From an uncultured Bacteroidia bacterium (GTDB lineage: Bacteria; Bacteroidota; Bacteroidia; Bacteroidales; UBA932): DNA of 64,000 nucleotides. The stretch covers positions 62,001-126,000 of the forward strand of contig CADAAA010000005.1 in NCBI GenBank assembly GCA_902785785.1, read 5' to 3'. This document shows, in pieces, positions 1 through 64,000 of the stretch. The notes under the pieces were generated by a model. It worked only from the letters and a program-made list of their open reading frames with translations. It did no database searches and was not told where the DNA came from. Position numbers and translations under genes: made by a program. Position 1 is the stretch's first letter; the number at the start of each line of letters is the position of its first letter.

Positions 1-2
1 AC

Positions 3-3000
3 CCTTGTGCCGCTGCGCACAGTACCACCCGCGCCCTTTTGGCATCCTATGACGGACCTCTCTATCAGGTGATGCGCCAGTCCGACGGAAAGACACTTGA
101 CATCGGCGTCGTCAAGCCTACGGCCAAGGAGGCCGGAGGATACGCCGACGCTGCAGCACAAGACAAGTTCTGTGAGGACACCTACTGCTGGATCACGGTC
201 ATCTACGACCAGTCCGGCAATGAGAACCATCTCCGTCAGGCACCGCGCGGAGGCTTCAGCGGACCGGCTATGGGAGGATTCAACAACATCTCCCTCGCCG
301 ACTGGGCTCCTGTGTACCTGAACGGCCACAAGGTCTACGGCGTGTTCATCGCCCCCGGCATGGGCTACCGTTGGAATGATGCCAAGGGAACTGCGGTCGA
401 TGACCAGGCCGAGGGCCAGTACTGGGTTATCAACGGCCATCATTACAACTCCGGCTGCTGCTTCGATTACGGCAACGCCGAGACTGACAGCCGCGATGAC
501 GGCGACGGCACCATGGAGACCACGTATTACGGCAACCAGCCGTCATGGTACCACGGCGACGCTCCTGGTCCGTGGATCATGACCGACCAGGAGAACAACC
601 TCGTGGGTTGTGTCAATGACGATCCGAACGACAAGTACTGCGAAGGACTCGAAAGCATCTCCTGGCGCTTCGTAACCGCCTTCGCCGACGGCGAACCCCA
701 TCATTGGCGTTCCATGGGCGGCGATGCCCAGAACGGCGGCCTCAAGATCTATTATGACGGTGGTCGCGTACGCAACCCTCGCAACAGCTATGATCCGATG
801 CGCAAGCAAGGCGCCATCCTGCTCGGCAACGGCGGCGACAACTCCAACGGATCGTCCGGCACCTTCTATGAGGGCGCCATGACTGCCGCCGGCACTTTCC
901 CGACTGAGGAAACCAACCGTGCCGTACAGGCCAATGTCGTGGCCGCACGCTATGATGTGGCTCCTCTCTCCGTATCCGCTTCCGACAAGTCTTTCGCTCC
1001 CAACGGCCTTCAGACCTTCGTGAAGGGCGGCAGCGGCAGCACTACTGTAACGTTCGTAAATGTCACGGGAGAGGAAGTCAAGGACCTCGAGCTCAGCCTC
1101 GTCCTGCCTAAGAAATGGAAGGCTTCCATACTCGGATCCAAGGACCGCGTACGCAAGGTAGGTTACGCTGTAGCTCCCGGACAGGCCGTCGTCGTTACAT
1201 TCAACGTCAAGGCCGGCAAGAAGGCCTTCAACGGCGACCTTGCCGCAATGGCTTCCTGGACCGCAGGTGACGGCTCTCGCCGTACGGAGAAGGCTGTCCA
1301 GAAGGTACGCAGTGTCGACCCTGTCAAGATCAATGAGTTCGGCATCGCTTCCAGCGCCAGCAGCACCGACAATTTCATCGAGCTTTACAATGCCGGCGAG
1401 CAGACGGTGGACATCTCCGGATGGACTGTCACCCAGCACGCCATCAATATTCCTGCTTTCTCCGAGATCCGTATCCCGAAGGGTACCAAACTCGAAGGCA
1501 ATGGCTTCTATCTGCTCGGCCTGGCCAATTCCGGCCTTGCAGCTCCGGCTTCCAAGGGTGACAAGGTCATCTACGTCCGCGATGTCACCGGCATTTCAGT
1601 CGGAGACGAGATCGAGGTCGGCGGAGAAAAAGTGAAGGTCACTGCCGTGAACAAGCCCGCTCCGCAGGCTCCCACCAACGACATGCGCGCCATGATGCGC
1701 CGCGTCGCCCCCGGCACTCCCACTACGCTCTGGCAGCCTCTGCCCGAGGGACCTGTCATCACCATCCCTGCCGGCTCCAACAACATCCCCGTCACGAGCA
1801 TCGAGGGCTTCACTGTCGGCGGCAAGATGGCCATCGGCTACGGGGCCACCTATCCTGCGGTTTCCAACAAACTCGAGAAATATGAGGTCGTGACCATCAC
1901 CGAAGTCGGCAAGCCTGGCACCCAGGCTTACCTGGCCATGGATGCGTATCCCGGACAGACCAATATCAAACTTTCCTCCACAGCAAACATTTCCGTGGGT
2001 GACAAGATCCGCCTTGACATCGACAGTGAGGGTCATGGCATCGAGTGGGTGACGGTCAAGGCTGTCGGTACCCAGTCTGTCCGCAATACCCTGAACGGAC
2101 CGCTTCGTCCTGACGAGGATCCCGGCACCGGTGTCGACCTTGAGGAGCCGCTGAAGTACTTCCACGCATCCAACATGCCTTACGGCGTCAACGGCAGCGG
2201 TATCACCTTCGAGCCCGCTACCCGTTTCGACCATTCTTCCAACGAGCCCGTGCTCGCCCTTGTCTATTCGATAGAACTTGACAAGGCACTTGCTTCCGAC
2301 CATCCCGTCGACGAGGTTGTCTTCGACGCCAAGGTCGTGAACGCCGGATATCAGGGTGAAGTCCCTGCCGACCTCCTTTATGGAGGTCCTGCGCTTGCCT
2401 CTACTTCCGGTAACATCACTTTGCGTGACTCCAAGGGCAATATCGTCGACGCGCTCAACTATGGCGCCATCGTCGATCCTTGGCTCGGTGAGGGTTATCA
2501 GGGACAGTCCGGTCTCGAGGAGCCCGGCAACTTCGTCCCTGTTCCCGTTGTGGCCCAGAGGGGCATGATTACTCCCGGCGCCGTCGCTCCCAACCTGAGC
2601 GCCGGCCGCTGGCCTGACGGTTTGGATACCGACGACAATGAGAATGACTTCCGCGTGCAGGGCAGCATCTCGCTCGCCGCGCCCCTCACTGCAGGTTCCC
2701 GCAACCTCAAGGTCAATTCCACCAGGGGACTGACCATCAACCAGAGACTGTTCATCGGCCCCGATAAGGAGGAAGTGATTGCCGCCAATATCGGAACAGC
2801 CGGTTATACCACTCTTGCAGCTGATGCCGCCAAGGGAGCGACCCGCATTTCAGTAGCTGCTTCCCAGGGTTTCACTGTCGGCCAGGAAGTCTATGTCGGT
2901 GACGAGAAAGCCTATATCGCAGAGATCCATGCTACCCGCAGGGGCTGGTTCAGCCCTGTGCCTGCAGCTCCGGATGCCATCGTGCTGAGAGCTCCGCTCA

Positions 3001-3134
3001 AGGCAGCCCATGCCTCCGGCGAGGACTTTGCCGGTTCCGGCATCACTGTTTCGGCACCTGTCCGCGGTACATATGCTGCCGGCATCTCCATGACCGGTTC
3101 CGTGCCGACTCCGGGAGCTCCGAACAGGTTCTAG
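3..3134 (+). CDS. GH54 alpha-L-arabinofuranosidase, multidomain, 5' end outside window
   Basis: The frame is open from base 3, so the true start lies upstream; the TTG at 39 is internal. The first part matches the GH54 catalytic domain that removes arabinofuranose from arabinoxylan or arabinan: AAHSTTRALLASYDGPLYQV near the start, the vicinal cysteine motif GCCFDYGNAETD, a GEPHHW block near residue 219 and GGDNSN near residue 267 (counting from base 39). These correspond, from family knowledge, to the arabinose-binding Cys pair and the catalytic Glu and Asp. A NEW3-like beta domain follows, then a lamin-tail-like domain that begins at INEFG and seems to finish much later at GNITLRDSKGNIVDALNYG, with several beta-repeats containing (F/I)(T/S)VG between and after. 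No fungal-type AbfB arabinan-binding domain and no obvious C-terminal sorting signal are seen. The VKOR-thioredoxin gene follows after 6 bases. Confidence 0.85.
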   Translation, partial: PCAAAHSTTRALLASYDGPLYQVMRQSDGKTLDIGVVKPTAKEAGGYADAAAQDKFCEDTYCWITVIYDQSGNENHLRQAPRGGFSGPAMGGFNNISLADWAPVYLNGHKVYGVFIAPGMGYRWNDAKGTAVDDQAEGQYWVINGHHYNSGCCFDYGNAETDSRDDGDGTMETTYYGNQPSWYHGDAPGPWIMTDQENNLVGCVNDDPNDKYCEGLESISWRFVTAFADGEPHHWRSMGGDAQNGGLKIYYDGGRVRNPRNSYDPMRKQGAILLGNGGDNSNGSSGTFYEGAMTAAGTFPTEETNRAVQANVVAARYDVAPLSVSASDKSFAPNGLQTFVKGGSGSTTVTFVNVTGEEVKDLELSLVLPKKWKASILGSKDRVRKVGYAVAPGQAVVVTFNVKAGKKAFNGDLAAMASWTAGDGSRRTEKAVQKVRSVDPVKINEFGIASSASSTDNFIELYNAGEQTVDISGWTVTQHAINIPAFSEIRIPKGTKLEGNGFYLLGLANSGLAAPASKGDKVIYVRDVTGISVGDEIEVGGEKVKVTAVNKPAPQAPTNDMRAMMRRVAPGTPTTLWQPLPEGPVITIPAGSNNIPVTSIEGFTVGGKMAIGYGATYPAVSNKLEKYEVVTITEVGKPGTQAYLAMDAYPGQTNIKLSSTANISVGDKIRLDIDSEGHGIEWVTVKAVGTQSVRNTLNGPLRPDEDPGTGVDLEEPLKYFHASNMPYGVNGSGITFEPATRFDHSSNEPVLALVYSIELDKALASDHPVDEVVFDAKVVNAGYQGEVPADLLYGGPALASTSGNITLRDSKGNIVDALNYGAIVDPWLGEGYQGQSGLEEPGNFVPVPVVAQRGMITPGAVAPNLSAGRWPDGLDTDDNENDFRVQGSISLAAPLTAGSRNLKVNSTRGLTINQRLFIGPDKEEVIAANIGTAGYTTLAADAAKGATRISVAASQGFTVGQEVYVGDEKAYIAEIHATRRGWFSPVPAAPDAIVLRAPLKAAHASGEDFAGSGITVSAPVRGTYAAGISMTGSVPTPGAPNRF

Positions 3135-3140
3135 TACATC

Positions 3141-4277
3141 ATGCTTCATAAGATGCAGACGAGATTGAGTGTCGCGGCGCTTGCGGGCGCCGCGGCACTC
3201 TTGCTCTGCATCATCATGAGCGTCCATTCGCTGAACGGTGCCGCGCTCATAGGCTGCGGAGCCGGCTCGGCATGCGACAGCGTCCTCGGAGGCCGCTGGT
3301 CCATGCTTTTCGGCATTTTTCCGGTCAGTGGACTTGCCGCGGGAGTGTACCTGGCATACATCCTCTCATATGCCTTTTACATGCTCTCTAAGGATGAGGA
3401 GATCAAGGTTTTTGCTTCGAAGGCGATGCTCCTCTTTTCAGGTGCGATTATCGGCTCAGCGCTTTGGTTCATAGGTCTTCAGATCTTCGCGGAAGGAGCC
3501 TTGTGCAAGTATTGCATGTCCGCCCATGCGCTCGGTATCATATGCGCCGGCTTTACTCTGGCTGCACTTCTTCCTGGACATAAACCATTCAGGATATGGC
3601 CTGCCGCCGGCGTGGGGCTTGCAGCCCTTCTCGCCGTGGTGCAGGCCATTACAGCGCCTGACAGCGTATATCAGGACGGTTCCGGAGACGAAGCCTTCCC
3701 GTTGATCCCGGCCGGAGAGGCCCCGGTCCTGGGCAATCCCGAGGCTGAGTTTGTCATCGACCTGCTGTATGATTATCAATGCTCTCATTGCAGGAAGGTA
3801 CATCAGATGCTTCCGGAGATAATCGACCATTTCGGAGGCAGGGTTGCATTCGTCCTTTGTCCATGCCCGCTTAGTCCCAAGTGCAATCCTTATGTCCCTA
3901 AGGAGGAAAACCGTTTCGAGGGTTCATGCGACCTCGCCCGCCTCGCACTGGCGGTGTATCAGCTGGAGCCGGAGGCTTTTCCTGCATTTGATGCCTGGCT
4001 GTTCGGAGCGGATGAAGATAGTTGGAGGCCCCGGCCTGTAGCGGAAGCACGCGAGCGTGCAGCAGCCGTCGTCGGACAGGATCGCCTTGACACCGTCTTG
4101 CCCGAGACTGCCATCTCGGATATGATACGGAGGACCTCGGACCTCTTCGGGCGTACTTCCACCAGCGGCAGCGGAGGCATACCTCGCTTTGTCCACGACT
4201 ACAGGTGGGTTGTCCCTGTCGCGGATAAGGCGGAGGACCTTGAAATGATATTGGCGGACGAATTCGGGATTCGCTGA
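3141..4277 (+). CDS. VKOR-family protein fused to a thioredoxin/DsbA-like domain
   Basis: This 378-residue membrane protein probably forms disulfides in exported proteins. Residues 1 to about 180 are hydrophobic with several membrane segments and carry the vitamin K epoxide reductase signature: a cysteine pair in the first loop (GCGAGSACDSV) and the redox motif CKYC after a later helix. The remainder is a DsbA/thioredoxin-like domain with CSHC in LLYDYQCSHCRKVH and extra cysteines in CPCPLSPKC. In known VKOR-Trx fusions the VKOR part reoxidises the attached oxidase using quinone. It lies 6 bases after the Cys-containing secreted GH54 gene and was probably co-transcribed with it. I see no peptidase domain, so it is not a full bacteriocin-type exporter. 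Confidence 0.82.
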   Translation: MLHKMQTRLSVAALAGAAALLLCIIMSVHSLNGAALIGCGAGSACDSVLGGRWSMLFGIFPVSGLAAGVYLAYILSYAFYMLSKDEEIKVFASKAMLLFSGAIIGSALWFIGLQIFAEGALCKYCMSAHALGIICAGFTLAALLPGHKPFRIWPAAGVGLAALLAVVQAITAPDSVYQDGSGDEAFPLIPAGEAPVLGNPEAEFVIDLLYDYQCSHCRKVHQMLPEIIDHFGGRVAFVLCPCPLSPKCNPYVPKEENRFEGSCDLARLALAVYQLEPEAFPAFDAWLFGADEDSWRPRPVAEARERAAAVVGQDRLDTVLPETAISDMIRRTSDLFGRTSTSGSGGIPRFVHDYRWVVPVADKAEDLEMILADEFGIR

Positions 4278-4285
4278 TTTCTTCT

Positions 4286-4293
4286 TATATTTG
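4286..4293 (+). promoter_or_regulatory. Bacteroidota -7 box for the GH43 lipoprotein gene
   Basis: TATATTTG matches the TAnnTTTG consensus and lies 26 bases before the ATG at 4320, in the short gap after the VKOR gene. No clear -33 element was recognised. Confidence 0.5.
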
Positions 4294-4319
4294 TTCCCGG
4301 AACACAATTGATACCCGAT

Positions 4320-6029
4320 ATGAAAAGATTCTTTATTGCGGCCGCTGCGGTGCTTGCCCTGGCGTCCTGCTCCGTGAAGGCTCCGGAAGGAACCGCCCTT
4401 TTCGACTTCTTCAAGTATGAGGGAGCCGACGATTTCTATGTACAGAATCCGCTTCCGGGCGACGACTATGTCTACAATCCCATCCTTGCCGGATGGTATT
4501 CCGACCCGAGCATCTGTACCAACGGGGAGGGGGATTACTTCCTCATCTCCTCCACATTCTGCTATTTCCCCGGCGTTCCGCTGTTCCACAGCCGCGACCT
4601 CGTGAACTGGGAGCAGATTGGCAACATCCTTGACAGACCGGAGCATCTCCCGCATCTCGACGGCCAGCGTATCAGCGGCGGTATCTATGCCCCTGACATT
4701 ACGTACAATCCCGCGAACAAGACATACTACATGATCACGACGGATGTAGCCGGCGGCAATTTCTATGTCAAGACCCAGGATCCCTGGGGCGACTGGTCCG
4801 ACCCGATTTATGTACCCGTTGTCCAGGGTATCGATCCCTCGTTCTTCTTCGATGACAACGGCAAGGCCTATATCGTCAGCAACGACGACGCTCCTGACCA
4901 CAAGCCCGAGTACAACGGCCACCGTACCATCCGCTGCGTCGAGTTCGATGTTGCGAATGACTGTACCGTAGGGGAGCGCAAGATCATCGTCAACAAGGGT
5001 ACCCGTCCCGAGAACAATCCCTATTGGATCGAAGGTCCGCATATCTACAAGATCGACGGCCAGTATTACCTGATGTGCGCCGAGGGTGGCACCAACTTCG
5101 GTGAGTGGCACTCGGAGGTCGTTTTCAAGGGCGAGTCTCCCTTCGGACCTTTCGTCTCGTATGAGGGCAATCCCATCCTTACCCAGGTGGGACTCGATCC
5201 CGCACGTCCCAATCCCGTTTCCTGCGCCGGTCACGCCGACCTCGTGAAGGACGGCAACGGACAGTGGTGGGCAGTGTTCCTCGCTGACCGTCCTTATCGT
5301 GACAACTTCGAGAATATCGGCCGCGAGACCCACATGCTCCCCGTCACCTGGACCGAGGACAAGTGGCCCGTCATCCTCCCTGCCGGAGAGTCCGTGCCCA
5401 TGATCGTCCGCCACGAGGGCGTAAAGCGCGGTGACAAGCTTACTTTCGGCAATTTCACCCTTGAGGACGACTTCAGCTCGTCCGAGCTCGGCGACCGCTG
5501 GATGACCCTCCGCAGCCCCGCAAAGGACAGGTATTCCCTTACCGACAAGCCCGGATATCTCGAGCTCATCTGCTCGGAGGACAAGGCTACCGAGATGCAC
5601 ACTCCCGCCTATGTCGCGCACCGTCTGCATCATCATAAGTTCTCCGCTACCACCAGGATGTATTTCAATCCGTCCAAGTATTCAGAGGCTGCAGGTCTCT
5701 TGCTTTTCAAGGATGAGAGGCATCAGTACAATTTCATGGTGTCCAAGGAAGGGATTTCCGTCAATAAGGTCGAATTCGAGGTCATTGTCGAGCAGAACAA
5801 GCGCCCCCGCTTCGAGGAAGTGAGCACCGAGCTTGGCGCCGCGGCAGTCGATAAATACCGTTTCATCGACCTCAAGGTGACTTCGGACGCAGAGACATTC
5901 TCGTTCTGGTATGCCGTCAACGGCAAGAAGTGGCAGCCGCTCGTAGAGGGAGTGGATGCCTCATTCCTGACCTCAGCCAGCGCCGGCGGTTTCACCGGTA
6001 CGCTCATTGGTCCATACGCTGTAAAATAA
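4320..6029 (+). CDS. GH43-family glycoside hydrolase lipoprotein (beta-xylosidase/arabinofuranosidase)
   Basis: The protein has 569 residues from the ATG at 4320; a TTG 12 bases upstream is disfavoured because the signal peptide MKRFFIAAAAVLALASC begins here and ends in a lipobox (LASC), giving a surface or periplasmic lipoprotein. The five-blade GH43 catalytic domain is recognised by GWYSDPSIC (expected general base Asp), GIDPSFFFDDNGKAY and WIEGPHIY (expected general acid Glu). A C-terminal beta-sandwich (about residues 385-569, from EDDFSSSELGDRW onward) resembles the xylosidase C-terminal module. Next to GH54, this suggests removal of xylose or arabinose side groups from arabinoxylan; the exact specificity is not readable. 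A strong bidirectional hairpin follows. Confidence 0.85.
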   Translation: MKRFFIAAAAVLALASCSVKAPEGTALFDFFKYEGADDFYVQNPLPGDDYVYNPILAGWYSDPSICTNGEGDYFLISSTFCYFPGVPLFHSRDLVNWEQIGNILDRPEHLPHLDGQRISGGIYAPDITYNPANKTYYMITTDVAGGNFYVKTQDPWGDWSDPIYVPVVQGIDPSFFFDDNGKAYIVSNDDAPDHKPEYNGHRTIRCVEFDVANDCTVGERKIIVNKGTRPENNPYWIEGPHIYKIDGQYYLMCAEGGTNFGEWHSEVVFKGESPFGPFVSYEGNPILTQVGLDPARPNPVSCAGHADLVKDGNGQWWAVFLADRPYRDNFENIGRETHMLPVTWTEDKWPVILPAGESVPMIVRHEGVKRGDKLTFGNFTLEDDFSSSELGDRWMTLRSPAKDRYSLTDKPGYLELICSEDKATEMHTPAYVAHRLHHHKFSATTRMYFNPSKYSEAAGLLLFKDERHQYNFMVSKEGISVNKVEFEVIVEQNKRPRFEEVSTELGAAAVDKYRFIDLKVTSDAETFSFWYAVNGKKWQPLVEGVDASFLTSASAGGFTGTLIGPYAVK

Positions 6030-6044
6030 CCGGCCATCAAATAA

Positions 6045-6080
6045 TGAAGAAGGTCTGCCGACCACGGCAGACCTTCTTCA
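6045..6080. terminator. Bidirectional intrinsic terminator between convergent genes
   Basis: Two 16-base arms, TGAAGAAGGTCTGCCG and its exact reverse complement, are separated by ACCA. A T-rich tail follows on + and an AT-rich tail on -. It sits between the GH43 gene and the oppositely oriented flavoprotein gene. Confidence 0.85.
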
Positions 6081-6092
6081 TTTTACAGGTGT

Positions 6093-6710
6093 TCATCTGA
6101 TGAAATTGGTGAATGTCCCCGGGTCGCCGGAAGGCCGGCCGGGGGCGGGTTTCCCTCCGGTCTGCTTAAGCGTCCAGGCCATGTTGTGCGCAAGCGTGCG
6201 CATCGTCTGCATGCCCTCTGCGTCGAGGGCTGCCTGGCCCTCGGTCTGGCCGTAAGCGATATTCCAGTACTGGGATGTGATCACTTGCATGTTCATCATC
6301 ATGAAAGGCATGTTGAGCGTCTGGAACGCGGCCGTGGCGCCGCCGCGACGGCAGATCGCCAAGGCGGCGGCCGGCTTGCCGCTCACAGCGGCGCCATTGG
6401 AGTAGAACAGCCTCTGGATGACTGCCATCAACGCGCCGTTGGGCTGCCCGTAATAGACGGGGGAGCCGACGATGAGGGCATCAGCCTTTTCCATCTTCTC
6501 CGAGATCCCGTTGCAGACATCGTCGTTGAAGATGCATCTTCCGACTCCGCGGCACTTGCCGCAGGCGATGCAGCCGCGCACGGGCTTTGTCCCGAGCCAA
6601 ACGATCTCGCTTTCGATGCCTTCGGCTTCCAGCGTCCTGGCGATTTCGCCGAGGGCGGTGGCGGTATTGCCCTTGGAGTGCGGGCTTCCGTTTATCATCA
6701 ATACTTTCAT
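6093..6710 (-). CDS. NADPH-dependent FMN reductase / iron-sulfur flavoprotein family
   Basis: The protein has 205 residues with a flavodoxin-like fold. MKVLMINGSPHSKGNTA is the FMN phosphate-binding loop, a cysteine cluster GCIACGKCRGVGRC follows near residues 46-60, and ALIVGSPVYYGQPNG is the second flavin loop. Anaerobe homologues are flavin reductases or electron-transfer proteins, often annotated only as flavodoxin family. An in-frame ATG lies 18 bases upstream, but AGGAGG spaced 3 bases before the ATG at 6710 favours this start. It is the last gene of a five-gene - strand cluster. No substrate can be inferred. Confidence 0.75.
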   Translation of the reverse strand: MKVLMINGSPHSKGNTATALGEIARTLEAEGIESEIVWLGTKPVRGCIACGKCRGVGRCIFNDDVCNGISEKMEKADALIVGSPVYYGQPNGALMAVIQRLFYSNGAAVSGKPAAALAICRRGGATAAFQTLNMPFMMMNMQVITSQYWNIAYGQTEGQAALDAEGMQTMRTLAHNMAWTLKQTGGKPAPGRPSGDPGTFTNFIR

Positions 6711-6732
6711 AGTCCTCCTGTCTGACATGGGA

Positions 6733-10616
<3,884 letters not shown>

Positions 10617-10636
10617 GTGATTGTGTGGTTATTCAG

Positions 10637-11065
10637 TTATTGTCCGATCGCTTCCAGCAGGTCTTCCATGCTGCCGGCCACTCCGTCGAATAGCTTGTAC
10701 ATCAGCTCCGGCTCCTGCATCTCCGGGATATAAACGAATACGCGGCGGCCGGCACCGGCCATCCATCCCGCCTCGGTATGGGCGGAACGGCCGCTGGGCA
10801 GGACAAGCACGCAAGTATCCGCCCATTCCAGGGCCTCCAGGTCAGCCTTGAACTGCCTTTCTGCCTTGGGATGGTGGAGTCCCTCGGAGTACTCGTCAAA
10901 ACTCCATTCCAGAGCCTTTTCATCGATATCCGTCCAGCGGAATCCGTTGCCTCCGTGCGGGGGATTGCGGAAGTCATACACTTCATGCCCCTTGGCGCGG
11001 AGCGCCTCCACTACCGCCGGAAAGTACTTGTTCCTCCAGCTGGATGCTACATATATCTTAGCCAT
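10637..11065 (-). CDS. Small nucleoside 2-deoxyribosyltransferase-like protein
   Basis: The protein has 142 residues and begins MAKIYVASSWRNKYFPAVV, a Rossmann-like start seen in a family loosely related to nucleoside 2-deoxyribosyltransferases. LEWADTCVLVLPSGRSAHTE, with an acidic residue near the C-terminal part of the sheet, fits that fold. Many homologues are annotated only as hypothetical, so the enzymatic activity is uncertain. It is the first gene of the esterase/flavoprotein cluster and has its own TATATTTG box upstream. Confidence 0.5.
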   Translation of the reverse strand: MAKIYVASSWRNKYFPAVVEALRAKGHEVYDFRNPPHGGNGFRWTDIDEKALEWSFDEYSEGLHHPKAERQFKADLEALEWADTCVLVLPSGRSAHTEAGWMAGAGRRVFVYIPEMQEPELMYKLFDGVAGSMEDLLEAIGQ

Positions 11066-11092
11066 ATTCCGTCGTCAATGAGTTGTTCTCTT

Positions 11093-11100
11093 CAAATATA
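11093..11100 (-). promoter_or_regulatory. Bacteroidota -7 box upstream of the esterase cluster
   Basis: TATATTTG on the - strand, 27 bases before the ATG at 11065. It suggests the cluster from 11065 to 6093 is transcribed separately from the nitrogen operon that ends with purF at 11127. Confidence 0.5.
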
Positions 11101-11126
11101 CTCATTTCCGGCGGAAAAACCTTTCC

Positions 11127-12509
11127 TTACGCTCCGTTATATAAGTCTGTGGGGTAGTTTCCGCTGAAACATGCGGTGCAAAGCCCGGAACGGCCGGATG
11201 CTTTGAAGAGGGCCTGTTCGGAGAGATAGTTAAGGGAGTCCGCACCTATGTACTGGCAGATTTCCTCTTCACTGTGGTCAGAGCCTATCAACTGCTCTTT
11301 CGTGCCGGTGTCGATGCCATAAAAGCAGGGCCAGGCATATTTCGGGCTGGCTATGAGCATATGAACCTCCGTGGCCCCGGCATCGCGAAGCATCTTTACA
11401 ATTTGCCTGGACGTAGTCCCGCGGACGATGGAATCATCAATGACAGCTATACGCTTTCCCTTCACAATGCTCCGTACCGGGGACAGTTTCATTTTGACCC
11501 CGATATCACGCATTGACTGGGCCGGCTGGATGAAGGTCCGGGCTACGTACATATTTTTCAGTAAACCCATTTCCAGGGGCAAGCGGGCGGCTTCGGCATA
11601 GCCGATGGCCGCGCTCATGCTCGACTCGGGAACGCTTATGACTATATCCGCAGGGACGGGATGCTCCTCATACAGGAGTTTTCCAGTCCGCTTGCGGAAC
11701 ACGTGTACTCCGCATCCTTCGATAATGCTGTCCGGACGGGCGAAATAGATATACTCCATCGCACACATCCTTCTGTCTGAACACTGCGAATGAGTGAAAC
11801 TCTTCAGCCCGTCAGGGCCGATGCAGATGAGTTCTCCGGGCTCGACATCCCTGATGAATTCCGCTTTGAGAGCATCCAGGGCACAGGTCTCGCTGGCGAC
11901 TACATAACCGCTGCCAAGCCGTCCTATCGACAGCGGCCGGAATCCGTATTTGTCCCTGCAAGCGTATAGGATACCATCCGCCAGAACGACGGTGGAAAAA
12001 GCCCCGTCAAGTTGGTTGGCTGCCGCCATGATCCTGGCTATCCAGTCTCCGGTTTTCTGCTCTCCTATGAGATGTGCGAACAGTTCGCTGTCAGAGGTGG
12101 AATGGAACAGGTGCCCTTTCGTTTCGAGACGTCCCTTGATATTGTCGGCATTGACGATGTTTCCGTTATGGGCAAGTGCAAAGCAACCGGCCCGGCAGGA
12201 CATCCTGAACGGCTGTATGTTCTCCATTCCGCCTACCTCGGTCGTCGGATATCTCACGTGGCCTATGAGGGTGTCACCGGGAAGGCCGGCCAGAGCGGCC
12301 TCCGAGAAAACGTCCTTGACCAGACCTTCGCCTTTGTGGACACGAATGGCCCCAGCGTAGTCGTATACCGCGATTCCGCAGGCCTGCTGTCCTCTGTGCT
12401 GCAGTGCCTGCAATGCCAGGAAGGCCTGCCTCGAGGCGTCACTTACCCGGTAGATTCCCAAAACACCGCACTCCTCGTGCAGCTCGTCAAAGCAATGATT
12501 ACAACTCAT
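11127..12509 (-). CDS. purF: Amidophosphoribosyltransferase, first step of purine synthesis
   Basis: PurF transfers the amide nitrogen of glutamine to PRPP, giving phosphoribosylamine. The N-terminal class II glutaminase domain has its nucleophile in EECGVLGIYR, so a 13-residue propeptide probably precedes the catalytic Cys14; ALQHRGQQACGIAVY is the conserved glutaminase block. The C-terminal phosphoribosyltransferase domain carries the PRPP loop IAVIDDSIVRGTTSRQIV. Its 460 residues are normal for the family. It overlaps the dapL 3' end by 11 bases and is the last gene of the asnB operon, so it lies behind the Gln/Asn leader at 24364-24471. It is one of four glutamine-linked enzymes in that operon (with AsnB, GlnN and GltBD). 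Confidence 0.95.
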   Translation of the reverse strand: MSCNHCFDELHEECGVLGIYRVSDASRQAFLALQALQHRGQQACGIAVYDYAGAIRVHKGEGLVKDVFSEAALAGLPGDTLIGHVRYPTTEVGGMENIQPFRMSCRAGCFALAHNGNIVNADNIKGRLETKGHLFHSTSDSELFAHLIGEQKTGDWIARIMAAANQLDGAFSTVVLADGILYACRDKYGFRPLSIGRLGSGYVVASETCALDALKAEFIRDVEPGELICIGPDGLKSFTHSQCSDRRMCAMEYIYFARPDSIIEGCGVHVFRKRTGKLLYEEHPVPADIVISVPESSMSAAIGYAEAARLPLEMGLLKNMYVARTFIQPAQSMRDIGVKMKLSPVRSIVKGKRIAVIDDSIVRGTTSRQIVKMLRDAGATEVHMLIASPKYAWPCFYGIDTGTKEQLIGSDHSEEEICQYIGADSLNYLSEQALFKASGRSGLCTACFSGNYPTDLYNGA

Positions 12510-13704
12510 TTATGCAACTATACAGCCTGTCCATAGCTTCAATTGTCCTGGCTTTGTCCGAAAAGGATGTCAGCCTGAAATATCCTTGCCCTGCTTTGCC
12601 GAAACCGGATCCAGGGGTGATGACGATACCTGCCTTTCTCAACAGGACATCAAAGAACTCCCAGTCATCCATCCTGTCAGGCGTGCGGGCCCAGACGTAA
12701 GGGGCGTTCTCACCGCCGGAGGCGTGCAGCCCAGCCCGTCTCAATCCCTCGCGTATGACGGCAGCATTGTCGAGATAGTATCGGATGCTTTCGCGGGTCT
12801 GCTCCCGTCCTTCCGGCGAATAAACTGCATACGCTCCACGCTGCGATACATATGAAGCCCCGTTGAACTTGCATCCTTGTCTGCGTTCCCAAAGAGCATT
12901 GAAAGACACATCATCTCCGTTCCGGTTCCTGCCGCGGAGTTTCTTCGGAATGACGGTGTAGCCACAGCGGATGCCCGTGAAGCCTGCCGTCTTTGAGAAA
13001 CTCCGGAATTCCATCGCGCATTGCCGCGCACCTTCGATCTCATAGATCGAGTGCGGGATGTCGGGATCCTGGATAAAAGCCTCGTAGGCAGAATCGTACA
13101 GGATCAGGGAGCCGTTCCGTAAGGCATAGTCCACCCATCCTTCCAGCTTGGCGCGGGATATCACGGCGCCGGTAGGATTGTTCGGATAACAAAGATATAC
13201 AATATCCAGTTTTTCATCGGGGATTTCTCCCGTAAAACCGTCATCTTCCGTGCAGGGAATGAACTTGATCCGCCTTCCGTCAATGACATTAGTGTCCACG
13301 TAGACGGGATAGACGGGGTCGATGATACCCACGGTATTCTCCTCCGAAAACAGGTCCAGGATGTTCCCCAGGTCGCTTTTCGCTCCATCGCTGACGAAGA
13401 CTTCCTCCGGATCGACGGTAATTCCCCGGGAGGCGTAGTCGCCTTGGACGACAGCCTCGCGGAGCCAGCCGTAACCGTGCTCCGGGCCGTAGCCGTGGAA
13501 CCTCTCCTGCACGGAGAGGTCATCCACGGCCTCGTGCATCGCCTTTATGACAGCAGGGACTATCGGAAGTGTGACATCCCCAATACCCATCCTGATTATG
13601 TCCGTTCCGGGAGAAGCCTCGTGGAACGCGGCAACCCTGCGGGCGACTTCCTGAAAAAGGTACCGGTGTTCCAACCGGCAGAATCCTTCTTTAATCCGCA
13701 CCAT
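12499..13704 (-). CDS. dapL: LL-diaminopimelate aminotransferase
   Basis: This PLP enzyme converts tetrahydrodipicolinate directly to LL-diaminopimelate using glutamate as amino donor, on the way to lysine and peptidoglycan. Its 401 residues include IIRMGIGDVTLPIVPAV near the N-terminus, FVSDGAKSDLGNILDLF, the cofactor region IVYLCYPNNPTGAVIS, and the PLP lysine in MEFRSFSKTAGFTGIRCGY. These are characteristic of the DapL branch and distinguish it from succinylase-pathway DapC. It follows dapF by 3 bases, so two consecutive lysine-pathway steps sit inside the glutamate-synthesis operon. The dependence on glutamate offers a rationale for this placement. Confidence 0.93.
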   Translation of the reverse strand: MVRIKEGFCRLEHRYLFQEVARRVAAFHEASPGTDIIRMGIGDVTLPIVPAVIKAMHEAVDDLSVQERFHGYGPEHGYGWLREAVVQGDYASRGITVDPEEVFVSDGAKSDLGNILDLFSEENTVGIIDPVYPVYVDTNVIDGRRIKFIPCTEDDGFTGEIPDEKLDIVYLCYPNNPTGAVISRAKLEGWVDYALRNGSLILYDSAYEAFIQDPDIPHSIYEIEGARQCAMEFRSFSKTAGFTGIRCGYTVIPKKLRGRNRNGDDVSFNALWERRQGCKFNGASYVSQRGAYAVYSPEGREQTRESIRYYLDNAAVIREGLRRAGLHASGGENAPYVWARTPDRMDDWEFFDVLLRKAGIVITPGSGFGKAGQGYFRLTSFSDKARTIEAMDRLYSCINEL

Positions 13705-13707
13705 ATC

Positions 13708-14559
13708 TTAATCCTCCATCTCAATAGTCCCTTCGAAAACGGTAGTTGCCGTGCCTGTCATATGTATGTCTTTTGTGGCAGGGTCCCATGATACATCCAG
13801 GGATCCTCCATCCATTATGACAGTGCACCCGTCAGGCCTCGTGTAGCCGGCCATGGCGGCAGCGACAGCCGTTGCGCAGGCACCGGTGCCGCAGGCTTGC
13901 GTAATACCGCTGCCGCGCTCCCAGACGCGCATCCTGATGTGTCTCTCGTCAATCACCTGGGCGAACTCTATGTTGGCCCTGTCGGGAAACATAGGGGAGT
14001 TCTCGAACAGTGGTCCAGCCTCTGCCACAGGCGCGGCTTCTGCATCGGGAACGAAGAGGACGAGATGGGGATTGCCTACATCCACGGCAGTTCCGCGGAA
14101 ACGCTTCCCGCAGGCGAAGAGGTCTCCAAGGATCCAGTTTCCGCAGTTTCCGTCGGGAAGGTTGACTTTGAGCGGAATGCCCTTGCCCATCTCCACGTTT
14201 ACGTCGAGAAGCTGTCCTTCCTTGTCGAGACGCAGACGCAGCACCTTAATGCCGGAGAGTGTCTCGAGCCTGAGTTCGTTCTTGTCGGACAGCCCATTGT
14301 CGTGGATGTAGCGTCCGACACAGCGCGAACCGTTGCCGCACATAAGGGCTTCGGAGCCATCGGCATTGAAGATCCTCATGCTGAAATCAGCCTTGTCCGA
14401 ACTGCCGATCAGGATAAGTCCGTCGGAGCCTATTCCCTTGTGCCTGTCGCTCCATTTTACAGAAAGTTCTGAAGGGTTATCCAGGGGATATTCCATAGTA
14501 TTGACATAGATGTAGTCGTTCCCCAGTCCGTGCATCTTCGTGAATGCTATCTGTCTCAT
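13708..14559 (-). CDS. dapF: Diaminopimelate epimerase
   Basis: DapF interconverts LL- and meso-diaminopimelate by a two-cysteine acid/base mechanism without a cofactor. The 283-residue protein opens with [14 protein letters not shown] and has both active-site cysteine regions, [13 protein letters not shown] and [16 protein letters not shown]. It overlaps gltD by 4 bases (ATGA type) and is 3 bases upstream of dapL, indicating translational coupling in the nitrogen operon. Confidence 0.95.
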
Positions 14560-15905
14560 ATGCGTCCTTTTAGATAGTTGTCAACTTCCTGTGCGACGGC
14601 CCTTCCTCCGGCCAGCGCCCTTACTACCAGGCTTGTTCCTGTTTTGGCGTCACCTGCGAGGAAGACGTTCGGCCCGAACTCCGGGTGCTGGGGCTTGAGG
14701 AATCCCATCGCCAGCAAAACCATATCACAATCGATGATGCTTTTCCGGCCTGTAGGTTTCATCTGCGGCCTGCCTCCGTCCGGAGCCGGCAGCCATTCGA
14801 CTTCCTCGACTTCCACGCCGGCTACCCGGCCCTTACCGTCGTCGAGGAAACGGCAGGAGGACAGGCTCCAGCGCCTGTCGCAGCCTTCCTCATGGCTGGT
14901 GGAAGTCCTGAGGATCATAGGCCAGGCAGGCCATGGAGTAGCGGGATTGTACCCCTCCGGCGGTTTGGGCATGATCTCGATCTGGGTGACGTTCCTGCAG
15001 CCCTGTCGGTGGCACGTTCCGATGCAGTCGCTGCCGGTATCGCCTCCGCCGATCACAAGGACTGTCCGACCTTTGGCCGAGACGGTTTCTTCCTTGCTGA
15101 ACTGTTCTCCCGCCAGCCTGCGGTTCTGCTGGGTAAGCAAGTCCAGGGCGAAGTAGATGCCTTTGAGCTCCCTTCCGGGAATGGGCAGGTCGCGTGCGGT
15201 AGGCGTACCTGTGGAAATGACATAGGCATCAAAACCTTCCGGCAGATGTTCCGTATCCACCGTCACTCCGTAGCGGAAGGTGATGCCTTCCTGCTCCAGT
15301 ACGGATATACGCCTGTCTATGACATACTTGTCCAGCTTGAAGTTGGGTATGCCGTAACGGACGAGGCCTCCTGCGGACGGCATCTTCTCCAGTACGGTGA
15401 CATCATATCCGCGCTTGTTGAGCTGGACGGCTGCGGAGAGTCCGGCAGGGCCGGCTCCGACCACGGCCACCTTTTTTCCATTGCGGGGATAGGAGTGTGG
15501 ATGGACATATCCTTCGCGGAACGCACGCTCTATGATCGAGCACTCGTTCTCGCGGACGGTGACGGGGGCGTCCATGGCGTGGTTGAGCACGCAACTCTTC
15601 TCGCACAGCGCGGGACAGATGCGCCCTGTGAATTCCGGAAAGTCATTGGTCTGCGACAGGAGCTTGTACGCAAGCTCCCACTTGCCCTTGCAGGCGGCGT
15701 CCTGCCATTCGGGCTGGCGGTTGCCCAGAGGGCAGGCCCAATGGCAGAACGGTATGCCGCAGTCCATGCACCGGGAAGCCTGGAGCATGCGGTCGCCCTC
15801 GTTGAGGGTCTGCTCCACTTCTCCGAAATTGGAGACTCTTTCAAATACCGGCCTGTGGCCGGCTTCCTGACGGGGGATGGTCAGGAACGCATTCGGGTTT
15901 CCCAT
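14556..15905 (-). CDS. gltD: Glutamate synthase small subunit
   Basis: The small subunit passes electrons from NAD(P)H through FAD to the large subunit. The 449-residue protein has an N-terminal cysteine-rich iron-sulfur region ([17 protein letters not shown], then [12 protein letters not shown]), an FAD-binding Rossmann motif [17 protein letters not shown] and an NADPH-binding motif [16 protein letters not shown]. It starts 12 bases after gltB ends and overlaps dapF, consistent with a GltBD complex made from one message. Confidence 0.96.
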
Positions 15906-15917
15906 ATTCCTTATCCG

Positions 15918-18900
15918 TTAATAATCCATTTGTACATTGTCGATCTTCTCGTTAAGCTTGCGCAACTGTTCCTCGTGGAGGACTCGCTTGTATTCGATAG
16001 GCGTGACCTGGATGAAGTCCTCGGCGTATTCTGACCAGTGCTCCAGCATCCTTGCGGCAAGGGCCGATCCGGTCAGTTTGCGGTGCTCGGCAATAAGGCT
16101 CTTGAGCTCCTCCATCCTGGCCTTCTCCTCAATCAGTCCAAGCTCGATCATCTCCATGTTGCAGTAGTAATCGAAGTTGTGGTCGGGGTCCCAGACATAT
16201 GCGAGACCGCCGGACATACCGGCCGCAAAGTTGCGCCCGGTGGGTCCGAGGACCACCACACGTCCGCCGGTCATATACTCGCAGCAATGGTCTCCGACTC
16301 CTTCCACGACGGCGGTTGCGCCGGAATTGCGTACGGCGAATCGTTCGCCGGCGCGGCCGGCCATGAACAGCGAGCCGGATGTCGCGCCGTAGAGCAGCGT
16401 ATTTCCGGCGATGGTGTTTTCAGAAGCGTCGAAATGGGCGTCAGGATCGGGACGTACGATGATGCTGCCACCGGAAAGGCCCTTGCCCAGATAGTCGTTC
16501 GCTTCTCCTTCAAGCCTGAAGCTGACTCCCTTCATAAGGAAGGCGCCGAAACTCTGTCCGGCCGACCCGTGGAAAGTGACGTTCACCGTCCCGTCGGGCA
16601 GACCATCCTCGCCGTAGCGTTCCGCTATGCGGCCGGACAGCAGGGCGCCGACGGTACGGTCGGTGTTAGCGATGCCATAGTGCAGCGATACGCTGCGGCC
16701 TTCTTCCAATGCTGGTTTTGCTGCAGCAAGTATATGCTTGTCCAGGACGTCTCCAAGACTGTTCCTGTACTCGGGATTTGCGTGGAGGTGACTGTCTCCT
16801 TCTTGGAAAAGGAGACGGCTGAAATCCAAAGATGCCGCCTTCGTGCCGGCCTTTGCACCGTCCACGGCGATAAGGTCCGTACGCCCGACGATATCTTCGA
16901 ATCGGCGGAATCCCATCTCAGCCAGATACTCGCGAACTTCCTGGGCCAGGAAACGATAGTAGTTGACCAGTGCATCGCTGCATCCGCGGTATAGCTTAAG
17001 CAACTGAGGATTGCGTGTAGCGATGCCCATGGGGCAGGAATTGGCGTGGCACTTGCGCATGAGCACGCAGCCGAGTACGATAAGCTGGGCCGTGCCGAAA
17101 CCGAATTCGTCTGCGCCCAGAAGGGCCATGGCGATGACATCGCGTCCGGTCTTGAGTTGTCCGTCGGTCTGGAGCGTAACCCTGTCACGGAGACCGTTCC
17201 GGATCAGTGTCTGCCTGGTCTCGGAAAGGCCTATCTCAGGCGAGACGCCCGCATAGCGTATCGAGGACATAGGGGAAGCCCCTGTACCTCCTTCAGCTCC
17301 GGAAATGACTATCAGGTTGGCTTTGGCCTTGGCTACACCTGCGGCCACTGTTCCGACTCCACTCTCTGCCACGAGTTTCACGCTGATGCGTGCATCGGGG
17401 TTGACATTGCGAAGATCGAAGATCAGTTGGGCCAGGTCCTCGATGGAATAGATGTCATGGTGAGGAGGGGGAGAGATGAGGGAAATGCCAGGGATGGAAT
17501 GGCGCGTGCGGGCGATGATACCGTCGACCTTGTATCCCGGCAACTGGCCGCCTTCTCCAGGCTTTGCACCCTGAGCGATCTTGATCTGTATCTCTTTCGC
17601 GTTGACGAGGTATTCGGTTGTTACACCGAAACGTCCGGAAGCGACCTGCTTTATAGCGCTGTTCTTGGGCGAATGGAAGCGTTCACGGTCCTCTCCGCCC
17701 TCACCGGTGTTGCTGCGCGAACCGAGGCGGTTCATGGCTTCTGCAATGGCCTCGTGGGCACCTTGGCTGATGGCGCCGAAGGACATGGCGGCTCCCACGA
17801 AGCGCTTTACTATCTCCTCCACGGGCTCGACCTCATCGATCGGGATGGGATTGTGCTTGAAACCGAAGAAATCCCTGAGGAACAGGGGCTCCTTGTGGTT
17901 GTCCACTATGGAGGTGAACTCCTTGAACTTCCTGTAGTCTCCGGAACGGGTAGCCAGCTGCAGCGCAGCGATCGCCTCGGGTGTCCACGAGTGGGGAATG
18001 CCATCCTTCCTGAAGGAGTATTGGCCGATATGTGGAAGGATGTCGGACACTTCGCAGTCAAATCCCTGCGCATGCATGCTGGCGGCGTCCTGTGCAATCC
18101 TGGACAGGGAGATGCCGCCGACAGTGGAGGACGGCGTACCGAAATACTCCCTGAGGAGGTCGGCTCCGAGTCCTATGCTTTCGAATATCTTCGCACCGCG
18201 ATAGGAGCGTATCGTGCTGATACCCATCTTGCTGAGTATCTTCTTCAGACCCTTGTCAACCGCCTTGATGTAGTTTTTCCGTGCAGTCTCGAAATCGAGC
18301 TGGAGATCTCCCTTCTTCACAAGGTCGTCGATGATGGCGAACGCCATGTAGGGGTTGACCGCACTGGCTCCGTACCCGAGCAGAAGCGCGGAGTGCATGG
18401 TCTCCCTTATTTCTCCGCTCTCCACGATCAAAGCTGTACGTACGCGCTTCTGGACCTTGACTAGGTAATGGTGTATGGCACTTACAGCCAGAAGCGAAGG
18501 TATCGCGGCATGTGTCTCGTCCAGCCCCCTGTCGCTGAGGATGATGTAGTTGATTCCCTGGTCAACGGAGGCTTCTGCTTCGCGGCAAAGGCTGTCCAGG
18601 GCCTCCTTCATCCCGACTTCTCCCTTGGACTTCTCGAAGATGATGGGAAGCACCTCGGTGTTGAAACCCTTGTAGCGGATATGGCAGAGTATGTCGAGCT
18701 CGTCGTTCGTCAGAACGGGCTGGGGGAGTCTCACCATCTTGCAATGGTCTTCATCAGGAGTGAGGATGTTCATTCCGACGGCTCCGATATACTCCGTGAG
18801 GGACATCACCAGATCTTCGCGTATGGGGTCGATGGGAGGATTCGTCACCTGTGCGAACTGCTGGCGGAAATAGTTGAAAAGCAATTGCGGCCGCTCGGAC

Positions 18901-20366
18901 AATGCAGCCAATTGCGTGTCATTTCCCATGGATGAGATAGGTTCCGAGGCCGTGTTGCACATCGGGATGATGATGCGCTCGATATCCTCGCGGGTGTAGT
19001 CGAATGCCCTGAGCCTCTTTTCGAAGTCAGGCACGGAGTTTTCCGCCTTGCGGCCGCTGCGGAGTTTAGCCAGTTCGATACGGCCGTTCGAAAGCCAGCG
19101 GCCATAATCGTGGCCGTCAGCCAAAGCCTGCTTGATCTCGTCGTTGCGGAAGATACGGCCTGTCTGGGTATCGACCATGAGTATCTTTCCAGGCTGGAGC
19201 GACCCTTTCTCGACCACGGAACCTGCCGCGACGGGGAGGCATCCGGCTTCCGAGGCGATAGCCAAAAGGCCTTTATCAGTGATGAAATAACGGGACGGGC
19301 GAAGGCCGTTGCGGTCCAGCATGCCTCCGGCGTAGCGGCCGTCGGAGAAGAGTATGGCGGCGGGGCCGTCCCACGGTTCCATAAGGATGGAGTGGTACTC
19401 GTAGAAAGCCTTCAGGTCGCTTCCAATGGGGTTCTTCTCGTTGAACGACTCCGGAATCATCATCGACATCACGTGCGGAAGCTCCATCCCAGAGTGGTAG
19501 AAGAACTCCATCGTATTGTCGAAAGATGCGCTGTCGCTCATACCCGGCTGGATGATGGGGGAGATGTCGCGGACATCTCCCAACGCCTCGGACGATAGCA
19601 CGCCCTCGCGGGCCTCCATCCATCCGCGGTTGCCGCGGATGGTATTGATCTCGCCATTGTGGGCCATCATCCTGAACGGCTGGGCAAGGGACCATGCCGG
19701 GAAGGTATTCGTGCTGAAACGGGAATGGACCAGGGCAAGACCGGAGGTGAAGAACGGGCTGGACAGGTCCGGATAATACTCCTTCAGCTGGGGCGAAGTC
19801 AGCATACCTTTGTAAATCAGTATGCGGCTGGAAAGGGACACGACATAGAAGTCCTTGTCGGAAATCCTTTGTTCCACGTGCTTGCGTATGCGGTACAGTC
19901 TGGTTTCCAATCCTTCCGGAGCGGAGTCGGCACCGGTGATGAAGACCTGGACGACATGCGGCTCGCAGGCGCGGGCCGTCTCGCCCAGGATATCGCTGTT
20001 CACCGGAACCTCCCTGACTTTGGAAAGGACAAGCCCTTCACGCTGAGTCTCCTCCTTTAGGGTTTCGATATAGTCTTCTCCTTTCTTGCTTTCCTTGGGG
20101 AGGAAGATGAGACCGGTGCCGTACCTGCCTCTCTCCGGGACAGGTATGCCCTGGAGCAGGATGAATTCGTGGGGAATCTGCACCATGATGCCGGCGCCGT
20201 CGCCAGTCCTGGCGTCGGCGCCTTCGGCTCCACGGTGCTTCAGGTTCTCCAGCATGGTGATGGCATCGGATACCAGCTGGTGGGTCTTGTTGCCGTTCAG
20301 GTCGGCGATCATTCCCACTCCGCAGGCATCGTGCTCGTATGCCGGATCGTATAAGGTTCTTTCCAT
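15918..20366 (-). CDS. gltB: Glutamate synthase large subunit
   Basis: GltB converts glutamine and 2-oxoglutarate to two glutamates, completing the GS-GOGAT cycle. It has 1482 residues, normal for the bacterial alpha subunit. The catalytic N-terminal cysteine is in HDACGVGMIADLNG, implying removal of a short propeptide. The class II glutaminase domain is followed by a central domain, the FMN synthase domain (GEGGEDRERFHSPK, QIKIAQGAKPGEGGQLPG, the Cys-rich region CVLMRKCHANSCPMG) and a C-terminal beta-helix domain with repeated GG-containing turns. It lies 4 bases after glnN and 12 before gltD. Confidence 0.97.
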   Translation of the reverse strand: MERTLYDPAYEHDACGVGMIADLNGNKTHQLVSDAITMLENLKHRGAEGADARTGDGAGIMVQIPHEFILLQGIPVPERGRYGTGLIFLPKESKKGEDYIETLKEETQREGLVLSKVREVPVNSDILGETARACEPHVVQVFITGADSAPEGLETRLYRIRKHVEQRISDKDFYVVSLSSRILIYKGMLTSPQLKEYYPDLSSPFFTSGLALVHSRFSTNTFPAWSLAQPFRMMAHNGEINTIRGNRGWMEAREGVLSSEALGDVRDISPIIQPGMSDSASFDNTMEFFYHSGMELPHVMSMMIPESFNEKNPIGSDLKAFYEYHSILMEPWDGPAAILFSDGRYAGGMLDRNGLRPSRYFITDKGLLAIASEAGCLPVAAGSVVEKGSLQPGKILMVDTQTGRIFRNDEIKQALADGHDYGRWLSNGRIELAKLRSGRKAENSVPDFEKRLRAFDYTREDIERIIIPMCNTASEPISSMGNDTQLAALSERPQLLFNYFRQQFAQVTNPPIDPIREDLVMSLTEYIGAVGMNILTPDEDHCKMVRLPQPVLTNDELDILCHIRYKGFNTEVLPIIFEKSKGEVGMKEALDSLCREAEASVDQGINYIILSDRGLDETHAAIPSLLAVSAIHHYLVKVQKRVRTALIVESGEIRETMHSALLLGYGASAVNPYMAFAIIDDLVKKGDLQLDFETARKNYIKAVDKGLKKILSKMGISTIRSYRGAKIFESIGLGADLLREYFGTPSSTVGGISLSRIAQDAASMHAQGFDCEVSDILPHIGQYSFRKDGIPHSWTPEAIAALQLATRSGDYRKFKEFTSIVDNHKEPLFLRDFFGFKHNPIPIDEVEPVEEIVKRFVGAAMSFGAISQGAHEAIAEAMNRLGSRSNTGEGGEDRERFHSPKNSAIKQVASGRFGVTTEYLVNAKEIQIKIAQGAKPGEGGQLPGYKVDGIIARTRHSIPGISLISPPPHHDIYSIEDLAQLIFDLRNVNPDARISVKLVAESGVGTVAAGVAKAKANLIVISGAEGGTGASPMSSIRYAGVSPEIGLSETRQTLIRNGLRDRVTLQTDGQLKTGRDVIAMALLGADEFGFGTAQLIVLGCVLMRKCHANSCPMGIATRNPQLLKLYRGCSDALVNYYRFLAQEVREYLAEMGFRRFEDIVGRTDLIAVDGAKAGTKAASLDFSRLLFQEGDSHLHANPEYRNSLGDVLDKHILAAAKPALEEGRSVSLHYGIANTDRTVGALLSGRIAERYGEDGLPDGTVNVTFHGSAGQSFGAFLMKGVSFRLEGEANDYLGKGLSGGSIIVRPDPDAHFDASENTIAGNTLLYGATSGSLFMAGRAGERFAVRNSGATAVVEGVGDHCCEYMTGGRVVVLGPTGRNFAAGMSGGLAYVWDPDHNFDYYCNMEMIELGLIEEKARMEELKSLIAEHRKLTGSALAARMLEHWSEYAEDFIQVTPIEYKRVLHEEQLRKLNEKIDNVQMDY

Positions 20367-20370
20367 AGAC

Positions 20371-22557
20371 TTAGTTGATGAATAGGAGTTCGCGGTACTT
20401 GGGCAGCGGCCACATGTCGTTGTCCACGATTTCTTCCAGCTTGTCGATGGGCCTGCGGATTGCGAACAGGCTTTCGGCTATCTCGTGATAGGCCTTTGCC
20501 TTCTCGTATTCGTTCTCGATGGTGTTGGCACTCTTCCTGGCTTCGATCATCTTTGCCACGCCCTTCTGGAGCTGTTCTATCCTATGGGAGATCTTTTCGA
20601 TGAGGGTGATGGTTACGGCTGCCTTTTCCTGATAGGAATCGGGGAAGTTCTCTTTCATCATGGTCAGGTTCTTGAGCAGGGTGTTCTGGTACGCAAGAGC
20701 TGCGGGGATGACGTGGTTGATGGCCATCCTGCCCATCACACGGGACTCTATCTGCACCTTCTTGGTGTACATCTCCCACTTGACCTCGTTGCGGGCCTCA
20801 AGCTCCTTTGTAGTGTAGATGCCCAGCGAGGTGAACATTTCGACGGATTCAGGTTTAGTGAAGGATTTGATCATCTCCGGTACGCTGGTCTCGGTGTCGA
20901 GTCCGCGCCTTGCCGCCTCTTCCTTCCACTCGTCGGTGTAGCCGTTTCCGTCGAAGCAGACGACATCGATGATGGAGCTGATGATCGGTTTGAGGGTGTC
21001 CATCACGGCAACTTCCAGGGCCTTTCCGGAGGCGAGCTCCTTGTCGAGGGCCTTCTTGAAGACTAGCAGCTGCTCGGCGACGGCACCGCTGAGCGCAGTC
21101 ATTGCGCCGGCGCAGTTGGCCGAGGAGCCGACGGCGCGGAACTCGAAGCGGTTGCCTGTGAAGGCGAAGGGCGAGGTGCGGTTGCGGTCAGTGTTGTCCA
21201 CGAAGATCTCGGGAATCTCGACGATGCCCACGGAGGTCTCTTTCTTTCCGGCGATCTCGATGGGGGTGCCGGAAGGCAGCTCGAGCAGTTTGTGGAGGAC
21301 TTCAGTCATGGTGCGGCCGAGGAAGGCGGAGACGATTGCCGGCGGAGCCTCGTTGGCACCGAGACGGTGCGCGTTGGTTGCGCTGGCGATGCTGGCCTTC
21401 AGCAGGGCGTTATGCTTCTGGACCGCGGCGAGGATGTTGACGAAGAAGGTAACGAACTGGAGGTTTCCTGCAGGATCCTTGCCGGGGGCAAGCAGCAAGG
21501 TACCGGTGTCGGTACCGAGAGACCAGTTGTTGTGCTTACCGGAACCGTTGATACCGTCGAAGGGCTTCTCGTGCAGCAGCACAACGAAACCGTGCTTGCG
21601 CGCGACCTTGTTCATCACGTTCATTATCATCTGGTTCTGGTCGTTGGAGAGATTGCACTCCCCGAAGATCGGAGCAAGTTCGAACTGGTTGGGAGCGACC
21701 TCGTTGTGCCTGGTCTTCAGGGGAATGCCGAGTTTGTAGCCTTCGTACTCGAGATCCTTCATGAATGCTGCGACGCGGGTGGGAATGGCAGCGAAGTAGT
21801 GGTCCTCGAGCTGCTGGTTCTTGGAGGAGGCGTGGCCCATCAGGGTGCGTCCTGTGAGGATAAGGTCAGGCCTGGCTGCATAGAGATCCTCGTCCACGAG
21901 GAAATACTCCTGCTCCCAGCCTAGATAGGAATGCACCTTAGATACTTTTGGATCGAACAACTTGCAGATAGGTACCGCAGCGTCGGAAACGGCCTTGAGC
22001 GCCTTCTTGAGAGGAGTCTTGTAGTCCAGTGCCTCGCCTGTGTAAGAGATAAACACAGTCGGTATACAGAGGGTGTCATCCTGGATGAAGACCGGAGAAG
22101 TCGGGTCCCAGGCGGTGTAACCGCGGGCCTCGAAGGTGGCGCGGATTCCTCCGCTGGGGAAGGATGAGGCGTCCGGTTCCTGCTGGATGAGGGACTTGCC
22201 GTTGAAGGACTCTATCATGCCTCCCTTTCTGTCATATTCCATCAGGGAGTCGTGCTTCTCGGCCGTCACTTCCGTGAGGGGCTGGAACCAGTGGGTGATG
22301 TGCGTGACACCGTGTTCCAGCGCCCACTCCTTCATGCCTTCGGCAACTTTGTCAGCCGTGGCCAGGTCGAGTGAGCGGCCGTTGTCGATACAGTCGACCA
22401 AAGCCTCGTAGGTCTTGACATCAAGATACTTGCGCATCTTCTCGCGGTTGAACACCAACTCTCCGAAATAGGCGGAAGGTCTCTCTGCGGGGGCAGTCAC
22501 GTCCAAAGCCCTCTTCTTGAAGGCATCCTGGACAACATCGAATCTAAGCTTGCTCAT
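20371..22557 (-). CDS. glnN: Type III glutamine synthetase
   Basis: GlnN makes glutamine from glutamate, ammonia and ATP. At 728 residues it is far longer than GlnA (about 470) and matches the GSIII class first described in Bacteroides. Visible family features are the N-terminal YFGELVFNREKMRKYL, KGGMIESFNGKSLIQQEPDASSFPSGG (given here only as its ends KGGMIESF and SSFPSGG), the nucleotide-site GINGSGKHNNWSLGT and NRTSPFAFTGNRFEFRAVGS. No other glutamine synthetase is present in the window. It is the second gene of the operon, 20 bases after asnB, and gltB follows after 4 bases. Confidence 0.96.
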   Translation of the reverse strand: MSKLRFDVVQDAFKKRALDVTAPAERPSAYFGELVFNREKMRKYLDVKTYEALVDCIDNGRSLDLATADKVAEGMKEWALEHGVTHITHWFQPLTEVTAEKHDSLMEYDRKGGMIESFNGKSLIQQEPDASSFPSGGIRATFEARGYTAWDPTSPVFIQDDTLCIPTVFISYTGEALDYKTPLKKALKAVSDAAVPICKLFDPKVSKVHSYLGWEQEYFLVDEDLYAARPDLILTGRTLMGHASSKNQQLEDHYFAAIPTRVAAFMKDLEYEGYKLGIPLKTRHNEVAPNQFELAPIFGECNLSNDQNQMIMNVMNKVARKHGFVVLLHEKPFDGINGSGKHNNWSLGTDTGTLLLAPGKDPAGNLQFVTFFVNILAAVQKHNALLKASIASATNAHRLGANEAPPAIVSAFLGRTMTEVLHKLLELPSGTPIEIAGKKETSVGIVEIPEIFVDNTDRNRTSPFAFTGNRFEFRAVGSSANCAGAMTALSGAVAEQLLVFKKALDKELASGKALEVAVMDTLKPIISSIIDVVCFDGNGYTDEWKEEAARRGLDTETSVPEMIKSFTKPESVEMFTSLGIYTTKELEARNEVKWEMYTKKVQIESRVMGRMAINHVIPAALAYQNTLLKNLTMMKENFPDSYQEKAAVTITLIEKISHRIEQLQKGVAKMIEARKSANTIENEYEKAKAYHEIAESLFAIRRPIDKLEEIVDNDMWPLPKYRELLFIN

Positions 22558-22577
22558 AGTATGGGGAATTTAGATGG

Positions 22578-24245
22578 TTAATATGCTTGGATATGGACTC
22601 CGGCGACCGCGCGTCCGCTGGGGTCGTTGAGGTTCTTGAAGGCGGCATCCCATTCGAGCGCGATGGCAGTGGAACAGGCAACGCTGGCCTCGCTGGGGAC
22701 CGATAGTGCAGCTGAATCGCTCGGAAACAGTTCGGAGAAAATGCTGCGGTAGTAATACTCTTCCTTGTTCTGAGGAGTGTGGATAGGGAAGCGGTTGGCA
22801 GCATGCGCCATCTGCTCGTCGCTGACGGCCTCGGCCGTGACCCGCTTGAGCGTGTCGATCCAGGAGTAGCCGACGCCGTCTGAGAACTGCTCCTTCTGCC
22901 TCCAGGCTATCTCTGATGGGATCAGGTCTGCACACGCCTCGCGGACAATCTTCTTTTCGATTGTCTGCCCGGGGCACATCTTTGCGGCTGGATTCAGGCG
23001 CATGGCTACGTCGAGGAATTCCTTGTCAAGGAACGGTACGCGCCCTTCCACACCCCAGGCCGAAAGGCTCTTGTTGGCTCTCAGGCAGTCATATAGGTGA
23101 AGCTTCGAGAGCTTGCGCACAGTTTCCTCATGGAAGGCGCGTGCATCAGGCGCCTTATGGAAGTACAGGTACCCGCCGAAGACTTCATCGGCACCTTCGC
23201 CGGAGAGCACCATCTTGATGCCCATCGACTTGATGACGCGTGCCAGGAGATACATCGGCGTCGAGGCGCGGATGGTCGTGACATCGTAAGTCTCGGTATA
23301 ATAAATGACGTCACGAATTGCGTCCAGGCCTTCCTGGATGGTATAGTTGATCTCGTGATGGACAGTACCGATGTGCTCGGCGACAAGGCGGGCCTTGTCG
23401 AGGTCAGGCGCACCTTTCAGCCCTACGGCGAAAGAATGCAGCCGCGGCCACCAGGCGCGTGTCCTGGAGTCGTCCTCGATGCGCATCGCGCTGAACTTCT
23501 CGGCTATCGCCGAAATGACGGAAGAGTCGAGGCCACCGGAGAGCAGCACGCCGTAAGGGACGTCGGACATCAGCTGGCGCTTCACCGCGGACTCCAGCGC
23601 AGCACGAAGCTGCGCCGGGTCGGCGGGGTTGTCTTTCACTGCATCGTAATCCTGCCATTCGCGGGTGTACCAGCGCTTCATCCCTGGCTTGCGGCTCCAG
23701 TAGCAGTGGCCGGGCAGGAAGGGCTCGTAACGTTCGCACTGCCCTTCCAGCGCCTTCAGCTCGCTGGCGACATAGACCTTTCCGTCAGCGTCGTCAAAGC
23801 CGATATACAGCGGAATGACTCCGATGGGGTCGCGGGCGATCAGGAAAGCATCTTTTTCTGCGTCATAGAGTGCAAATGCGAAAATCCCGTTCAGTTCCTC
23901 CAGGAAATCCGGTCCCTTGTCGCGGTACAAGGCGAGAATGACCTCACAATCGCTGCCCGTACGGAAATCATATTTCCCGGCGTAACGCCGGCGGATCTCC
24001 TGATGGTTATAGATCTCACCGTTGACGGCCAGCACCTGCTTCCCGTCAGGGGAGAGGAGCGGCTGTCCGCCGGATTCCGGATCCACGATGCTCAGGCGCT
24101 CGTGGGCCATGACGGCGCTCCCGCCGCACCAGATGCCGCTCCAGTCCGGCCCTCTGTGCCGAAGTTTGCGGCTCATCTCAAGAGCCTTCCGGCGCATGGC
24201 GTCGGACTGTTCGCGAATGTTGAAAATACATGAGATCCCACACAT
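22578..24245 (-). CDS. asnB: Glutamine-hydrolysing asparagine synthetase
   Basis: AsnB uses glutamine and ATP to amidate aspartate. The 555-residue protein starts MCGISCIFNI, giving the class II glutaminase nucleophile Cys2 after Met removal, with LRHRGPDWSG and AVNGEIYNH as further glutaminase motifs. The synthetase domain has the PP-loop YGVLLSGGLDSSVISA and GEGADEVFGGYLYFHKAP. It is the first structural gene after the Gln/Asn-rich leader and terminator; its ATG is 60 bases beyond the terminator T-run, so transcription must pass that terminator to reach all seven genes. Confidence 0.97.
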   Translation of the reverse strand: MCGISCIFNIREQSDAMRRKALEMSRKLRHRGPDWSGIWCGGSAVMAHERLSIVDPESGGQPLLSPDGKQVLAVNGEIYNHQEIRRRYAGKYDFRTGSDCEVILALYRDKGPDFLEELNGIFAFALYDAEKDAFLIARDPIGVIPLYIGFDDADGKVYVASELKALEGQCERYEPFLPGHCYWSRKPGMKRWYTREWQDYDAVKDNPADPAQLRAALESAVKRQLMSDVPYGVLLSGGLDSSVISAIAEKFSAMRIEDDSRTRAWWPRLHSFAVGLKGAPDLDKARLVAEHIGTVHHEINYTIQEGLDAIRDVIYYTETYDVTTIRASTPMYLLARVIKSMGIKMVLSGEGADEVFGGYLYFHKAPDARAFHEETVRKLSKLHLYDCLRANKSLSAWGVEGRVPFLDKEFLDVAMRLNPAAKMCPGQTIEKKIVREACADLIPSEIAWRQKEQFSDGVGYSWIDTLKRVTAEAVSDEQMAHAANRFPIHTPQNKEEYYYRSIFSELFPSDSAALSVPSEASVACSTAIALEWDAAFKNLNDPSGRAVAGVHIQAY

Positions 24246-24304
24246 GGTATTCGTGTTTATTTGTTAAGTTATGCGTTTCCTTTTTCGGGGGGAGGGAGGG
24301 AATC

Positions 24305-24334
24305 AAAAAAAGACCGGCTCTCTCGAACCGGTCT
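24305..24334 (-). terminator. Attenuator-type intrinsic terminator ahead of the asnB operon
   Basis: In RNA sense the arms are AGACCGGTTC and GAGCCGGTCT (10 pairs, one G-U) closed by a GAGA loop, followed by a run of T. It lies 29 bases after the leader stop codon and before asnB, a position for premature termination rather than end-of-operon termination. The loop is of the GNRA class, as in the copy at 29221-29244. Confidence 0.88.
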
Positions 24335-24363
24335 CCTATTATGCTTATACCATAAAAATCACC

Positions 24364-24471
24364 TTATCCGACCGGCAGGACAAGATACAGCTTATTATTC
24401 TGGGAATTCTGTGAATTCTCAGAGACAAACTGCTGCTTGAAATTGGCGGATATGATGAAAAGGTTTGTCAT
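24364..24471 (-). CDS. Gln/Asn-rich leader peptide of the asnB operon (35 aa)
   Basis: The short ORF starts ATG at 24471, 20 bases after a TAAATTTG promoter box, and stops TAA at 24364-24366. It encodes MTNLFIISANFKQQ, then FVSENSQNSQNN, then KLYLVLPVG. The middle has two consecutive CAG codons and then a nine-base period (AAT TCN CAG) giving N-S-Q-N-S-Q-N-N, so Gln and Asn are 10 of 35 residues. The segment GCCGGTC (24370-24376), ending 4 bases before the stop, can pair with the terminator 5' arm. This is the layout of an amino-acid attenuator: a ribosome held at Gln/Asn codons would leave the antiterminator free, while one reaching the stop would cover it. Translation is inferred, not shown. 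Confidence 0.78.
   Translation of the reverse strand: MTNLFIISANFKQQFVSENSQNSQNNKLYLVLPVG
24370..24376 (-). promoter_or_regulatory. Candidate antiterminator segment of leader A
   Basis: GCCGGTC in the last codons of the leader duplicates most of the terminator 3' arm and is complementary (7 pairs, one G-U) to GACCGGT in the terminator 5' arm at 24327-24333. The two pairings are mutually exclusive. Confidence 0.65.
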
Positions 24472-24490
24472 TTCGATCGTTCTTCTGTTA

Positions 24491-24521
24491 CAAATTTAGT
24501 CAGCGGAAATCTAAAATGCAA
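24491..24521 (-). promoter_or_regulatory. Promoter of the asnB nitrogen operon
   Basis: TTGC, 19 bases, then TAAATTTG fits the Bacteroidota -33/-7 pattern. An A/T-rich tract lies just upstream. The box is 20 bases before the leader ATG, giving a very short 5' end as expected for an attenuator leader. Confidence 0.75.
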
Positions 24522-24696
24522 GATATTTTTTAAAAAATTTTGTAAACCGTTTTAGATTTTTCAACCGCCCCGGCATCAGGAATGATTTCCGGAGCGTATT
24601 CTTCTTTCCTACATCGGTAAAGGTAATGACAAGGGGCTTTCTCTGCATTTCTTGCCATCACTTCTTCTGAAGCAGGTCCTAAAGTCTTTTATCGCC

Positions 24697-26790
24697 TTAT
24701 TCCGAAATCATCTCAAGATCCGATATCCACAGCGCCACCTTCGCATCCGAAGGCATCCTGAGGTCCCCTCTCGGAGAAAGGGACACCGAACCGACCTTCG
24801 GTCCGTCGGGAAGGCAGGAACGCTTGAACTGCTGGCTGAAGAACCTCCAGTAGAACTTCTTGAGCCATTTTTGGATTGTCTCCTTGTCATAGTCGTTGGA
24901 CTTTCCTTCCGGTCCCACGAAAACTGATGCGTCCGCCCTCTTTCCGAGGAAGGCCTTCTTCGCGAGGAAGTATATCTTCGAAGGAGAGTATCCGAAACGG
25001 AACATATTGTATAGGAAGAAGTCGTGGAGTTCGTAAGGTCCGACGAGATCCTCTGTCTTCTGCTTTATGTTACCCTTCTCGTCAGCCGGGGTGAGTTCTG
25101 GGCTGATGGGGGTGTCGACGACATCGAGGAGGATTTCTCGGGCGGTTCTTTCCCCGTCCCCAGCCTCACCGAAGTTGTTCTCCGCCGCCCACTTCACGAG
25201 GTACTTCACGAGTGTCTTTGGGATTGAGGCGTTCACTCCGTACATCGACATATGGTCTCCGTTGTATGTGGCCCAACCAAGAGCCAGTTCCGAAAGATCT
25301 CCCGTTCCGACGACAAGACCGTTTTCCTTGTTTGCCACATCCATCAGAATCTGGGTCCTTTCCCTCGCCTGGCTGTTTTCGTAGGTGATGTCATGGACCG
25401 AAAGGTCATGTCCTATGTCCTCGAAATGCTGCTTGACGGCAGGGACTATGGAAATCTCCCTCTGGGTGACACCGAGTACAGTCATAAGGTCGACTGCGTT
25501 GCTGTATGTACGGTTAGTAGTACCGAAGCCGGGCATCGTTATTCCGATGATGCCTTTGCGGTCATACCCCAGACCGTCAAAGGCCATCACCGTTACAAGA
25601 AGCGCCAGGGTGCTGTCCAATCCTCCGGATACTCCGATGACGGCTGTCTTGCAGCCTATGTGCTCGAGCCTGGACATGAGGCCGAGGACCTGGATCGAAG
25701 TGATCTCCTTGGCCCTGCGGTCAATTTCGGCGGGATCTCCGCCGGGAACGAATGGATGTGGTTCTATACTCCGGATAAGTTCTTCGTCGAATGAAGTCGA
25801 AGCGGCTTTGCCGAGGTCTACGATGCCGTAGCGGCGGCGCATGTCGGAGGAAGTCCTTCCGTCGGGGATTATGGCAGAGAATGTCGTCTCCCTCTGACGC
25901 AGGATGGAGAGTTTCTCCATGTCGAGATCCGCGAGGATCATCTGGGTCTTCGTGGAGAACCTTTCGCTTTCGGCGAGGAAGGAACCGTTCTCGCAGATCA
26001 TCGATGATCCCGCGAAAACCATATCCTGGGTGGATTCACCGTAGGAAGCCGAACAGTAGATGTACCCACTTATGGTCCTTGCTGACTGGTTCGCTACGAG
26101 AGCCTTTCGGTAGACGTGCTTTAGGAGCACCTCGTTGCTTGCGGAAGGGTTGACGATGATTCTGGCTCCGCCCAGGGCGTGGAACGACGAAGGAGGGATG
26201 GGCATCCACAGGTCCTCGCAGATTTCCACGGCGAAGGTCGCCTCCCCGATCGAGAAAATCTGGTTCGGGGAAATCGTCGTCCTGAATCCGGCGTACTTCA
26301 TCGTGCAGGGGGTACCTTCACGGTAGTAGTCCTTGCCGTCGTCATGGAAGTTACCGGTGGAGACGTTTCCGGGTGAGAGGAAATCCGCCCCTGAAGAGAA
26401 CCACCTCGATTCATAGAACTCCCCGTAGTTGGGTATGTACACCTTGGGGACAAGTCCCCGGAGCATCCCGTTTCGGAAGACGGCGGCGCAGTTATAAAGG
26501 CGGTCCAGGTGCCTAACCGGCACTCCGACCACTACCGTCACTTCCTTGGCCCTTGTATGGGCCCTTATCGCCGCTATCGCCTTCTCCGCCTCGGCGATGA
26601 GGATATCCTGGCTGAAAAGGTCGCCGCAGGTGTATCCTGTGACGCAGAGTTCGGGAAAGACCAGAAGCGACACCTTCCTGTTTTCAGCGACGGTAATGGC
26701 GGAAAGGATTTCCGCTGTATTGAATGCAACGTCGGCCACCTTCACACGAGGTGAACATGCTGCCACTCTTATGAATCCGTAATTTTCCAT
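24697..26790 (-). CDS. nadE: Glutamine-dependent NAD+ synthetase
   Basis: NadE amidates deamido-NAD using ammonia cut from glutamine by its own N-terminal domain. The start at 26790 gives 697 residues (MENYGFIRVAACSPRVKVAD); the frame stays open further upstream, but that part overlaps the porin 3' end and is not conserved-looking. The nitrilase-type glutaminase has Glu in LLVFPELCVTGY, Lys in VPKVYIPNYGEFYE and Cys in AVEICEDLWMP. The synthetase domain has the ATP loop VIGVSGGLDSTLALL. It is the last gene of the glnK-amt operon, so a sixth glutamine-using enzyme type is placed behind a Gln/Asn leader. Confidence 0.94.
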   Translation of the reverse strand: MENYGFIRVAACSPRVKVADVAFNTAEILSAITVAENRKVSLLVFPELCVTGYTCGDLFSQDILIAEAEKAIAAIRAHTRAKEVTVVVGVPVRHLDRLYNCAAVFRNGMLRGLVPKVYIPNYGEFYESRWFSSGADFLSPGNVSTGNFHDDGKDYYREGTPCTMKYAGFRTTISPNQIFSIGEATFAVEICEDLWMPIPPSSFHALGGARIIVNPSASNEVLLKHVYRKALVANQSARTISGYIYCSASYGESTQDMVFAGSSMICENGSFLAESERFSTKTQMILADLDMEKLSILRQRETTFSAIIPDGRTSSDMRRRYGIVDLGKAASTSFDEELIRSIEPHPFVPGGDPAEIDRRAKEITSIQVLGLMSRLEHIGCKTAVIGVSGGLDSTLALLVTVMAFDGLGYDRKGIIGITMPGFGTTNRTYSNAVDLMTVLGVTQREISIVPAVKQHFEDIGHDLSVHDITYENSQARERTQILMDVANKENGLVVGTGDLSELALGWATYNGDHMSMYGVNASIPKTLVKYLVKWAAENNFGEAGDGERTAREILLDVVDTPISPELTPADEKGNIKQKTEDLVGPYELHDFFLYNMFRFGYSPSKIYFLAKKAFLGKRADASVFVGPEGKSNDYDKETIQKWLKKFYWRFFSQQFKRSCLPDGPKVGSVSLSPRGDLRMPSDAKVALWISDLEMISE

Positions 26791-26839
26791 CTTGGAATAT
26801 GTGTGTCTTGAACTGGGACTTTGTGAATATCTAGAATAA

Positions 26840-27550
26840 TTACGGTTGTAACGTGATGCCAAATACCAAGAAGGCAGACTTGGAATAAGGGTTGGCCTCC
26901 ACCTGGGCGAAAACCGGAATGGAGAAAGTATCCGTAACCTGGATGTTCTTCGCCGCCGTCAATGCGAGGTTGGTGACGGCGAATCTGTCCGTACCGTAGA
27001 AATCGGTGGCAAACGGGACCGCACCGGCCGTGGCCGTCCAATCGACATCGCCGAGCTTAAACGGAACGCTGATTTCCAAATAGCTGCTGTAAGCGAGTTT
27101 CCCGGTAGCCTCCACCAGGTCGTTGCCTGCAAAGTTGGTGTACCACTGCAACGACGCAAAGCCGAAGTCATAACCGGCATTCGCCTCGAACACATGGTTC
27201 GTATAGTCGGCGGCGTACTTGAAGTAGTGGTTCAGCGGGTCCAGACCCGCATTGAACCAATAATCCGTCACGCCGATATTGAAACCTCCGACCGAGTAAG
27301 CAAGCGTCAGGTCCAGTTCCTTCGTATCGGCCGGGTCGGACAGGCCCACCGAGCCCCAGACCGAGAGGCTCAAGCCCTTGTAGCTGACGCCGAGCGCCGG
27401 CTGCATCGACACGTCGCCCAATTCCATGCCGCGCCAGACATAACTGCTAACGAAGTCGGTGCCGATAGTGGTTTCCACCGTGTCTTGAGCCTTGGTGGTT
27501 GCTGCACCGAAGAGCAGCAAAGCAAGACCGCTGTAAAATATCTTTTTCAT
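26840..27550 (-). CDS. Outer-membrane beta-barrel protein, TorF/Gcw_chp-like putative porin
   Basis: The protein has 236 residues from MKKIFYSGLALLLFGAATT, with cleavage likely after TKAQ. ATG 27550 is preferred over an upstream in-frame start at 27574 because the signal peptide begins here. The mature protein has alternating hydrophobic beta-strands ending in aromatic or polar residues (VSSYVWRGMELGDVSMQPAL, SLSVWGSVGLSD) and a short C-terminal strand, typical of a small porin. It lies 24 bases after amt. In Bacteroidota such porins often accompany ammonium transporters, so it may let ammonium through the outer membrane; this is inference. Confidence 0.72.
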   Translation of the reverse strand: MKKIFYSGLALLLFGAATTKAQDTVETTIGTDFVSSYVWRGMELGDVSMQPALGVSYKGLSLSVWGSVGLSDPADTKELDLTLAYSVGGFNIGVTDYWFNAGLDPLNHYFKYAADYTNHVFEANAGYDFGFASLQWYTNFAGNDLVEATGKLAYSSYLEISVPFKLGDVDWTATAGAVPFATDFYGTDRFAVTNLALTAAKNIQVTDTFSIPVFAQVEANPYSKSAFLVFGITLQP

Positions 27551-27574
27551 AGGTAATATCAATTTAATTATCAA

Positions 27575-28792
27575 CTAGTTATAACAGCTTTCGCCGTGTT
27601 CGTAGATGTCGAGGCCCTCGTCTTCGACGCGCGATTCGACGCGCAGGCCATGGGCCTTCTTGATGCCGAAGAACAGGATGAATCCGCATACTGCGGCCCA
27701 GAGGTCGATGACAAGGATGCCAAGGCACTGTACTCCGAAGAAATGCCATCCGCCGCCGTAGAAGAGACCTCCGTCAGTGGCGAGAAGGCCGGTGAGGATA
27801 GTACCGAGGATACCGCAGACTCCGTGTACGGACGATGCGCCTACAGGATCGTCGATGTGCAGTTTGTGATCGATGAACTCGATTGCGAATACCAGCACTA
27901 TTCCGCAGAGAAGACCGATGACGACTGCTCCCCAGGGCGAGACTGCGTCGCATCCGGCGGTGATGCCGACAAGACCTGCCAGGATGCCGTTGAGCGTCAA
28001 CGACAGCGAGGGCTTGCCGTACTTGAGCCAGGTAAGGAACATGGTCGCAGTACCGCCGGCTGCAGCTGCAAGGTTGGTGGTCAGGAAGACATGCGATATG
28101 GCGATGCGGTTCACTTCACCGCTGGCGGCCAGCTGGCTTCCCGGGTTGAATCCGAACCATCCGAGCCAGAGGATGAAGACCCCCAGTGCAGCTATGGCCA
28201 GGTTGTGTCCGGGGATGGCCCGGCTCTTGCCGTCCTTGCCGTATTTGCCGCGACGCGGTCCGAGTGCGATGGCTCCGATCAGGGCAAGGACACCGCCTAC
28301 GCTGTGCACTATAGCGCTTCCTGCGAAATCGTGGAAACCAAGATCAGCTAGCCAGCCTCCTCCCCAGGTCCAATGTCCCTCGACGGGATAGACTATCAAG
28401 GATATGAATGCACTGTAGACAAGGTACATCGAGAATTTGGTGCGCTCTGCCATGGCGCCGCTGACGATGGTCGCGGCCGTGGCGCAGAAGACGGTCTCGA
28501 AGATCAGGAAACCTTCCACGGGCAGGTCGCCCTTGTAGAAGGAGAGGTCTCCCCAGTTGGGAGCGCCGATGAATCCGGCTCCGTCGCTTCCGAACATGAA
28601 GCCGAAGCCGACCAGGAAGAACAGCAGGGAGCCGAGCATGAAGTCGACGAAGTTCTTCATCAATATGTTGACGGTGTTCTTGCTGCGTGTGAATCCCGCT
28701 TCGCAGAGGGCGAATCCGGGTTGCATCCAGAAGACAAGCATTGCTGCAAGCAGCATCCAAACGGTATCGAGGGATATGGCTAACTCATTCAT
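27575..28792 (-). CDS. amt: Ammonium transporter, Amt family
   Basis: Amt is a trimeric inner-membrane channel that takes up ammonium. Its 405 residues are hydrophobic with about 11 expected membrane segments. Family motifs are MQPGFALCEAGFTRSKNT near the start and the two pore histidines in GSAIVHSVGGVLALIG and ASSVHGVCGILGTI. There is no cleavable signal peptide; the N-terminus enters a membrane helix directly. It sits 21 bases after the PII gene, the usual glnK-amt pairing, so PII is expected to gate it. Confidence 0.95.
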   Translation of the reverse strand: MNELAISLDTVWMLLAAMLVFWMQPGFALCEAGFTRSKNTVNILMKNFVDFMLGSLLFFLVGFGFMFGSDGAGFIGAPNWGDLSFYKGDLPVEGFLIFETVFCATAATIVSGAMAERTKFSMYLVYSAFISLIVYPVEGHWTWGGGWLADLGFHDFAGSAIVHSVGGVLALIGAIALGPRRGKYGKDGKSRAIPGHNLAIAALGVFILWLGWFGFNPGSQLAASGEVNRIAISHVFLTTNLAAAAGGTATMFLTWLKYGKPSLSLTLNGILAGLVGITAGCDAVSPWGAVVIGLLCGIVLVFAIEFIDHKLHIDDPVGASSVHGVCGILGTILTGLLATDGGLFYGGGWHFFGVQCLGILVIDLWAAVCGFILFFGIKKAHGLRVESRVEDEGLDIYEHGESCYN

Positions 28793-28813
28793 AGTTCTTT
28801 CATCTTTAAGGTT

Positions 28814-29161
28814 TTACTTCTTGTCACGGAGCACTGTGTCGCCGTGCTCACCCGTACGTATCGACCAGGTGTCGATCACGTCGCTCACGAAGATGCGTCC
28901 GTCTCCGACCTCTCCGGTATGGGCCTCGCGCAGTATGACCTCGACGGCCGGTTCGACGAACATGTCGCGGCAGATGATGGTCAGTGCGATGCGTTCGATA
29001 ACGTCCGTGGAGTACTGGACTCCTCTGTAGATCCTCTCCTGGCGGCTCTGTCCGATACCGTGAACGTCATGGTACTCGAACCAGTTGATGTCCGACTGCA
29101 ACAGGGCTTCCTTCACATCCTCAAACCTTGTTTTCCGGATGATAGCTTCAATCCTTTTCAT
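28814..29161 (-). CDS. glnK: PII nitrogen regulatory protein
   Basis: PII proteins are trimeric sensors of 2-oxoglutarate and ATP/ADP that bind and block Amt. This protein has 115 residues, the normal length, and starts MKRIEAIIRKTRFEDVKEAL. The T-loop contains GQSRQERIYRGVQY, with the Tyr of YRG equivalent to the uridylylation site in enteric PII, though the loop sequence before it differs from the common form. The B-loop is TGEVGDGRIFV. It is the first structural gene after the second Gln/Asn leader; its start is 50 bases downstream of the end of the terminator T-run. Confidence 0.93.
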   Translation of the reverse strand: MKRIEAIIRKTRFEDVKEALLQSDINWFEYHDVHGIGQSRQERIYRGVQYSTDVIERIALTIICRDMFVEPAVEVILREAHTGEVGDGRIFVSDVIDTWSIRTGEHGDTVLRDKK

Positions 29162-29210
29162 AATTTTCGTGTCTGTTTTGTTAAGTTGTCGTTTAATCCC
29201 CGGGGAAGGA

Positions 29211-29244
29211 AAAACAAAAAAGACCGGCTCTTTCGAACCGGTCT
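29211..29244 (-). terminator. Attenuator-type intrinsic terminator ahead of glnK-amt
   Basis: Arms AGACCGGTTC and GAGCCGGTCT (RNA sense) with a GAAA loop, then T5-G-T4. It is the same stem as at 24311-24334, with only the loop changed from GAGA to GAAA, both GNRA. It lies 24 bases after the leader stop. Confidence 0.87.
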
Positions 29245-29268
29245 CCTATTATGCTCATACCACAAAAA

Positions 29269-29382
29269 TCACCTTATCCGACCGGCAAGACAAGATACAG
29301 CATTATTATTCTGGGAATTCTGTGAATTCTCAGAGACAAGCTGCTGCTTGAAATTGGCCGTAATGGTGAAAATGTTGATCAT
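29269..29382 (-). CDS. Gln/Asn-rich leader peptide of the glnK-amt operon (37 aa)
   Basis: ATG at 29382, TGA at 29269-29271. It encodes MINIFTITANFKQQ, LVSENSQNSQNN, then NAVSCLAGRIR. The first 26 residues align with the asnB leader, with identical KQQ and NSQNSQNN blocks. One extra base in the run of AAT codons then shifts the frame, replacing the KLYLVLPVG ending with NAVSCLAGRIR. Read in the other frame, the DNA still encodes LVLPVG and a stop (TAA). The antiterminator segment GCCGGTC (29280-29286) is retained and still lies within a ribosome footprint of the new stop. The frameshift could be real, a sequencing or assembly error, or a recoding site. Confidence 0.75.
   Translation of the reverse strand: MINIFTITANFKQQLVSENSQNSQNNNAVSCLAGRIR
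29280..29286 (-). promoter_or_regulatory. Candidate antiterminator segment of leader B
   Basis: GCCGGTC in the leader's last codons is complementary to GACCGGT in the terminator 5' arm (7 pairs, one G-U), as in copy A. It is unchanged despite the nearby one-base indel. Confidence 0.63.
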
Positions 29383-29401
29383 TTCGTTCGTTCTTCTGTT
29401 A

Positions 29402-29432
29402 CAAATATAGTCAGCGGAAATCTAAAATGCAA
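29402..29432 (-). promoter_or_regulatory. Promoter of the glnK-amt operon
   Basis: TTGC, 19 bases, TATATTTG: the same promoter as copy A with one base changed inside the variable positions of TAnnTTTG, so consensus is preserved. It begins 31 bases after the pyrG stop. Confidence 0.75.
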
Positions 29433-29462
29433 GATATTTTTTAAAAAATTTTATAAACCGTT

Positions 29463-31079
29463 TTAATTCTTAACCTTCTTGTACTCAAGTGCTGCGGCGA
29501 CCAGACCTTTAAATAAAGGATGCGGGTTTTCGGGCGTGCTCTTGTACTCGGGATGGAACTGGGAACCGATGAAGAAGGGATGGGAAGGCAGCTCCACGAT
29601 CTCCACGAGGCCGGTCTCAGGATTGCGTCCCGTAGCCATCATGCCGTTCTTCTCAAATTCTTCGAGATACTCGGAGTTGAACTCGTAGCGGTGACGGTGA
29701 CGCTCGCGTATGGACAGACCGCCATAGAGCGACGCCGCCAGCGAACCCTCTTTCAGGACGCAGGAGTATGCGCCCAAACGCATGGTTCCGCCCTTTATCG
29801 TGGTCTTCTTCTGCTCTTCCATCATGCAGATGACAGGATGCGTGGTGTCAGGGTCCTTTTCCGTAGATGAGGCGTCCGCATATCCGAGTACGTTCCTTGC
29901 GAACTCTACGACACACATCTGCATTCCGAGGCAGATGCCGAGGAAGGGGATACCGTTCTCGCGGGCATACTTGATGGCGTGGACCTTGCCTTCGAGACCT
30001 CTTTCTCCGAATCCTGGTGCGACGAGGATGCCGTCGGTTCCCTTTAGCAGTTCATCGACATTCTCCGGAGTGACGCTCTCGCTCTGGAGAGTCCTCACGT
30101 GCACTTTGCAGTCGTTTGCTGCCCCGGCGTGGACGAAGGCTTCCTGGATGGACTTGTACGCATCCTGCAGCTCGACATACTTACCGACAAGGACAACCTC
30201 AACCTCGTACTTAGGGTTCTTAATCCTGTCGAGGAAAGTCTTCCACCTGCTCAGTTCCGGTGTAGCGAAATTGTCAATCTGGAGTTTGCGGACGGCGAGC
30301 TCGTCCAGATGCTCCTCGTGCATGTTGAGAGGAACTTGATAAATGCTCCAGGCATCGATGCTCTGGATGACATGGCCGGGGCGGACGTTGCAGAACAGGG
30401 CGATCTTGCGCTTAAGTTCCGCCGACAGGGGATGCTCGGTACGGCAGACGATGACGTCCGGTTTGACTCCACCTTGCTGAAGCATCTGGACGGAGTGTTG
30501 CGTAGGCTTGGTCTTGAGCTCCTTAGCCGCGCTCAAGTAGGGGATGAGCGTCAGGTGGACGGACATGCAGTCTTCCTCTGGAAGCTCCCACTGAAGCTGC
30601 CGGACGGCTTCAACGAAAGGCTGCGACTCCATGTCACCTATCGTGCCTCCTATCTCGGTGAGTATGATGTCATAGTTTCCGGTCTGGCCGAGAAGGAGCA
30701 TCCTGCGCTTAATCTCGTCAGTAATATGCGGAACGATCTGGACTGTCTTGCCTAGATAGGCCCCTTCGCGCTCCTTCGTGATGACCGTATTGTATATCCT
30801 TCCGGTCGTGACGTTGTTGGCCTGGGAAGTGTACACACCCAGGAAACGCTCGTAATGACCGAGGTCGAGATCGGTCTCGGCGCCGTCTTCCGTGACATAG
30901 CATTCACCGTGCTCGTACGGGTTGAGCGTGCCCGGATCGATATTGATGTATGGATCGAATTTCTGGATGGTCACACGCAGGCCCCTTGCCTGAAGCAGCT
31001 TGGCCAGCGACGAAGCGATAATCCCTTTTCCGAGCGAGGAGGCGACTCCTCCGGTGATGAAAATATACTTAGTATTCAT
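29463..31079 (-). CDS. pyrG: CTP synthase
   Basis: PyrG aminates UTP to CTP with glutamine as nitrogen donor. Its 538 residues match the family length. The synthetase domain starts MNTKYIFITGGVASSLGKGI, with FDPYINIDPGTLNPYEHGE and the nucleotide site IGGTIGDMESQPFVEA. The class I glutaminase domain has Cys in PFLGICLGMQMCV and the His-Glu pair in FIGSQFHPEYKSTPE. It follows carAB by 12 bases, linking the two glutamine-dependent pyrimidine steps in one transcript. Confidence 0.97.
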   Translation of the reverse strand: MNTKYIFITGGVASSLGKGIIASSLAKLLQARGLRVTIQKFDPYINIDPGTLNPYEHGECYVTEDGAETDLDLGHYERFLGVYTSQANNVTTGRIYNTVITKEREGAYLGKTVQIVPHITDEIKRRMLLLGQTGNYDIILTEIGGTIGDMESQPFVEAVRQLQWELPEEDCMSVHLTLIPYLSAAKELKTKPTQHSVQMLQQGGVKPDVIVCRTEHPLSAELKRKIALFCNVRPGHVIQSIDAWSIYQVPLNMHEEHLDELAVRKLQIDNFATPELSRWKTFLDRIKNPKYEVEVVLVGKYVELQDAYKSIQEAFVHAGAANDCKVHVRTLQSESVTPENVDELLKGTDGILVAPGFGERGLEGKVHAIKYARENGIPFLGICLGMQMCVVEFARNVLGYADASSTEKDPDTTHPVICMMEEQKKTTIKGGTMRLGAYSCVLKEGSLAASLYGGLSIRERHRHRYEFNSEYLEEFEKNGMMATGRNPETGLVEIVELPSHPFFIGSQFHPEYKSTPENPHPLFKGLVAAALEYKKVKN

Positions 31080-31091
31080 TGTAATGGATAT

Positions 31092-34000
31092 TTATGCGTA
31101 TTCATCCCAACTCTTGATAGGCAGTTCATCGACTTTCACCGTGCAGAAAGCGTTGATGAAGGCGATGGCGAGCCGGGCATTGGTGATCAATGGAATGTTG
31201 AGGTCGATGGCTGCCCTGCGGATCTTGTATCCGTTGGAGAGCTCGCGCGGAGTCAGGTCCTTGGGGATATTGACGACCATGTCGATGGTGCGGTCGTGCA
31301 TCAGCTCGATGGCCTGAGGATGCTTTCCCTCGTCACTTGGCCAGTACACGGCCGTGTTGGGAATGCCGTTTTCAGAAAGGTAGCGGGACGTGCCGCCAGT
31401 CGCATACAGCTTGTAGCCGTGCTCCGCCAGCATACGGGCGGTATCGAGCATCTCCGCCTTCTGCATCGGGGTTCCTGTGGACAGGAGGATGCCCTTTGAC
31501 GGGATGCGATAGCCGACTGAAAGCATTGATTCGAGCATCGCTCCTGTGACATCGTCTCCTATGCATCCCACTTCACCTGTGGACGCCATGTCGACTCCCA
31601 GTACCGGATCAGCCTTCTGAAGCCTGTTGAAGGAGAACTGCGAGGCCTTGATCCCGACGCAGTCAAGGTCGAAGAGGTCCTTTGAAGGAGGCTCGGGCGA
31701 TTCTCCGAGCATGACCCTCGTGGCAAGCTCCACAAGGTTGATTTTCAGCACCTTGCTGACAAAGGGGAAACTGCGGCTGGCGCGGAGGTTGCACTCTATG
31801 ACCTTGACGTCGTTGTTCTTGGCGAGGTACTGGATATTGAACGGCCCCGAGATGTGTAGCTCCTGCGCTATCTTGCGGCTGATACGCTTGATGCGTCGTA
31901 CTGTCTCGACATAGAGCTTCTGCGGGGGGAACTGGATGGTAGCATCGCCGGAATGGACTCCTGCGAACTCCACGTGTTCACCGATCGCATAGGCAATGAT
32001 GCGGCCGTGGTCGGCCACGGCGTCGAACTCAATCTCCTTGGCATGTTCGATGAAGCGGCTTACCACGACCGGGTGCTCCTGCGAGACTTCCGCGGCCAGC
32101 TGAAGGAAGCGCTCCAGTTCCTCTTCGTTGGAACACACGTTCATGGCTGCTCCGGAAAGTACATATGACGGGCGTACAAGTACGGGGAAGCCTACCTTTC
32201 CTATGAATGCGGCTATGTCCTCGCGTGAAGTGAGTTCGCCCCACTCGGGCTGGTCCACTCCTATCCTGTCGAGCATTGCGGAAAACTTCTTTCGGTCCTC
32301 AGCGTTGTCTATGTCTTCCGCGGAGGTGCCGAGAAGCGGGATGCCGCGTGCCGCCAGCTTGACGGCGAGGTTGTTGGGTATCTGACCTCCGGTGGAGACA
32401 ATTACACCTTTCGGATTTTCGAAACCTGCAATGTCGAGCACTCGTTCAAACGACAGCTCGTCGAAATAAAGCCGGTCGCAGATGTCGTAATCCGTGGAGA
32501 CCGTTTCAGGATTGTAGTTGATCATTACGCTCTTGAATCCCCGGCTTCGGACAGTGTTGAGAGCCTGGACACAGCACCAGTCAAACTCGACGGACGATCC
32601 GATCCTGTAAGCTCCCGAACCAAGTACGATGACTCCGTCACGACCATCGTCGAAAGATATGTCGTTTTCCGTCCCTTGGTAGGTCAGATACAGATAATTT
32701 GTCTTGGCCGGGAACTCTCCGGCCATGGTGTCGATTTGCTTTACGACAGGTGTTATGCCATATTTCTCTCTCAGCGCGCGTATCTCCAGGGATTCGAAGG
32801 CATGTCCAGGACGGGACAACGCACGTGCGATCTGGTAGTCGGAGAAGCCGTAGACCTTGGCTTTGCGGATCAGGTCTGGACTGATCCCGGAGTCGGCAGA
32901 GCCGATCTCGTCCGCAATATCGACGATGTTGCGCAGCTTGCGGAGGAACCAGCGGTCGATGCTTGTCAGCTGGTGGATCCTGTCTATGCTGTAACCGACC
33001 TGCATCGCTTCGCTTATGGCGAAGATGCGCATGTCGGTCGGCTCCTTGAGGGCATGGTCCATGCCGTTCATCCTGATATGCTTGTTCTCCACGAATCCGT
33101 GCATGCCCTGTCCTATCATCCTCAGGCCTTTTTGGATTGCCTCCTCGAAAGTCCGCCCTATGGCCATGACCTCTCCTACCGACTTCATGCTTGAACCGAT
33201 CTCGCGGTCTACGCCATGGAACTTGCCCAGATCCCATCTTGGAATCTTGCAGACTACATAATCCAATGCCGGTTCGAAAAACGCTGAAGTCGTCAGGGTG
33301 ACGCTGTTCTTGAGTTCGAACAGTCCCTTGCCCAGTCCCAGCTTGGCCGCCACGAAGGCAAGGGGGTATCCCGTGGCCTTCGAGGCGAGGGCCGAAGACC
33401 GGCTCAGCCTGGCGTTGACCTCTATGACGCGGTACTCCTCGGAGTCAGGGTCGAAGGCATACTGGACATTGCATTCTCCGACAATGCCCAGATGCCTGAC
33501 GATGCGTATTGACAATTCGCGCAAGAAATGGTATTCGGAGTTGGTCAGTGTCTGCGAAGGCGCTATGACGATGCTCTCACCGGTATGGATGCCGAGCGGG
33601 TCGAAGTTCTCCATGTTGCAGACCGTGATGCAGTTGTCGTATGCGTCACGGACTACCTCATATTCGATCTCCTTCCATCCTTTCAGGCTCTTCTCGACGA
33701 GCACCTGAGGTGAAAAGGAGAAGGATTTCTCGGCGAGACGGACAAGCTCGTCTTCGTTGTCGCAGAATCCCGATCCCAGGCCTCCGAGGGCGAAAGCGGA
33801 GCGCAGGATCACCGGGTATCCCAGTTCTTCAGCCGCCGTTTTTGCAGCTTCTATGCTCTCGCAAGCTTCGCTCTTGATGGTCTTTACGCCGATCTCGTCG
33901 AGTCTTTTTACGAAGAGTTCACGGTCTTCCGTATCGATAATGGTCTGTACGGGTGTACCAAGCACGCGGACCCCGTATTTCTCCAGAATCCCACTCTTGA

Positions 34001-35474
34001 AGAGTTCAATACCGCAGTTGAGTGCAGTCTGGCCGCCAAAGGAGAGCAGGATGCCGTCCGGACGTTCCTTTTCTATGACCTTCCCGATGAATGAAGGGGT
34101 TACGGGAAGGAAATAAATCTTGTCCGCTATGCCCTCGCTGGTCTGGACTGTGGCGATGTTGGGATTGATGAGTATTGTCGATATATCTTCTTCGCGCAAT
34201 GCCTTGAGTGCCTGGGAGCCGGAGTAGTCGAATTCTCCAGCTTCGCCGATCTTCAAGGCTCCTGATCCGAGGACGAGGACTTTGGAAATCTTTCCGGGAA
34301 GGTCGGGCGCAGTTACGTGTTTACTGAGATGTCCACTGATCGGGGCTTTGCCGCAGTTCCTTTCTTCTTCCATCAAGTCGGTGAAGCGATCGAAAAGGGA
34401 CTCGGTGTCCAGTGGGCCGCCGCTGGCTTCGGGATGGAACTGGACGGAGAACCATGGCATCTCCGTATGCTCAAGTCCTTCGTTGGATCCGTCGTTCATA
34501 TTGACCAAAAGCGCTCTCCAACCTTCGGGAAGGGAGTCATTGTCTATGGCATAACCGTGATTCTGGCTGGTGATGAAGCATCTGTCCGTGCCGTTTAGAC
34601 GGGCAGGCTGGTTGTGACCGCGGTGTCCGTATTTCAGTTTGAAAACCTTTGCGCCTGCGGCTATGCCAAGCAGCTGGTTGCCGAGGCAGATGCCCATTAC
34701 GGGCCTGGCATGACCGGTCTTCCGGGCTTCTTCCTCTCCTTCTGCGAGCGCGCGTTTGAGTATGCTGATGGTTTGCTTGCATTCCTCCGGGTTGCCCGGG
34801 CCATTGCTTAGGAAGATTCCGTCGTAATCCATCCCGGTATAGTCATAATTCCAGGGGACGCGTATGACTTCAATGCCGCGGGAAAGGAGGCAGCGGATAA
34901 TGTTGTATTTGCACCCGCAGTCAACGAGGATTACGGTTTTCTTTGCCGGGCCCTCCGGTTTGTAGCGGATGACCTCCCGGCAGGATACGTCAGCGACAAA
35001 GTTGTGCTTGCCGTACTCCGGCCACTCGTTGTCAGCCACATCCACTCCTTCAGGGACGATGCGGCCGTGCATCACACCGCGCTCGCGGAGAATCTTCGTG
35101 AGCGCACGCGTGTCGATGCCGGTGATGGCCGGGACGCCCTCGCGTTTCAACCACTCGTCCAGGCTTTCTTCGGCGTCCCAGTGGCTGTATTCTTTACTGT
35201 AATCCGCCACTACGAGTCCGCTGGCGAAAATACGGTTTCCCTCGAAATGTTCTTCAAGGCCGTTTTCGCTCCTTTCGTGGGTGGGGACTCCGTAGTTGCC
35301 TATCAGGGGAAAGGTCGACACGAGGATCTGTCCGGCGTAAGAAGGGTCGGTGAGGCTTTCCGGGTAGCCGGTCATGGCCGTGTTGAACACGATCTCGCCG
35401 GCTGCCTCACTCAGGCTTCCAAAGGCGCGTCCCTCGAATCGGGACCCGTCTTCCAGGATTAAGTTCGCTTTCAT
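31092..35474 (-). CDS. carAB: Fused carbamoyl-phosphate synthase, CarA and CarB in one chain
   Basis: The 1460-residue protein joins the glutaminase and synthetase subunits that are separate in most bacteria. Residues 1 to about 365 are CarA, with Cys in PVMGICLGNQLLGIA and His/Glu in FSVQFHPEASGGP. A linker of about 30 residues leads to CarB, which has two ATP-grasp halves (VLGSGALKIGEAGEFDYSG and IVLGSGAYRIGSSVEFDW) and a C-terminal MGS-like allosteric domain (LAEHGYKLYATGGTSRYL). No stop or frameshift separates the parts. The ATG at 35474 is preferred to a GTG six bases earlier. The start lies just after the leader terminator's T-run. The product feeds pyrimidine and arginine synthesis. 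Confidence 0.95.
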   Translation of the reverse strand: MKANLILEDGSRFEGRAFGSLSEAAGEIVFNTAMTGYPESLTDPSYAGQILVSTFPLIGNYGVPTHERSENGLEEHFEGNRIFASGLVVADYSKEYSHWDAEESLDEWLKREGVPAITGIDTRALTKILRERGVMHGRIVPEGVDVADNEWPEYGKHNFVADVSCREVIRYKPEGPAKKTVILVDCGCKYNIIRCLLSRGIEVIRVPWNYDYTGMDYDGIFLSNGPGNPEECKQTISILKRALAEGEEEARKTGHARPVMGICLGNQLLGIAAGAKVFKLKYGHRGHNQPARLNGTDRCFITSQNHGYAIDNDSLPEGWRALLVNMNDGSNEGLEHTEMPWFSVQFHPEASGGPLDTESLFDRFTDLMEEERNCGKAPISGHLSKHVTAPDLPGKISKVLVLGSGALKIGEAGEFDYSGSQALKALREEDISTILINPNIATVQTSEGIADKIYFLPVTPSFIGKVIEKERPDGILLSFGGQTALNCGIELFKSGILEKYGVRVLGTPVQTIIDTEDRELFVKRLDEIGVKTIKSEACESIEAAKTAAEELGYPVILRSAFALGGLGSGFCDNEDELVRLAEKSFSFSPQVLVEKSLKGWKEIEYEVVRDAYDNCITVCNMENFDPLGIHTGESIVIAPSQTLTNSEYHFLRELSIRIVRHLGIVGECNVQYAFDPDSEEYRVIEVNARLSRSSALASKATGYPLAFVAAKLGLGKGLFELKNSVTLTTSAFFEPALDYVVCKIPRWDLGKFHGVDREIGSSMKSVGEVMAIGRTFEEAIQKGLRMIGQGMHGFVENKHIRMNGMDHALKEPTDMRIFAISEAMQVGYSIDRIHQLTSIDRWFLRKLRNIVDIADEIGSADSGISPDLIRKAKVYGFSDYQIARALSRPGHAFESLEIRALREKYGITPVVKQIDTMAGEFPAKTNYLYLTYQGTENDISFDDGRDGVIVLGSGAYRIGSSVEFDWCCVQALNTVRSRGFKSVMINYNPETVSTDYDICDRLYFDELSFERVLDIAGFENPKGVIVSTGGQIPNNLAVKLAARGIPLLGTSAEDIDNAEDRKKFSAMLDRIGVDQPEWGELTSREDIAAFIGKVGFPVLVRPSYVLSGAAMNVCSNEEELERFLQLAAEVSQEHPVVVSRFIEHAKEIEFDAVADHGRIIAYAIGEHVEFAGVHSGDATIQFPPQKLYVETVRRIKRISRKIAQELHISGPFNIQYLAKNNDVKVIECNLRASRSFPFVSKVLKINLVELATRVMLGESPEPPSKDLFDLDCVGIKASQFSFNRLQKADPVLGVDMASTGEVGCIGDDVTGAMLESMLSVGYRIPSKGILLSTGTPMQKAEMLDTARMLAEHGYKLYATGGTSRYLSENGIPNTAVYWPSDEGKHPQAIELMHDRTIDMVVNIPKDLTPRELSNGYKIRRAAIDLNIPLITNARLAIAFINAFCTVKVDELPIKSWDEYA

Positions 35475-35482
35475 AAGCACAT

Positions 35483-35512
35483 AAAAAACCGATCCTCCTC
35501 CAGGAGAACCGG
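35483..35512 (-). terminator. Attenuator-type intrinsic terminator directly before carAB
   Basis: In RNA sense, arms CCGGTTCTCC and GGAGGATCGG (10 pairs, two G-U) with loop TGGA, then T6. Only 8 bases separate the T-run from the carAB ATG. The 3' arm contains GGAGGAGG together with the loop, a Shine-Dalgarno-like stretch that the hairpin would sequester. Confidence 0.85.
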
Positions 35513-35545
35513 AATGTCATTTTACGGGTTTGACAAATTATGGCT

Positions 35546-35677
35546 TCATCCTACCGGAAGGACATGGCATGGCAAACCCAACCGGGCCTTGACCCGGATG
35601 GTCTGATTATTATCCTGATGTCCGGAAGAGCACCAGAGAGCAGTCAGATAGTCACGTCCTTGGATGGAATCGCTCAT
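35546..35677 (-). CDS. Gln/Asn-containing leader peptide of carAB-pyrG (43 aa)
   Basis: ATG at 35677, 23 bases after a consensus promoter; TGA at 35546-35548. It encodes MSDSIQGRDYLTALWCSSG, then HQDNNQT, IRVKARLGLPCH and VLPVG. A short Gln/Asn cluster (codons 21-25: CAG GAT AAT AAT CAG) sits in the middle, and the ORF stops 33 bases before the terminator. The DNA is not alignable with the other two leaders, yet the last five residues and stop are the same as in the asnB leader, with CTT for CTG, GTA for GTC and TGA for TAA. Alternative RNA pairings are available, for example GGGTTTG inside the ORF with CAAACCC after its stop, but an antiterminator as clear as in the other leaders was not found. 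Confidence 0.7.
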   Translation of the reverse strand: MSDSIQGRDYLTALWCSSGHQDNNQTIRVKARLGLPCHVLPVG

Positions 35678-35700
35678 GGGGAATTCTGCTAACTGGACTA

Positions 35701-35731
35701 CAAAGTTAATAAACGGATTGAAAATCGCAAA
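35701..35731 (-). promoter_or_regulatory. Promoter of carAB-pyrG
   Basis: TTTG, 19 bases, TAACTTTG is a full match to the Bacteroidota consensus (TTTG / TAnnTTTG). It lies 23 bases before the leader ATG. Confidence 0.82.
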
Positions 35732-35752
35732 TACTATTATACCTCCGGTCGA

Positions 35753-35791
35753 CGATAAAAGTATAAAGGCAAGCCTTGCAGCTTGCCTTTA
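35753..35791 (-). terminator. Probable terminator of the GH95 gene
   Basis: On the - strand, TAAAGGCAAGC and GCTTGCCTTTA form 11 perfect pairs around a TGCAAG loop, followed by an interrupted T tract (TACTTTTATC). It separates GH95 from the carAB promoter. Confidence 0.65.
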
Positions 35792-35816
35792 CAAAGATTA
35801 GCAGGAGAAGCTTAGA

Positions 35817-38294
35817 TCAGATGATGATTTCGATCTGTGCGGTCTCGTTGGCCTTGAACGTGTACTGGACATGGTCGCCGTCCTTGGGCAGTTCCTTGCC
35901 ATTCACAAGGATGCGGCAGCCTTCCCGGCGGTTGCGAAGCGTCAGGGTCTGGGCCTGATTGGAGGTGATGGAGGCACGTATGCCCTTCTCGTCCCAGTCC
36001 ATATGATTGAGCTTGGCAAAGGTGTACAGCCAGACGCCGTCAATGGCACCGTGCATCAAGTTGTCGGGCATCGTAGGCAGGAATTCCACCGTACCGGGCT
36101 CGCTGAAGACGCACATCTCCACCAGGAACGCCGGGACAGCGCCTGTCAGATCCGGGAACACGCCCCTGTAAGGGAAGTGGCTGGTCTGCAGCGTGCGGCG
36201 GACAAAGCCGTGATTGAGCAGCTGGCTCAAGTTCTGCTCGGCTTCTTCCATATCCTTCAGGCGGATGGCCGTAAAGGCGCGGTGGATGATGCCATGGGCG
36301 GAGTCGTCCTGCTGGGCGCGCTTGCGGTTGGAGATTATGATGGCTTCCGTCAGCGCGGGATCCTTTTCGGGAGTGACCGCGCGGCCGGGCCATACGTCAT
36401 AATGGTGGGACACGTGGCGGTGGTTGTAGTTCTCCTCGATAGTCGGCCAGGCCCATTCCTTGAGGCCGCCGTCCAGATCCAGGAGATAGGTCGGAAGGTC
36501 TGCGAGCTGGGCCTCCCAGTGGGGGATATTCTCCGCCTCGATGCCCAGGGTCTTGCAGCCATCGATCAGGTTCATCAGGACCTCGCGGCAGATGGCGATG
36601 TCCATGACGGAGTTGATCCTGGTAGGATTGATGTTTCTGCTGGTGACCGTCTCATAACCGGGATTCGGGGTAGGGTTCTCCGGAGAGAAGGAAGGATAGA
36701 AGATGACCTTGCCGTCCGGACCACGGTCGCATGCGTAATCCTCGAAGAACAGGGCAATTTCCTTGTATCCCGGAATCACGCGGGTCCGCAGGAATTCCTT
36801 GTCTCCCGTAACGAGGTAGTAGCCCCACAATTCGTTGAAGATCCAACCAAGGCAGCCCGTCCAGGCGTAATGCGGATAGGTGCGGGAGAAATGATAGTAC
36901 AGGCCGGAATCAGGGTCGCAGTGGACGCTGGCCAGCATGCCGCGGGCGCCGTAGAGCAGTCTCGCGTTGGTGCGGAAGTCATCGAACTTTGTCTCGTAAT
37001 ACTTGAAATACACGTCCATCTCATCGAAAAGGCCCGTGTTGTTTCCCGCGCAGACCTGCAGGTTGGTGTTGATGTTGTGCTGGCCCGTAAAAGGAGGAAT
37101 AGTCTTGCCAGTCTCGTAGATCTGGAAGAAGCGGCCCATGTCATAGAGTTTCTCCAGCAGGGCGGGATCCAGCTCGTTCTTGCTGTGCGCGCGGGTGAGC
37201 AGTTCCTCGCCGGAAAGCAGCAAGTCCTGGTCGGGGCACAGATGGATCCGGGAACGGTCCATACGCTCGCCGATATACTTTTCGTTACCCTTGAGCATCT
37301 TGTCGAAATCGACCTTCATGGCCATCAGTCCGTCACGGACGGGCTTGGCGCATTCAAAGGTGAAGTCGCTTTCGAACCTCTCGATCTTGGAGACGACCAT
37401 AAGGCCGTCCGCGCCGGAAATGTGCATGCCATTATCGGTCTTTTTCATGGTGCCGCCTTGTGGCAGGAAGCGGATGACCACGACGTAGCCCTTCTGGCCA
37501 AACTCCGGATTGTACGCGCAGGCCAGTGTGATCAGGCCGTCCTCGATTTTCAAATCGTGGCTGCTGCCGGCAGACAGTCTGGGCAGCCGCATCTCCACGT
37601 CAAGGTCCAGCTGTCCCTTGGGTGCGGTGAAGCGGTTCACGGTGACCTCCCCGTCATAGGCGCAGAAACTCTCGTTCCTGAAAGAACCGCGCGCATCAGT
37701 CCACATGGAAGTGATCATTCCGTTCTGCATGTCCAGGAAACGCAGATAGTCACGGGTATTTGGCTGCTCCGGCCTGCGGAAGTTGAGAGTGAAGGCTTGG
37801 TGCCTGCTCGGCCCGCCGACGGGGTACAGGATCCTGTTGTCGAAATTCATGTACTTTTCAAATCCGGCCTTCTTCTGGGCCTCGTCCACCAGGGCGTTCG
37901 CCTCGTCCGCCTTGCCCTCCAGCAGCAGCTGGCGGATGCGGGGCATGTATACGCTCAGGTCTGGAGGCAGAGGAGTCTCCGCCCATTGCGGCTGATAGAG
38001 CAACTCATGGGTATAGTTCATCACCTCGTTATAAGGCTGCCCGGAAGCCTGGAGGCGCAGGACACCGCTGCCGGTGATGAAATAGTCCGCAGACTCTTCA
38101 GCGGGGGCAATGGAGCAGATATTGTGTTTAGGCAGGATGGTGGAACGCTTCTCCACCGGAATGTATGGGATGCTATACTCAAGCTTTTTGGTATCAATCT
38201 TGGCATAACTCCCTGGGGTCTGAAGAAAGCCCTTAGCGCCGGTGGTCCCCACCGCGAGGCACAGAAATGCGAATAATGCAATAAACTTTTTCAT
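35817..38294 (-). CDS. Secreted GH95-family alpha-fucosidase/galactosidase-type hydrolase
   Basis: The protein has 825 residues and a signal peptide (MKKFIALFAFLCLAVGTTGA). The plan fits GH95: an N-terminal beta-domain to about residue 300, an (alpha/alpha)6 barrel and a C-terminal beta domain. Family-like motifs are PPFTGQHNINTNLQVCAGNN, corresponding to the conserved HTNINLQ region that holds catalytic Asn, DLDGGLKEW with the expected acid Glu, and YNHRHVSHHYDVWPGR. The usual N-terminal PIGNGRLGA motif is not evident, so the subgroup is divergent; L-fucose or L-galactose on xyloglucan or pectin are plausible targets. It is monocistronic, with its own promoter and terminator. Confidence 0.75.
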   Translation of the reverse strand: MKKFIALFAFLCLAVGTTGAKGFLQTPGSYAKIDTKKLEYSIPYIPVEKRSTILPKHNICSIAPAEESADYFITGSGVLRLQASGQPYNEVMNYTHELLYQPQWAETPLPPDLSVYMPRIRQLLLEGKADEANALVDEAQKKAGFEKYMNFDNRILYPVGGPSRHQAFTLNFRRPEQPNTRDYLRFLDMQNGMITSMWTDARGSFRNESFCAYDGEVTVNRFTAPKGQLDLDVEMRLPRLSAGSSHDLKIEDGLITLACAYNPEFGQKGYVVVIRFLPQGGTMKKTDNGMHISGADGLMVVSKIERFESDFTFECAKPVRDGLMAMKVDFDKMLKGNEKYIGERMDRSRIHLCPDQDLLLSGEELLTRAHSKNELDPALLEKLYDMGRFFQIYETGKTIPPFTGQHNINTNLQVCAGNNTGLFDEMDVYFKYYETKFDDFRTNARLLYGARGMLASVHCDPDSGLYYHFSRTYPHYAWTGCLGWIFNELWGYYLVTGDKEFLRTRVIPGYKEIALFFEDYACDRGPDGKVIFYPSFSPENPTPNPGYETVTSRNINPTRINSVMDIAICREVLMNLIDGCKTLGIEAENIPHWEAQLADLPTYLLDLDGGLKEWAWPTIEENYNHRHVSHHYDVWPGRAVTPEKDPALTEAIIISNRKRAQQDDSAHGIIHRAFTAIRLKDMEEAEQNLSQLLNHGFVRRTLQTSHFPYRGVFPDLTGAVPAFLVEMCVFSEPGTVEFLPTMPDNLMHGAIDGVWLYTFAKLNHMDWDEKGIRASITSNQAQTLTLRNRREGCRILVNGKELPKDGDHVQYTFKANETAQIEIII

Positions 38295-38313
38295 GGCTAG
38301 TAGATTAGTTATG

Positions 38314-38321
38314 TAAATATA
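38314..38321 (-). promoter_or_regulatory. Probable -7 box of the GH95 gene
   Basis: TATATTTA, one base off TAnnTTTG, 19 bases before the GH95 ATG, with a TTG about 20 bases upstream. The remaining ~100 bases up to the terminator at 38425 show nothing recognisable. Confidence 0.4.
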
Positions 38322-38424
38322 CTGATTTTATCATTATAGTCAATAGTATAATCAAGAGATTTAAGACGAAACATTCCTTCTTGAAACTATGCCTGACTGC
38401 GGGTATCTCTTTTCGCTGGATACG

Positions 38425-38460
38425 AAAAATCCCTCTCAGACTGATCTGAGAGGGATTTTT
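38425..38460. terminator. Strong intrinsic terminator after tRNA-Ala
   Basis: AAAAATCCCTCTCAGA and its exact reverse complement around CTGA make 16 pairs and give T-runs in both directions. On - it begins right after the tRNA 3' end. Confidence 0.9.
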
Positions 38461-38461
38461 G

Positions 38462-38534
38462 TGGAGCATAGGAGGGTCGAACTCCCGACCTCTAGATTGC
38501 GAACCTAGCGCTCTGCCAACTGAGCTAATGCCCC
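38462..38534 (-). tRNA. tRNA-Ala (anticodon CGC)
   Basis: A 73-base cloverleaf: acceptor GGGGCAT/ATGCTCC, D-arm GCTCAGTTGGCAGAGC, anticodon loop TTCGCAA with U33 and anticodon CGC, T-arm GGGAGTTCGACCCTCC, discriminator A. The acceptor holds a G3-U70 wobble, the alanine identity element. The terminal CCA is not encoded (the next bases are CAA). CGC reads GCG codons, which fits the high GC at third positions here. Confidence 0.93.
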
Positions 38535-38542
38535 GAATCCGG

Positions 38543-38572
38543 TTGCAAAGATACATTTATTTTTTAATTTTG
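38543..38572 (+). promoter_or_regulatory. Promoter of the GH43 gene at 38600
   Basis: TTGC at 38543, 18 bases, TAATTTTG at 38565, then 27 bases to the ATG. It fits the Bacteroidota pattern. Confidence 0.6.
38546..38553 (-). promoter_or_regulatory. -7 box of the tRNA-Ala gene
   Basis: TATCTTTG on the - strand, ending 12 bases before the tRNA 5' end. It shares a base with the -33 region of the oppositely oriented GH43 promoter, so the two promoters overlap back to back. Confidence 0.55.
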
Positions 38573-38599
38573 TGTATTAAACAATCCATTTTTCCAGCC

Positions 38600-40186
38600 A
38601 TGCGTCCATTATCTGTACCAGCGTCTTTAGCGATACTCATCGCAGCGGTTTCATGTGTCCATTCCGAGCCCAACGGGAACTCCTGGGGCGATACTGGAGA
38701 CGGCAATTACCTCAATCCTGTCCTTGCTGCCGACTATTCCGATCCCGATGCCATAAGGGTCGGAGATACATATTATATGGTCGCCTCCGACTTCCATTTC
38801 CTGGGGATGCAGGTCCTGGAGTCGAAGGACCTGGTCAACTGGAAGCTCATTTCACAGATCTACGACCGTTTCGACCTGCCTGGATGGGATGAGATGAGGC
38901 ATTATGCCGGCGGATCCTGGGCTCCGTCCATACGCTATCACGACGGTAAGTTCTGGGTGTATTTCTGTACCCCGGACGAGGGGCTTTTCATGAGTACGGC
39001 AGAAGACCCTGCGGGCCCATGGGCCCCTCTGCACTGCGTCAAGGCGGTCCCGAAATGGGAGGATCCCTGCCCGTTCTGGGATGAAGACGGGACGGCATAT
39101 CTGGGTCACAGCGTCCATGGCGCAGGTCCCATCATCCTGCACAAGATGTCGGCGGACGGGAAGCAACTGCTGGATGACGGCGTGACCATATATGAAGGTC
39201 CGGTAGCCGAGGGCACGAAGTTCCACAAGATAGGGGAGTACTACTATCTCAGTATACCTGAGGGCGGAGTAGAGTCCGGCTGGCAGACGGCATTGCGTTC
39301 CAAGGATATCTACGGCCCTTATGAGAGGAAGGTCGTCCTCGAGACTGGCTCCACTGACATCAACGGTCCCCATCAGGGCGCGATCGTAGACACTCCGAAC
39401 GGGGAGTGGTGGTTCCTGCATTTCCAATACCTGGACCCTCTCGGCAGAGTGGTCCATCTGCAGCCGATGCACTGGGAAGACGGCTGGCCCGTCATGGGAG
39501 AGGACTACGACGGTAACGGCGTAGGGGAGCCGGTCAAGGGCTGGAAGAAGCCCAAGGCAAAGAAAGCCAAAGAGGTCTTTGTCCCGGCTTCGTCGGACGA
39601 TTTCTCTGCCCCGAGCCTTGGTCTGCAATGGCAGTTCAACCACAATCCCGTGGACGGCGCATGGGCACTCGAAGACGACCGCCTGCGCCTGGATGCGCAG
39701 CCTGCGCCGTTCTTCATGTTCGCCCGCAACACCCTCACCCAGAAGGTCATGGGCTTCAATGGCTCATATACTGTCAAGATGGACTGCTCTGGCATGACCG
39801 ACGGCCAGTCCGCCGGCCTGGCCTGCATGGGCCAGACCAGCCATACGCTTGGCATCCGTCAGTCGGAAGGACAGAAGATCCTGTATCTGGAAACTTTCGG
39901 GGCACCTTCCGACACCGAATCTTTCACCGGGAAGGATGTATGGCTCAGGTTCTGTTTCGACATAAAGGCCAATTCATTCCGTTTCTCGTACAGCACGGAC
40001 GGCAGCAACTTCAAGGATTTCGGCGAGCCTTTCCCCATGCGCTTCGGCTCATGGAAAGGCGTGCGCGCCGCCCTTTACAGCTATATGCTCGCAGACATGC
40101 CGGGAACGGCAGTTATCGAGTCTGAAGCCGTGAAGGCGGCGGGCACCGCTTGGTTCGACGATTTCGTCTATTCGAGGGAGGATTAG
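38600..40186 (+). CDS. GH43-family glycoside hydrolase lipoprotein
   Basis: The protein has 528 residues from ATG 38600. A longer upstream frame runs through the tRNA and is rejected. The signal peptide MRPLSVPASLAILIAAVSC ends in a lipobox. The catalytic beta-propeller shows ADYSDPDAIRVGDTYYMVAS (expected base Asp), KWEDPCPFWDEDGTAYLGHS and VAEGTKFHKIGEYYYLSIPE (expected acid Glu region). A C-terminal beta-sandwich begins near SDDFSAPSLGLQWQF, as in GH43_12-type exo-enzymes. Likely an arabinofuranosidase or beta-xylosidase; substrate not certain. Its stop overlaps the stop of the convergent oxidoreductase gene by 4 bases. Confidence 0.85.
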   Translation: MRPLSVPASLAILIAAVSCVHSEPNGNSWGDTGDGNYLNPVLAADYSDPDAIRVGDTYYMVASDFHFLGMQVLESKDLVNWKLISQIYDRFDLPGWDEMRHYAGGSWAPSIRYHDGKFWVYFCTPDEGLFMSTAEDPAGPWAPLHCVKAVPKWEDPCPFWDEDGTAYLGHSVHGAGPIILHKMSADGKQLLDDGVTIYEGPVAEGTKFHKIGEYYYLSIPEGGVESGWQTALRSKDIYGPYERKVVLETGSTDINGPHQGAIVDTPNGEWWFLHFQYLDPLGRVVHLQPMHWEDGWPVMGEDYDGNGVGEPVKGWKKPKAKKAKEVFVPASSDDFSAPSLGLQWQFNHNPVDGAWALEDDRLRLDAQPAPFFMFARNTLTQKVMGFNGSYTVKMDCSGMTDGQSAGLACMGQTSHTLGIRQSEGQKILYLETFGAPSDTESFTGKDVWLRFCFDIKANSFRFSYSTDGSNFKDFGEPFPMRFGSWKGVRAALYSYMLADMPGTAVIESEAVKAAGTAWFDDFVYSRED

Positions 40187-41166
40187 TCCATAGGATACTT
40201 CATGCCCCATTCAGCGCGGAGCGAGTCCATCTGTTCCATGACGGAGATGGTCTCCGCGTGCGGCATGTACGGTGATTCGAGAAGACCTTTCTCCAAAGCG
40301 TCCTTGCAAGCAAGGACCTGATGCTCATACCCGGTGACCTGTCCCTTAGGAGGATAGTAAGCCTCGATGAGCTTGTAGTTTTCGTCATAGATCTTCACGG
40401 CCTCGGGGCAGTTGGTATTCTCGACCACGATATAGGCGTCATCGCAGACGATCAGTCCCTCGCGGTTGCAACGCCCGTAGGCGCTGGATATGAGGTTGGC
40501 GACCTTGCCGTCCTTGTACTGAACCGTGATGGTCTCGTACATGTCCACGCCAGTCTCTCCCATGACGACGCTGGAATCGGTCTTGGCGAAGTCGCTTCCG
40601 AAAAACATCCTCATGAAATTGATGCAGTAAACGCCGAGATCGAGCAGCGCGCCTCCGCAGAGGTCAGGGCGCAGGATTCGCTCCTTCTGCTCCATGGCAT
40701 AGCACAGGCTGGCATAGAGCATGCGCGGCTTGCCGAACCTGCCGCTGTCGAGTATCTCCTTGACCTTGAGTGAAAGAGGCATGTAGCGTGTCCAGATGGC
40801 CTCGGTGATAAAGACTCCGCGACTCTCGGCAAGCGCGATCAACTCCTTGGCTTCGCGCGCGTTGGCCGTGAAAGCCTTCTCGCAGAGAACCGGCTTTCCG
40901 GCCTCGATTGACAGCTTGGCATGCGCGAAATGATGTGAATGTGGAGTGGCTATGTATACGAGGTTCACCTCAGGGTCGGCCAGCATTTCCTCATAGCTGC
41001 CGTAAGCCTTGGGGAAGCCCCAATGGTCGGCAAATGCCTTTGCTTTGGCATAATCCCGCGAGGAAATGGCGTAGGGGATTACTTCAGGGTTCTTGAGCCC
41101 GGTGAGGGTTTCTGCCATCTTGTCGGCTATCCAGCCGGCACCGATGATTCCGAGTTTAATGGTCAT
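40183..41166 (-). CDS. Gfo/Idh/MocA-family NAD(P)-dependent oxidoreductase
   Basis: The protein has 327 residues. The Rossmann domain begins MTIKLGIIGAGWIADKMAE, with VNLVYIATPHSHHFAHAKLS and the family motif GKPVLCEKAFTANAREA containing the conserved E-K. A C-terminal alpha/beta domain follows, with DLGVYCINFMRMFFG. Members oxidise sugars, inositols or related compounds; the substrate cannot be named. It has its own -7 box and converges on the GH43 gene. Confidence 0.85.
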   Translation of the reverse strand: MTIKLGIIGAGWIADKMAETLTGLKNPEVIPYAISSRDYAKAKAFADHWGFPKAYGSYEEMLADPEVNLVYIATPHSHHFAHAKLSIEAGKPVLCEKAFTANAREAKELIALAESRGVFITEAIWTRYMPLSLKVKEILDSGRFGKPRMLYASLCYAMEQKERILRPDLCGGALLDLGVYCINFMRMFFGSDFAKTDSSVVMGETGVDMYETITVQYKDGKVANLISSAYGRCNREGLIVCDDAYIVVENTNCPEAVKIYDENYKLIEAYYPPKGQVTGYEHQVLACKDALEKGLLESPYMPHAETISVMEQMDSLRAEWGMKYPMD

Positions 41167-41206
41167 AAGTTTATCGTGTTCAGGATGATTTCTGTCTCAA
41201 CTCTTA

Positions 41207-41214
41207 CAAATGTA
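41207..41214 (-). promoter_or_regulatory. -7 box of the oxidoreductase gene
   Basis: TACATTTG on the - strand, 40 bases before the ATG at 41166. Confidence 0.5.
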
Positions 41215-41238
41215 GCAAAATATATCGGGAAATATAGC

Positions 41239-41246
41239 TAAATTTG
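41239..41246 (+). promoter_or_regulatory. -7 box of the CNNM/CBS protein gene
   Basis: TAAATTTG on +, 23 bases before the ATG at 41270. No clear -33 element was recognised. Confidence 0.5.
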
Positions 41247-41269
41247 CATCTTAGAATCAGACCATTTTT

Positions 41270-42325
41270 ATGACAGCACTACTGTTGTTCCTGTTCGGCG
41301 CGATGGCCATTTCCTTCCTCTGCTCAATATTGGAGGCAAGCCTGATGTCCACGCCGATCTCATATGTGACCATGCGTGAGGAAGAAGGCTACAAACCTGC
41401 TTCCAAGTTCAAAGTATACAAGCAGGACTCTTCGCGTCCCATAGCCGCCATCCTTTCCCTCAATACCATCGCCAATACCATCGGAGCTGCCGGTGTCGGC
41501 CAGCAGGCCAACATCCTGTTCGGATCTCGCTGGTTCGCACTCGTCAGCGTCATCGTCACCATACTTATCCTCGTTTTCTCGGAGATCATCCCCAAGACCA
41601 TAGGCGCGACACGCTGGAAGTCACTCATGGGTTTCACGACCGCGTGCATCAGCTTCCTCATCTTCATCATGTATCCCATCGTTGTCTGCATCGAATGGCT
41701 TCAGAAGCTCATCACCCCCAAGGACAACAGTGACACGACCATTTCCCGTGACGAGGTGAGCGCCATGGCCAATGTCGCTGAGGAAGAGGGAGACCTGGAG
41801 GAGGATGAGAACGCCATCATCCAGAACCTCATCAACATGGATGATGTCACCGCCGCCGATGTCATGACTCCGCGCGTGGTCGCGCATATTGCTCCGGAGA
41901 GGATGACCATCAAGACTTTCTACCGCGACAAGCGCTACCTGCACCACAGCCGTATACCCGTATTCGCCGACAATGACGAATACATCACCGGATACATCCT
42001 CCGCATGGAGGCCTTGCAGCTCATGGCGGAGGACAAGTACGACGTTACCTTGGGCGAGATCAAGCGCGAGATAGCCAGTTTCAACGAAGATACTCCTCTC
42101 GACGAGATCTGGGACGAGATGCTCCGCAAGGACGAGCAGATATCCGTCGTCATCAACGAATACGGAAGCTTCCAGGGCATCCTTACCCTCGAGGACGTCA
42201 TCGAGACGCTGCTTGGCAGCGAGATCGTGGACGAGTACGATACCGTCCGCGACATGCAGCAGCTTGCCCTCGATAAATGGAAAAAGAGACGTGATTCTTC
42301 ATCACGTCTCCCTTCCAAAGAATAA
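41270..42325 (+). CDS. CNNM-type membrane protein with CBS domains (CorC/hemolysin family)
   Basis: The protein has 351 residues. The first ~150 form a DUF21/CNNM transmembrane domain (start MTALLLFLFGAMAISFLCSI; membrane blocks around LVSVIVTILILVFSEIIPKT). A tandem CBS pair follows, beginning at the typical MDDVTAADVMTPRVVAHIAP and including ISVVINEYGSFQGILTLEDV. The C-terminal transporter-associated domain found in longer members is missing or very short. The family is linked to magnesium or cobalt efflux; direction and ion are not readable here. Confidence 0.85.
   Translation: MTALLLFLFGAMAISFLCSILEASLMSTPISYVTMREEEGYKPASKFKVYKQDSSRPIAAILSLNTIANTIGAAGVGQQANILFGSRWFALVSVIVTILILVFSEIIPKTIGATRWKSLMGFTTACISFLIFIMYPIVVCIEWLQKLITPKDNSDTTISRDEVSAMANVAEEEGDLEEDENAIIQNLINMDDVTAADVMTPRVVAHIAPERMTIKTFYRDKRYLHHSRIPVFADNDEYITGYILRMEALQLMAEDKYDVTLGEIKREIASFNEDTPLDEIWDEMLRKDEQISVVINEYGSFQGILTLEDVIETLLGSEIVDEYDTVRDMQQLALDKWKKRRDSSSRLPSKE
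42281..42310 (-). terminator. Terminator of the esterase gene inside the end of the CNNM gene
   Basis: On -, GAGACGTGAT and ATCACGTCTC (10 perfect pairs) around a 5-base loop are followed by T5. It lies within the last 15 codons of the convergent CNNM gene, so coding and terminator functions overlap. Confidence 0.7.
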
Positions 42326-42342
42326 TCTCTGTTTAGAAATCC

Positions 42343-43590
42343 CTATTTGAAGAGCTTCTGAGCCATCTGGTAGAGACACCTTCTCCAGGTGAGGAACTCG
42401 TGTGCGGTACCCTCGGAGACATAGGACATGGCATTGTAGCCGGCGGCCTTGAGGTCATTGGCGGCCTTGGTGACGCCGTCGGGATTCTCCTTGCTGCCGC
42501 AGCCCATGAAGACGAACTTCACGCCGGTGTTGGCAACCTCCTCAGGGGAGTAGGTGCCGCCGGAGAGGAGGCCGTAGTAGCCGAATACCTCGGGACGGGC
42601 GAGAGTGATGCTGTGAGTCTCCATGCCACCCATGGACAGACCGGCCATTGCACGGTGATCCTTGTCGGCGATGGTGTTGAAGTTGGCATCGATGTAAGGG
42701 ATGAGCTCCTCGACGAGAACGGTCTCAAAGCCGTTGTTCATCATCATGCCCATGCCACCTGCACGACGTTGCTGGCCACCAGCGGGAGCGCCAGGGCCGG
42801 CAGGACGCTGTCCGCCGGGAGCAGCGGCAGGGGCGCCCTGAGGACGCTGTCCACCAGGAGCGGCACCGGCAGCGGGCCTGGGACCTGCGGGCATAGCGCC
42901 GGGACGGAAGCCTTCATTGGTCATACCGTAGGTCATGACAATGATGAAAGGCTCGACCTTACCCTCGGAGATGAGGTTGTCCATGATGAGGTTGGCGTGG
43001 CCCTGGTTCCACCAGGCATACTCGTTCTCGCCCCAGCCATGCTGGAGATAGAGGACGGGATAGCGCTTGTTGTCCCTGCCATAGGTCGGAGGGGTGTAGA
43101 CGAAGGCCTTCTTGAGCATATTGGTGCTCTTGGACCAGAAGAGGACCTGCTGGACGTTTCCGTGAGGGATGTTGCGCTCCTCATAGAATGCGCGGTCGTG
43201 TGCAGGGATCTCGATACCGCTCTCCTGACGTGTGGAGCCGTAGAAGTTCTCGGTGCCGGGGTCGTTGAAGGTACCGCCGTCGATGAAGATGTGATAATAG
43301 TGGAAGCCCTCGTCCATAGGACCGGAAGTGGTGCCCCACCATGCTCCATCCTCACCCTTGGCAAGTACGGTGCCGCCCTGGCCGCCAAGGCCGAGGCTTA
43401 CGCGAACCGACTGTGCGTCAGGAGCTTCGATGCGGAAGCGGGCATAGCCCTGTGAATTGACCATAGGATACTGCTGACCAGGCTGGTTCAGCTCTGAAGG
43501 AACGAAGTCCTCCTTGATCTCGGTATTCTGTGCGAAGCCGAGGTTTGCCACCATGAAGATGGCGCTCAAAAGAATCAATGATTTCTTCAT
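42343..43590 (-). CDS. Secreted CE1-like esterase with Ala/Gly/Pro-rich insertion
   Basis: The protein has 415 residues from MKKSLILLSAIFMVANLGFA (the in-frame upstream extension to 43635 is unlikely because the signal peptide starts here). It has the same architecture as the esterases at 6733 and 7870: E-set domain (FRIEAPDAQSVRVSLG), YLQHGWGENEYAWWNQG, nucleophile elbow AGLSMGGMETHS and the final His in [15 protein letters not shown]. Between the strand ending in IVMTYGMTNEG and the helix before the nucleophile is a low-complexity stretch of about 55 residues built of Pro-Ala-Gly-Gln-Arg (units such as APGGQRP), absent from the two paralogues. It is probably a surface loop or linker. Confidence 0.83.
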   Translation of the reverse strand: MKKSLILLSAIFMVANLGFAQNTEIKEDFVPSELNQPGQQYPMVNSQGYARFRIEAPDAQSVRVSLGLGGQGGTVLAKGEDGAWWGTTSGPMDEGFHYYHIFIDGGTFNDPGTENFYGSTRQESGIEIPAHDRAFYEERNIPHGNVQQVLFWSKSTNMLKKAFVYTPPTYGRDNKRYPVLYLQHGWGENEYAWWNQGHANLIMDNLISEGKVEPFIIVMTYGMTNEGFRPGAMPAGPRPAAGAAPGGQRPQGAPAAAPGGQRPAGPGAPAGGQQRRAGGMGMMMNNGFETVLVEELIPYIDANFNTIADKDHRAMAGLSMGGMETHSITLARPEVFGYYGLLSGGTYSPEEVANTGVKFVFMGCGSKENPDGVTKAANDLKAAGYNAMSYVSEGTAHEFLTWRRCLYQMAQKLFK

Positions 43591-43622
43591 AGCGATAATA
43601 ATGTTAGTAATTATGCTTTTCC

Positions 43623-43630
43623 CAAAGATA
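43623..43630 (-). promoter_or_regulatory. -7 box of the third esterase gene
   Basis: TATCTTTG on -, 32 bases before the ATG at 43590 and about 50 bases beyond the thrC stop. Confidence 0.5.
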
Positions 43631-43681
43631 GGCATAATTAGGCAAAACTTCGCTTGAAAATCGATTCTTTTTTTTGAGGAA

Positions 43682-44986
43682 TTACGCCAAATGCGCTGCG
43701 TTCAGCAGATATTCCTTGAAGGAAGCATAATCGCGAGGCAGGGACGTACGCTCGACACGGCCTTCCATGAAAGCCTTCAGACGCTCCGGGATTACGACGG
43801 GAGAGCCGGTGATACCCTCGACAGTATCCTTGAACTTCGCAGGATGCGCGGTCTCGCAGAAGAGCCCGGTCTCGCCGGGGACAAGGCCCTCGTACAGTGC
43901 CCTGCATCCGCAGGCCCCGTGAGGGTCGCAGAGATAGCCAGTATGGCCGAAAACCTCACGGATGGTCTCTCCGATCTGCGCGTCGGAATAAGTGGTTCCG
44001 GAGATATCGGAGCAGATGGCGGAGTGGTCGTGACCGTAAAGGTCCAGTATGCGTGCGAAATTGCTCGGATCACCCACGTCCATCGCATTGGCGATGGTCT
44101 GTATGGAAGGACGGGGATCATAGATACCCGTGCGGAGATAGTCGAAGAACACGCTGTTGGCGTTGTTGGCAGCGATGAAACGCTTGACCGGCAGGCCCAT
44201 GCGCTTGGCGAAAAGCCCTGCGCAGATATTTCCGAAATTGCCGGAAGGCGTGCAGATGACGAGCTGGTCGGCGAGACCGAGCCTCTTCATCTGGGCATAG
44301 CCCCAGAAATAATAGAAGGACTGGGGGAGGAAACGCGCGACATTGATACTGTTGGCTGAAGTCAGACGCATCTGTGCGTTTAGTCCGGGATCCATGAAAG
44401 CGTTCTTGACCAGAGCCTGGCAGTCGTCGAAGACTCCGTCTATCTCGAGTGCCGTGATGTTGCGGCCAAGAGTCGTGAACTGGCACTCCTGGATGGGACT
44501 AACCTTACCCTTAGGGTAAAGTACATAGACATGGATGCCTTCCACGCCAAGGAAACCGTTAGCAACAGCGCTGCCGGTGTCGCCGGAAGTTGCCACGAGC
44601 ACGTTAAGTTCCTCTCCGGAGCGGAAATGTGCCAGCAGGCGGGCCATGAAACGGGCTCCTACATCTTTGAAAGCGAGTGTAGGACCATGGAACAGCTCCA
44701 AGGCATAGATGCGGTCGTCAACCTTGGCTACGGGGCAATCGAAGGACAAGGTGTCACGGACGATGGCATGAAGCTTACCCTTGTCGATATCCTCTCCGAA
44801 GAAAGCATCTGCCACGGCGCACGCCACCTGATGGAAATCCATCTCCTGGATGTGCTCGAAGAACGAATCGGGCAGACGCTCGATGCGCTCGGGCATGTAG
44901 AGGCCGCGGTCTTCGGCAAGGCCTTTGACCACGGCTTTCTCGAGGCTCGCGAGGGGAGCCTTGCCATTGGTGCTGTAGTATCTCAT
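43682..44986 (-). CDS. thrC: Threonine synthase
   Basis: ThrC converts O-phosphohomoserine to threonine with PLP. Its 434 residues begin MRYYSTNGKAPLASLEKAV; the PLP lysine is in FHGPTLAFKDVGARFMARLL, and LVATSGDTGSAVANGFLG and CTPSGNFGNICAGLFAKRMG follow. It overlaps thrB by 4 bases and ends the seven-gene pro-met-thr run. No convincing terminator is visible after it. Confidence 0.96.
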   Translation of the reverse strand: MRYYSTNGKAPLASLEKAVVKGLAEDRGLYMPERIERLPDSFFEHIQEMDFHQVACAVADAFFGEDIDKGKLHAIVRDTLSFDCPVAKVDDRIYALELFHGPTLAFKDVGARFMARLLAHFRSGEELNVLVATSGDTGSAVANGFLGVEGIHVYVLYPKGKVSPIQECQFTTLGRNITALEIDGVFDDCQALVKNAFMDPGLNAQMRLTSANSINVARFLPQSFYYFWGYAQMKRLGLADQLVICTPSGNFGNICAGLFAKRMGLPVKRFIAANNANSVFFDYLRTGIYDPRPSIQTIANAMDVGDPSNFARILDLYGHDHSAICSDISGTTYSDAQIGETIREVFGHTGYLCDPHGACGCRALYEGLVPGETGLFCETAHPAKFKDTVEGITGSPVVIPERLKAFMEGRVERTSLPRDYASFKEYLLNAAHLA

Positions 44987-45909
44987 TGGGCCAGGAGTTT
45001 AGCGCCCTTGTTGGTGACCTTCACCACGTAGACCTCACATTTGATGCCGCGGGAGCCGAAGTGCTCCTTCATGATCTCGCCGGCCTTGTGGGCAGTTTCG
45101 CGCTTGTCCGAGAGCGAGAATACGGAAGGGCCTGAACCGGAGATGTTCATGGCCATGGATCCCGATGCTAGGATCTTCTCGCGCAACTCGTCGAAACCGG
45201 GGATGAACTGCTTGCGGTAAGGCTCGGCGACGGCGTCGCTCATGGCACGGCCTACGAGGCCGATATTGCCTGAATACAGGCCGGCGACAAGGCCGCCGAC
45301 ATTGCCCCACTGGCTGATAGCGTTGTGCATTGGCACGGCCTTCGGCAGGATGCTTCGGGCTTCCTTGGTGGAAACCATGATCTTGGGATGCACGACTGCA
45401 CAGTAGAAGTTGCCGGGGATAGGGAGCTGGATGATGTCCAGAGGCTCGTATCCGCGGATGAGGATGATGCCTCCCAGGAGGGCCGGGGCGGCGTTGTCGG
45501 CGTGATAGCCGCCGCTGGCGAGGTTCTCGCCTTCCATAGCGCAGACTACCATCTCCTCGTCCGAGAGGGGACAGTCGAACAGCTCATTCATGCCGTATGC
45601 AGCGGCGGCGCTGGACGCCGCGCTGGAACCGATACCCGAGCCGGGATAGATCTTCTGGCAGACCGTCACGTCGATCTGGGCTTTCTGTCCAGTCATTTCC
45701 AGGAACTTGCGGATGACCGGAGTGATGACGTTGTCCTCGATGTCCTCGGGGAGAGGAACGTCTGTCTGGTTGGTGATGGTGATGCCGTCGCCTTCCGAGG
45801 CTGTCATCTCCAGAATGTCTCCGACCTCGTCTAGGGCGAGGCCCATGATATCGAAACCGCATCCGAGGTTGGCGATGGATGCCGGGGCGAATACTCTGAC
45901 CTTCTTCAT
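44983..45909 (-). CDS. thrB: Homoserine kinase
   Basis: A GHMP-family kinase that phosphorylates homoserine. The 308-residue protein starts MKKVRVFAPASIANLGCGFD and has the ATP loop PGSGIGSSAASSAAAAYG and the C-terminal MAMNISGSGPSVFSL. It is 4 bases after thrA and overlaps thrC by 4, as in typical thrABC operons. Confidence 0.96.
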   Translation of the reverse strand: MKKVRVFAPASIANLGCGFDIMGLALDEVGDILEMTASEGDGITITNQTDVPLPEDIEDNVITPVIRKFLEMTGQKAQIDVTVCQKIYPGSGIGSSAASSAAAAYGMNELFDCPLSDEEMVVCAMEGENLASGGYHADNAAPALLGGIILIRGYEPLDIIQLPIPGNFYCAVVHPKIMVSTKEARSILPKAVPMHNAISQWGNVGGLVAGLYSGNIGLVGRAMSDAVAEPYRKQFIPGFDELREKILASGSMAMNISGSGPSVFSLSDKRETAHKAGEIMKEHFGSRGIKCEVYVVKVTNKGAKLLAQ

Positions 45910-45913
45910 TGTC

Positions 45914-48352
45914 CTATACGTTTGCGATGCTCATGATATCTGCGAAAACACCGGCAGCGGTGACGCTTGCACCCGCGCCGTAACCCTGGATGAGCATAGG
46001 ATGCTTGTTATACCTCTCAGTGGTGAGGAGGATGATGTTGTTGGAGCCCTCGAGTTCGTAAAGTGACGAGCGCTGGTCGAACTCCTTGAGCGAGACCGTA
46101 TACTTGCCGTCCTCCATGCGGGCGACGACGCGCCAGTGCTTGTTCTGCTCGGCGAGCTTGCGGCGGCGTTCCTCGAAGTCTGCATCGAGCTCGGGGAGAC
46201 GCTCCCAGAACTCCTCGAGGCTGCAACGGAAATAGTCCTCGGGGATGAGATTCTCGGCGACGACATCCTCCTGGTCGACCTTGTAACCCGCTTCGCGGGC
46301 GAGGATGACGAGCTTGCGGATGACGTCCTTGCCGGAAAGGTCGATGCGCGGATCGGGCTCCGAGAAGCCCTGCTCCTTGGCCATCTTCACCGTCTCACTG
46401 AAAGGAACGGTCTCCGACAGGGTATTGAAGATAAAGTTTAAGGTACCGCTCAGAACCGCCTCTATCTTAAGGATTTTGTCTCCACTGTTGCGAAGAGCGT
46501 TAATCGTATTGATGATGGGAAGTCCGGCTCCGACATTGGTCTCGAAGAGGAACTTGACGCCCCTCTTGAGGGCCAGTGCCTTGAGCGATGCGTAATTCTC
46601 ATAAGCGGAGGATGCGGCGACCTTGTTGGCGGCGACCACGGATATACCGTGCTCGAAGAAATCCTTGTAAAGGCTTGCGACCTCGGGGCTGGCCGTACAG
46701 TCTACGAACACCGAATTGAAGATGTTCATGCCGATGACCTCTTCCTTCAGCCTTTCCAGATCCAGGGATATGCCGTTCTCAAGCCTCTCCTTGTAGTCCG
46801 AAAGGTCGATGCCTTCACGGTCGAAGATGCCCTTGGTGCTGCGGGCGATGCCCACGACATTGATCTTGAGATTATTCTCCTTCATGAGCTTCTCCCTCTG
46901 CGATGCGATCTGACCGATGAGGTTGCCGCCTACAGTACCGATACCGCAGATGAAGACGTTGAGCTCCTGATACTCGGAAAGGAAGAAACTGTCGTGGATG
47001 ACGTTGAGCGACTTGCGCAGGTATTTGCGGTTCACGACGAAGGAGATGTTGTGCTCCTCGGTACCCTGTGCGCAGGCGATGATGCTGATACCGTTACGGC
47101 CGAGCACGCTGAAGAGCTTGCCGGCGATACCGGCATTGTTCTTCATGTTTTCGCCCACGATGGCGACGGTGGCCAGGTCCTTCATCAACTGGACCGGGTC
47201 CATGGACCCTTCGGAGATCTCGTGGGCAAACTCGCGGCTCAGGACCTCGCATGCCGCTTCGGCCTGGTCGGCAGTGACGCCGAGTGATATATGGGTCTCG
47301 GACGAGGACTGGCTGACGAGGAATACGCTGATGCAATTGTCCGCCAGGCTGGTGAAGATGCGCTTGTCCACACCGATGATTCCGGCCATGGATGTGCCGG
47401 ATACGGTGATCAGGCAGGAATTGTCGATGGACGAAATGCCGGTCACGGCCCTGGCATCCTTGCGGCTGTGCTTGCGGATGACGGTGCCGGGAGCGGAAGG
47501 ATTGAAGGTGTTCTTGACCAGGACGGGGATGTCCTTGGAACTGACAGGGTAGATTGCCGGGGGATAGATGACCTTGGCGCCGAAGTTACAGAGTTCCATG
47601 GCATCGGTGAAACTGAGTTCGTCGATGACGTAGGAAGTCTTGATGACACGGGGGTCGGCGGTCATGAAACCGTCCACGTCAGTCCATATCTCGAGGCAGT
47701 CGGCATTCAGCGCAGCTGCGATGATGCTGGCGGTATAGTCGGAGCCGCCGCGTCCGAGATTCGTGATCTCGCCGGTACGGGAGTCAGTGGAGATAAAGCC
47801 CGGCACCACGGCGATCTCGTTGCGTCCTTCGATGCCGGAGAATTTCTTGCGCACGAGCTCTTCCGTGACCTCCGAATCGAGGACATTCTTGCCTTCGATC
47901 ACGGTGGACTTGATGAACTCCAGCGAATCGTACAGGAAAGACCCCGGAAGGAGGGCACTGACGATCATGGCGGAAAGCCTCTCGCCGAAACTCACGATCT
48001 GGCATGAGGTCTTGGCAGGCAGCACGCGGAGCGTGTAGACACCCTCGTACAGCGCGCGGAGACGCTCGTGTTCAGCCTCAACGGCCTCCAGGAGCCTTGT
48101 CTTGGTATCGGAAGGCTCGAGGACGGTCTCGATGAGACCGATATGACGCTTGCGGATATTCTCGTAAGAAGAGCGGAAATCCTTGTCACCGCGCTCGGCC
48201 TGGGCCGATGTCTCCAGGAGAAGGTCAGTGATGCCGCCGAGGGCGGATACGACTACTATGACGCTTTCCTGGCGCGAAGAAACTATCTGTTTGACATTGA
48301 GGATGGACTCGGCAGAGCCGACGGAAGTGCCACCGAATTTAAGGACGTTCAT
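45914..48352 (-). CDS. thrA: Bifunctional aspartokinase / homoserine dehydrogenase
   Basis: The 812-residue enzyme catalyses the first and third steps from aspartate to homoserine. The N-terminal kinase starts MNVLKFGGTSVGSAESI, with GRGGSDYTASIIAAALNAD. Two ACT regulatory domains occupy roughly residues 310-460 (ITVSGTSMAGIIGVDKRIF, TVAIVGENMKNNAGIAGKLF). The dehydrogenase begins near VFICGIGTVGGNLIGQIASQ and contains FETNVGAGLPIINTI. A 62-base gap separates it from metH, the largest gap in the run, and could hold an internal promoter; none is clear. Confidence 0.96.
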   Translation of the reverse strand: MNVLKFGGTSVGSAESILNVKQIVSSRQESVIVVVSALGGITDLLLETSAQAERGDKDFRSSYENIRKRHIGLIETVLEPSDTKTRLLEAVEAEHERLRALYEGVYTLRVLPAKTSCQIVSFGERLSAMIVSALLPGSFLYDSLEFIKSTVIEGKNVLDSEVTEELVRKKFSGIEGRNEIAVVPGFISTDSRTGEITNLGRGGSDYTASIIAAALNADCLEIWTDVDGFMTADPRVIKTSYVIDELSFTDAMELCNFGAKVIYPPAIYPVSSKDIPVLVKNTFNPSAPGTVIRKHSRKDARAVTGISSIDNSCLITVSGTSMAGIIGVDKRIFTSLADNCISVFLVSQSSSETHISLGVTADQAEAACEVLSREFAHEISEGSMDPVQLMKDLATVAIVGENMKNNAGIAGKLFSVLGRNGISIIACAQGTEEHNISFVVNRKYLRKSLNVIHDSFFLSEYQELNVFICGIGTVGGNLIGQIASQREKLMKENNLKINVVGIARSTKGIFDREGIDLSDYKERLENGISLDLERLKEEVIGMNIFNSVFVDCTASPEVASLYKDFFEHGISVVAANKVAASSAYENYASLKALALKRGVKFLFETNVGAGLPIINTINALRNSGDKILKIEAVLSGTLNFIFNTLSETVPFSETVKMAKEQGFSEPDPRIDLSGKDVIRKLVILAREAGYKVDQEDVVAENLIPEDYFRCSLEEFWERLPELDADFEERRRKLAEQNKHWRVVARMEDGKYTVSLKEFDQRSSLYELEGSNNIILLTTERYNKHPMLIQGYGAGASVTAAGVFADIMSIANV

Positions 48353-48414
48353 ATACTACTAACCCGTTTATTGGGTGTGAAGATATGAAATTATTTTAAA
48401 AATAGCAAATCCTG

Positions 48415-51400
48415 CTACATAAGATGGCTGAGGAACAGTTTCTTTTCCTCATCCTTGAATCCCCTGCGGACTGCATAGGCTTCAAGTTTGGACGCATCGA
48501 CCTTGCGGATATTGTTGTATGCCGCGTCCTTGTGCGCAATGACGAGCCCGCAGATGCTGGCCTCGGGAATCATGGCGCAGGAATCGGTCAGGCTGATGCC
48601 GGTCCCCGGAAGGGCTGCAAGTATGTCGCGCTTGAGGCTGTGGTCCGGGCAGCAGGCATAGCCTATGCCGGGGCGTATCAGTTTGATCCCTTCCGGCAAA
48701 AGGGCTTCCCACTGCCGTCCGAGGTGCTCTGAAGCCGCCTCGGCAAGCGTAACGCGAAGCGCATGGCCTACGAAAGAGCCGTCGTCGGGACAGTCCACGC
48801 GGACGGCGAAGAGTCCGAGCTGTGCGCTGCCTTCCTCGGGGAAATAATCCGCGAGCGACGCGCCGTCGCGGAGCATCGGCAGCGTGAGACTGCCGTCAGT
48901 GGCGACGATGTCATCGCCGTCGCGCCGGCAGTCGAAGAAGCGCGCGGTCACGACGGCTTCCGGCTTCTCCGCCGACAATATACCCAGCGCTTCATGCTCC
49001 AGTTCGGCGGACTCGGCGCAGCCGTCCTCCCCGCGGCACTTGAGTCCGCATACTCCGAAGAACATCCTCCAGTCGAAGCTGTCCTTCAGCACTTTCCATC
49101 CCAGGCTTTGAAGCGGGACATCCTTGAAAGGCTTACCCGGCAGATAGCCTGCGGACATTTCCCGCACTTCAGCAGGCTTTTCTGCGGAGTTTGCGGGCGC
49201 GGCGGAGCGGAGCGACCTGAGGCGCTCCTGCTGTGCGTGCTCCGCCGCCGCGAAGCCTTCAGGGTCCTGCGTATATTTCTTTGCCATTACGGCAGAAGCT
49301 GAAGCGTCAGGACCGTAGTAAACGTTAGGATAAAGGGGAGCAAGCTTGACCGCGGTATGGATGGCGGAAGCCGCAGCTCCGCCGACGAAAAGGGGAGTGG
49401 TCATACCTCTCGCGGTCATCTCGCGGCAAATCTCCTCCATTCTGTGCAGTGAAGGGGTGATGAGTCCGCTCACACCTATGATGTCAGCTCCGATCTCCGC
49501 CGCCTTGTCCAGCAAGGTATCGCAAGGAACCATCACGCCGAGGTCGGTCACGTCGAAACCGCTGCATGTCAAGACTATTGCAGTTATGTTCTTGCCGATG
49601 TCATGGACATCTCCCTGAACCGTGGCAATCAGGAATTTCGGCTTGTCTCCAGAAGACTCTCCGGAACCCATGTAAGGCTCCAGCACAGATACTGCATCAC
49701 GCATGACCCTGGCGGACTTGACTACCTGGGGCAGGAACATCTTCCCGTCCCCGAAAAGCTCGCCTACTTTCTCCATTCCAGACATCAGCGGACCCTCTAT
49801 CACAGCGACTGCACTGCCGAGCTTTTCAAGGCACTTTAGCGCATCTTCTTTCAGACTGTGTGACAGTCCTTTGATTACAGAGTTTGAAAGTCTTTCTTCA
49901 GGTTCTCCTGATAGTTCTTCAACGGTCTTTTCAGCAGGGCCGGCATCGCCTTTGGCGAGCATCTCCGATGCCTTGGTGACAAGCCGCGAAGTGGACTCTG
50001 GATCCGAATCGAAGATAACATCTTCCACCGCCTGTCGCAGGTCAGGCTCGATCTCATCGTAGATCTGCAGCATCTGCGGATTGACTATGGCCATGTCAAG
50101 CCCAGCCTTCACGGCATGGAAGAGGAATACGGAGTGCATCGCCTCACGCACGGCATTGTTGCCGCGGAAGGCAAAGGACAGGTTGGAGATACCGCCCGAA
50201 GTCAGCGCTCCGGGGAGATTCGTCTTGATCCACCTGACAGCTTCGATAAAGTCGACACCAAAACGGGCGTGCTCCTCGATACCGGTTCCGATTGAGAGGA
50301 CATTCGCGTCGAAGACGATGTCCTGTGGAGGTATACCGGTTTCCGTCAGAAGCTTATAGCTGCGTGAACAAATCTGAATCTTTCTTTCGAGCGTAACAGC
50401 CTGCCCCTCTTCGTCAAAAGCCATCACTACCATGGCACCGCCGAGGGCATGTATCATGCGTGCCTTGCAGATAAACTCCTTCTCACCTTCCTTCAGGGAG
50501 ATGGAGTTCACGATGCATTTGCCGGGCGTATTCTTCAATCCCTCGACTATCGTATCCCAGTGCGAGGAGTCTATCATTATGGCAGCACGGGCGATGGACG
50601 GCTCTCCGGAGATGTGGCGCAGGAAGATGCGCATCTTCTCGGATGGATCCACCATCGGATCGTCCATGTTGATGTCGATGACGCTGGCGCCACCCTCGAT
50701 CTGTGCTTCGGCAATCGCCAAAGCTTCATCATACTGGCAGCCGGCGATGAGCCTGGCGAACTTGCGTGAGCCGGCGACGTTGGTCCTCTCACCTATATTG
50801 GTGAAATTCCTGCTCCGGTCTATCAGGAAAGCTTCGAGGCCGCTGACCGTCAAATGCTTGCGAGGCTCGCAACGGTGAGGCTCCAGGCCTAGGACAGCCT
50901 CGGCGACGGCCCGTATATGGGCGGGCGTGGTGCCGCAGCAGCCGCCGACGATGTTCAGCATTCCGCGCTCAGCCAGCCTCCGGACCACGCCCGCCATGAC
51001 CTCGGGGCTGTCGTTGTACCGACCTAGCTCATCGGGGATTCCGGCATTGGGATAGAAACTGACGGGATGGTTGCTGAATCCGGCAATCTCAGTGACAAGG
51101 GAGGCCATCATCTCCGCGCCCAGGGCGCAGTTTACGCCGAAGGCGCAAAGCGTCGGCGCGTGCTCTATCGAACGGTAGAAAGCCTCCAAGGTCTGGCCGG
51201 TAAGCGTCCTGCCGCTCCTGTCCGACACCGTCGCGGAGACGATGAGCGGAAGGGGATTGCCAAGCAGGTCGAGCGCATAGATCGCTGCCTTGGCATTGAG
51301 CGAATCAAAGCCGGTCTCAAGGAGGATGAGATCCGCTCCTCCGCGGACCAGTGCATCGATCTCCTCCTTGTAAGCCTCGACGAAATCGTCGAACCCGTAC

Positions 51401-51735
51401 GGACGGAAAGCCGGATCGGACGCATCTGACGCGAGAGTGAGGGACTTTCCCGTCGGGCCGACACTGCCGGCGACATAGACCTTGCGGCCGGCCGCATCGG
51501 CCACGCCGCGCGCCCTCCGGGCCGCTTCGAAAGCCAGCTCGGCAGCCTGGCCCGCACGGCCTTCGTCGGCCAGTGATATTTTATTGGCATTGAAGCTGTT
51601 GGTCGTGATGATGTCCGCTCCGGCTTCGATATATGCCCGGAGCGTTTCCTCCTCTGTGAGACCCTGCTGGAGCATGGTTCCCATGGCTCCGTCCAGGACG
51701 AGGATACGGCCTTCTATGTCTTCAAACAAGCCCAT
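48415..51735 (-). CDS. metH: Cobalamin-dependent methionine synthase, shortened form
   Basis: MetH moves a methyl group from methyltetrahydrofolate via cobalamin to homocysteine. At 1106 residues it is about 120 shorter than the E. coli enzyme. Domains in order: homocysteine-binding with zinc cysteines in FGVNCALGAEM and IVGGCCGTTPAHI; pterin-binding from NFTNIGERTNVAGSRKFARL; the B12 cap and B12 domain with VQGDVHDIGKNI, whose His ligates cobalt; and a reactivation domain ending near RPGIGYACCPDHSLKRDI. Part of the loss is near the N-terminus, where LDGAMGTMLQQGLTEEETLR runs straight into AYIEAGADIITTNSFNA. It overlaps metF by 1 base (TGATG). Confidence 0.95.
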   Translation of the reverse strand: MGLFEDIEGRILVLDGAMGTMLQQGLTEEETLRAYIEAGADIITTNSFNANKISLADEGRAGQAAELAFEAARRARGVADAAGRKVYVAGSVGPTGKSLTLASDASDPAFRPYGFDDFVEAYKEEIDALVRGGADLILLETGFDSLNAKAAIYALDLLGNPLPLIVSATVSDRSGRTLTGQTLEAFYRSIEHAPTLCAFGVNCALGAEMMASLVTEIAGFSNHPVSFYPNAGIPDELGRYNDSPEVMAGVVRRLAERGMLNIVGGCCGTTPAHIRAVAEAVLGLEPHRCEPRKHLTVSGLEAFLIDRSRNFTNIGERTNVAGSRKFARLIAGCQYDEALAIAEAQIEGGASVIDINMDDPMVDPSEKMRIFLRHISGEPSIARAAIMIDSSHWDTIVEGLKNTPGKCIVNSISLKEGEKEFICKARMIHALGGAMVVMAFDEEGQAVTLERKIQICSRSYKLLTETGIPPQDIVFDANVLSIGTGIEEHARFGVDFIEAVRWIKTNLPGALTSGGISNLSFAFRGNNAVREAMHSVFLFHAVKAGLDMAIVNPQMLQIYDEIEPDLRQAVEDVIFDSDPESTSRLVTKASEMLAKGDAGPAEKTVEELSGEPEERLSNSVIKGLSHSLKEDALKCLEKLGSAVAVIEGPLMSGMEKVGELFGDGKMFLPQVVKSARVMRDAVSVLEPYMGSGESSGDKPKFLIATVQGDVHDIGKNITAIVLTCSGFDVTDLGVMVPCDTLLDKAAEIGADIIGVSGLITPSLHRMEEICREMTARGMTTPLFVGGAAASAIHTAVKLAPLYPNVYYGPDASASAVMAKKYTQDPEGFAAAEHAQQERLRSLRSAAPANSAEKPAEVREMSAGYLPGKPFKDVPLQSLGWKVLKDSFDWRMFFGVCGLKCRGEDGCAESAELEHEALGILSAEKPEAVVTARFFDCRRDGDDIVATDGSLTLPMLRDGASLADYFPEEGSAQLGLFAVRVDCPDDGSFVGHALRVTLAEAASEHLGRQWEALLPEGIKLIRPGIGYACCPDHSLKRDILAALPGTGISLTDSCAMIPEASICGLVIAHKDAAYNNIRKVDASKLEAYAVRRGFKDEEKKLFLSHLM

Positions 51736-52661
51736 CAGAAGTGTCTGCGGATGATCTCAACGGTATTGTCTGGCCTTCCCATGGTGTAGAAATGCACTGC
51801 CGGAACGTTGTTCCTGAGGAGGTCGGCGCATTGTGCGGAGCACCATTCGAGACCTATCTGATAGCATGCGGACCTGTCGTCGGCATGGGTTTGAAGTTCC
51901 CTTACTAGATCCTGGGGGATGTCCAAGGAGAACAGATCAGGTATCGACTCCAGCTGCTTCGCGCTTGAAAGTGGTTTCAGGCCGGGGATGATGGGGACAT
52001 TTATGCCGGCAAAGCGGCAACGGTCGCGGAACTCGTAGAAATGCGCATTGTCGAAGAACATCTGCGTGATGATGAAGTCTGCGCCCGCTTCGACCTTGCG
52101 CTTGAGATTGGCTATGTCCGTTTCCATGTTCGGAGCCTCGAAATGCTTCTCTGGATAAGCCCCCACGCCGATGCAGAATCCGGAGCCGCTTTTTTCTCCG
52201 AAGCGGCGCACTGCGGCGACGAGTTCGTTGGCGTAGCGGTATCCTCCGGGCTCGGGCGTGAAACGCTTCTCGCCAAGAAGGCTGTCGCCACGCAGGGCCA
52301 GGACGTTCTCGATCCCGAGGAATCGGAAGTCGCTCAGGAGGTCCTCGATGCGCTCAGCCGTGGCTCCGCCACAAATCAAGTGCGGTACGACCTCGACGTC
52401 GAATGCTGCCTGAATGGAAGCGCATACGGCGGTTTCACTGAGCCTTCTCCTGACGGTATGACGGGTAAAAGACCCGTCGGGTTCCTGACGGAACTCGACT
52501 TCGTCGCGATGGCTCGTGACGTTGATGAAAGGAGGTTTGAACTCCATGAAGGGACGTATGGAATCCAGGAGTTCATCCTTGGTGACGCCCTTCAGGGGAG
52601 GAACGATCTCGAGCGAAGCGAACGGCTTCTTTTGAGCTGCTATTATATCCTTGATCTTCAT
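51735..52661 (-). CDS. metF: 5,10-methylenetetrahydrofolate reductase
   Basis: MetF supplies the methyltetrahydrofolate used by MetH. The 308-residue TIM-barrel flavoprotein has [12 protein letters not shown] at its start (active-site Glu), [31 protein letters not shown] and [11 protein letters not shown]. It overlaps proA by 4 bases and metH by 1, so the two methyl-transfer genes are translationally linked. Confidence 0.95.
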
Positions 52662-53899
52662 GGTCTTGTCTGTCCGTTTCCTTCAATCAGCCACTTGTAG
52701 GACGTTATCTCCTCAAGGCCCATCGGTCCACGGGCTCCCAGCTTCTGGGTGCTGATGCCTATCTCGGCCCCAAGACCGAACTGGGCCCCGTCAGTGAAGC
52801 TAGTAGGAGCGTTGACATATACACAGGCGGCGTCGACCATGGCTTGGAACTTCCTGGCATTTCCGGCGCTTTCAGTGACTATGGACTCGCTGTGTCCTGA
52901 GCCGTAGATGCGGATATGGTCCAGCGCTTCATCGAGGCTGTCCACGGTCTTCACTGCCATCTTGTAGTCCATGTATTCGGTGCCGAAGGCATCCGGCCCG
53001 GCAGGCTGGAGCCGTTCCTGCGGATACTTGCCCGCGAGAGCGTCAAAGGCGCGCGAGTCGGCATAAAGTGTTACGCGCCCGCTCATCTGCTCCAGAAGAG
53101 CAGGGAGGTCGCCCAAACGCGAAGAATGAATGATGAGGCAGTCGAGGGCGTTGCATACGCTCACGCGCCTGGTTTTGGCATTGGTGACAATGCGGATACC
53201 CTTGTCCAGGTCGCCTGACTCGTCGAAATATGTGTTGACTACGCCGGCTCCGGTCTCGATGCAAGGGACCTTGGCATTGTCGCGCACGAAATCAATCAAA
53301 CGCCGACCTCCGCGAGGGATGACGAGATCTACGTATCCGACCGCTTCGAGCAGTTCGCCTGCCGCTTCGTGCGTCGCAGGCATGAGGTTGACGGTATCTG
53401 CTTCAACTCCTTCTTCTTCAAGTATCAGCTTGATCAGCGAGACAGCGGCGCGGTTGGACGCATCAGCGTCGCGGCCGCCCTTCAGCAGGCATGCGTTGCC
53501 GCTCTTGAAACAAAGGGAAAAGACATCGAAAGTGACGTTGGGCCTGGCTTCGTAAATGACTCCGATCACTCCGAAAGGCACGCTTACCTTTCTGAGTCTC
53601 AGACCGTTGGGCAAAGTCCTTTCGACCAGTGTACGGCCAAGGGGCGAGGGGAGTGAAGCGACCTGCCGCATGTCGGCGGCAATGCCCTTCAAACGGTCTT
53701 CAGTCAGCATCAGACGGTCGTACAAGGGATTGGAGCGGTCCATTGCCGCAAGGTCCTTGGCATTGGCTTCAAGCAGTCCAGCCGAGCCGGCGACGATGGC
53801 GTCGGCGAGGTGCAGAAGCACGGCATTACGCCGCGCGTCGTCGAGGAGTGACAATGCGCGGGAGGCGTCTTTGGTACGTGAAAAAATGGTCGATGACAT
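52658..53899 (-). CDS. proA: Glutamate-5-semialdehyde dehydrogenase
   Basis: ProA reduces glutamyl phosphate, the second step of proline synthesis. The 413-residue protein shows [39 protein letters not shown] and the cysteine-containing [14 protein letters not shown] expected to form the thioacyl intermediate. It lies 2 bases after the ProC-ProB fusion gene, so all proline-pathway activities come from two adjacent genes. Confidence 0.96.
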
Positions 53900-53901
53900 G
53901 G

Positions 53902-55467
53902 CTATTCTTTTGAGGCCGGGACAAACTCGGTATGGACTGTCTTGGAGGCATCGGTCAGCACGTCGACGAGGATGTTCTCGCGGTTTCCGTTGGCTATGAT
54001 GACGCGGATGCCCTCAGAAGCCAGTTTCATGGCTACATTGCACTTGGAGAGCATGCCGCCGCGGCCGGAAGAGCTTTTCCTGGCGCTGATATGGTTCTCT
54101 ACCTGCTCGCCAGGCTGTATGCGGGGGATCACGGTGGATGCAGGGTCGTCGGGCGAGCCGTCATACACTCCGTCGACATTGGTGAGTATCACGAGCGACT
54201 CGGCACCGACCATGCCGGCGACGAGGCCGGACAGTTCGTCGTTGTCGGTGAACATCAGCTCGGTGATGCTCACAGTGTCGTTCTCGTTGACGACGGGCAG
54301 GACATGGCTCTGGAGCATGACCTCCATGCAGCTCTTCTGGTTGTTGTATTCCTGTCCCTCGTCGAAATTCTTCTTCATGGTGAGCACCTGGCCCACGGTT
54401 ATGCCGTAGTTCTGGAACAGTCTGTAATATAGGTCCATGAGACGGACCTGGCCGATGGCGGAATACAGCTGGCGCTGCTGGACATCGGAGAGCTTGCGGT
54501 CCTCGCGGATGAGGGAGCGGCCGCAGGCGACGGCACCGCTGGTCACTAGGACGGTCTCGTATCCTGCCTCGCGGAGAGTGACGATCTGGTCGACGATGGC
54601 AGAAACCCTGGTGGTGTCAAGGGATCCGTCCGCGCGGGTGAGGACATTGCTGCCGACTTTAACTACGATACGACGCTTACGGGGCTGCTTGATGACCGTA
54701 AGACCCTTGATGACCGCATCGCTGAAACCGGCCTCCTCCATGGCGTTCAAGCCTCTGATCGTCAGTCCGTTCGGGGTGGTGACTCGGTCTATTTCATGCT
54801 CGGGGTCGAAACCCTTGGCGCTGACAAGCGCGGCGGCGCCCCGGACGGTCTGGCAGACGGCTTCGCCGATCTGCGCGCCGTCCAGTCCAAGCCGCGCGCC
54901 GCCCTCCGCCGAGGCGCTGATGTAGCGCATGGCGTAGGCGATGCCGCAGGAGGCGAGGGAAGTGCCGGACAGCATCTGCTCAAGCGGCACGACGTCGGTC
55001 TTGCCGACCTTGTCGAAAAGGCCCTTGAGCACTGCCGTCTGGGCCTCCGAGGCCGTTACGGAAGATATATAGGTCATGCTTTCGCCTATCTCGATGGCGG
55101 TATTGGGGATGGCGTATGCGAGGGACGGCATCGATCCGTCCTTGTCCAGCCATTCGCGGAACTGCTCGGGCTTGATGCCGGGGGCGATGGATACGACCAG
55201 CTGACGTCCGTAATCCAGGACATCCCGGGTCTCCTTGAGCACATCCTCCATCTGCCATGGCTTTACGGCATAGAACACGATATCGGCATCCTTGATCGCT
55301 GCACGGTTGTCCGTGCAGGTGCGGATGCCCGCTGACTTGAACTTTTCCAGGCTGCTTTCGTGACGGGCAGTGACGGTGATGTCGGGGGCCGCAACGGCAC
55401 CGCATCCGGCAAAACCGAGGGCGGCGGATCCGCCCATGTTTCCTGCTCCAATGATCGTTACTTTCAT
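53902..55467 (-). CDS. proCB: ProC-ProB fusion: pyrroline-5-carboxylate reductase plus glutamate 5-kinase
   Basis: One 521-residue chain joins the last and first enzymes of proline synthesis. Residues 1 to about 265 are Pro[21 protein letters not shown] (NAD(P) loop), [16 protein letters not shown] and [21 protein letters not shown] very short basic junction (KQPRKRR) leads to ProB, which starts [20 protein letters not shown] and has [32 protein letters not shown] and [13 protein letters not shown]. ProB ends without the C-terminal PUA domain found in many longer kinases. ATG 55467 is chosen over one 27 bases upstream because it begins the Rossmann strand. I see no stop or frameshift at the junction. 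Confidence 0.92.
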
Positions 55468-55491
55468 GGGACTTACTAACCAACAATTTTC

Positions 55492-55523
55492 CAAATGTAT
55501 CCTTTTTCCCGCTCAATTCCAAA
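55492..55523 (-). promoter_or_regulatory. Promoter of the proCB-proA-metFH-thrABC run
   Basis: TTTG, 20 bases, TACATTTG on -, 25 bases before the ATG at 55467. The 158-base gap is shared with the divergent ilvD gene; no leader ORF or attenuator was found in it. Confidence 0.65.
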
Positions 55524-55625
55524 CCTAAGACGCATTAAAACGCCTTTAGGAGAGTTTTTTCGCGCAACACTTTTATTTTTTAAAAAATTTATTTATCTTG
55601 CCAAAACTTAGTTAGTAGAACGGTT

Positions 55626-57458
55626 ATGAAACTCAGGAGCAGTGTCACTTTCGAGGGACGCAGGATGGCTGGCGCCAGGTCCCTCTGGCTTGCGAACGGA
55701 ATGAAAAAGGAGCAGTCCGGCAAGCCAATCATCGCCATTGCCAATTCCTTTACACAGTTCGTCCCCGGCCACGTGCATCTGCACGAGGCGGGCCAGATCG
55801 TGAAGGAAGAGATCGAGCGCCTGGGCTGTTTCGCGGCCGAGTTCGACACCATCGCCGTCGACGACGGCATCGCCATGGGCCACGACGGCATGCTCTATTC
55901 GCTCCCTTCCCGCGACATCATCGCGGACAGCGTCGAGTACATGGTCAACGCCCACAAGGCCGACGCCCTCGTCTGCATCAGCAACTGCGACAAGATCACT
56001 CCGGGCATGCTCATCGCCGCCATGCGGCTCAACATCCCCACTATCTTCGTTTCCGGAGGCCCCATGGAAGCCGGCGTACTCGGCAGCGCCAGGCTCGACC
56101 TGATCGACGCCATGGTCAAGTCCGCCGACCCTACGGTCAGCGACTCCGATGTCGCCGCGATAGAGGCCTGCGCCTGCCCGACCTGCGGCAGCTGTTCCGG
56201 CATGTTTACCGCCAACTCCATGAACTGCCTCACGGAGGCCATCGGTCTCGCACTTCCCGGCAACGGCACAGTCCTCGCGACTCACGCCCTCCGCAAGGAG
56301 CTCCTCCTGAAAGCCGCACGGCAGATAGTCGAAAACGCGCGCAAATATTATGAGGAAGATGATGAATCCGTGCTTCCGCGCAGCATCGCCACCCGCACGG
56401 CATTCCTGAACGCCATGTCCCTGGACATCGCCATGGGAGGCTCCACCAATACCGTCCTTCACCTGCTGGCAGTCGCCGGCGAGGCGGGAACGGACTTCAC
56501 GATGAAGGACATCGACGCGCTTTCGCGCAAGGTCCCTTGCATCTGCAAGGTAGCGCCCAATACACAGAAATACCATATCCAGGACGTAGGTCGCGCAGGC
56601 GGAGTGCTCGGCATCATGTCCGAGCTGGTCAAGGCCGGACTCGTAGATCCTTCGGCAGCCCGAGTCGACGGCATGACTCTCGGCGAGGCCGTGAAACGCT
56701 TCGACATCCTCTCCGAGGACTGCGACGCCGAGGCCCGCAGGCTTTACGCCTCGGCCCCTGCCGGCCGCAGGACCACGCTCATGGCTTCGCAGGACTTCTA
56801 CCATGACAGCCTCGATACCGACCGCGCCAACGGATGCATCCGTGACATCGCGCATGCTTATACCAAGGACGGTGGTCTCGGCGTGCTTTTCGGCAATATC
56901 GCCAAGGACGGCTGCGTGATCAAGACCGCCGGAGTGGACGAGTCCATCTGGCATTTCCGCGGCCCGGCCAAGGTATTCGATTCGCAGGAGGCCGCATGTG
57001 ACGGCATCCTCGGCGGCGCCGTCAAGAGCGGCGACGTGGTAGTCATCAACTTCGAGGGCCCCAAGGGCGGTCCAGGGATGCAGGAGATGCTGTATCCTAC
57101 TTCCTATATCAAGTCCATGCACCTGGGCAAGGAATGTGCGCTCATCACCGACGGCCGCTTCAGCGGCGGCACCTCCGGCCTGAGCATCGGGCATATCTCG
57201 CCCGAGGCGGCGGCCGGCGGCGAGATCGGCCTTGTGCGCGACGGCGACGTCATCGAGATCGACATCCCTTCGCGCAGCATCAACGTCCTGCTGTCCGACG
57301 CCGAGCTCGAAAGCCGCCGCGCGGAAGAGCTTGCCAAAGGCAGGAAAGCCTTCCGCCCGCCGCACCGCGTCCGCGAGGTCTCGAAGAGCCTCAAGGCCTA
57401 TGCAGCCATGGTCAGCAGCGCCGACAAGGGTGCCAGGCGCATCATCGAAGACGATTAA
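55626..57458 (+). CDS. ilvD: Dihydroxy-acid dehydratase
   Basis: IlvD is the iron-sulfur dehydratase of valine, isoleucine and leucine synthesis. The 610-residue protein has cluster cysteines in [11 protein letters not shown] and [20 protein letters not shown], and the conserved [17 protein letters not shown] near the C-terminus. It opens the ilv-leu operon; ilvB follows after 12 bases. Upstream a weak TATCTTGC (55594-55601) might be the -7 element, but no convincing -33 or attenuator is visible. Confidence 0.96.
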
Positions 57459-57470
57459 AACACAACGAAC

Positions 57471-59204
57471 ATGACAGATACACCGAACGGCTGGATGCTG
57501 AAAGGATCACAGATCCTTCTCGAATCCCTCATCAACCAGGGAGTGGATACCATTTTCGGGTATCCGGGCGGCTCCATCATGCCTGTGTACGACGCCCTGT
57601 ACGACTATGCGGACAGGCTCCGCCATATCCTCGTGCGTCACGAGCAGGGCGCTATCCACGCTGCCCAGGGCTACGCCAGGGTAAAGAATTTCCCCGGAAC
57701 GGTCATAGTCACCTCCGGCCCGGGCGCCACCAACGTCATCACCGGCGTCGCTGACGCCATGATCGACTCCACGCCTGTCGTGGTCATCGCCGGACAGGTG
57801 GCATCGGCCGCCCTCGGCACCGACGCTTTCCAGGAGACCGACCTCATCGGTATGACCACTCCTATCTCCAAGTGGGCCTATCAGATCCGTCGCCCTAAGG
57901 ACATTGCCTGGGCGGTGGCCCGCGCCTATTACATCGCGGCCAGCGGCCGCCCCGGTCCGGTCGTCCTCGACTTTACCAAGGACGCGCAGATCGGCATGGC
58001 CGAGTATATCCGCAAGGACTGCAATTTCATCCGCAGCTATGTCCCCGTACCGGAGCCGACCGAGGCATCCCTGGCCGAGGCCGCTGCGATGATCGATTCG
58101 GCCCGCAAGCCTTTCGTGGTCTACGGTCACGGCATCATCCTCTCCGGAGCGGAGAAGGAACTCGCCGGATTCCTGGACAAGGGCGACATCCCCGCCGGTT
58201 CCACCATGCTCGGACTCAGCGCCCTTGACAGTGACAATCCCCATTATACCGGTATGCTGGGCATGCACGGAAGCCTGGCGTCCAACGTACTGACGCAGGA
58301 GTGCGACCTGCTCATCGCGGTCGGCATGCGTTTCGACGACCGCGTGACTGGTACCATTTCGACATACGCCAAGCAGGCGAAAGTCATCCACATCGACATC
58401 GACGCTTCCGAGATAGGCAAGAACATCCCTGTGGACCTCGGCATCCTGGGTGACGCCCGCGAGGTATTGGCCGAGCTTACCCGCCGCATCAAACCCGATG
58501 TCAAACGTGATTGGGACGGCGAGAAAGCCGCCTGCGACGCCGTCGAGAAGGAAAAGGTCATCGATCCGGAAGTCAGTCCCGCCGAAGGACTCATCAAGCC
58601 CGGCGAGGTCATCGCCGCCGTTGCCAATGCCTGCGAAGGCAAGGCCATAGTCGTTACCGACGTGGGCCAGAACCAGCTCTTCGCCTCGCGCTATTCGCGT
58701 TTCAAGCAGTCACGCAGCATGATCACCTCCGGCGGTCTCGGCACCATGGGCTTCGGCCTGCCGGCCGCCATCGGTGCCAAGGTCGCCGCTCCCGAACGCC
58801 CCGTCTGCCTCTTCGTCGGCGACGGCGGCATACAGATGACCATCCAGGAGCTCGGCACCATCATGCAGGACGGTATCGGAGTCAAGGTCATACTCCTGAA
58901 CAACAACTGGCTGGGCAATGTCCGCCAGTGGCAGGAGCTTTTCTTCGACGGACGCTACTCCTTCACGAGGATGCAGAATCCTGATTACGAGAAACTTGCC
59001 GAGGCTTACGGCATCACCTGCCTGTCCCTTGAGGACCGTGCGGAGATGCCTGCCGCCATCGCGCAGATGCTCGCCGACGACCGACCGTTCATCCTGAACG
59101 TCCACGTCGCCGAAGCCGACAACGTCTTCCCAATGATACCTCCGGGCAAGAGCGTAGGAGAAATAATGTTGAACGATAAAGACTGGTTCGTATATGGAAA
59201 GTGA
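57471..59204 (+). CDS. ilvB: Acetolactate synthase large subunit
   Basis: This ThDP enzyme forms acetolactate or acetohydroxybutyrate. The 577-residue protein has the catalytic Glu in VRHEQGAIHAAQGYAR, the FAD-type central domain, and the ThDP site GDGGIQMTIQELGTIMQDG continuing to LLNNNWLGNVRQWQ. Its 3' end overlaps ilvN by 11 bases, consistent with subunit coupling. Confidence 0.96.
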   Translation: MTDTPNGWMLKGSQILLESLINQGVDTIFGYPGGSIMPVYDALYDYADRLRHILVRHEQGAIHAAQGYARVKNFPGTVIVTSGPGATNVITGVADAMIDSTPVVVIAGQVASAALGTDAFQETDLIGMTTPISKWAYQIRRPKDIAWAVARAYYIAASGRPGPVVLDFTKDAQIGMAEYIRKDCNFIRSYVPVPEPTEASLAEAAAMIDSARKPFVVYGHGIILSGAEKELAGFLDKGDIPAGSTMLGLSALDSDNPHYTGMLGMHGSLASNVLTQECDLLIAVGMRFDDRVTGTISTYAKQAKVIHIDIDASEIGKNIPVDLGILGDAREVLAELTRRIKPDVKRDWDGEKAACDAVEKEKVIDPEVSPAEGLIKPGEVIAAVANACEGKAIVVTDVGQNQLFASRYSRFKQSRSMITSGGLGTMGFGLPAAIGAKVAAPERPVCLFVGDGGIQMTIQELGTIMQDGIGVKVILLNNNWLGNVRQWQELFFDGRYSFTRMQNPDYEKLAEAYGITCLSLEDRAEMPAAIAQMLADDRPFILNVHVAEADNVFPMIPPGKSVGEIMLNDKDWFVYGK

Positions 59205-59508
59205 GAAACTCTATGAGATAACGGCCTACACCGAGAACCAGGTCGGTCTGCTCAGCTCCGTCGCGGGCATATTCACCCGCAGGAGCATCAATATCGAGAA
59301 ACTGCTCGTGTATCCCTCAAAGATTGAGGGTATCCACAAGTTCAAGATCCTCGCCCGCACAACCGAGAAGAACGCGCGTGCGGTCGTGCTTCAAATGGAA
59401 AAACGCGTGGACGTGGTCAAGGCGTTCTACCAGGAGGACAACGAACGTTCCTTCATGGAGATCGTATCCGTCGGCCGCTTCCTCAAGGAAAGAGAGAACA
59501 AACAATAA
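59194..59508 (+). CDS. ilvN: Acetolactate synthase small (regulatory) subunit, short form
   Basis: The protein has 104 residues and essentially one ACT domain: YEITAYTENQVGLLSSVAGI, RRSINIEKLLVYPS and IHKFKILARTTEKNARAVVL. Many IlvN/IlvH proteins have about 160 residues with a second domain, so this is the short type. It is expected to bind valine and confer feedback inhibition. It begins inside ilvB and ends 15 bases before ilvC. Confidence 0.92.
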   Translation: MESEKLYEITAYTENQVGLLSSVAGIFTRRSINIEKLLVYPSKIEGIHKFKILARTTEKNARAVVLQMEKRVDVVKAFYQEDNERSFMEIVSVGRFLKERENKQ

Positions 59509-59523
59509 TATAAACTTACGATT

Positions 59524-60570
59524 ATGGCAAAAATGAATTTCGGCGGAGTCGAAGAGAATGTTGTGACCCGCGAAGAGTTTACCCTCGAAATGGCACGTGA
59601 AACCCTGGCCGGCAGGACCATCGCAGTGATCGGATACGGCGTACAGGGCCCCGGACAGTCCCTCAACCTCAGGGACAACGGATTCAAGGTCATCGTCGGA
59701 CAGCGTCCTGGCAAGACCTTCGAGAAGGCCATTGCCGACGGCTGGGTACCCGGCGAGACCCTTTTCGGCATCGAGGAGGCCTGCGACCGCGGCGACATCG
59801 TGATGTGTCTGCTCTCGGACGCCGCCGTGATGTCAGTCTGGCCCCGCATCAAGCCCATGCTCAGGCCCGGCAAGACCCTCTATTTCTCGCACGGATTCGC
59901 CATTACCTGGAACGACCGCACCGGCTGCGTGCCTCCGGCTGACATCGACGTCATCATGGTAGCCCCCAAGGGCTCCGGCGCCACCGTCCGTTCCCTCTAC
60001 CTCGAGGGCCGCGGTATCAATTCCTCATACGCTGTCTACCAGGATGTCTCCGGACATGCCCTGAACGACGCCATCGCCCTCGGCATCGGTATCGGTTCCG
60101 GCTATCTCTTCGAGACCACCTTCCAGCGTGAAGCTACCTCCGACCTCACCGGCGAGCGCGGCTCGCTGATGGGTGCCATCCAGGGCCTCCTTTCCGCTCA
60201 GTATGAGGTCCTCCGCGAGAACGGCCATTCGCCTAGCGAGGCTTTCAACGAGACCGTGGAGGAGCTCACCCAGTCCCTCATGCCGCTTTTTGCTGCCAAG
60301 GGTATGGACTGGATGTACGCCAACTGTTCGACTACCGCACAGCGCGGCGCCCTCGACTGGATGGGACCTTTCCACGATGCCATCAAACCTGTCGTGCAGA
60401 AGCTATACGCCAGCGTCAAGTCCGGCCATGAGGCCCAGATCTCGATCGACGCCAACAGCAAGCCCGACTACCGCGAAGGCCTCGAGAAGGAGCTCAAGGC
60501 CCTCCGCGAGAGCGAGATGTGGCGTACGGCCGTGACCGTCCGTTCCCTCCGTCCCGAGAACAACAAATAG
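59524..60570 (+). CDS. ilvC: Ketol-acid reductoisomerase (Bacteroidota-type class I)
   Basis: IlvC isomerises and reduces acetolactate with NAD(P)H and magnesium. Its 348 residues have the nucleotide loop IAVIGYGVQGPGQSLNLRDN, YFSHGFAITWN, VMVAPKGSGATVRSLYLEGR (first V read as I in the protein) and the metal-binding SDLTGERGSLMGAIQGL. The loop after the second strand reads VGQRPGKTF, which should determine NADH/NADPH preference. Confidence 0.96.
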   Translation: MAKMNFGGVEENVVTREEFTLEMARETLAGRTIAVIGYGVQGPGQSLNLRDNGFKVIVGQRPGKTFEKAIADGWVPGETLFGIEEACDRGDIVMCLLSDAAVMSVWPRIKPMLRPGKTLYFSHGFAITWNDRTGCVPPADIDVIMVAPKGSGATVRSLYLEGRGINSSYAVYQDVSGHALNDAIALGIGIGSGYLFETTFQREATSDLTGERGSLMGAIQGLLSAQYEVLRENGHSPSEAFNETVEELTQSLMPLFAAKGMDWMYANCSTTAQRGALDWMGPFHDAIKPVVQKLYASVKSGHEAQISIDANSKPDYREGLEKELKALRESEMWRTAVTVRSLRPENNK

Positions 60571-60594
60571 CTGATTATCCCAACCGTACCGCAG

Positions 60595-61962
60595 ATGAAC
60601 ACTCTATTCGACAAGATATGGGATGCGCATATCGTGGACAAGCCCGAAGGCGGTCCTGACCAGGTCTACATCGACCGGCTGTACTGTCACGAGGTGACTT
60701 CTCCGCAGGCCTTCGACGGGCTCCGCGCCCGCGGCATCAAGTGCCTGCGGCCCGAGCGCATCTTCTGCATGCCGGACCACAACACTCCGACCCATGACCA
60801 GGACAAGCCCATCACGGAGCCCCAGTCCAAGGCGCAGGTGGATGCCCTTGAGCGCAATGCCAAGGAGTTCGGCCTGACTTACTACGGCATGATGAGCCCG
60901 GACAACGGCATCATCCATGTCGTGGGTCCCGAGAAGGGCCTTTCCCTGCCGGGAATGACCATAGTCTGCGGTGACTCGCACACTTCCACCCACGGAGCCA
61001 TGGGTGCCGTCGCCTTCGGCATCGGCACCTCCGAGGTGGAGATGGTGCTCGCTTCGCAGTGCATCCTCCAGAAGAAGCCCAAGTCCATGAGCATCCGCAT
61101 CGAAGGCGAGCTCGGCCCCGGCGTCACCGCCAAGGACCTTGCCCTTTACCTCATGATGAAGCTCACCACGAGCGGCGCCACCGGGTATTTCATCGAGTAC
61201 CGCGGCTCCACCGTACGTTCGCTTTCGATGGAGGGACGCCTCACCCTGAGCAACCTGTCGATAGAGATGGGAGCACGCGGCGGATTCATCGCCCCGGACG
61301 AGACCACGTTCGAGTACCTCAAGGGGCGTGAATACGCGCCCAAGGGCGAAGAGTGGGACAAGGCTGTCGCGTACTGGCGTACGCTCAAGAGCGGCGACGA
61401 CGCTGTCTTCGACCGCGAGGTCGTCTTCGACGCAGCCGACATCAAGCCCATGATCACATACGGTACCAACCCCGGAATGGGGATGCCCATAGACGGCACC
61501 ATTCCGGCCGATACCGCACAGAAAGCCCTTGACTATATGGGACTTAAGGCAGGGGAGAGCCTGCTGGGACATCCCGTCGATTATGTGTTTCTCGGTGCCT
61601 GCACCAACGGCCGCATCGAGGATTTCCGCGCTTTTGCATCCATCGCCGCCGGACGCCACAAGGCTCCCGGCGTCACCGCCTGGCTGGTGCCGGGCTCCTG
61701 GATGGTCAAGCGTCAGATCGAGGCGGAAGGCCTGGACAAGGTGCTTGAAGCCGCAGGTTTCGAGATTCGCCAGCCCGGATGCTCCGCCTGCCTGGCCATG
61801 AACGATGACAAGATCCCTGCCGGCAAGTATGCCGTGTCGACGAGCAACCGCAATTTCGAGGGCCGCCAGGGCCCGGGCTCGCGCACCATGCTGGCGAGCC
61901 CGCTGACCGCGGCCGCAGCGGCAGTCACGGGAGTAGTAACCGATCCGAGACAATTCCTATGA
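60595..61962 (+). CDS. leuC: 3-isopropylmalate dehydratase large subunit
   Basis: An aconitase-family enzyme carrying a [4Fe-4S] cluster. The 455-residue protein has [20 protein letters not shown] and the cluster cysteines in [14 protein letters not shown] and [14 protein letters not shown]. It overlaps leuD by 4 bases (ATGA), as expected for the two-subunit enzyme. Confidence 0.97.
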
Positions 61963-62555
61963 AACAGAAGTTCGATATCATAGAGAGCACCTGCGTGCCC
62001 CTGCCGGTGGACAATGTCGACACCGACCAGATCATCCCCGCCCGTTTCCTCAAGGCCACTACGCGTGAGGAGAAGTTCTTCGGGGACAACCTCTTCTGCG
62101 ACTGGCGCTATGATCGCGAAGGCAAGCCCAAGGCCGGTTTCGTCCTGAACGATCCGCGCTTCGGCGGATGCATCCTCGTGGCGGGCGAGAATTTCGGCTC
62201 GGGATCGAGCCGCGAGCACGCCGCCTGGGCGATAGCCGGTTACGGCTTCCGCGTTGTGATTGCAAAATCTTTCGCCGACATCCACAAGAACAACGAGCTC
62301 AACAATTTCGTCCTGCCCGTTCAGGCTTCGGCCGCCTTCGTCGACGAACTCCAGGCCTGCATCGCAGCGGATCCTTCCGTCAAGGTTCGCGTCGACCTGC
62401 CTGCCCAGACAGTGACCAATCTTGCTACCGGACGCTCCGAATCGTTCGATATCATGCCGTACAAGAAGTACTGCCTCGAGAATGCCTTGGACGATATTGA
62501 CTTCATGCTCGCCAATAAGTCAAAGATAGAAAATTACGAGAAATCAAAATGTTAG
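61959..62555 (+). CDS. leuD: 3-isopropylmalate dehydratase small subunit
   Basis: The swivel-domain partner of LeuC. The 198-residue protein has [20 protein letters not shown] and [20 protein letters not shown], the family substrate-recognition segment. Its last 7 bases overlap the start of the LeuA/CimA-family gene. Confidence 0.97.
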
Positions 62556-64000
62556 AGATACTTGACACCACCCTTCGCGACGGTGAGCAGACTGCCGGTG
62601 TATCGTTCAATGTGAACGAGAAGCTGGCCATCGCGCAGCTTCTCCTGGAGGAACTGAGGGTTGACCGCATCGAGGTCGCGTCTGCCCGTGTCTCGAAAGG
62701 GGAGTCCGAGGCTTTTGCGCGCATCTGCGAGTGGGCCTCCTCAAAGGGATACCTCGACCGCGTCGAGGTCCTCGGTTTCGTGGACGGCGGCGCCTCGGTG
62801 GACTGGATCGCCGCGGGTGGCGGCAAGGTCGTCAACATACTTGCAAAGGGTTCCCTCAAGCATCTGACCATGCAGCTCCGCAAGACTCCGCAGGAGCACA
62901 TAGACGACATTGCCAAAGTGGTGGCTTATGCCAAGTCGAAGGGGATCTCGTGCAACATCTATCTCGAGGACTGGTCGCATGGCATCACCGAGTCTCCGGA
63001 TTATGTCTACGAGCTGATGGACGGGTTGAAAAGCCTGGACATCAAGCATTTCATGCTTCCGGACACCCTCGGTATCCTCGACCCCTGGAGCACTTCCGAG
63101 ATGTGCTGGAAGATGCTCAGGCGCTATCCCGAGCTGAATTTCGATTTCCATGCGCACAACGATTACGGCTTTGCCGTGGCCAATACCATGGCCGCGGTCC
63201 GGGCCGGGTTTACCGGAGTGCATACGACGGTGAACGGCCTGGGCGAGCGCAGCGGCAACGCGTCCGTTGCGGCCGTCGTTGCCGCGCTCAGCGACATGAT
63301 GCCCGTCAAGATGCGCATCGACGAGAGCAAGCTCACGCATGTGTGCAAATATGTGGAGAGCATCTCCGGCATCCGCATCCCGGACAATGAGCCTGTGGTC
63401 GGTGAGAATGTCTTCACGCAGACCAGCGGCGTGCATGCCGACGGAGACCGCAAGGGCTCGCTCTACGCCAACCAGCTCCTTCCGGAGCGTTTCGGGCGCG
63501 TGCGCCAGTACGCCCTCGGCAAGATGAGCGGCAAGGCCAACATTATCGAGAACCTCGACAAGCTCGGCATCAGCCTTTCGCCGGAGCAGGTAAAGCTTGT
63601 CACCCAGCGCGTCGTCGAGCTTGGCGACAAGAAGGAGATGATGACCGCCGAGGACCTGCCATTCATCGTGGCCGATGTCCTCAAGAGCGGACATTCATCC
63701 AACGACAACATCCGCATCGAGAACTATTCCCTCCAGCTCACCAAGGGCATGAAGCCTGCCGCGATGCTGAAGGTCAGCATAGACGGGACCGAATACGAGA
63801 CCAGCTCCAACGGAGACGGACAGTACAACGCCTTCATGAGGGCTTTGTGGAAGATCTATGACAGGCTGGGCAAGAAACATCCCGTCCTCGCTGACTATCA
63901 GGTGACCATCCCTCCGGGAGGAAAGACCGACGCCCTCGTCGCTACCACCATCGTTTGGAACATGGACGGGCACGAGTTCAAGACCCGGGGCATCGATTCC
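62549..64000 (+). CDS. LeuA/CimA-family synthase, 3' end outside window
   Basis: An ATG at 62549 opens a frame that stays open to the last base (484 codons). The start [20 protein letters not shown] carries the metal-binding D-T-T-L-R-D-G-E-Q motif; FDFHAHNDYGFAVANTMAAV has the HxH metal ligands, and TTVNGLGERSGNASVAAVVA and TSGVHADGDRKGSLY follow. From about residue 390 a C-terminal region with VSIDGTEYETSSNGDGQ looks like the LeuA-type regulatory domain. The family includes 2-isopropylmalate, citramalate and homocitrate synthases; the position after leuCD favours isopropylmalate or citramalate. leuB is not in the window and may follow. Confidence 0.88.
   Translation, partial: MLEILDTTLRDGEQTAGVSFNVNEKLAIAQLLLEELRVDRIEVASARVSKGESEAFARICEWASSKGYLDRVEVLGFVDGGASVDWIAAGGGKVVNILAKGSLKHLTMQLRKTPQEHIDDIAKVVAYAKSKGISCNIYLEDWSHGITESPDYVYELMDGLKSLDIKHFMLPDTLGILDPWSTSEMCWKMLRRYPELNFDFHAHNDYGFAVANTMAAVRAGFTGVHTTVNGLGERSGNASVAAVVAALSDMMPVKMRIDESKLTHVCKYVESISGIRIPDNEPVVGENVFTQTSGVHADGDRKGSLYANQLLPERFGRVRQYALGKMSGKANIIENLDKLGISLSPEQVKLVTQRVVELGDKKEMMTAEDLPFIVADVLKSGHSSNDNIRIENYSLQLTKGMKPAAMLKVSIDGTEYETSSNGDGQYNAFMRALWKIYDRLGKKHPVLADYQVTIPPGGKTDALVATTIVWNMDGHEFKTRGIDS

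Follow-up and report, generated by a model that had tools for sequence, protein, structure and literature searches.

Leader-peptide attenuators are known for the amino-acid operons trp, his, leu, ilv, thr and phe. T-boxes bind tRNA directly, without translation, and the glutamine riboswitches of cyanobacteria, the glnA RNA and the Downstream-peptide RNA, possess an aptamer that binds glutamine. According to a 2010 survey, Proteobacteria and Actinobacteria were at that time the only groups with known leader-peptide systems, to which it added one in Firmicutes (PMC2965389). Leader-peptide attenuation was suggested for amino-acid operons of Flavobacterium psychrophilum in the cited sections of PMC9723704, and small ORFs reminiscent of leader peptides were described in Bacteroides thetaiotaomicron in those of PMC7366714. 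The open-access literature, which leaves subscription journals mostly outside, gave among the matches listed neither a leader peptide for Gln or Asn nor a glutamine synthetase or amtB operon under leader-peptide attenuation.

The present work concerns a window (the whole stretch of DNA analysed, 64,000 nucleotides) in which a short ORF rich in Gln and Asn codons and a terminator precede nitrogen genes. We consider it highly probable that the element attenuates transcription in the ribosome-mediated, leader-peptide manner and that its Gln and Asn codons serve as the sensor. The support comes from the sequence anatomy, the recurrence, the covariation, the geometry and a direct route of tRNA charging.

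Results

Two leaders ahead of two nitrogen gene sets

The initial annotation had described a promoter, a 35-codon ORF, a GCCGGTC segment and a terminator ahead of a named seven-gene operon, and all of these were found on the minus strand as claimed (copy A in Table 1). The codons of the ORF include CAG CAG and the series AAT TCA CAG AAT TCC CAG AAT AAT. GCCGGTC, designated R2, is the predicted antiterminator segment, and the terminator is formed by R3 and R4. The genes asnB-glnN-gltB-gltD-dapF-dapL-purF are all co-directional, with intergenic gaps of at most 20 nt. Taken singly, the elements of copy A are weak. Two terminator-like sites were present in 1.2 kb versus 1.9 in shuffles, and two promoter-like sites versus 1.0; GCCGGTC paired with the terminator arm at a dinucleotide-shuffle p value of 0.053, not significant alone. 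The second copy and the same architecture in relatives exceed chance.

Table 1. Features of the two leaders and of the genes behind them (window positions)
Feature	Position	Strand	Remarks
Promoter-like TTGCA...TAAATTTG, copy A	24491-24521	-	candidate, from sequence
Leader ORF, copy A, MTNLFIISANFKQQFVSENSQNSQNNKLYLVLPVG and stop	24364-24471	-	35 aa + stop; 4 Gln + 6 Asn codons
R2 antiterminator segment GCCGGTC, copy A	24370-24376	-	predicted; within last codons of the ORF
Intrinsic terminator (R3:R4), copy A	24305-24337	-	13 pairs, then T run; folded energy -19.9 kcal/mol
asnB, asparagine synthase B	22578-24245	-	NF006949
glnN, type III glutamine synthetase	20371-22557	-	PF12437 + PF18318
gltB, glutamate synthase large subunit	15918-20366	-	NF008730
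gltD, glutamate synthase small subunit	14556-15905	-	TIGR01317
dapF, diaminopimelate epimerase	13708-14559	-	TIGR00652
dapL, LL-diaminopimelate aminotransferase	12499-13704	-	TIGR03542
purF, amidophosphoribosyltransferase	11127-12509	-	TIGR01134
Promoter-like TTGCA...TATATTTG, copy B	29402-29432	-	candidate, from sequence
Leader ORF, copy B, MINIFTITANFKQQLVSENSQNSQNNNAVSCLAGRIR and stop	29269-29382	-	
R2 antiterminator segment GCCGGTC, copy B	29280-29286	-	predicted
Intrinsic terminator, copy B	29216-29247	-	
glnB, P-II nitrogen regulator	28814-29161	-	PRK10858 + PRK10665 matches, below cut-offs
amtB, ammonium transporter	27575-28792	-	PF00909
orf244	26840-27574	-	between amtB and nadE, behind copy B
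nadE, glutamine-dependent NAD synthase	24697-26862	-	last gene of the copy B set

A scan of the window for a short ORF with at least 22% Gln + Asn followed by a terminator gave two matches, corresponding to copy A and to a copy B at 29216–29432. Copy B is located about 5 kb upstream of copy A, before glnB-amtB-orf244-nadE; the initial annotation was right at copy A and had overlooked this second one before glnB-amtB. Aligned over 249 positions, the two copies agree at 232 and differ by 16 mismatches and one gap. Compared with copy B, copy A is without one base at the end of the Gln/Asn run, which shifts the frame of the last codons and the stop; GCCGGTC is intact in both copies despite this frame change. 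The reading frame of copy B is common to loci L081, L099 and L159. At L159 (MAG RGIG8007, from water buffalo rumen), tblastn showed the order pyrG, glnB, amtB, orf244, asnB, glnN and gltB in one orientation, and a scan with ATG starts only gave a single leader. Unlike this locus, the window carries nadE and a second leader between orf244 and asnB. Given the gene order and the single leader of L159, it looks as if this operon was split by nadE in the window and the attenuator was copied to the start of the new operon.

The orf244 product had no match in Pfam or NCBIfam. Its relatives (44–46% identical) are the first gene after 3 of the 39 leaders described below. By position, orf244 may correspond to PRU_1977 of Prevotella ruminicola, on gene order only, as given in the cited sections of PMC5552732.

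Occurrence in relatives

The loci of relatives were fetched by gene (asnB, glnN or amtB), independently of the leader. In total, 39 leaders of the Gln/Asn kind were gathered from Bacteroidales, and the first gene behind the leader was asnB, glnB, glnN or an orf244 relative in 39/39. The comparative search, as proposed in the initial annotation, found the ORF, the terminator and the alternative pairing again before asnB, glnB-amtB, glnN and orf244-like genes, and this recurrence supports the reading as a Gln/Asn leader-peptide attenuator given there. The initial annotation had centred the element on type III glutamine synthetase; some leaders precede glnN, but the commonest first gene is glnB (22/39). 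Within the family, the three parts together occur in no fewer than three genera (g1, g26 and g39), and they recur at two loci with records labelled Bacteroidales and Bacteroidaceae. Absence from related genomes had been named as an argument against the element; the leader recurs, although leaderless relatives are common.

Among amtB loci of the genus, a leader was found in 12 of 30 (8 by the scanner, plus L081, L082, L083 and L103). In the wider set of genome contigs the scanner gave 7 matches, two of them (L188 and L190) judged to be chance, leaving a leader at 5 of 80 amtB loci, with the region before glnB read by eye in 18 of the 80. For asnB, leaders were present at 4 of 21 loci of a first set, own genome included, and at 1 of 28 of a second set (L128, by eye; the scanner match L122 was judged to be chance). 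The 30 glnN loci gave none, the window's own glnN, which is behind asnB, being among these 30. In several leaderless loci of the genus, glnB directly follows purF-, pyrG-, gltD- or glnN-like genes, i.e., it is internal to an operon. Two complete leaders with their terminators were present in tandem before glnB-amtB at L177:4170-4580 (MAG RGIG10233, yak rumen). The scanner accepts ATG starts only, and the GTG-start leaders of L081–L083, L262, L266 and L279 came by other routes, so other leaders with GTG starts may be missed. On reading, the scanner matches at L005/L072, L013, L030, L038, L054, L060, L122, L129, L146, L152, L188 and L190 were judged to be chance.

A covariance model was made from 18 leaders, using the ORF end and the terminator only and leaving out the Gln/Asn run. 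When compared with 299 genomes of the family, it gave a match at E <= 0.01 in 130 of them. Its 12 best places comprised 8 Gln/Asn leaders and 4 non-leaders; five of these leaders were from training (both window copies, G016, G074 and G139) and three were new (G126, G253 and G416). Fifty model match loci (L244–L293), a subset of all model matches, were passed through the scripts and provided 13 of the 39 leaders, all outside training. They are located before glnN (G126, G061, G412, G285, G312, G406 and G408), before glnB (G416, G204, G247, G253 and G360) and before an orf244-like gene (G241). Many of the low-scoring matches were ordinary terminators. By eye, L246, L254, L255, L258, L271, L273, L277, L282, L283 and L291 looked like ordinary, often bidirectional terminators.

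Some leaders are less typical. L007, before the asnB of G012, is a weak member with 1 Gln and 5 Asn codons and only 4 nt from the last of them to R2. L061:639 (minus strand, G000 contig 8) is a candidate Gln-rich leader (5 Gln, 1 Asn) before the second glnN of the genome to which the window belongs; it is kept as a candidate only, with a pairing of R2 and R3 no better than in shuffles (p = 0.91).

The sequence TAnnTTTG is the Bacteroidota -7 promoter consensus. It was present at most 60 nt upstream in 16 of 26 leaders, one of which has just 9 nt of upstream sequence, versus 2.6% in mononucleotide shuffles. Such promoter-like sequences bear on the idea that the terminator simply belongs to the upstream gene, nadE or pyrG, and that the short ORF is a chance frame. 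The distances are compatible with it, with about 0.23 kb between the end of nadE and ORF A and 80 nt between the end of pyrG and ORF B, and terminator-like sites are frequent. However, a promoter-like sequence separates the upstream gene from the ORF, and the order ORF-R2-terminator recurs with a nitrogen gene first in 39/39, which makes this explanation very improbable.

Coding signal and choice of codons

In 19 leaders Gln and Asn together accounted for 33% of the codons in frame; the two alternative frames gave 3% and 7%. These counts do without the near-duplicates L085, L158, A, L083 and L139, and also without L103 and L128, in which the script saw no terminator. Gln is encoded in the leaders by 97 CAG and 1 CAA, Asn by 87 AAT and 38 AAC; 11 window genes taken for comparison contain 141 CAG, 23 CAA, 47 AAT and 162 AAC, the two sets coming from different numbers of genomes. 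The gene-anchored sequence (1.82 Mb including overlaps) contained 154 unique pairs of ORF and terminator. When all 190 residue pairs were scored, N/Q came first at 8, 9 and 10 of 12 residues (11, 10 and 9 cases, respectively) and tied with R/S at 7 of 12 (16 each); the 6.7% background of Q+N in this scoring excludes by construction the peptides with at least 20% Q+N.

Every one of the 39 leaders has both Gln and Asn codons, with a single Asn in L061 and L275 and a single Gln in L007. The share of Gln was 0.63 before glnN (nine leaders), 0.47 before glnB, and 0.43 before both orf244-like genes and asnB. It was higher before glnN than before all others (8 versus 24 leaders, p = 0.002) and than before asnB (8 versus 5, p = 0.016), after removal of seven near-duplicates of the 39 and with p values uncorrected for relatedness or for the two tests. 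The genome encodes GlnRS and AsnRS, both above cut-offs, and no match to GatB was found in it (the assembly is 96% complete). Thus tRNA-Gln and tRNA-Asn should be charged from free amino acids.

A peptide composed in this manner could itself be a functional small protein of nitrogen metabolism, followed by an ordinary terminator with partial readthrough. One type of peptide does precede the nitrogen genes, and NFKQQ...SQNSQNN is common to both window copies and near relatives. Across clades, however, no residue besides Q and N was conserved by eye, the lengths range from 21 to 47 aa, and the base missing in copy A alters the C-terminus whereas R2 is kept. We regard a small protein as extremely unlikely.

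Alternative pairing, covariation and predicted folds

The distance from the last preceding Gln/Asn codon to R2 was 15–30 nt in 25 of 26 leaders, the exception being L007. Relative to the stop codon, the position of R2 varied between -33 and +14 nt, and R2 was downstream of the stop codon in L100, L103 and L234. Such a distance between the Gln/Asn codons and R2 is what the need for a stalled ribosome to spare R2 would impose: beginning 15–30 nt past the last of these codons, R2 would stay free during the stall.

The pairing score of hand-set R2 with its own R3 was 16.98, versus 14.01 (sd 0.65) with permuted partners (p = 5e-5, n = 20); as with the covariation and share statistics, relatedness is ignored in these permutations. 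R2 had been re-set by eye, a choice that favours the model, after an early test, open to any site upstream of R3, which put R2 within the Gln/Asn run or ahead of its end in L009, L148, L177a, L234, L082 and L083. Windows placed by the Gln/Asn run alone were then used as a repeat, with 16.70 versus 14.19 (sd 0.56, p = 5e-5, n = 20). The 20-leader permutations do without A, L085, L139, L158, L159 and L083. Leader by leader, the pairing compared with dinucleotide shuffles had a p value of at most 0.053 in only 7 of 24 leaders (0.053 in copy A and 0.063 in copy B). Combined over 19 leaders, these p values gave 1.2e-5.

Covariation was evaluated on an alignment of 18 rows, which left out eight of the 26 leaders (L085, L158, L100, L106, L007, L234, L061 and L128), six of them non-duplicates and several poorly paired. 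In these 18 rows the R2:R3 helix was 89.6% paired, a value reached by 35 of 500 shuffles, and its covariation score was matched by 10 of 500. The central pair was A-U in 8 rows, G-C in 8 and G-U in 2. Two R2:R3 pairs were changed on both sides, which is not unusual (190 of 500 shuffles). The terminator was 93.6% paired; both sides had changed in 6 of its 13 pairs (reached by 5 of 500 shuffles), and its covariation score was matched by none of 500.

A covarying terminator could also be driven by a metabolite-binding RNA such as a glutamine riboswitch, or by a protein-bound attenuator, the ORF being then incidental; glutamine riboswitches indeed exist upstream of cyanobacterial nitrogen genes. 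At gathering score, no Rfam family was found at the locus, the only match in the window being a tRNA at 38462–38534, and the T-box family was unmatched there as well. The glutamine riboswitch families (glnA RNA and Downstream-peptide RNA) were matched neither in the window at gathering score nor at six loci at E <=0.5. An sRNA (E 0.31) was the sole Rfam match at these six loci with E up to 0.5; among L099, L102 and L138 it was located in L138, elsewhere than at the leader. Moreover, unlike in an aptamer, the segment from the promoter to R2 shared by eye nothing across clades but in-frame Gln/Asn codons. A metabolite- or protein-driven terminator is therefore most unlikely.

Folding was performed for 26 leaders, with terminators followed by a T run at a mean of -19.0 kcal/mol. 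With the ribosome at the last Gln/Asn codon preceding R2, an R2:R3 helix of five or more pairs was predicted in 20 of 26, the failures being L084, L011, L007, L148, L234 and L061. With the ribosome at the stop codon, no R2:R3 pairs were predicted in 24 of 26; the exceptions were L103 and L234, in which R2 is after the stop. Over all Gln/Asn codons, the R2:R3 helix was predicted at 115 of 304. In the window copies it forms for late stalls (N25-N26 in A, Q24-N27 in B) and also for stalls at N3 (A and B) and N10 (B), and the folds gave none for stalls at Q13 or Q14. All these later folds treat the RNA upstream of the ribosome as unavailable, a choice favouring the model; in the first folds, with the upstream RNA free, R2:R3 was predicted at 1 of 10 (A) and 1 of 11 (B) Gln/Asn codons.

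Translation of the leader might alternatively act on mRNA stability or on translation of the first gene and not on transcription termination, and sections of PMC4833913 propose ribosome re-initiation at leader genes for many bacteria. Against such a role stand the terminator with its T run after the 26 folded leaders and the helix that is mutually exclusive with it, and we give this possibility very little weight.

Other elements of the lineage

Other leaders and elements were seen in the course of the analysis. The trpB-like gene of L272, so called by search, and that of L287, so called by sequence similarity to L272, both follow an F/W-rich leader peptide (FFFWRTWFW and FFFWRAWFW) and a similar terminator. 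L284 encodes an F/Y-rich leader (FYNAGYYFFYYR) before a gene with best NCBIfam matches to prephenate dehydratase, below cut-off. From these F/W and F/Y leaders, the lineage seems to employ this type of switch for further amino acids too.

In leaderless relatives, a conserved dyad ACTTGCGAAAT-N4/5-ATTTCGCTTG with co-changing arms, followed by AGGGGGAT or similar, was observed before glnB at the site where others carry the leader (L086–L094, L096, L160–L162, L165–L167 and L169–L172). No Rfam match was found in the three such loci searched (L087, L089 and L094). The dyad might serve as an operator or as some other RNA element. In leaderless Prevotella-like loci (L175, L211, L212, L225 and others), a recurring ACATTTTGTCA or ACACATTGTCA was noticed by eye before the promoter; these stretches upstream of glnB are possible transcription-factor sites.

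Discussion

In the features examined, the anatomy and the comparisons match what is expected of a classical leader-peptide attenuator, single leaders being weak. We infer leader translation, stalling, termination, readthrough and the signal from the sequences, and propose the following course of events. RNA polymerase would start at the promoter and a ribosome would translate the leader. With tRNA-Gln and tRNA-Asn charged, the ribosome would get to the stop codon and cover R2 (GCCGGTC), R3 would pair with R4, and the terminator would form and switch the operon off. If either charged tRNA were short, the ribosome would stall within the Gln/Asn run and leave R2 uncovered, and R2 would pair with the emerging R3 and permit readthrough into the nitrogen genes. 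As a Gln/Asn ORF and a stop signal precede two sets of nitrogen genes in the window of this gut bacterium, and occur also in some relatives, the cells probably read the charging of tRNA-Gln and tRNA-Asn to set the synthesis of ammonium-assimilation enzymes. The presence of both codons in all leaders suggests that Gln and Asn shortage would act as an OR input.

A broader proposal, to which we give about an even chance, is that of a nitrogen regulon (ammonium transporter, P-II, glutamine synthetase, GOGAT and asparagine synthase) placed under a tRNA-Gln/tRNA-Asn OR-gate leader. Its codon mix would be tuned to the operon, Gln being more frequent ahead of glutamine synthetase. The regulon would grow as the attenuator is copied to new operon starts, as exemplified by the window copies and the tandem pair of L177. 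If true, the leader would fill the role that NtrBC or GlnR has elsewhere. The patchy occurrence, together with the tandem leaders and the copy created where an operon apparently was split, hints at the ways in which such switches spread and vanish. Nitrogen sensing in Bacteroidales seems poorly known, and the Gln/Asn leader is a concrete cis element that can be tested with reporters.

The clusters of P. ruminicola 23 share gene content with the window, with P-II, amtB, an unknown gene and asnB on the one hand, and glnN-2, gltBD and dapF on the other (cited sections of PMC5552732). The same sections report a 69-fold change of amtB and a 35-fold change of glnN with ammonium, cluster genes ranging from 27- to 69-fold, and name no mechanism for this response. 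As to its direction, one results passage describes induction at limiting ammonium; higher levels at excess ammonium are given in the discussion, in a figure legend and by the enzyme assays, and similar levels in both ammonium conditions in the abstract (PMC5552732). Induction at excess ammonium, if true of a leader-bearing species, would argue against a sensor that responds simply to shortage. In our set, the majority of Prevotella-like amtB loci are leaderless, so that the P. ruminicola data count neither for nor against the attenuator.

Like the cyanobacterial glutamine riboswitches, the Gln/Asn leader would let glutamine supply control nitrogen genes in cis; it differs from them in its coding sensor and in the lack of an Rfam match at the locus. 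With T-box attenuators it would have in common the reading of tRNA charging and the switching of a terminator, but it is translation-based and gave no T-box match at gathering score. The candidates of F. psychrophilum (PMC9723704) and B. thetaiotaomicron (PMC7366714) suggest this class of mechanism in the same phylum; in the cited sections they are, unlike the present leaders, named with neither Gln/Asn specificity nor a nitrogen regulon. The closest resemblance is to the trp, his, leu, ilv, thr and phe attenuators, with a short ORF rich in codons for the product, an antiterminator at the end of the ORF, a terminator ahead of the first gene and the same ribosome geometry. The differences are the Gln and Asn codons, the Bacteroidales host, and the genes concerned: ammonium transport, P-II, glutamine synthetase, GOGAT and asparagine synthase. 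The class of mechanism, ribosome-mediated attenuation, is already known. What is new is the Gln/Asn specificity, the nitrogen-assimilation regulon including ammonium transporter and P-II, and the apparent spread by copying. Leader-peptide control, a matter of single amino-acid pathways, would thereby come to include the whole of ammonium assimilation, and nitrogen status would be read from tRNA charging.
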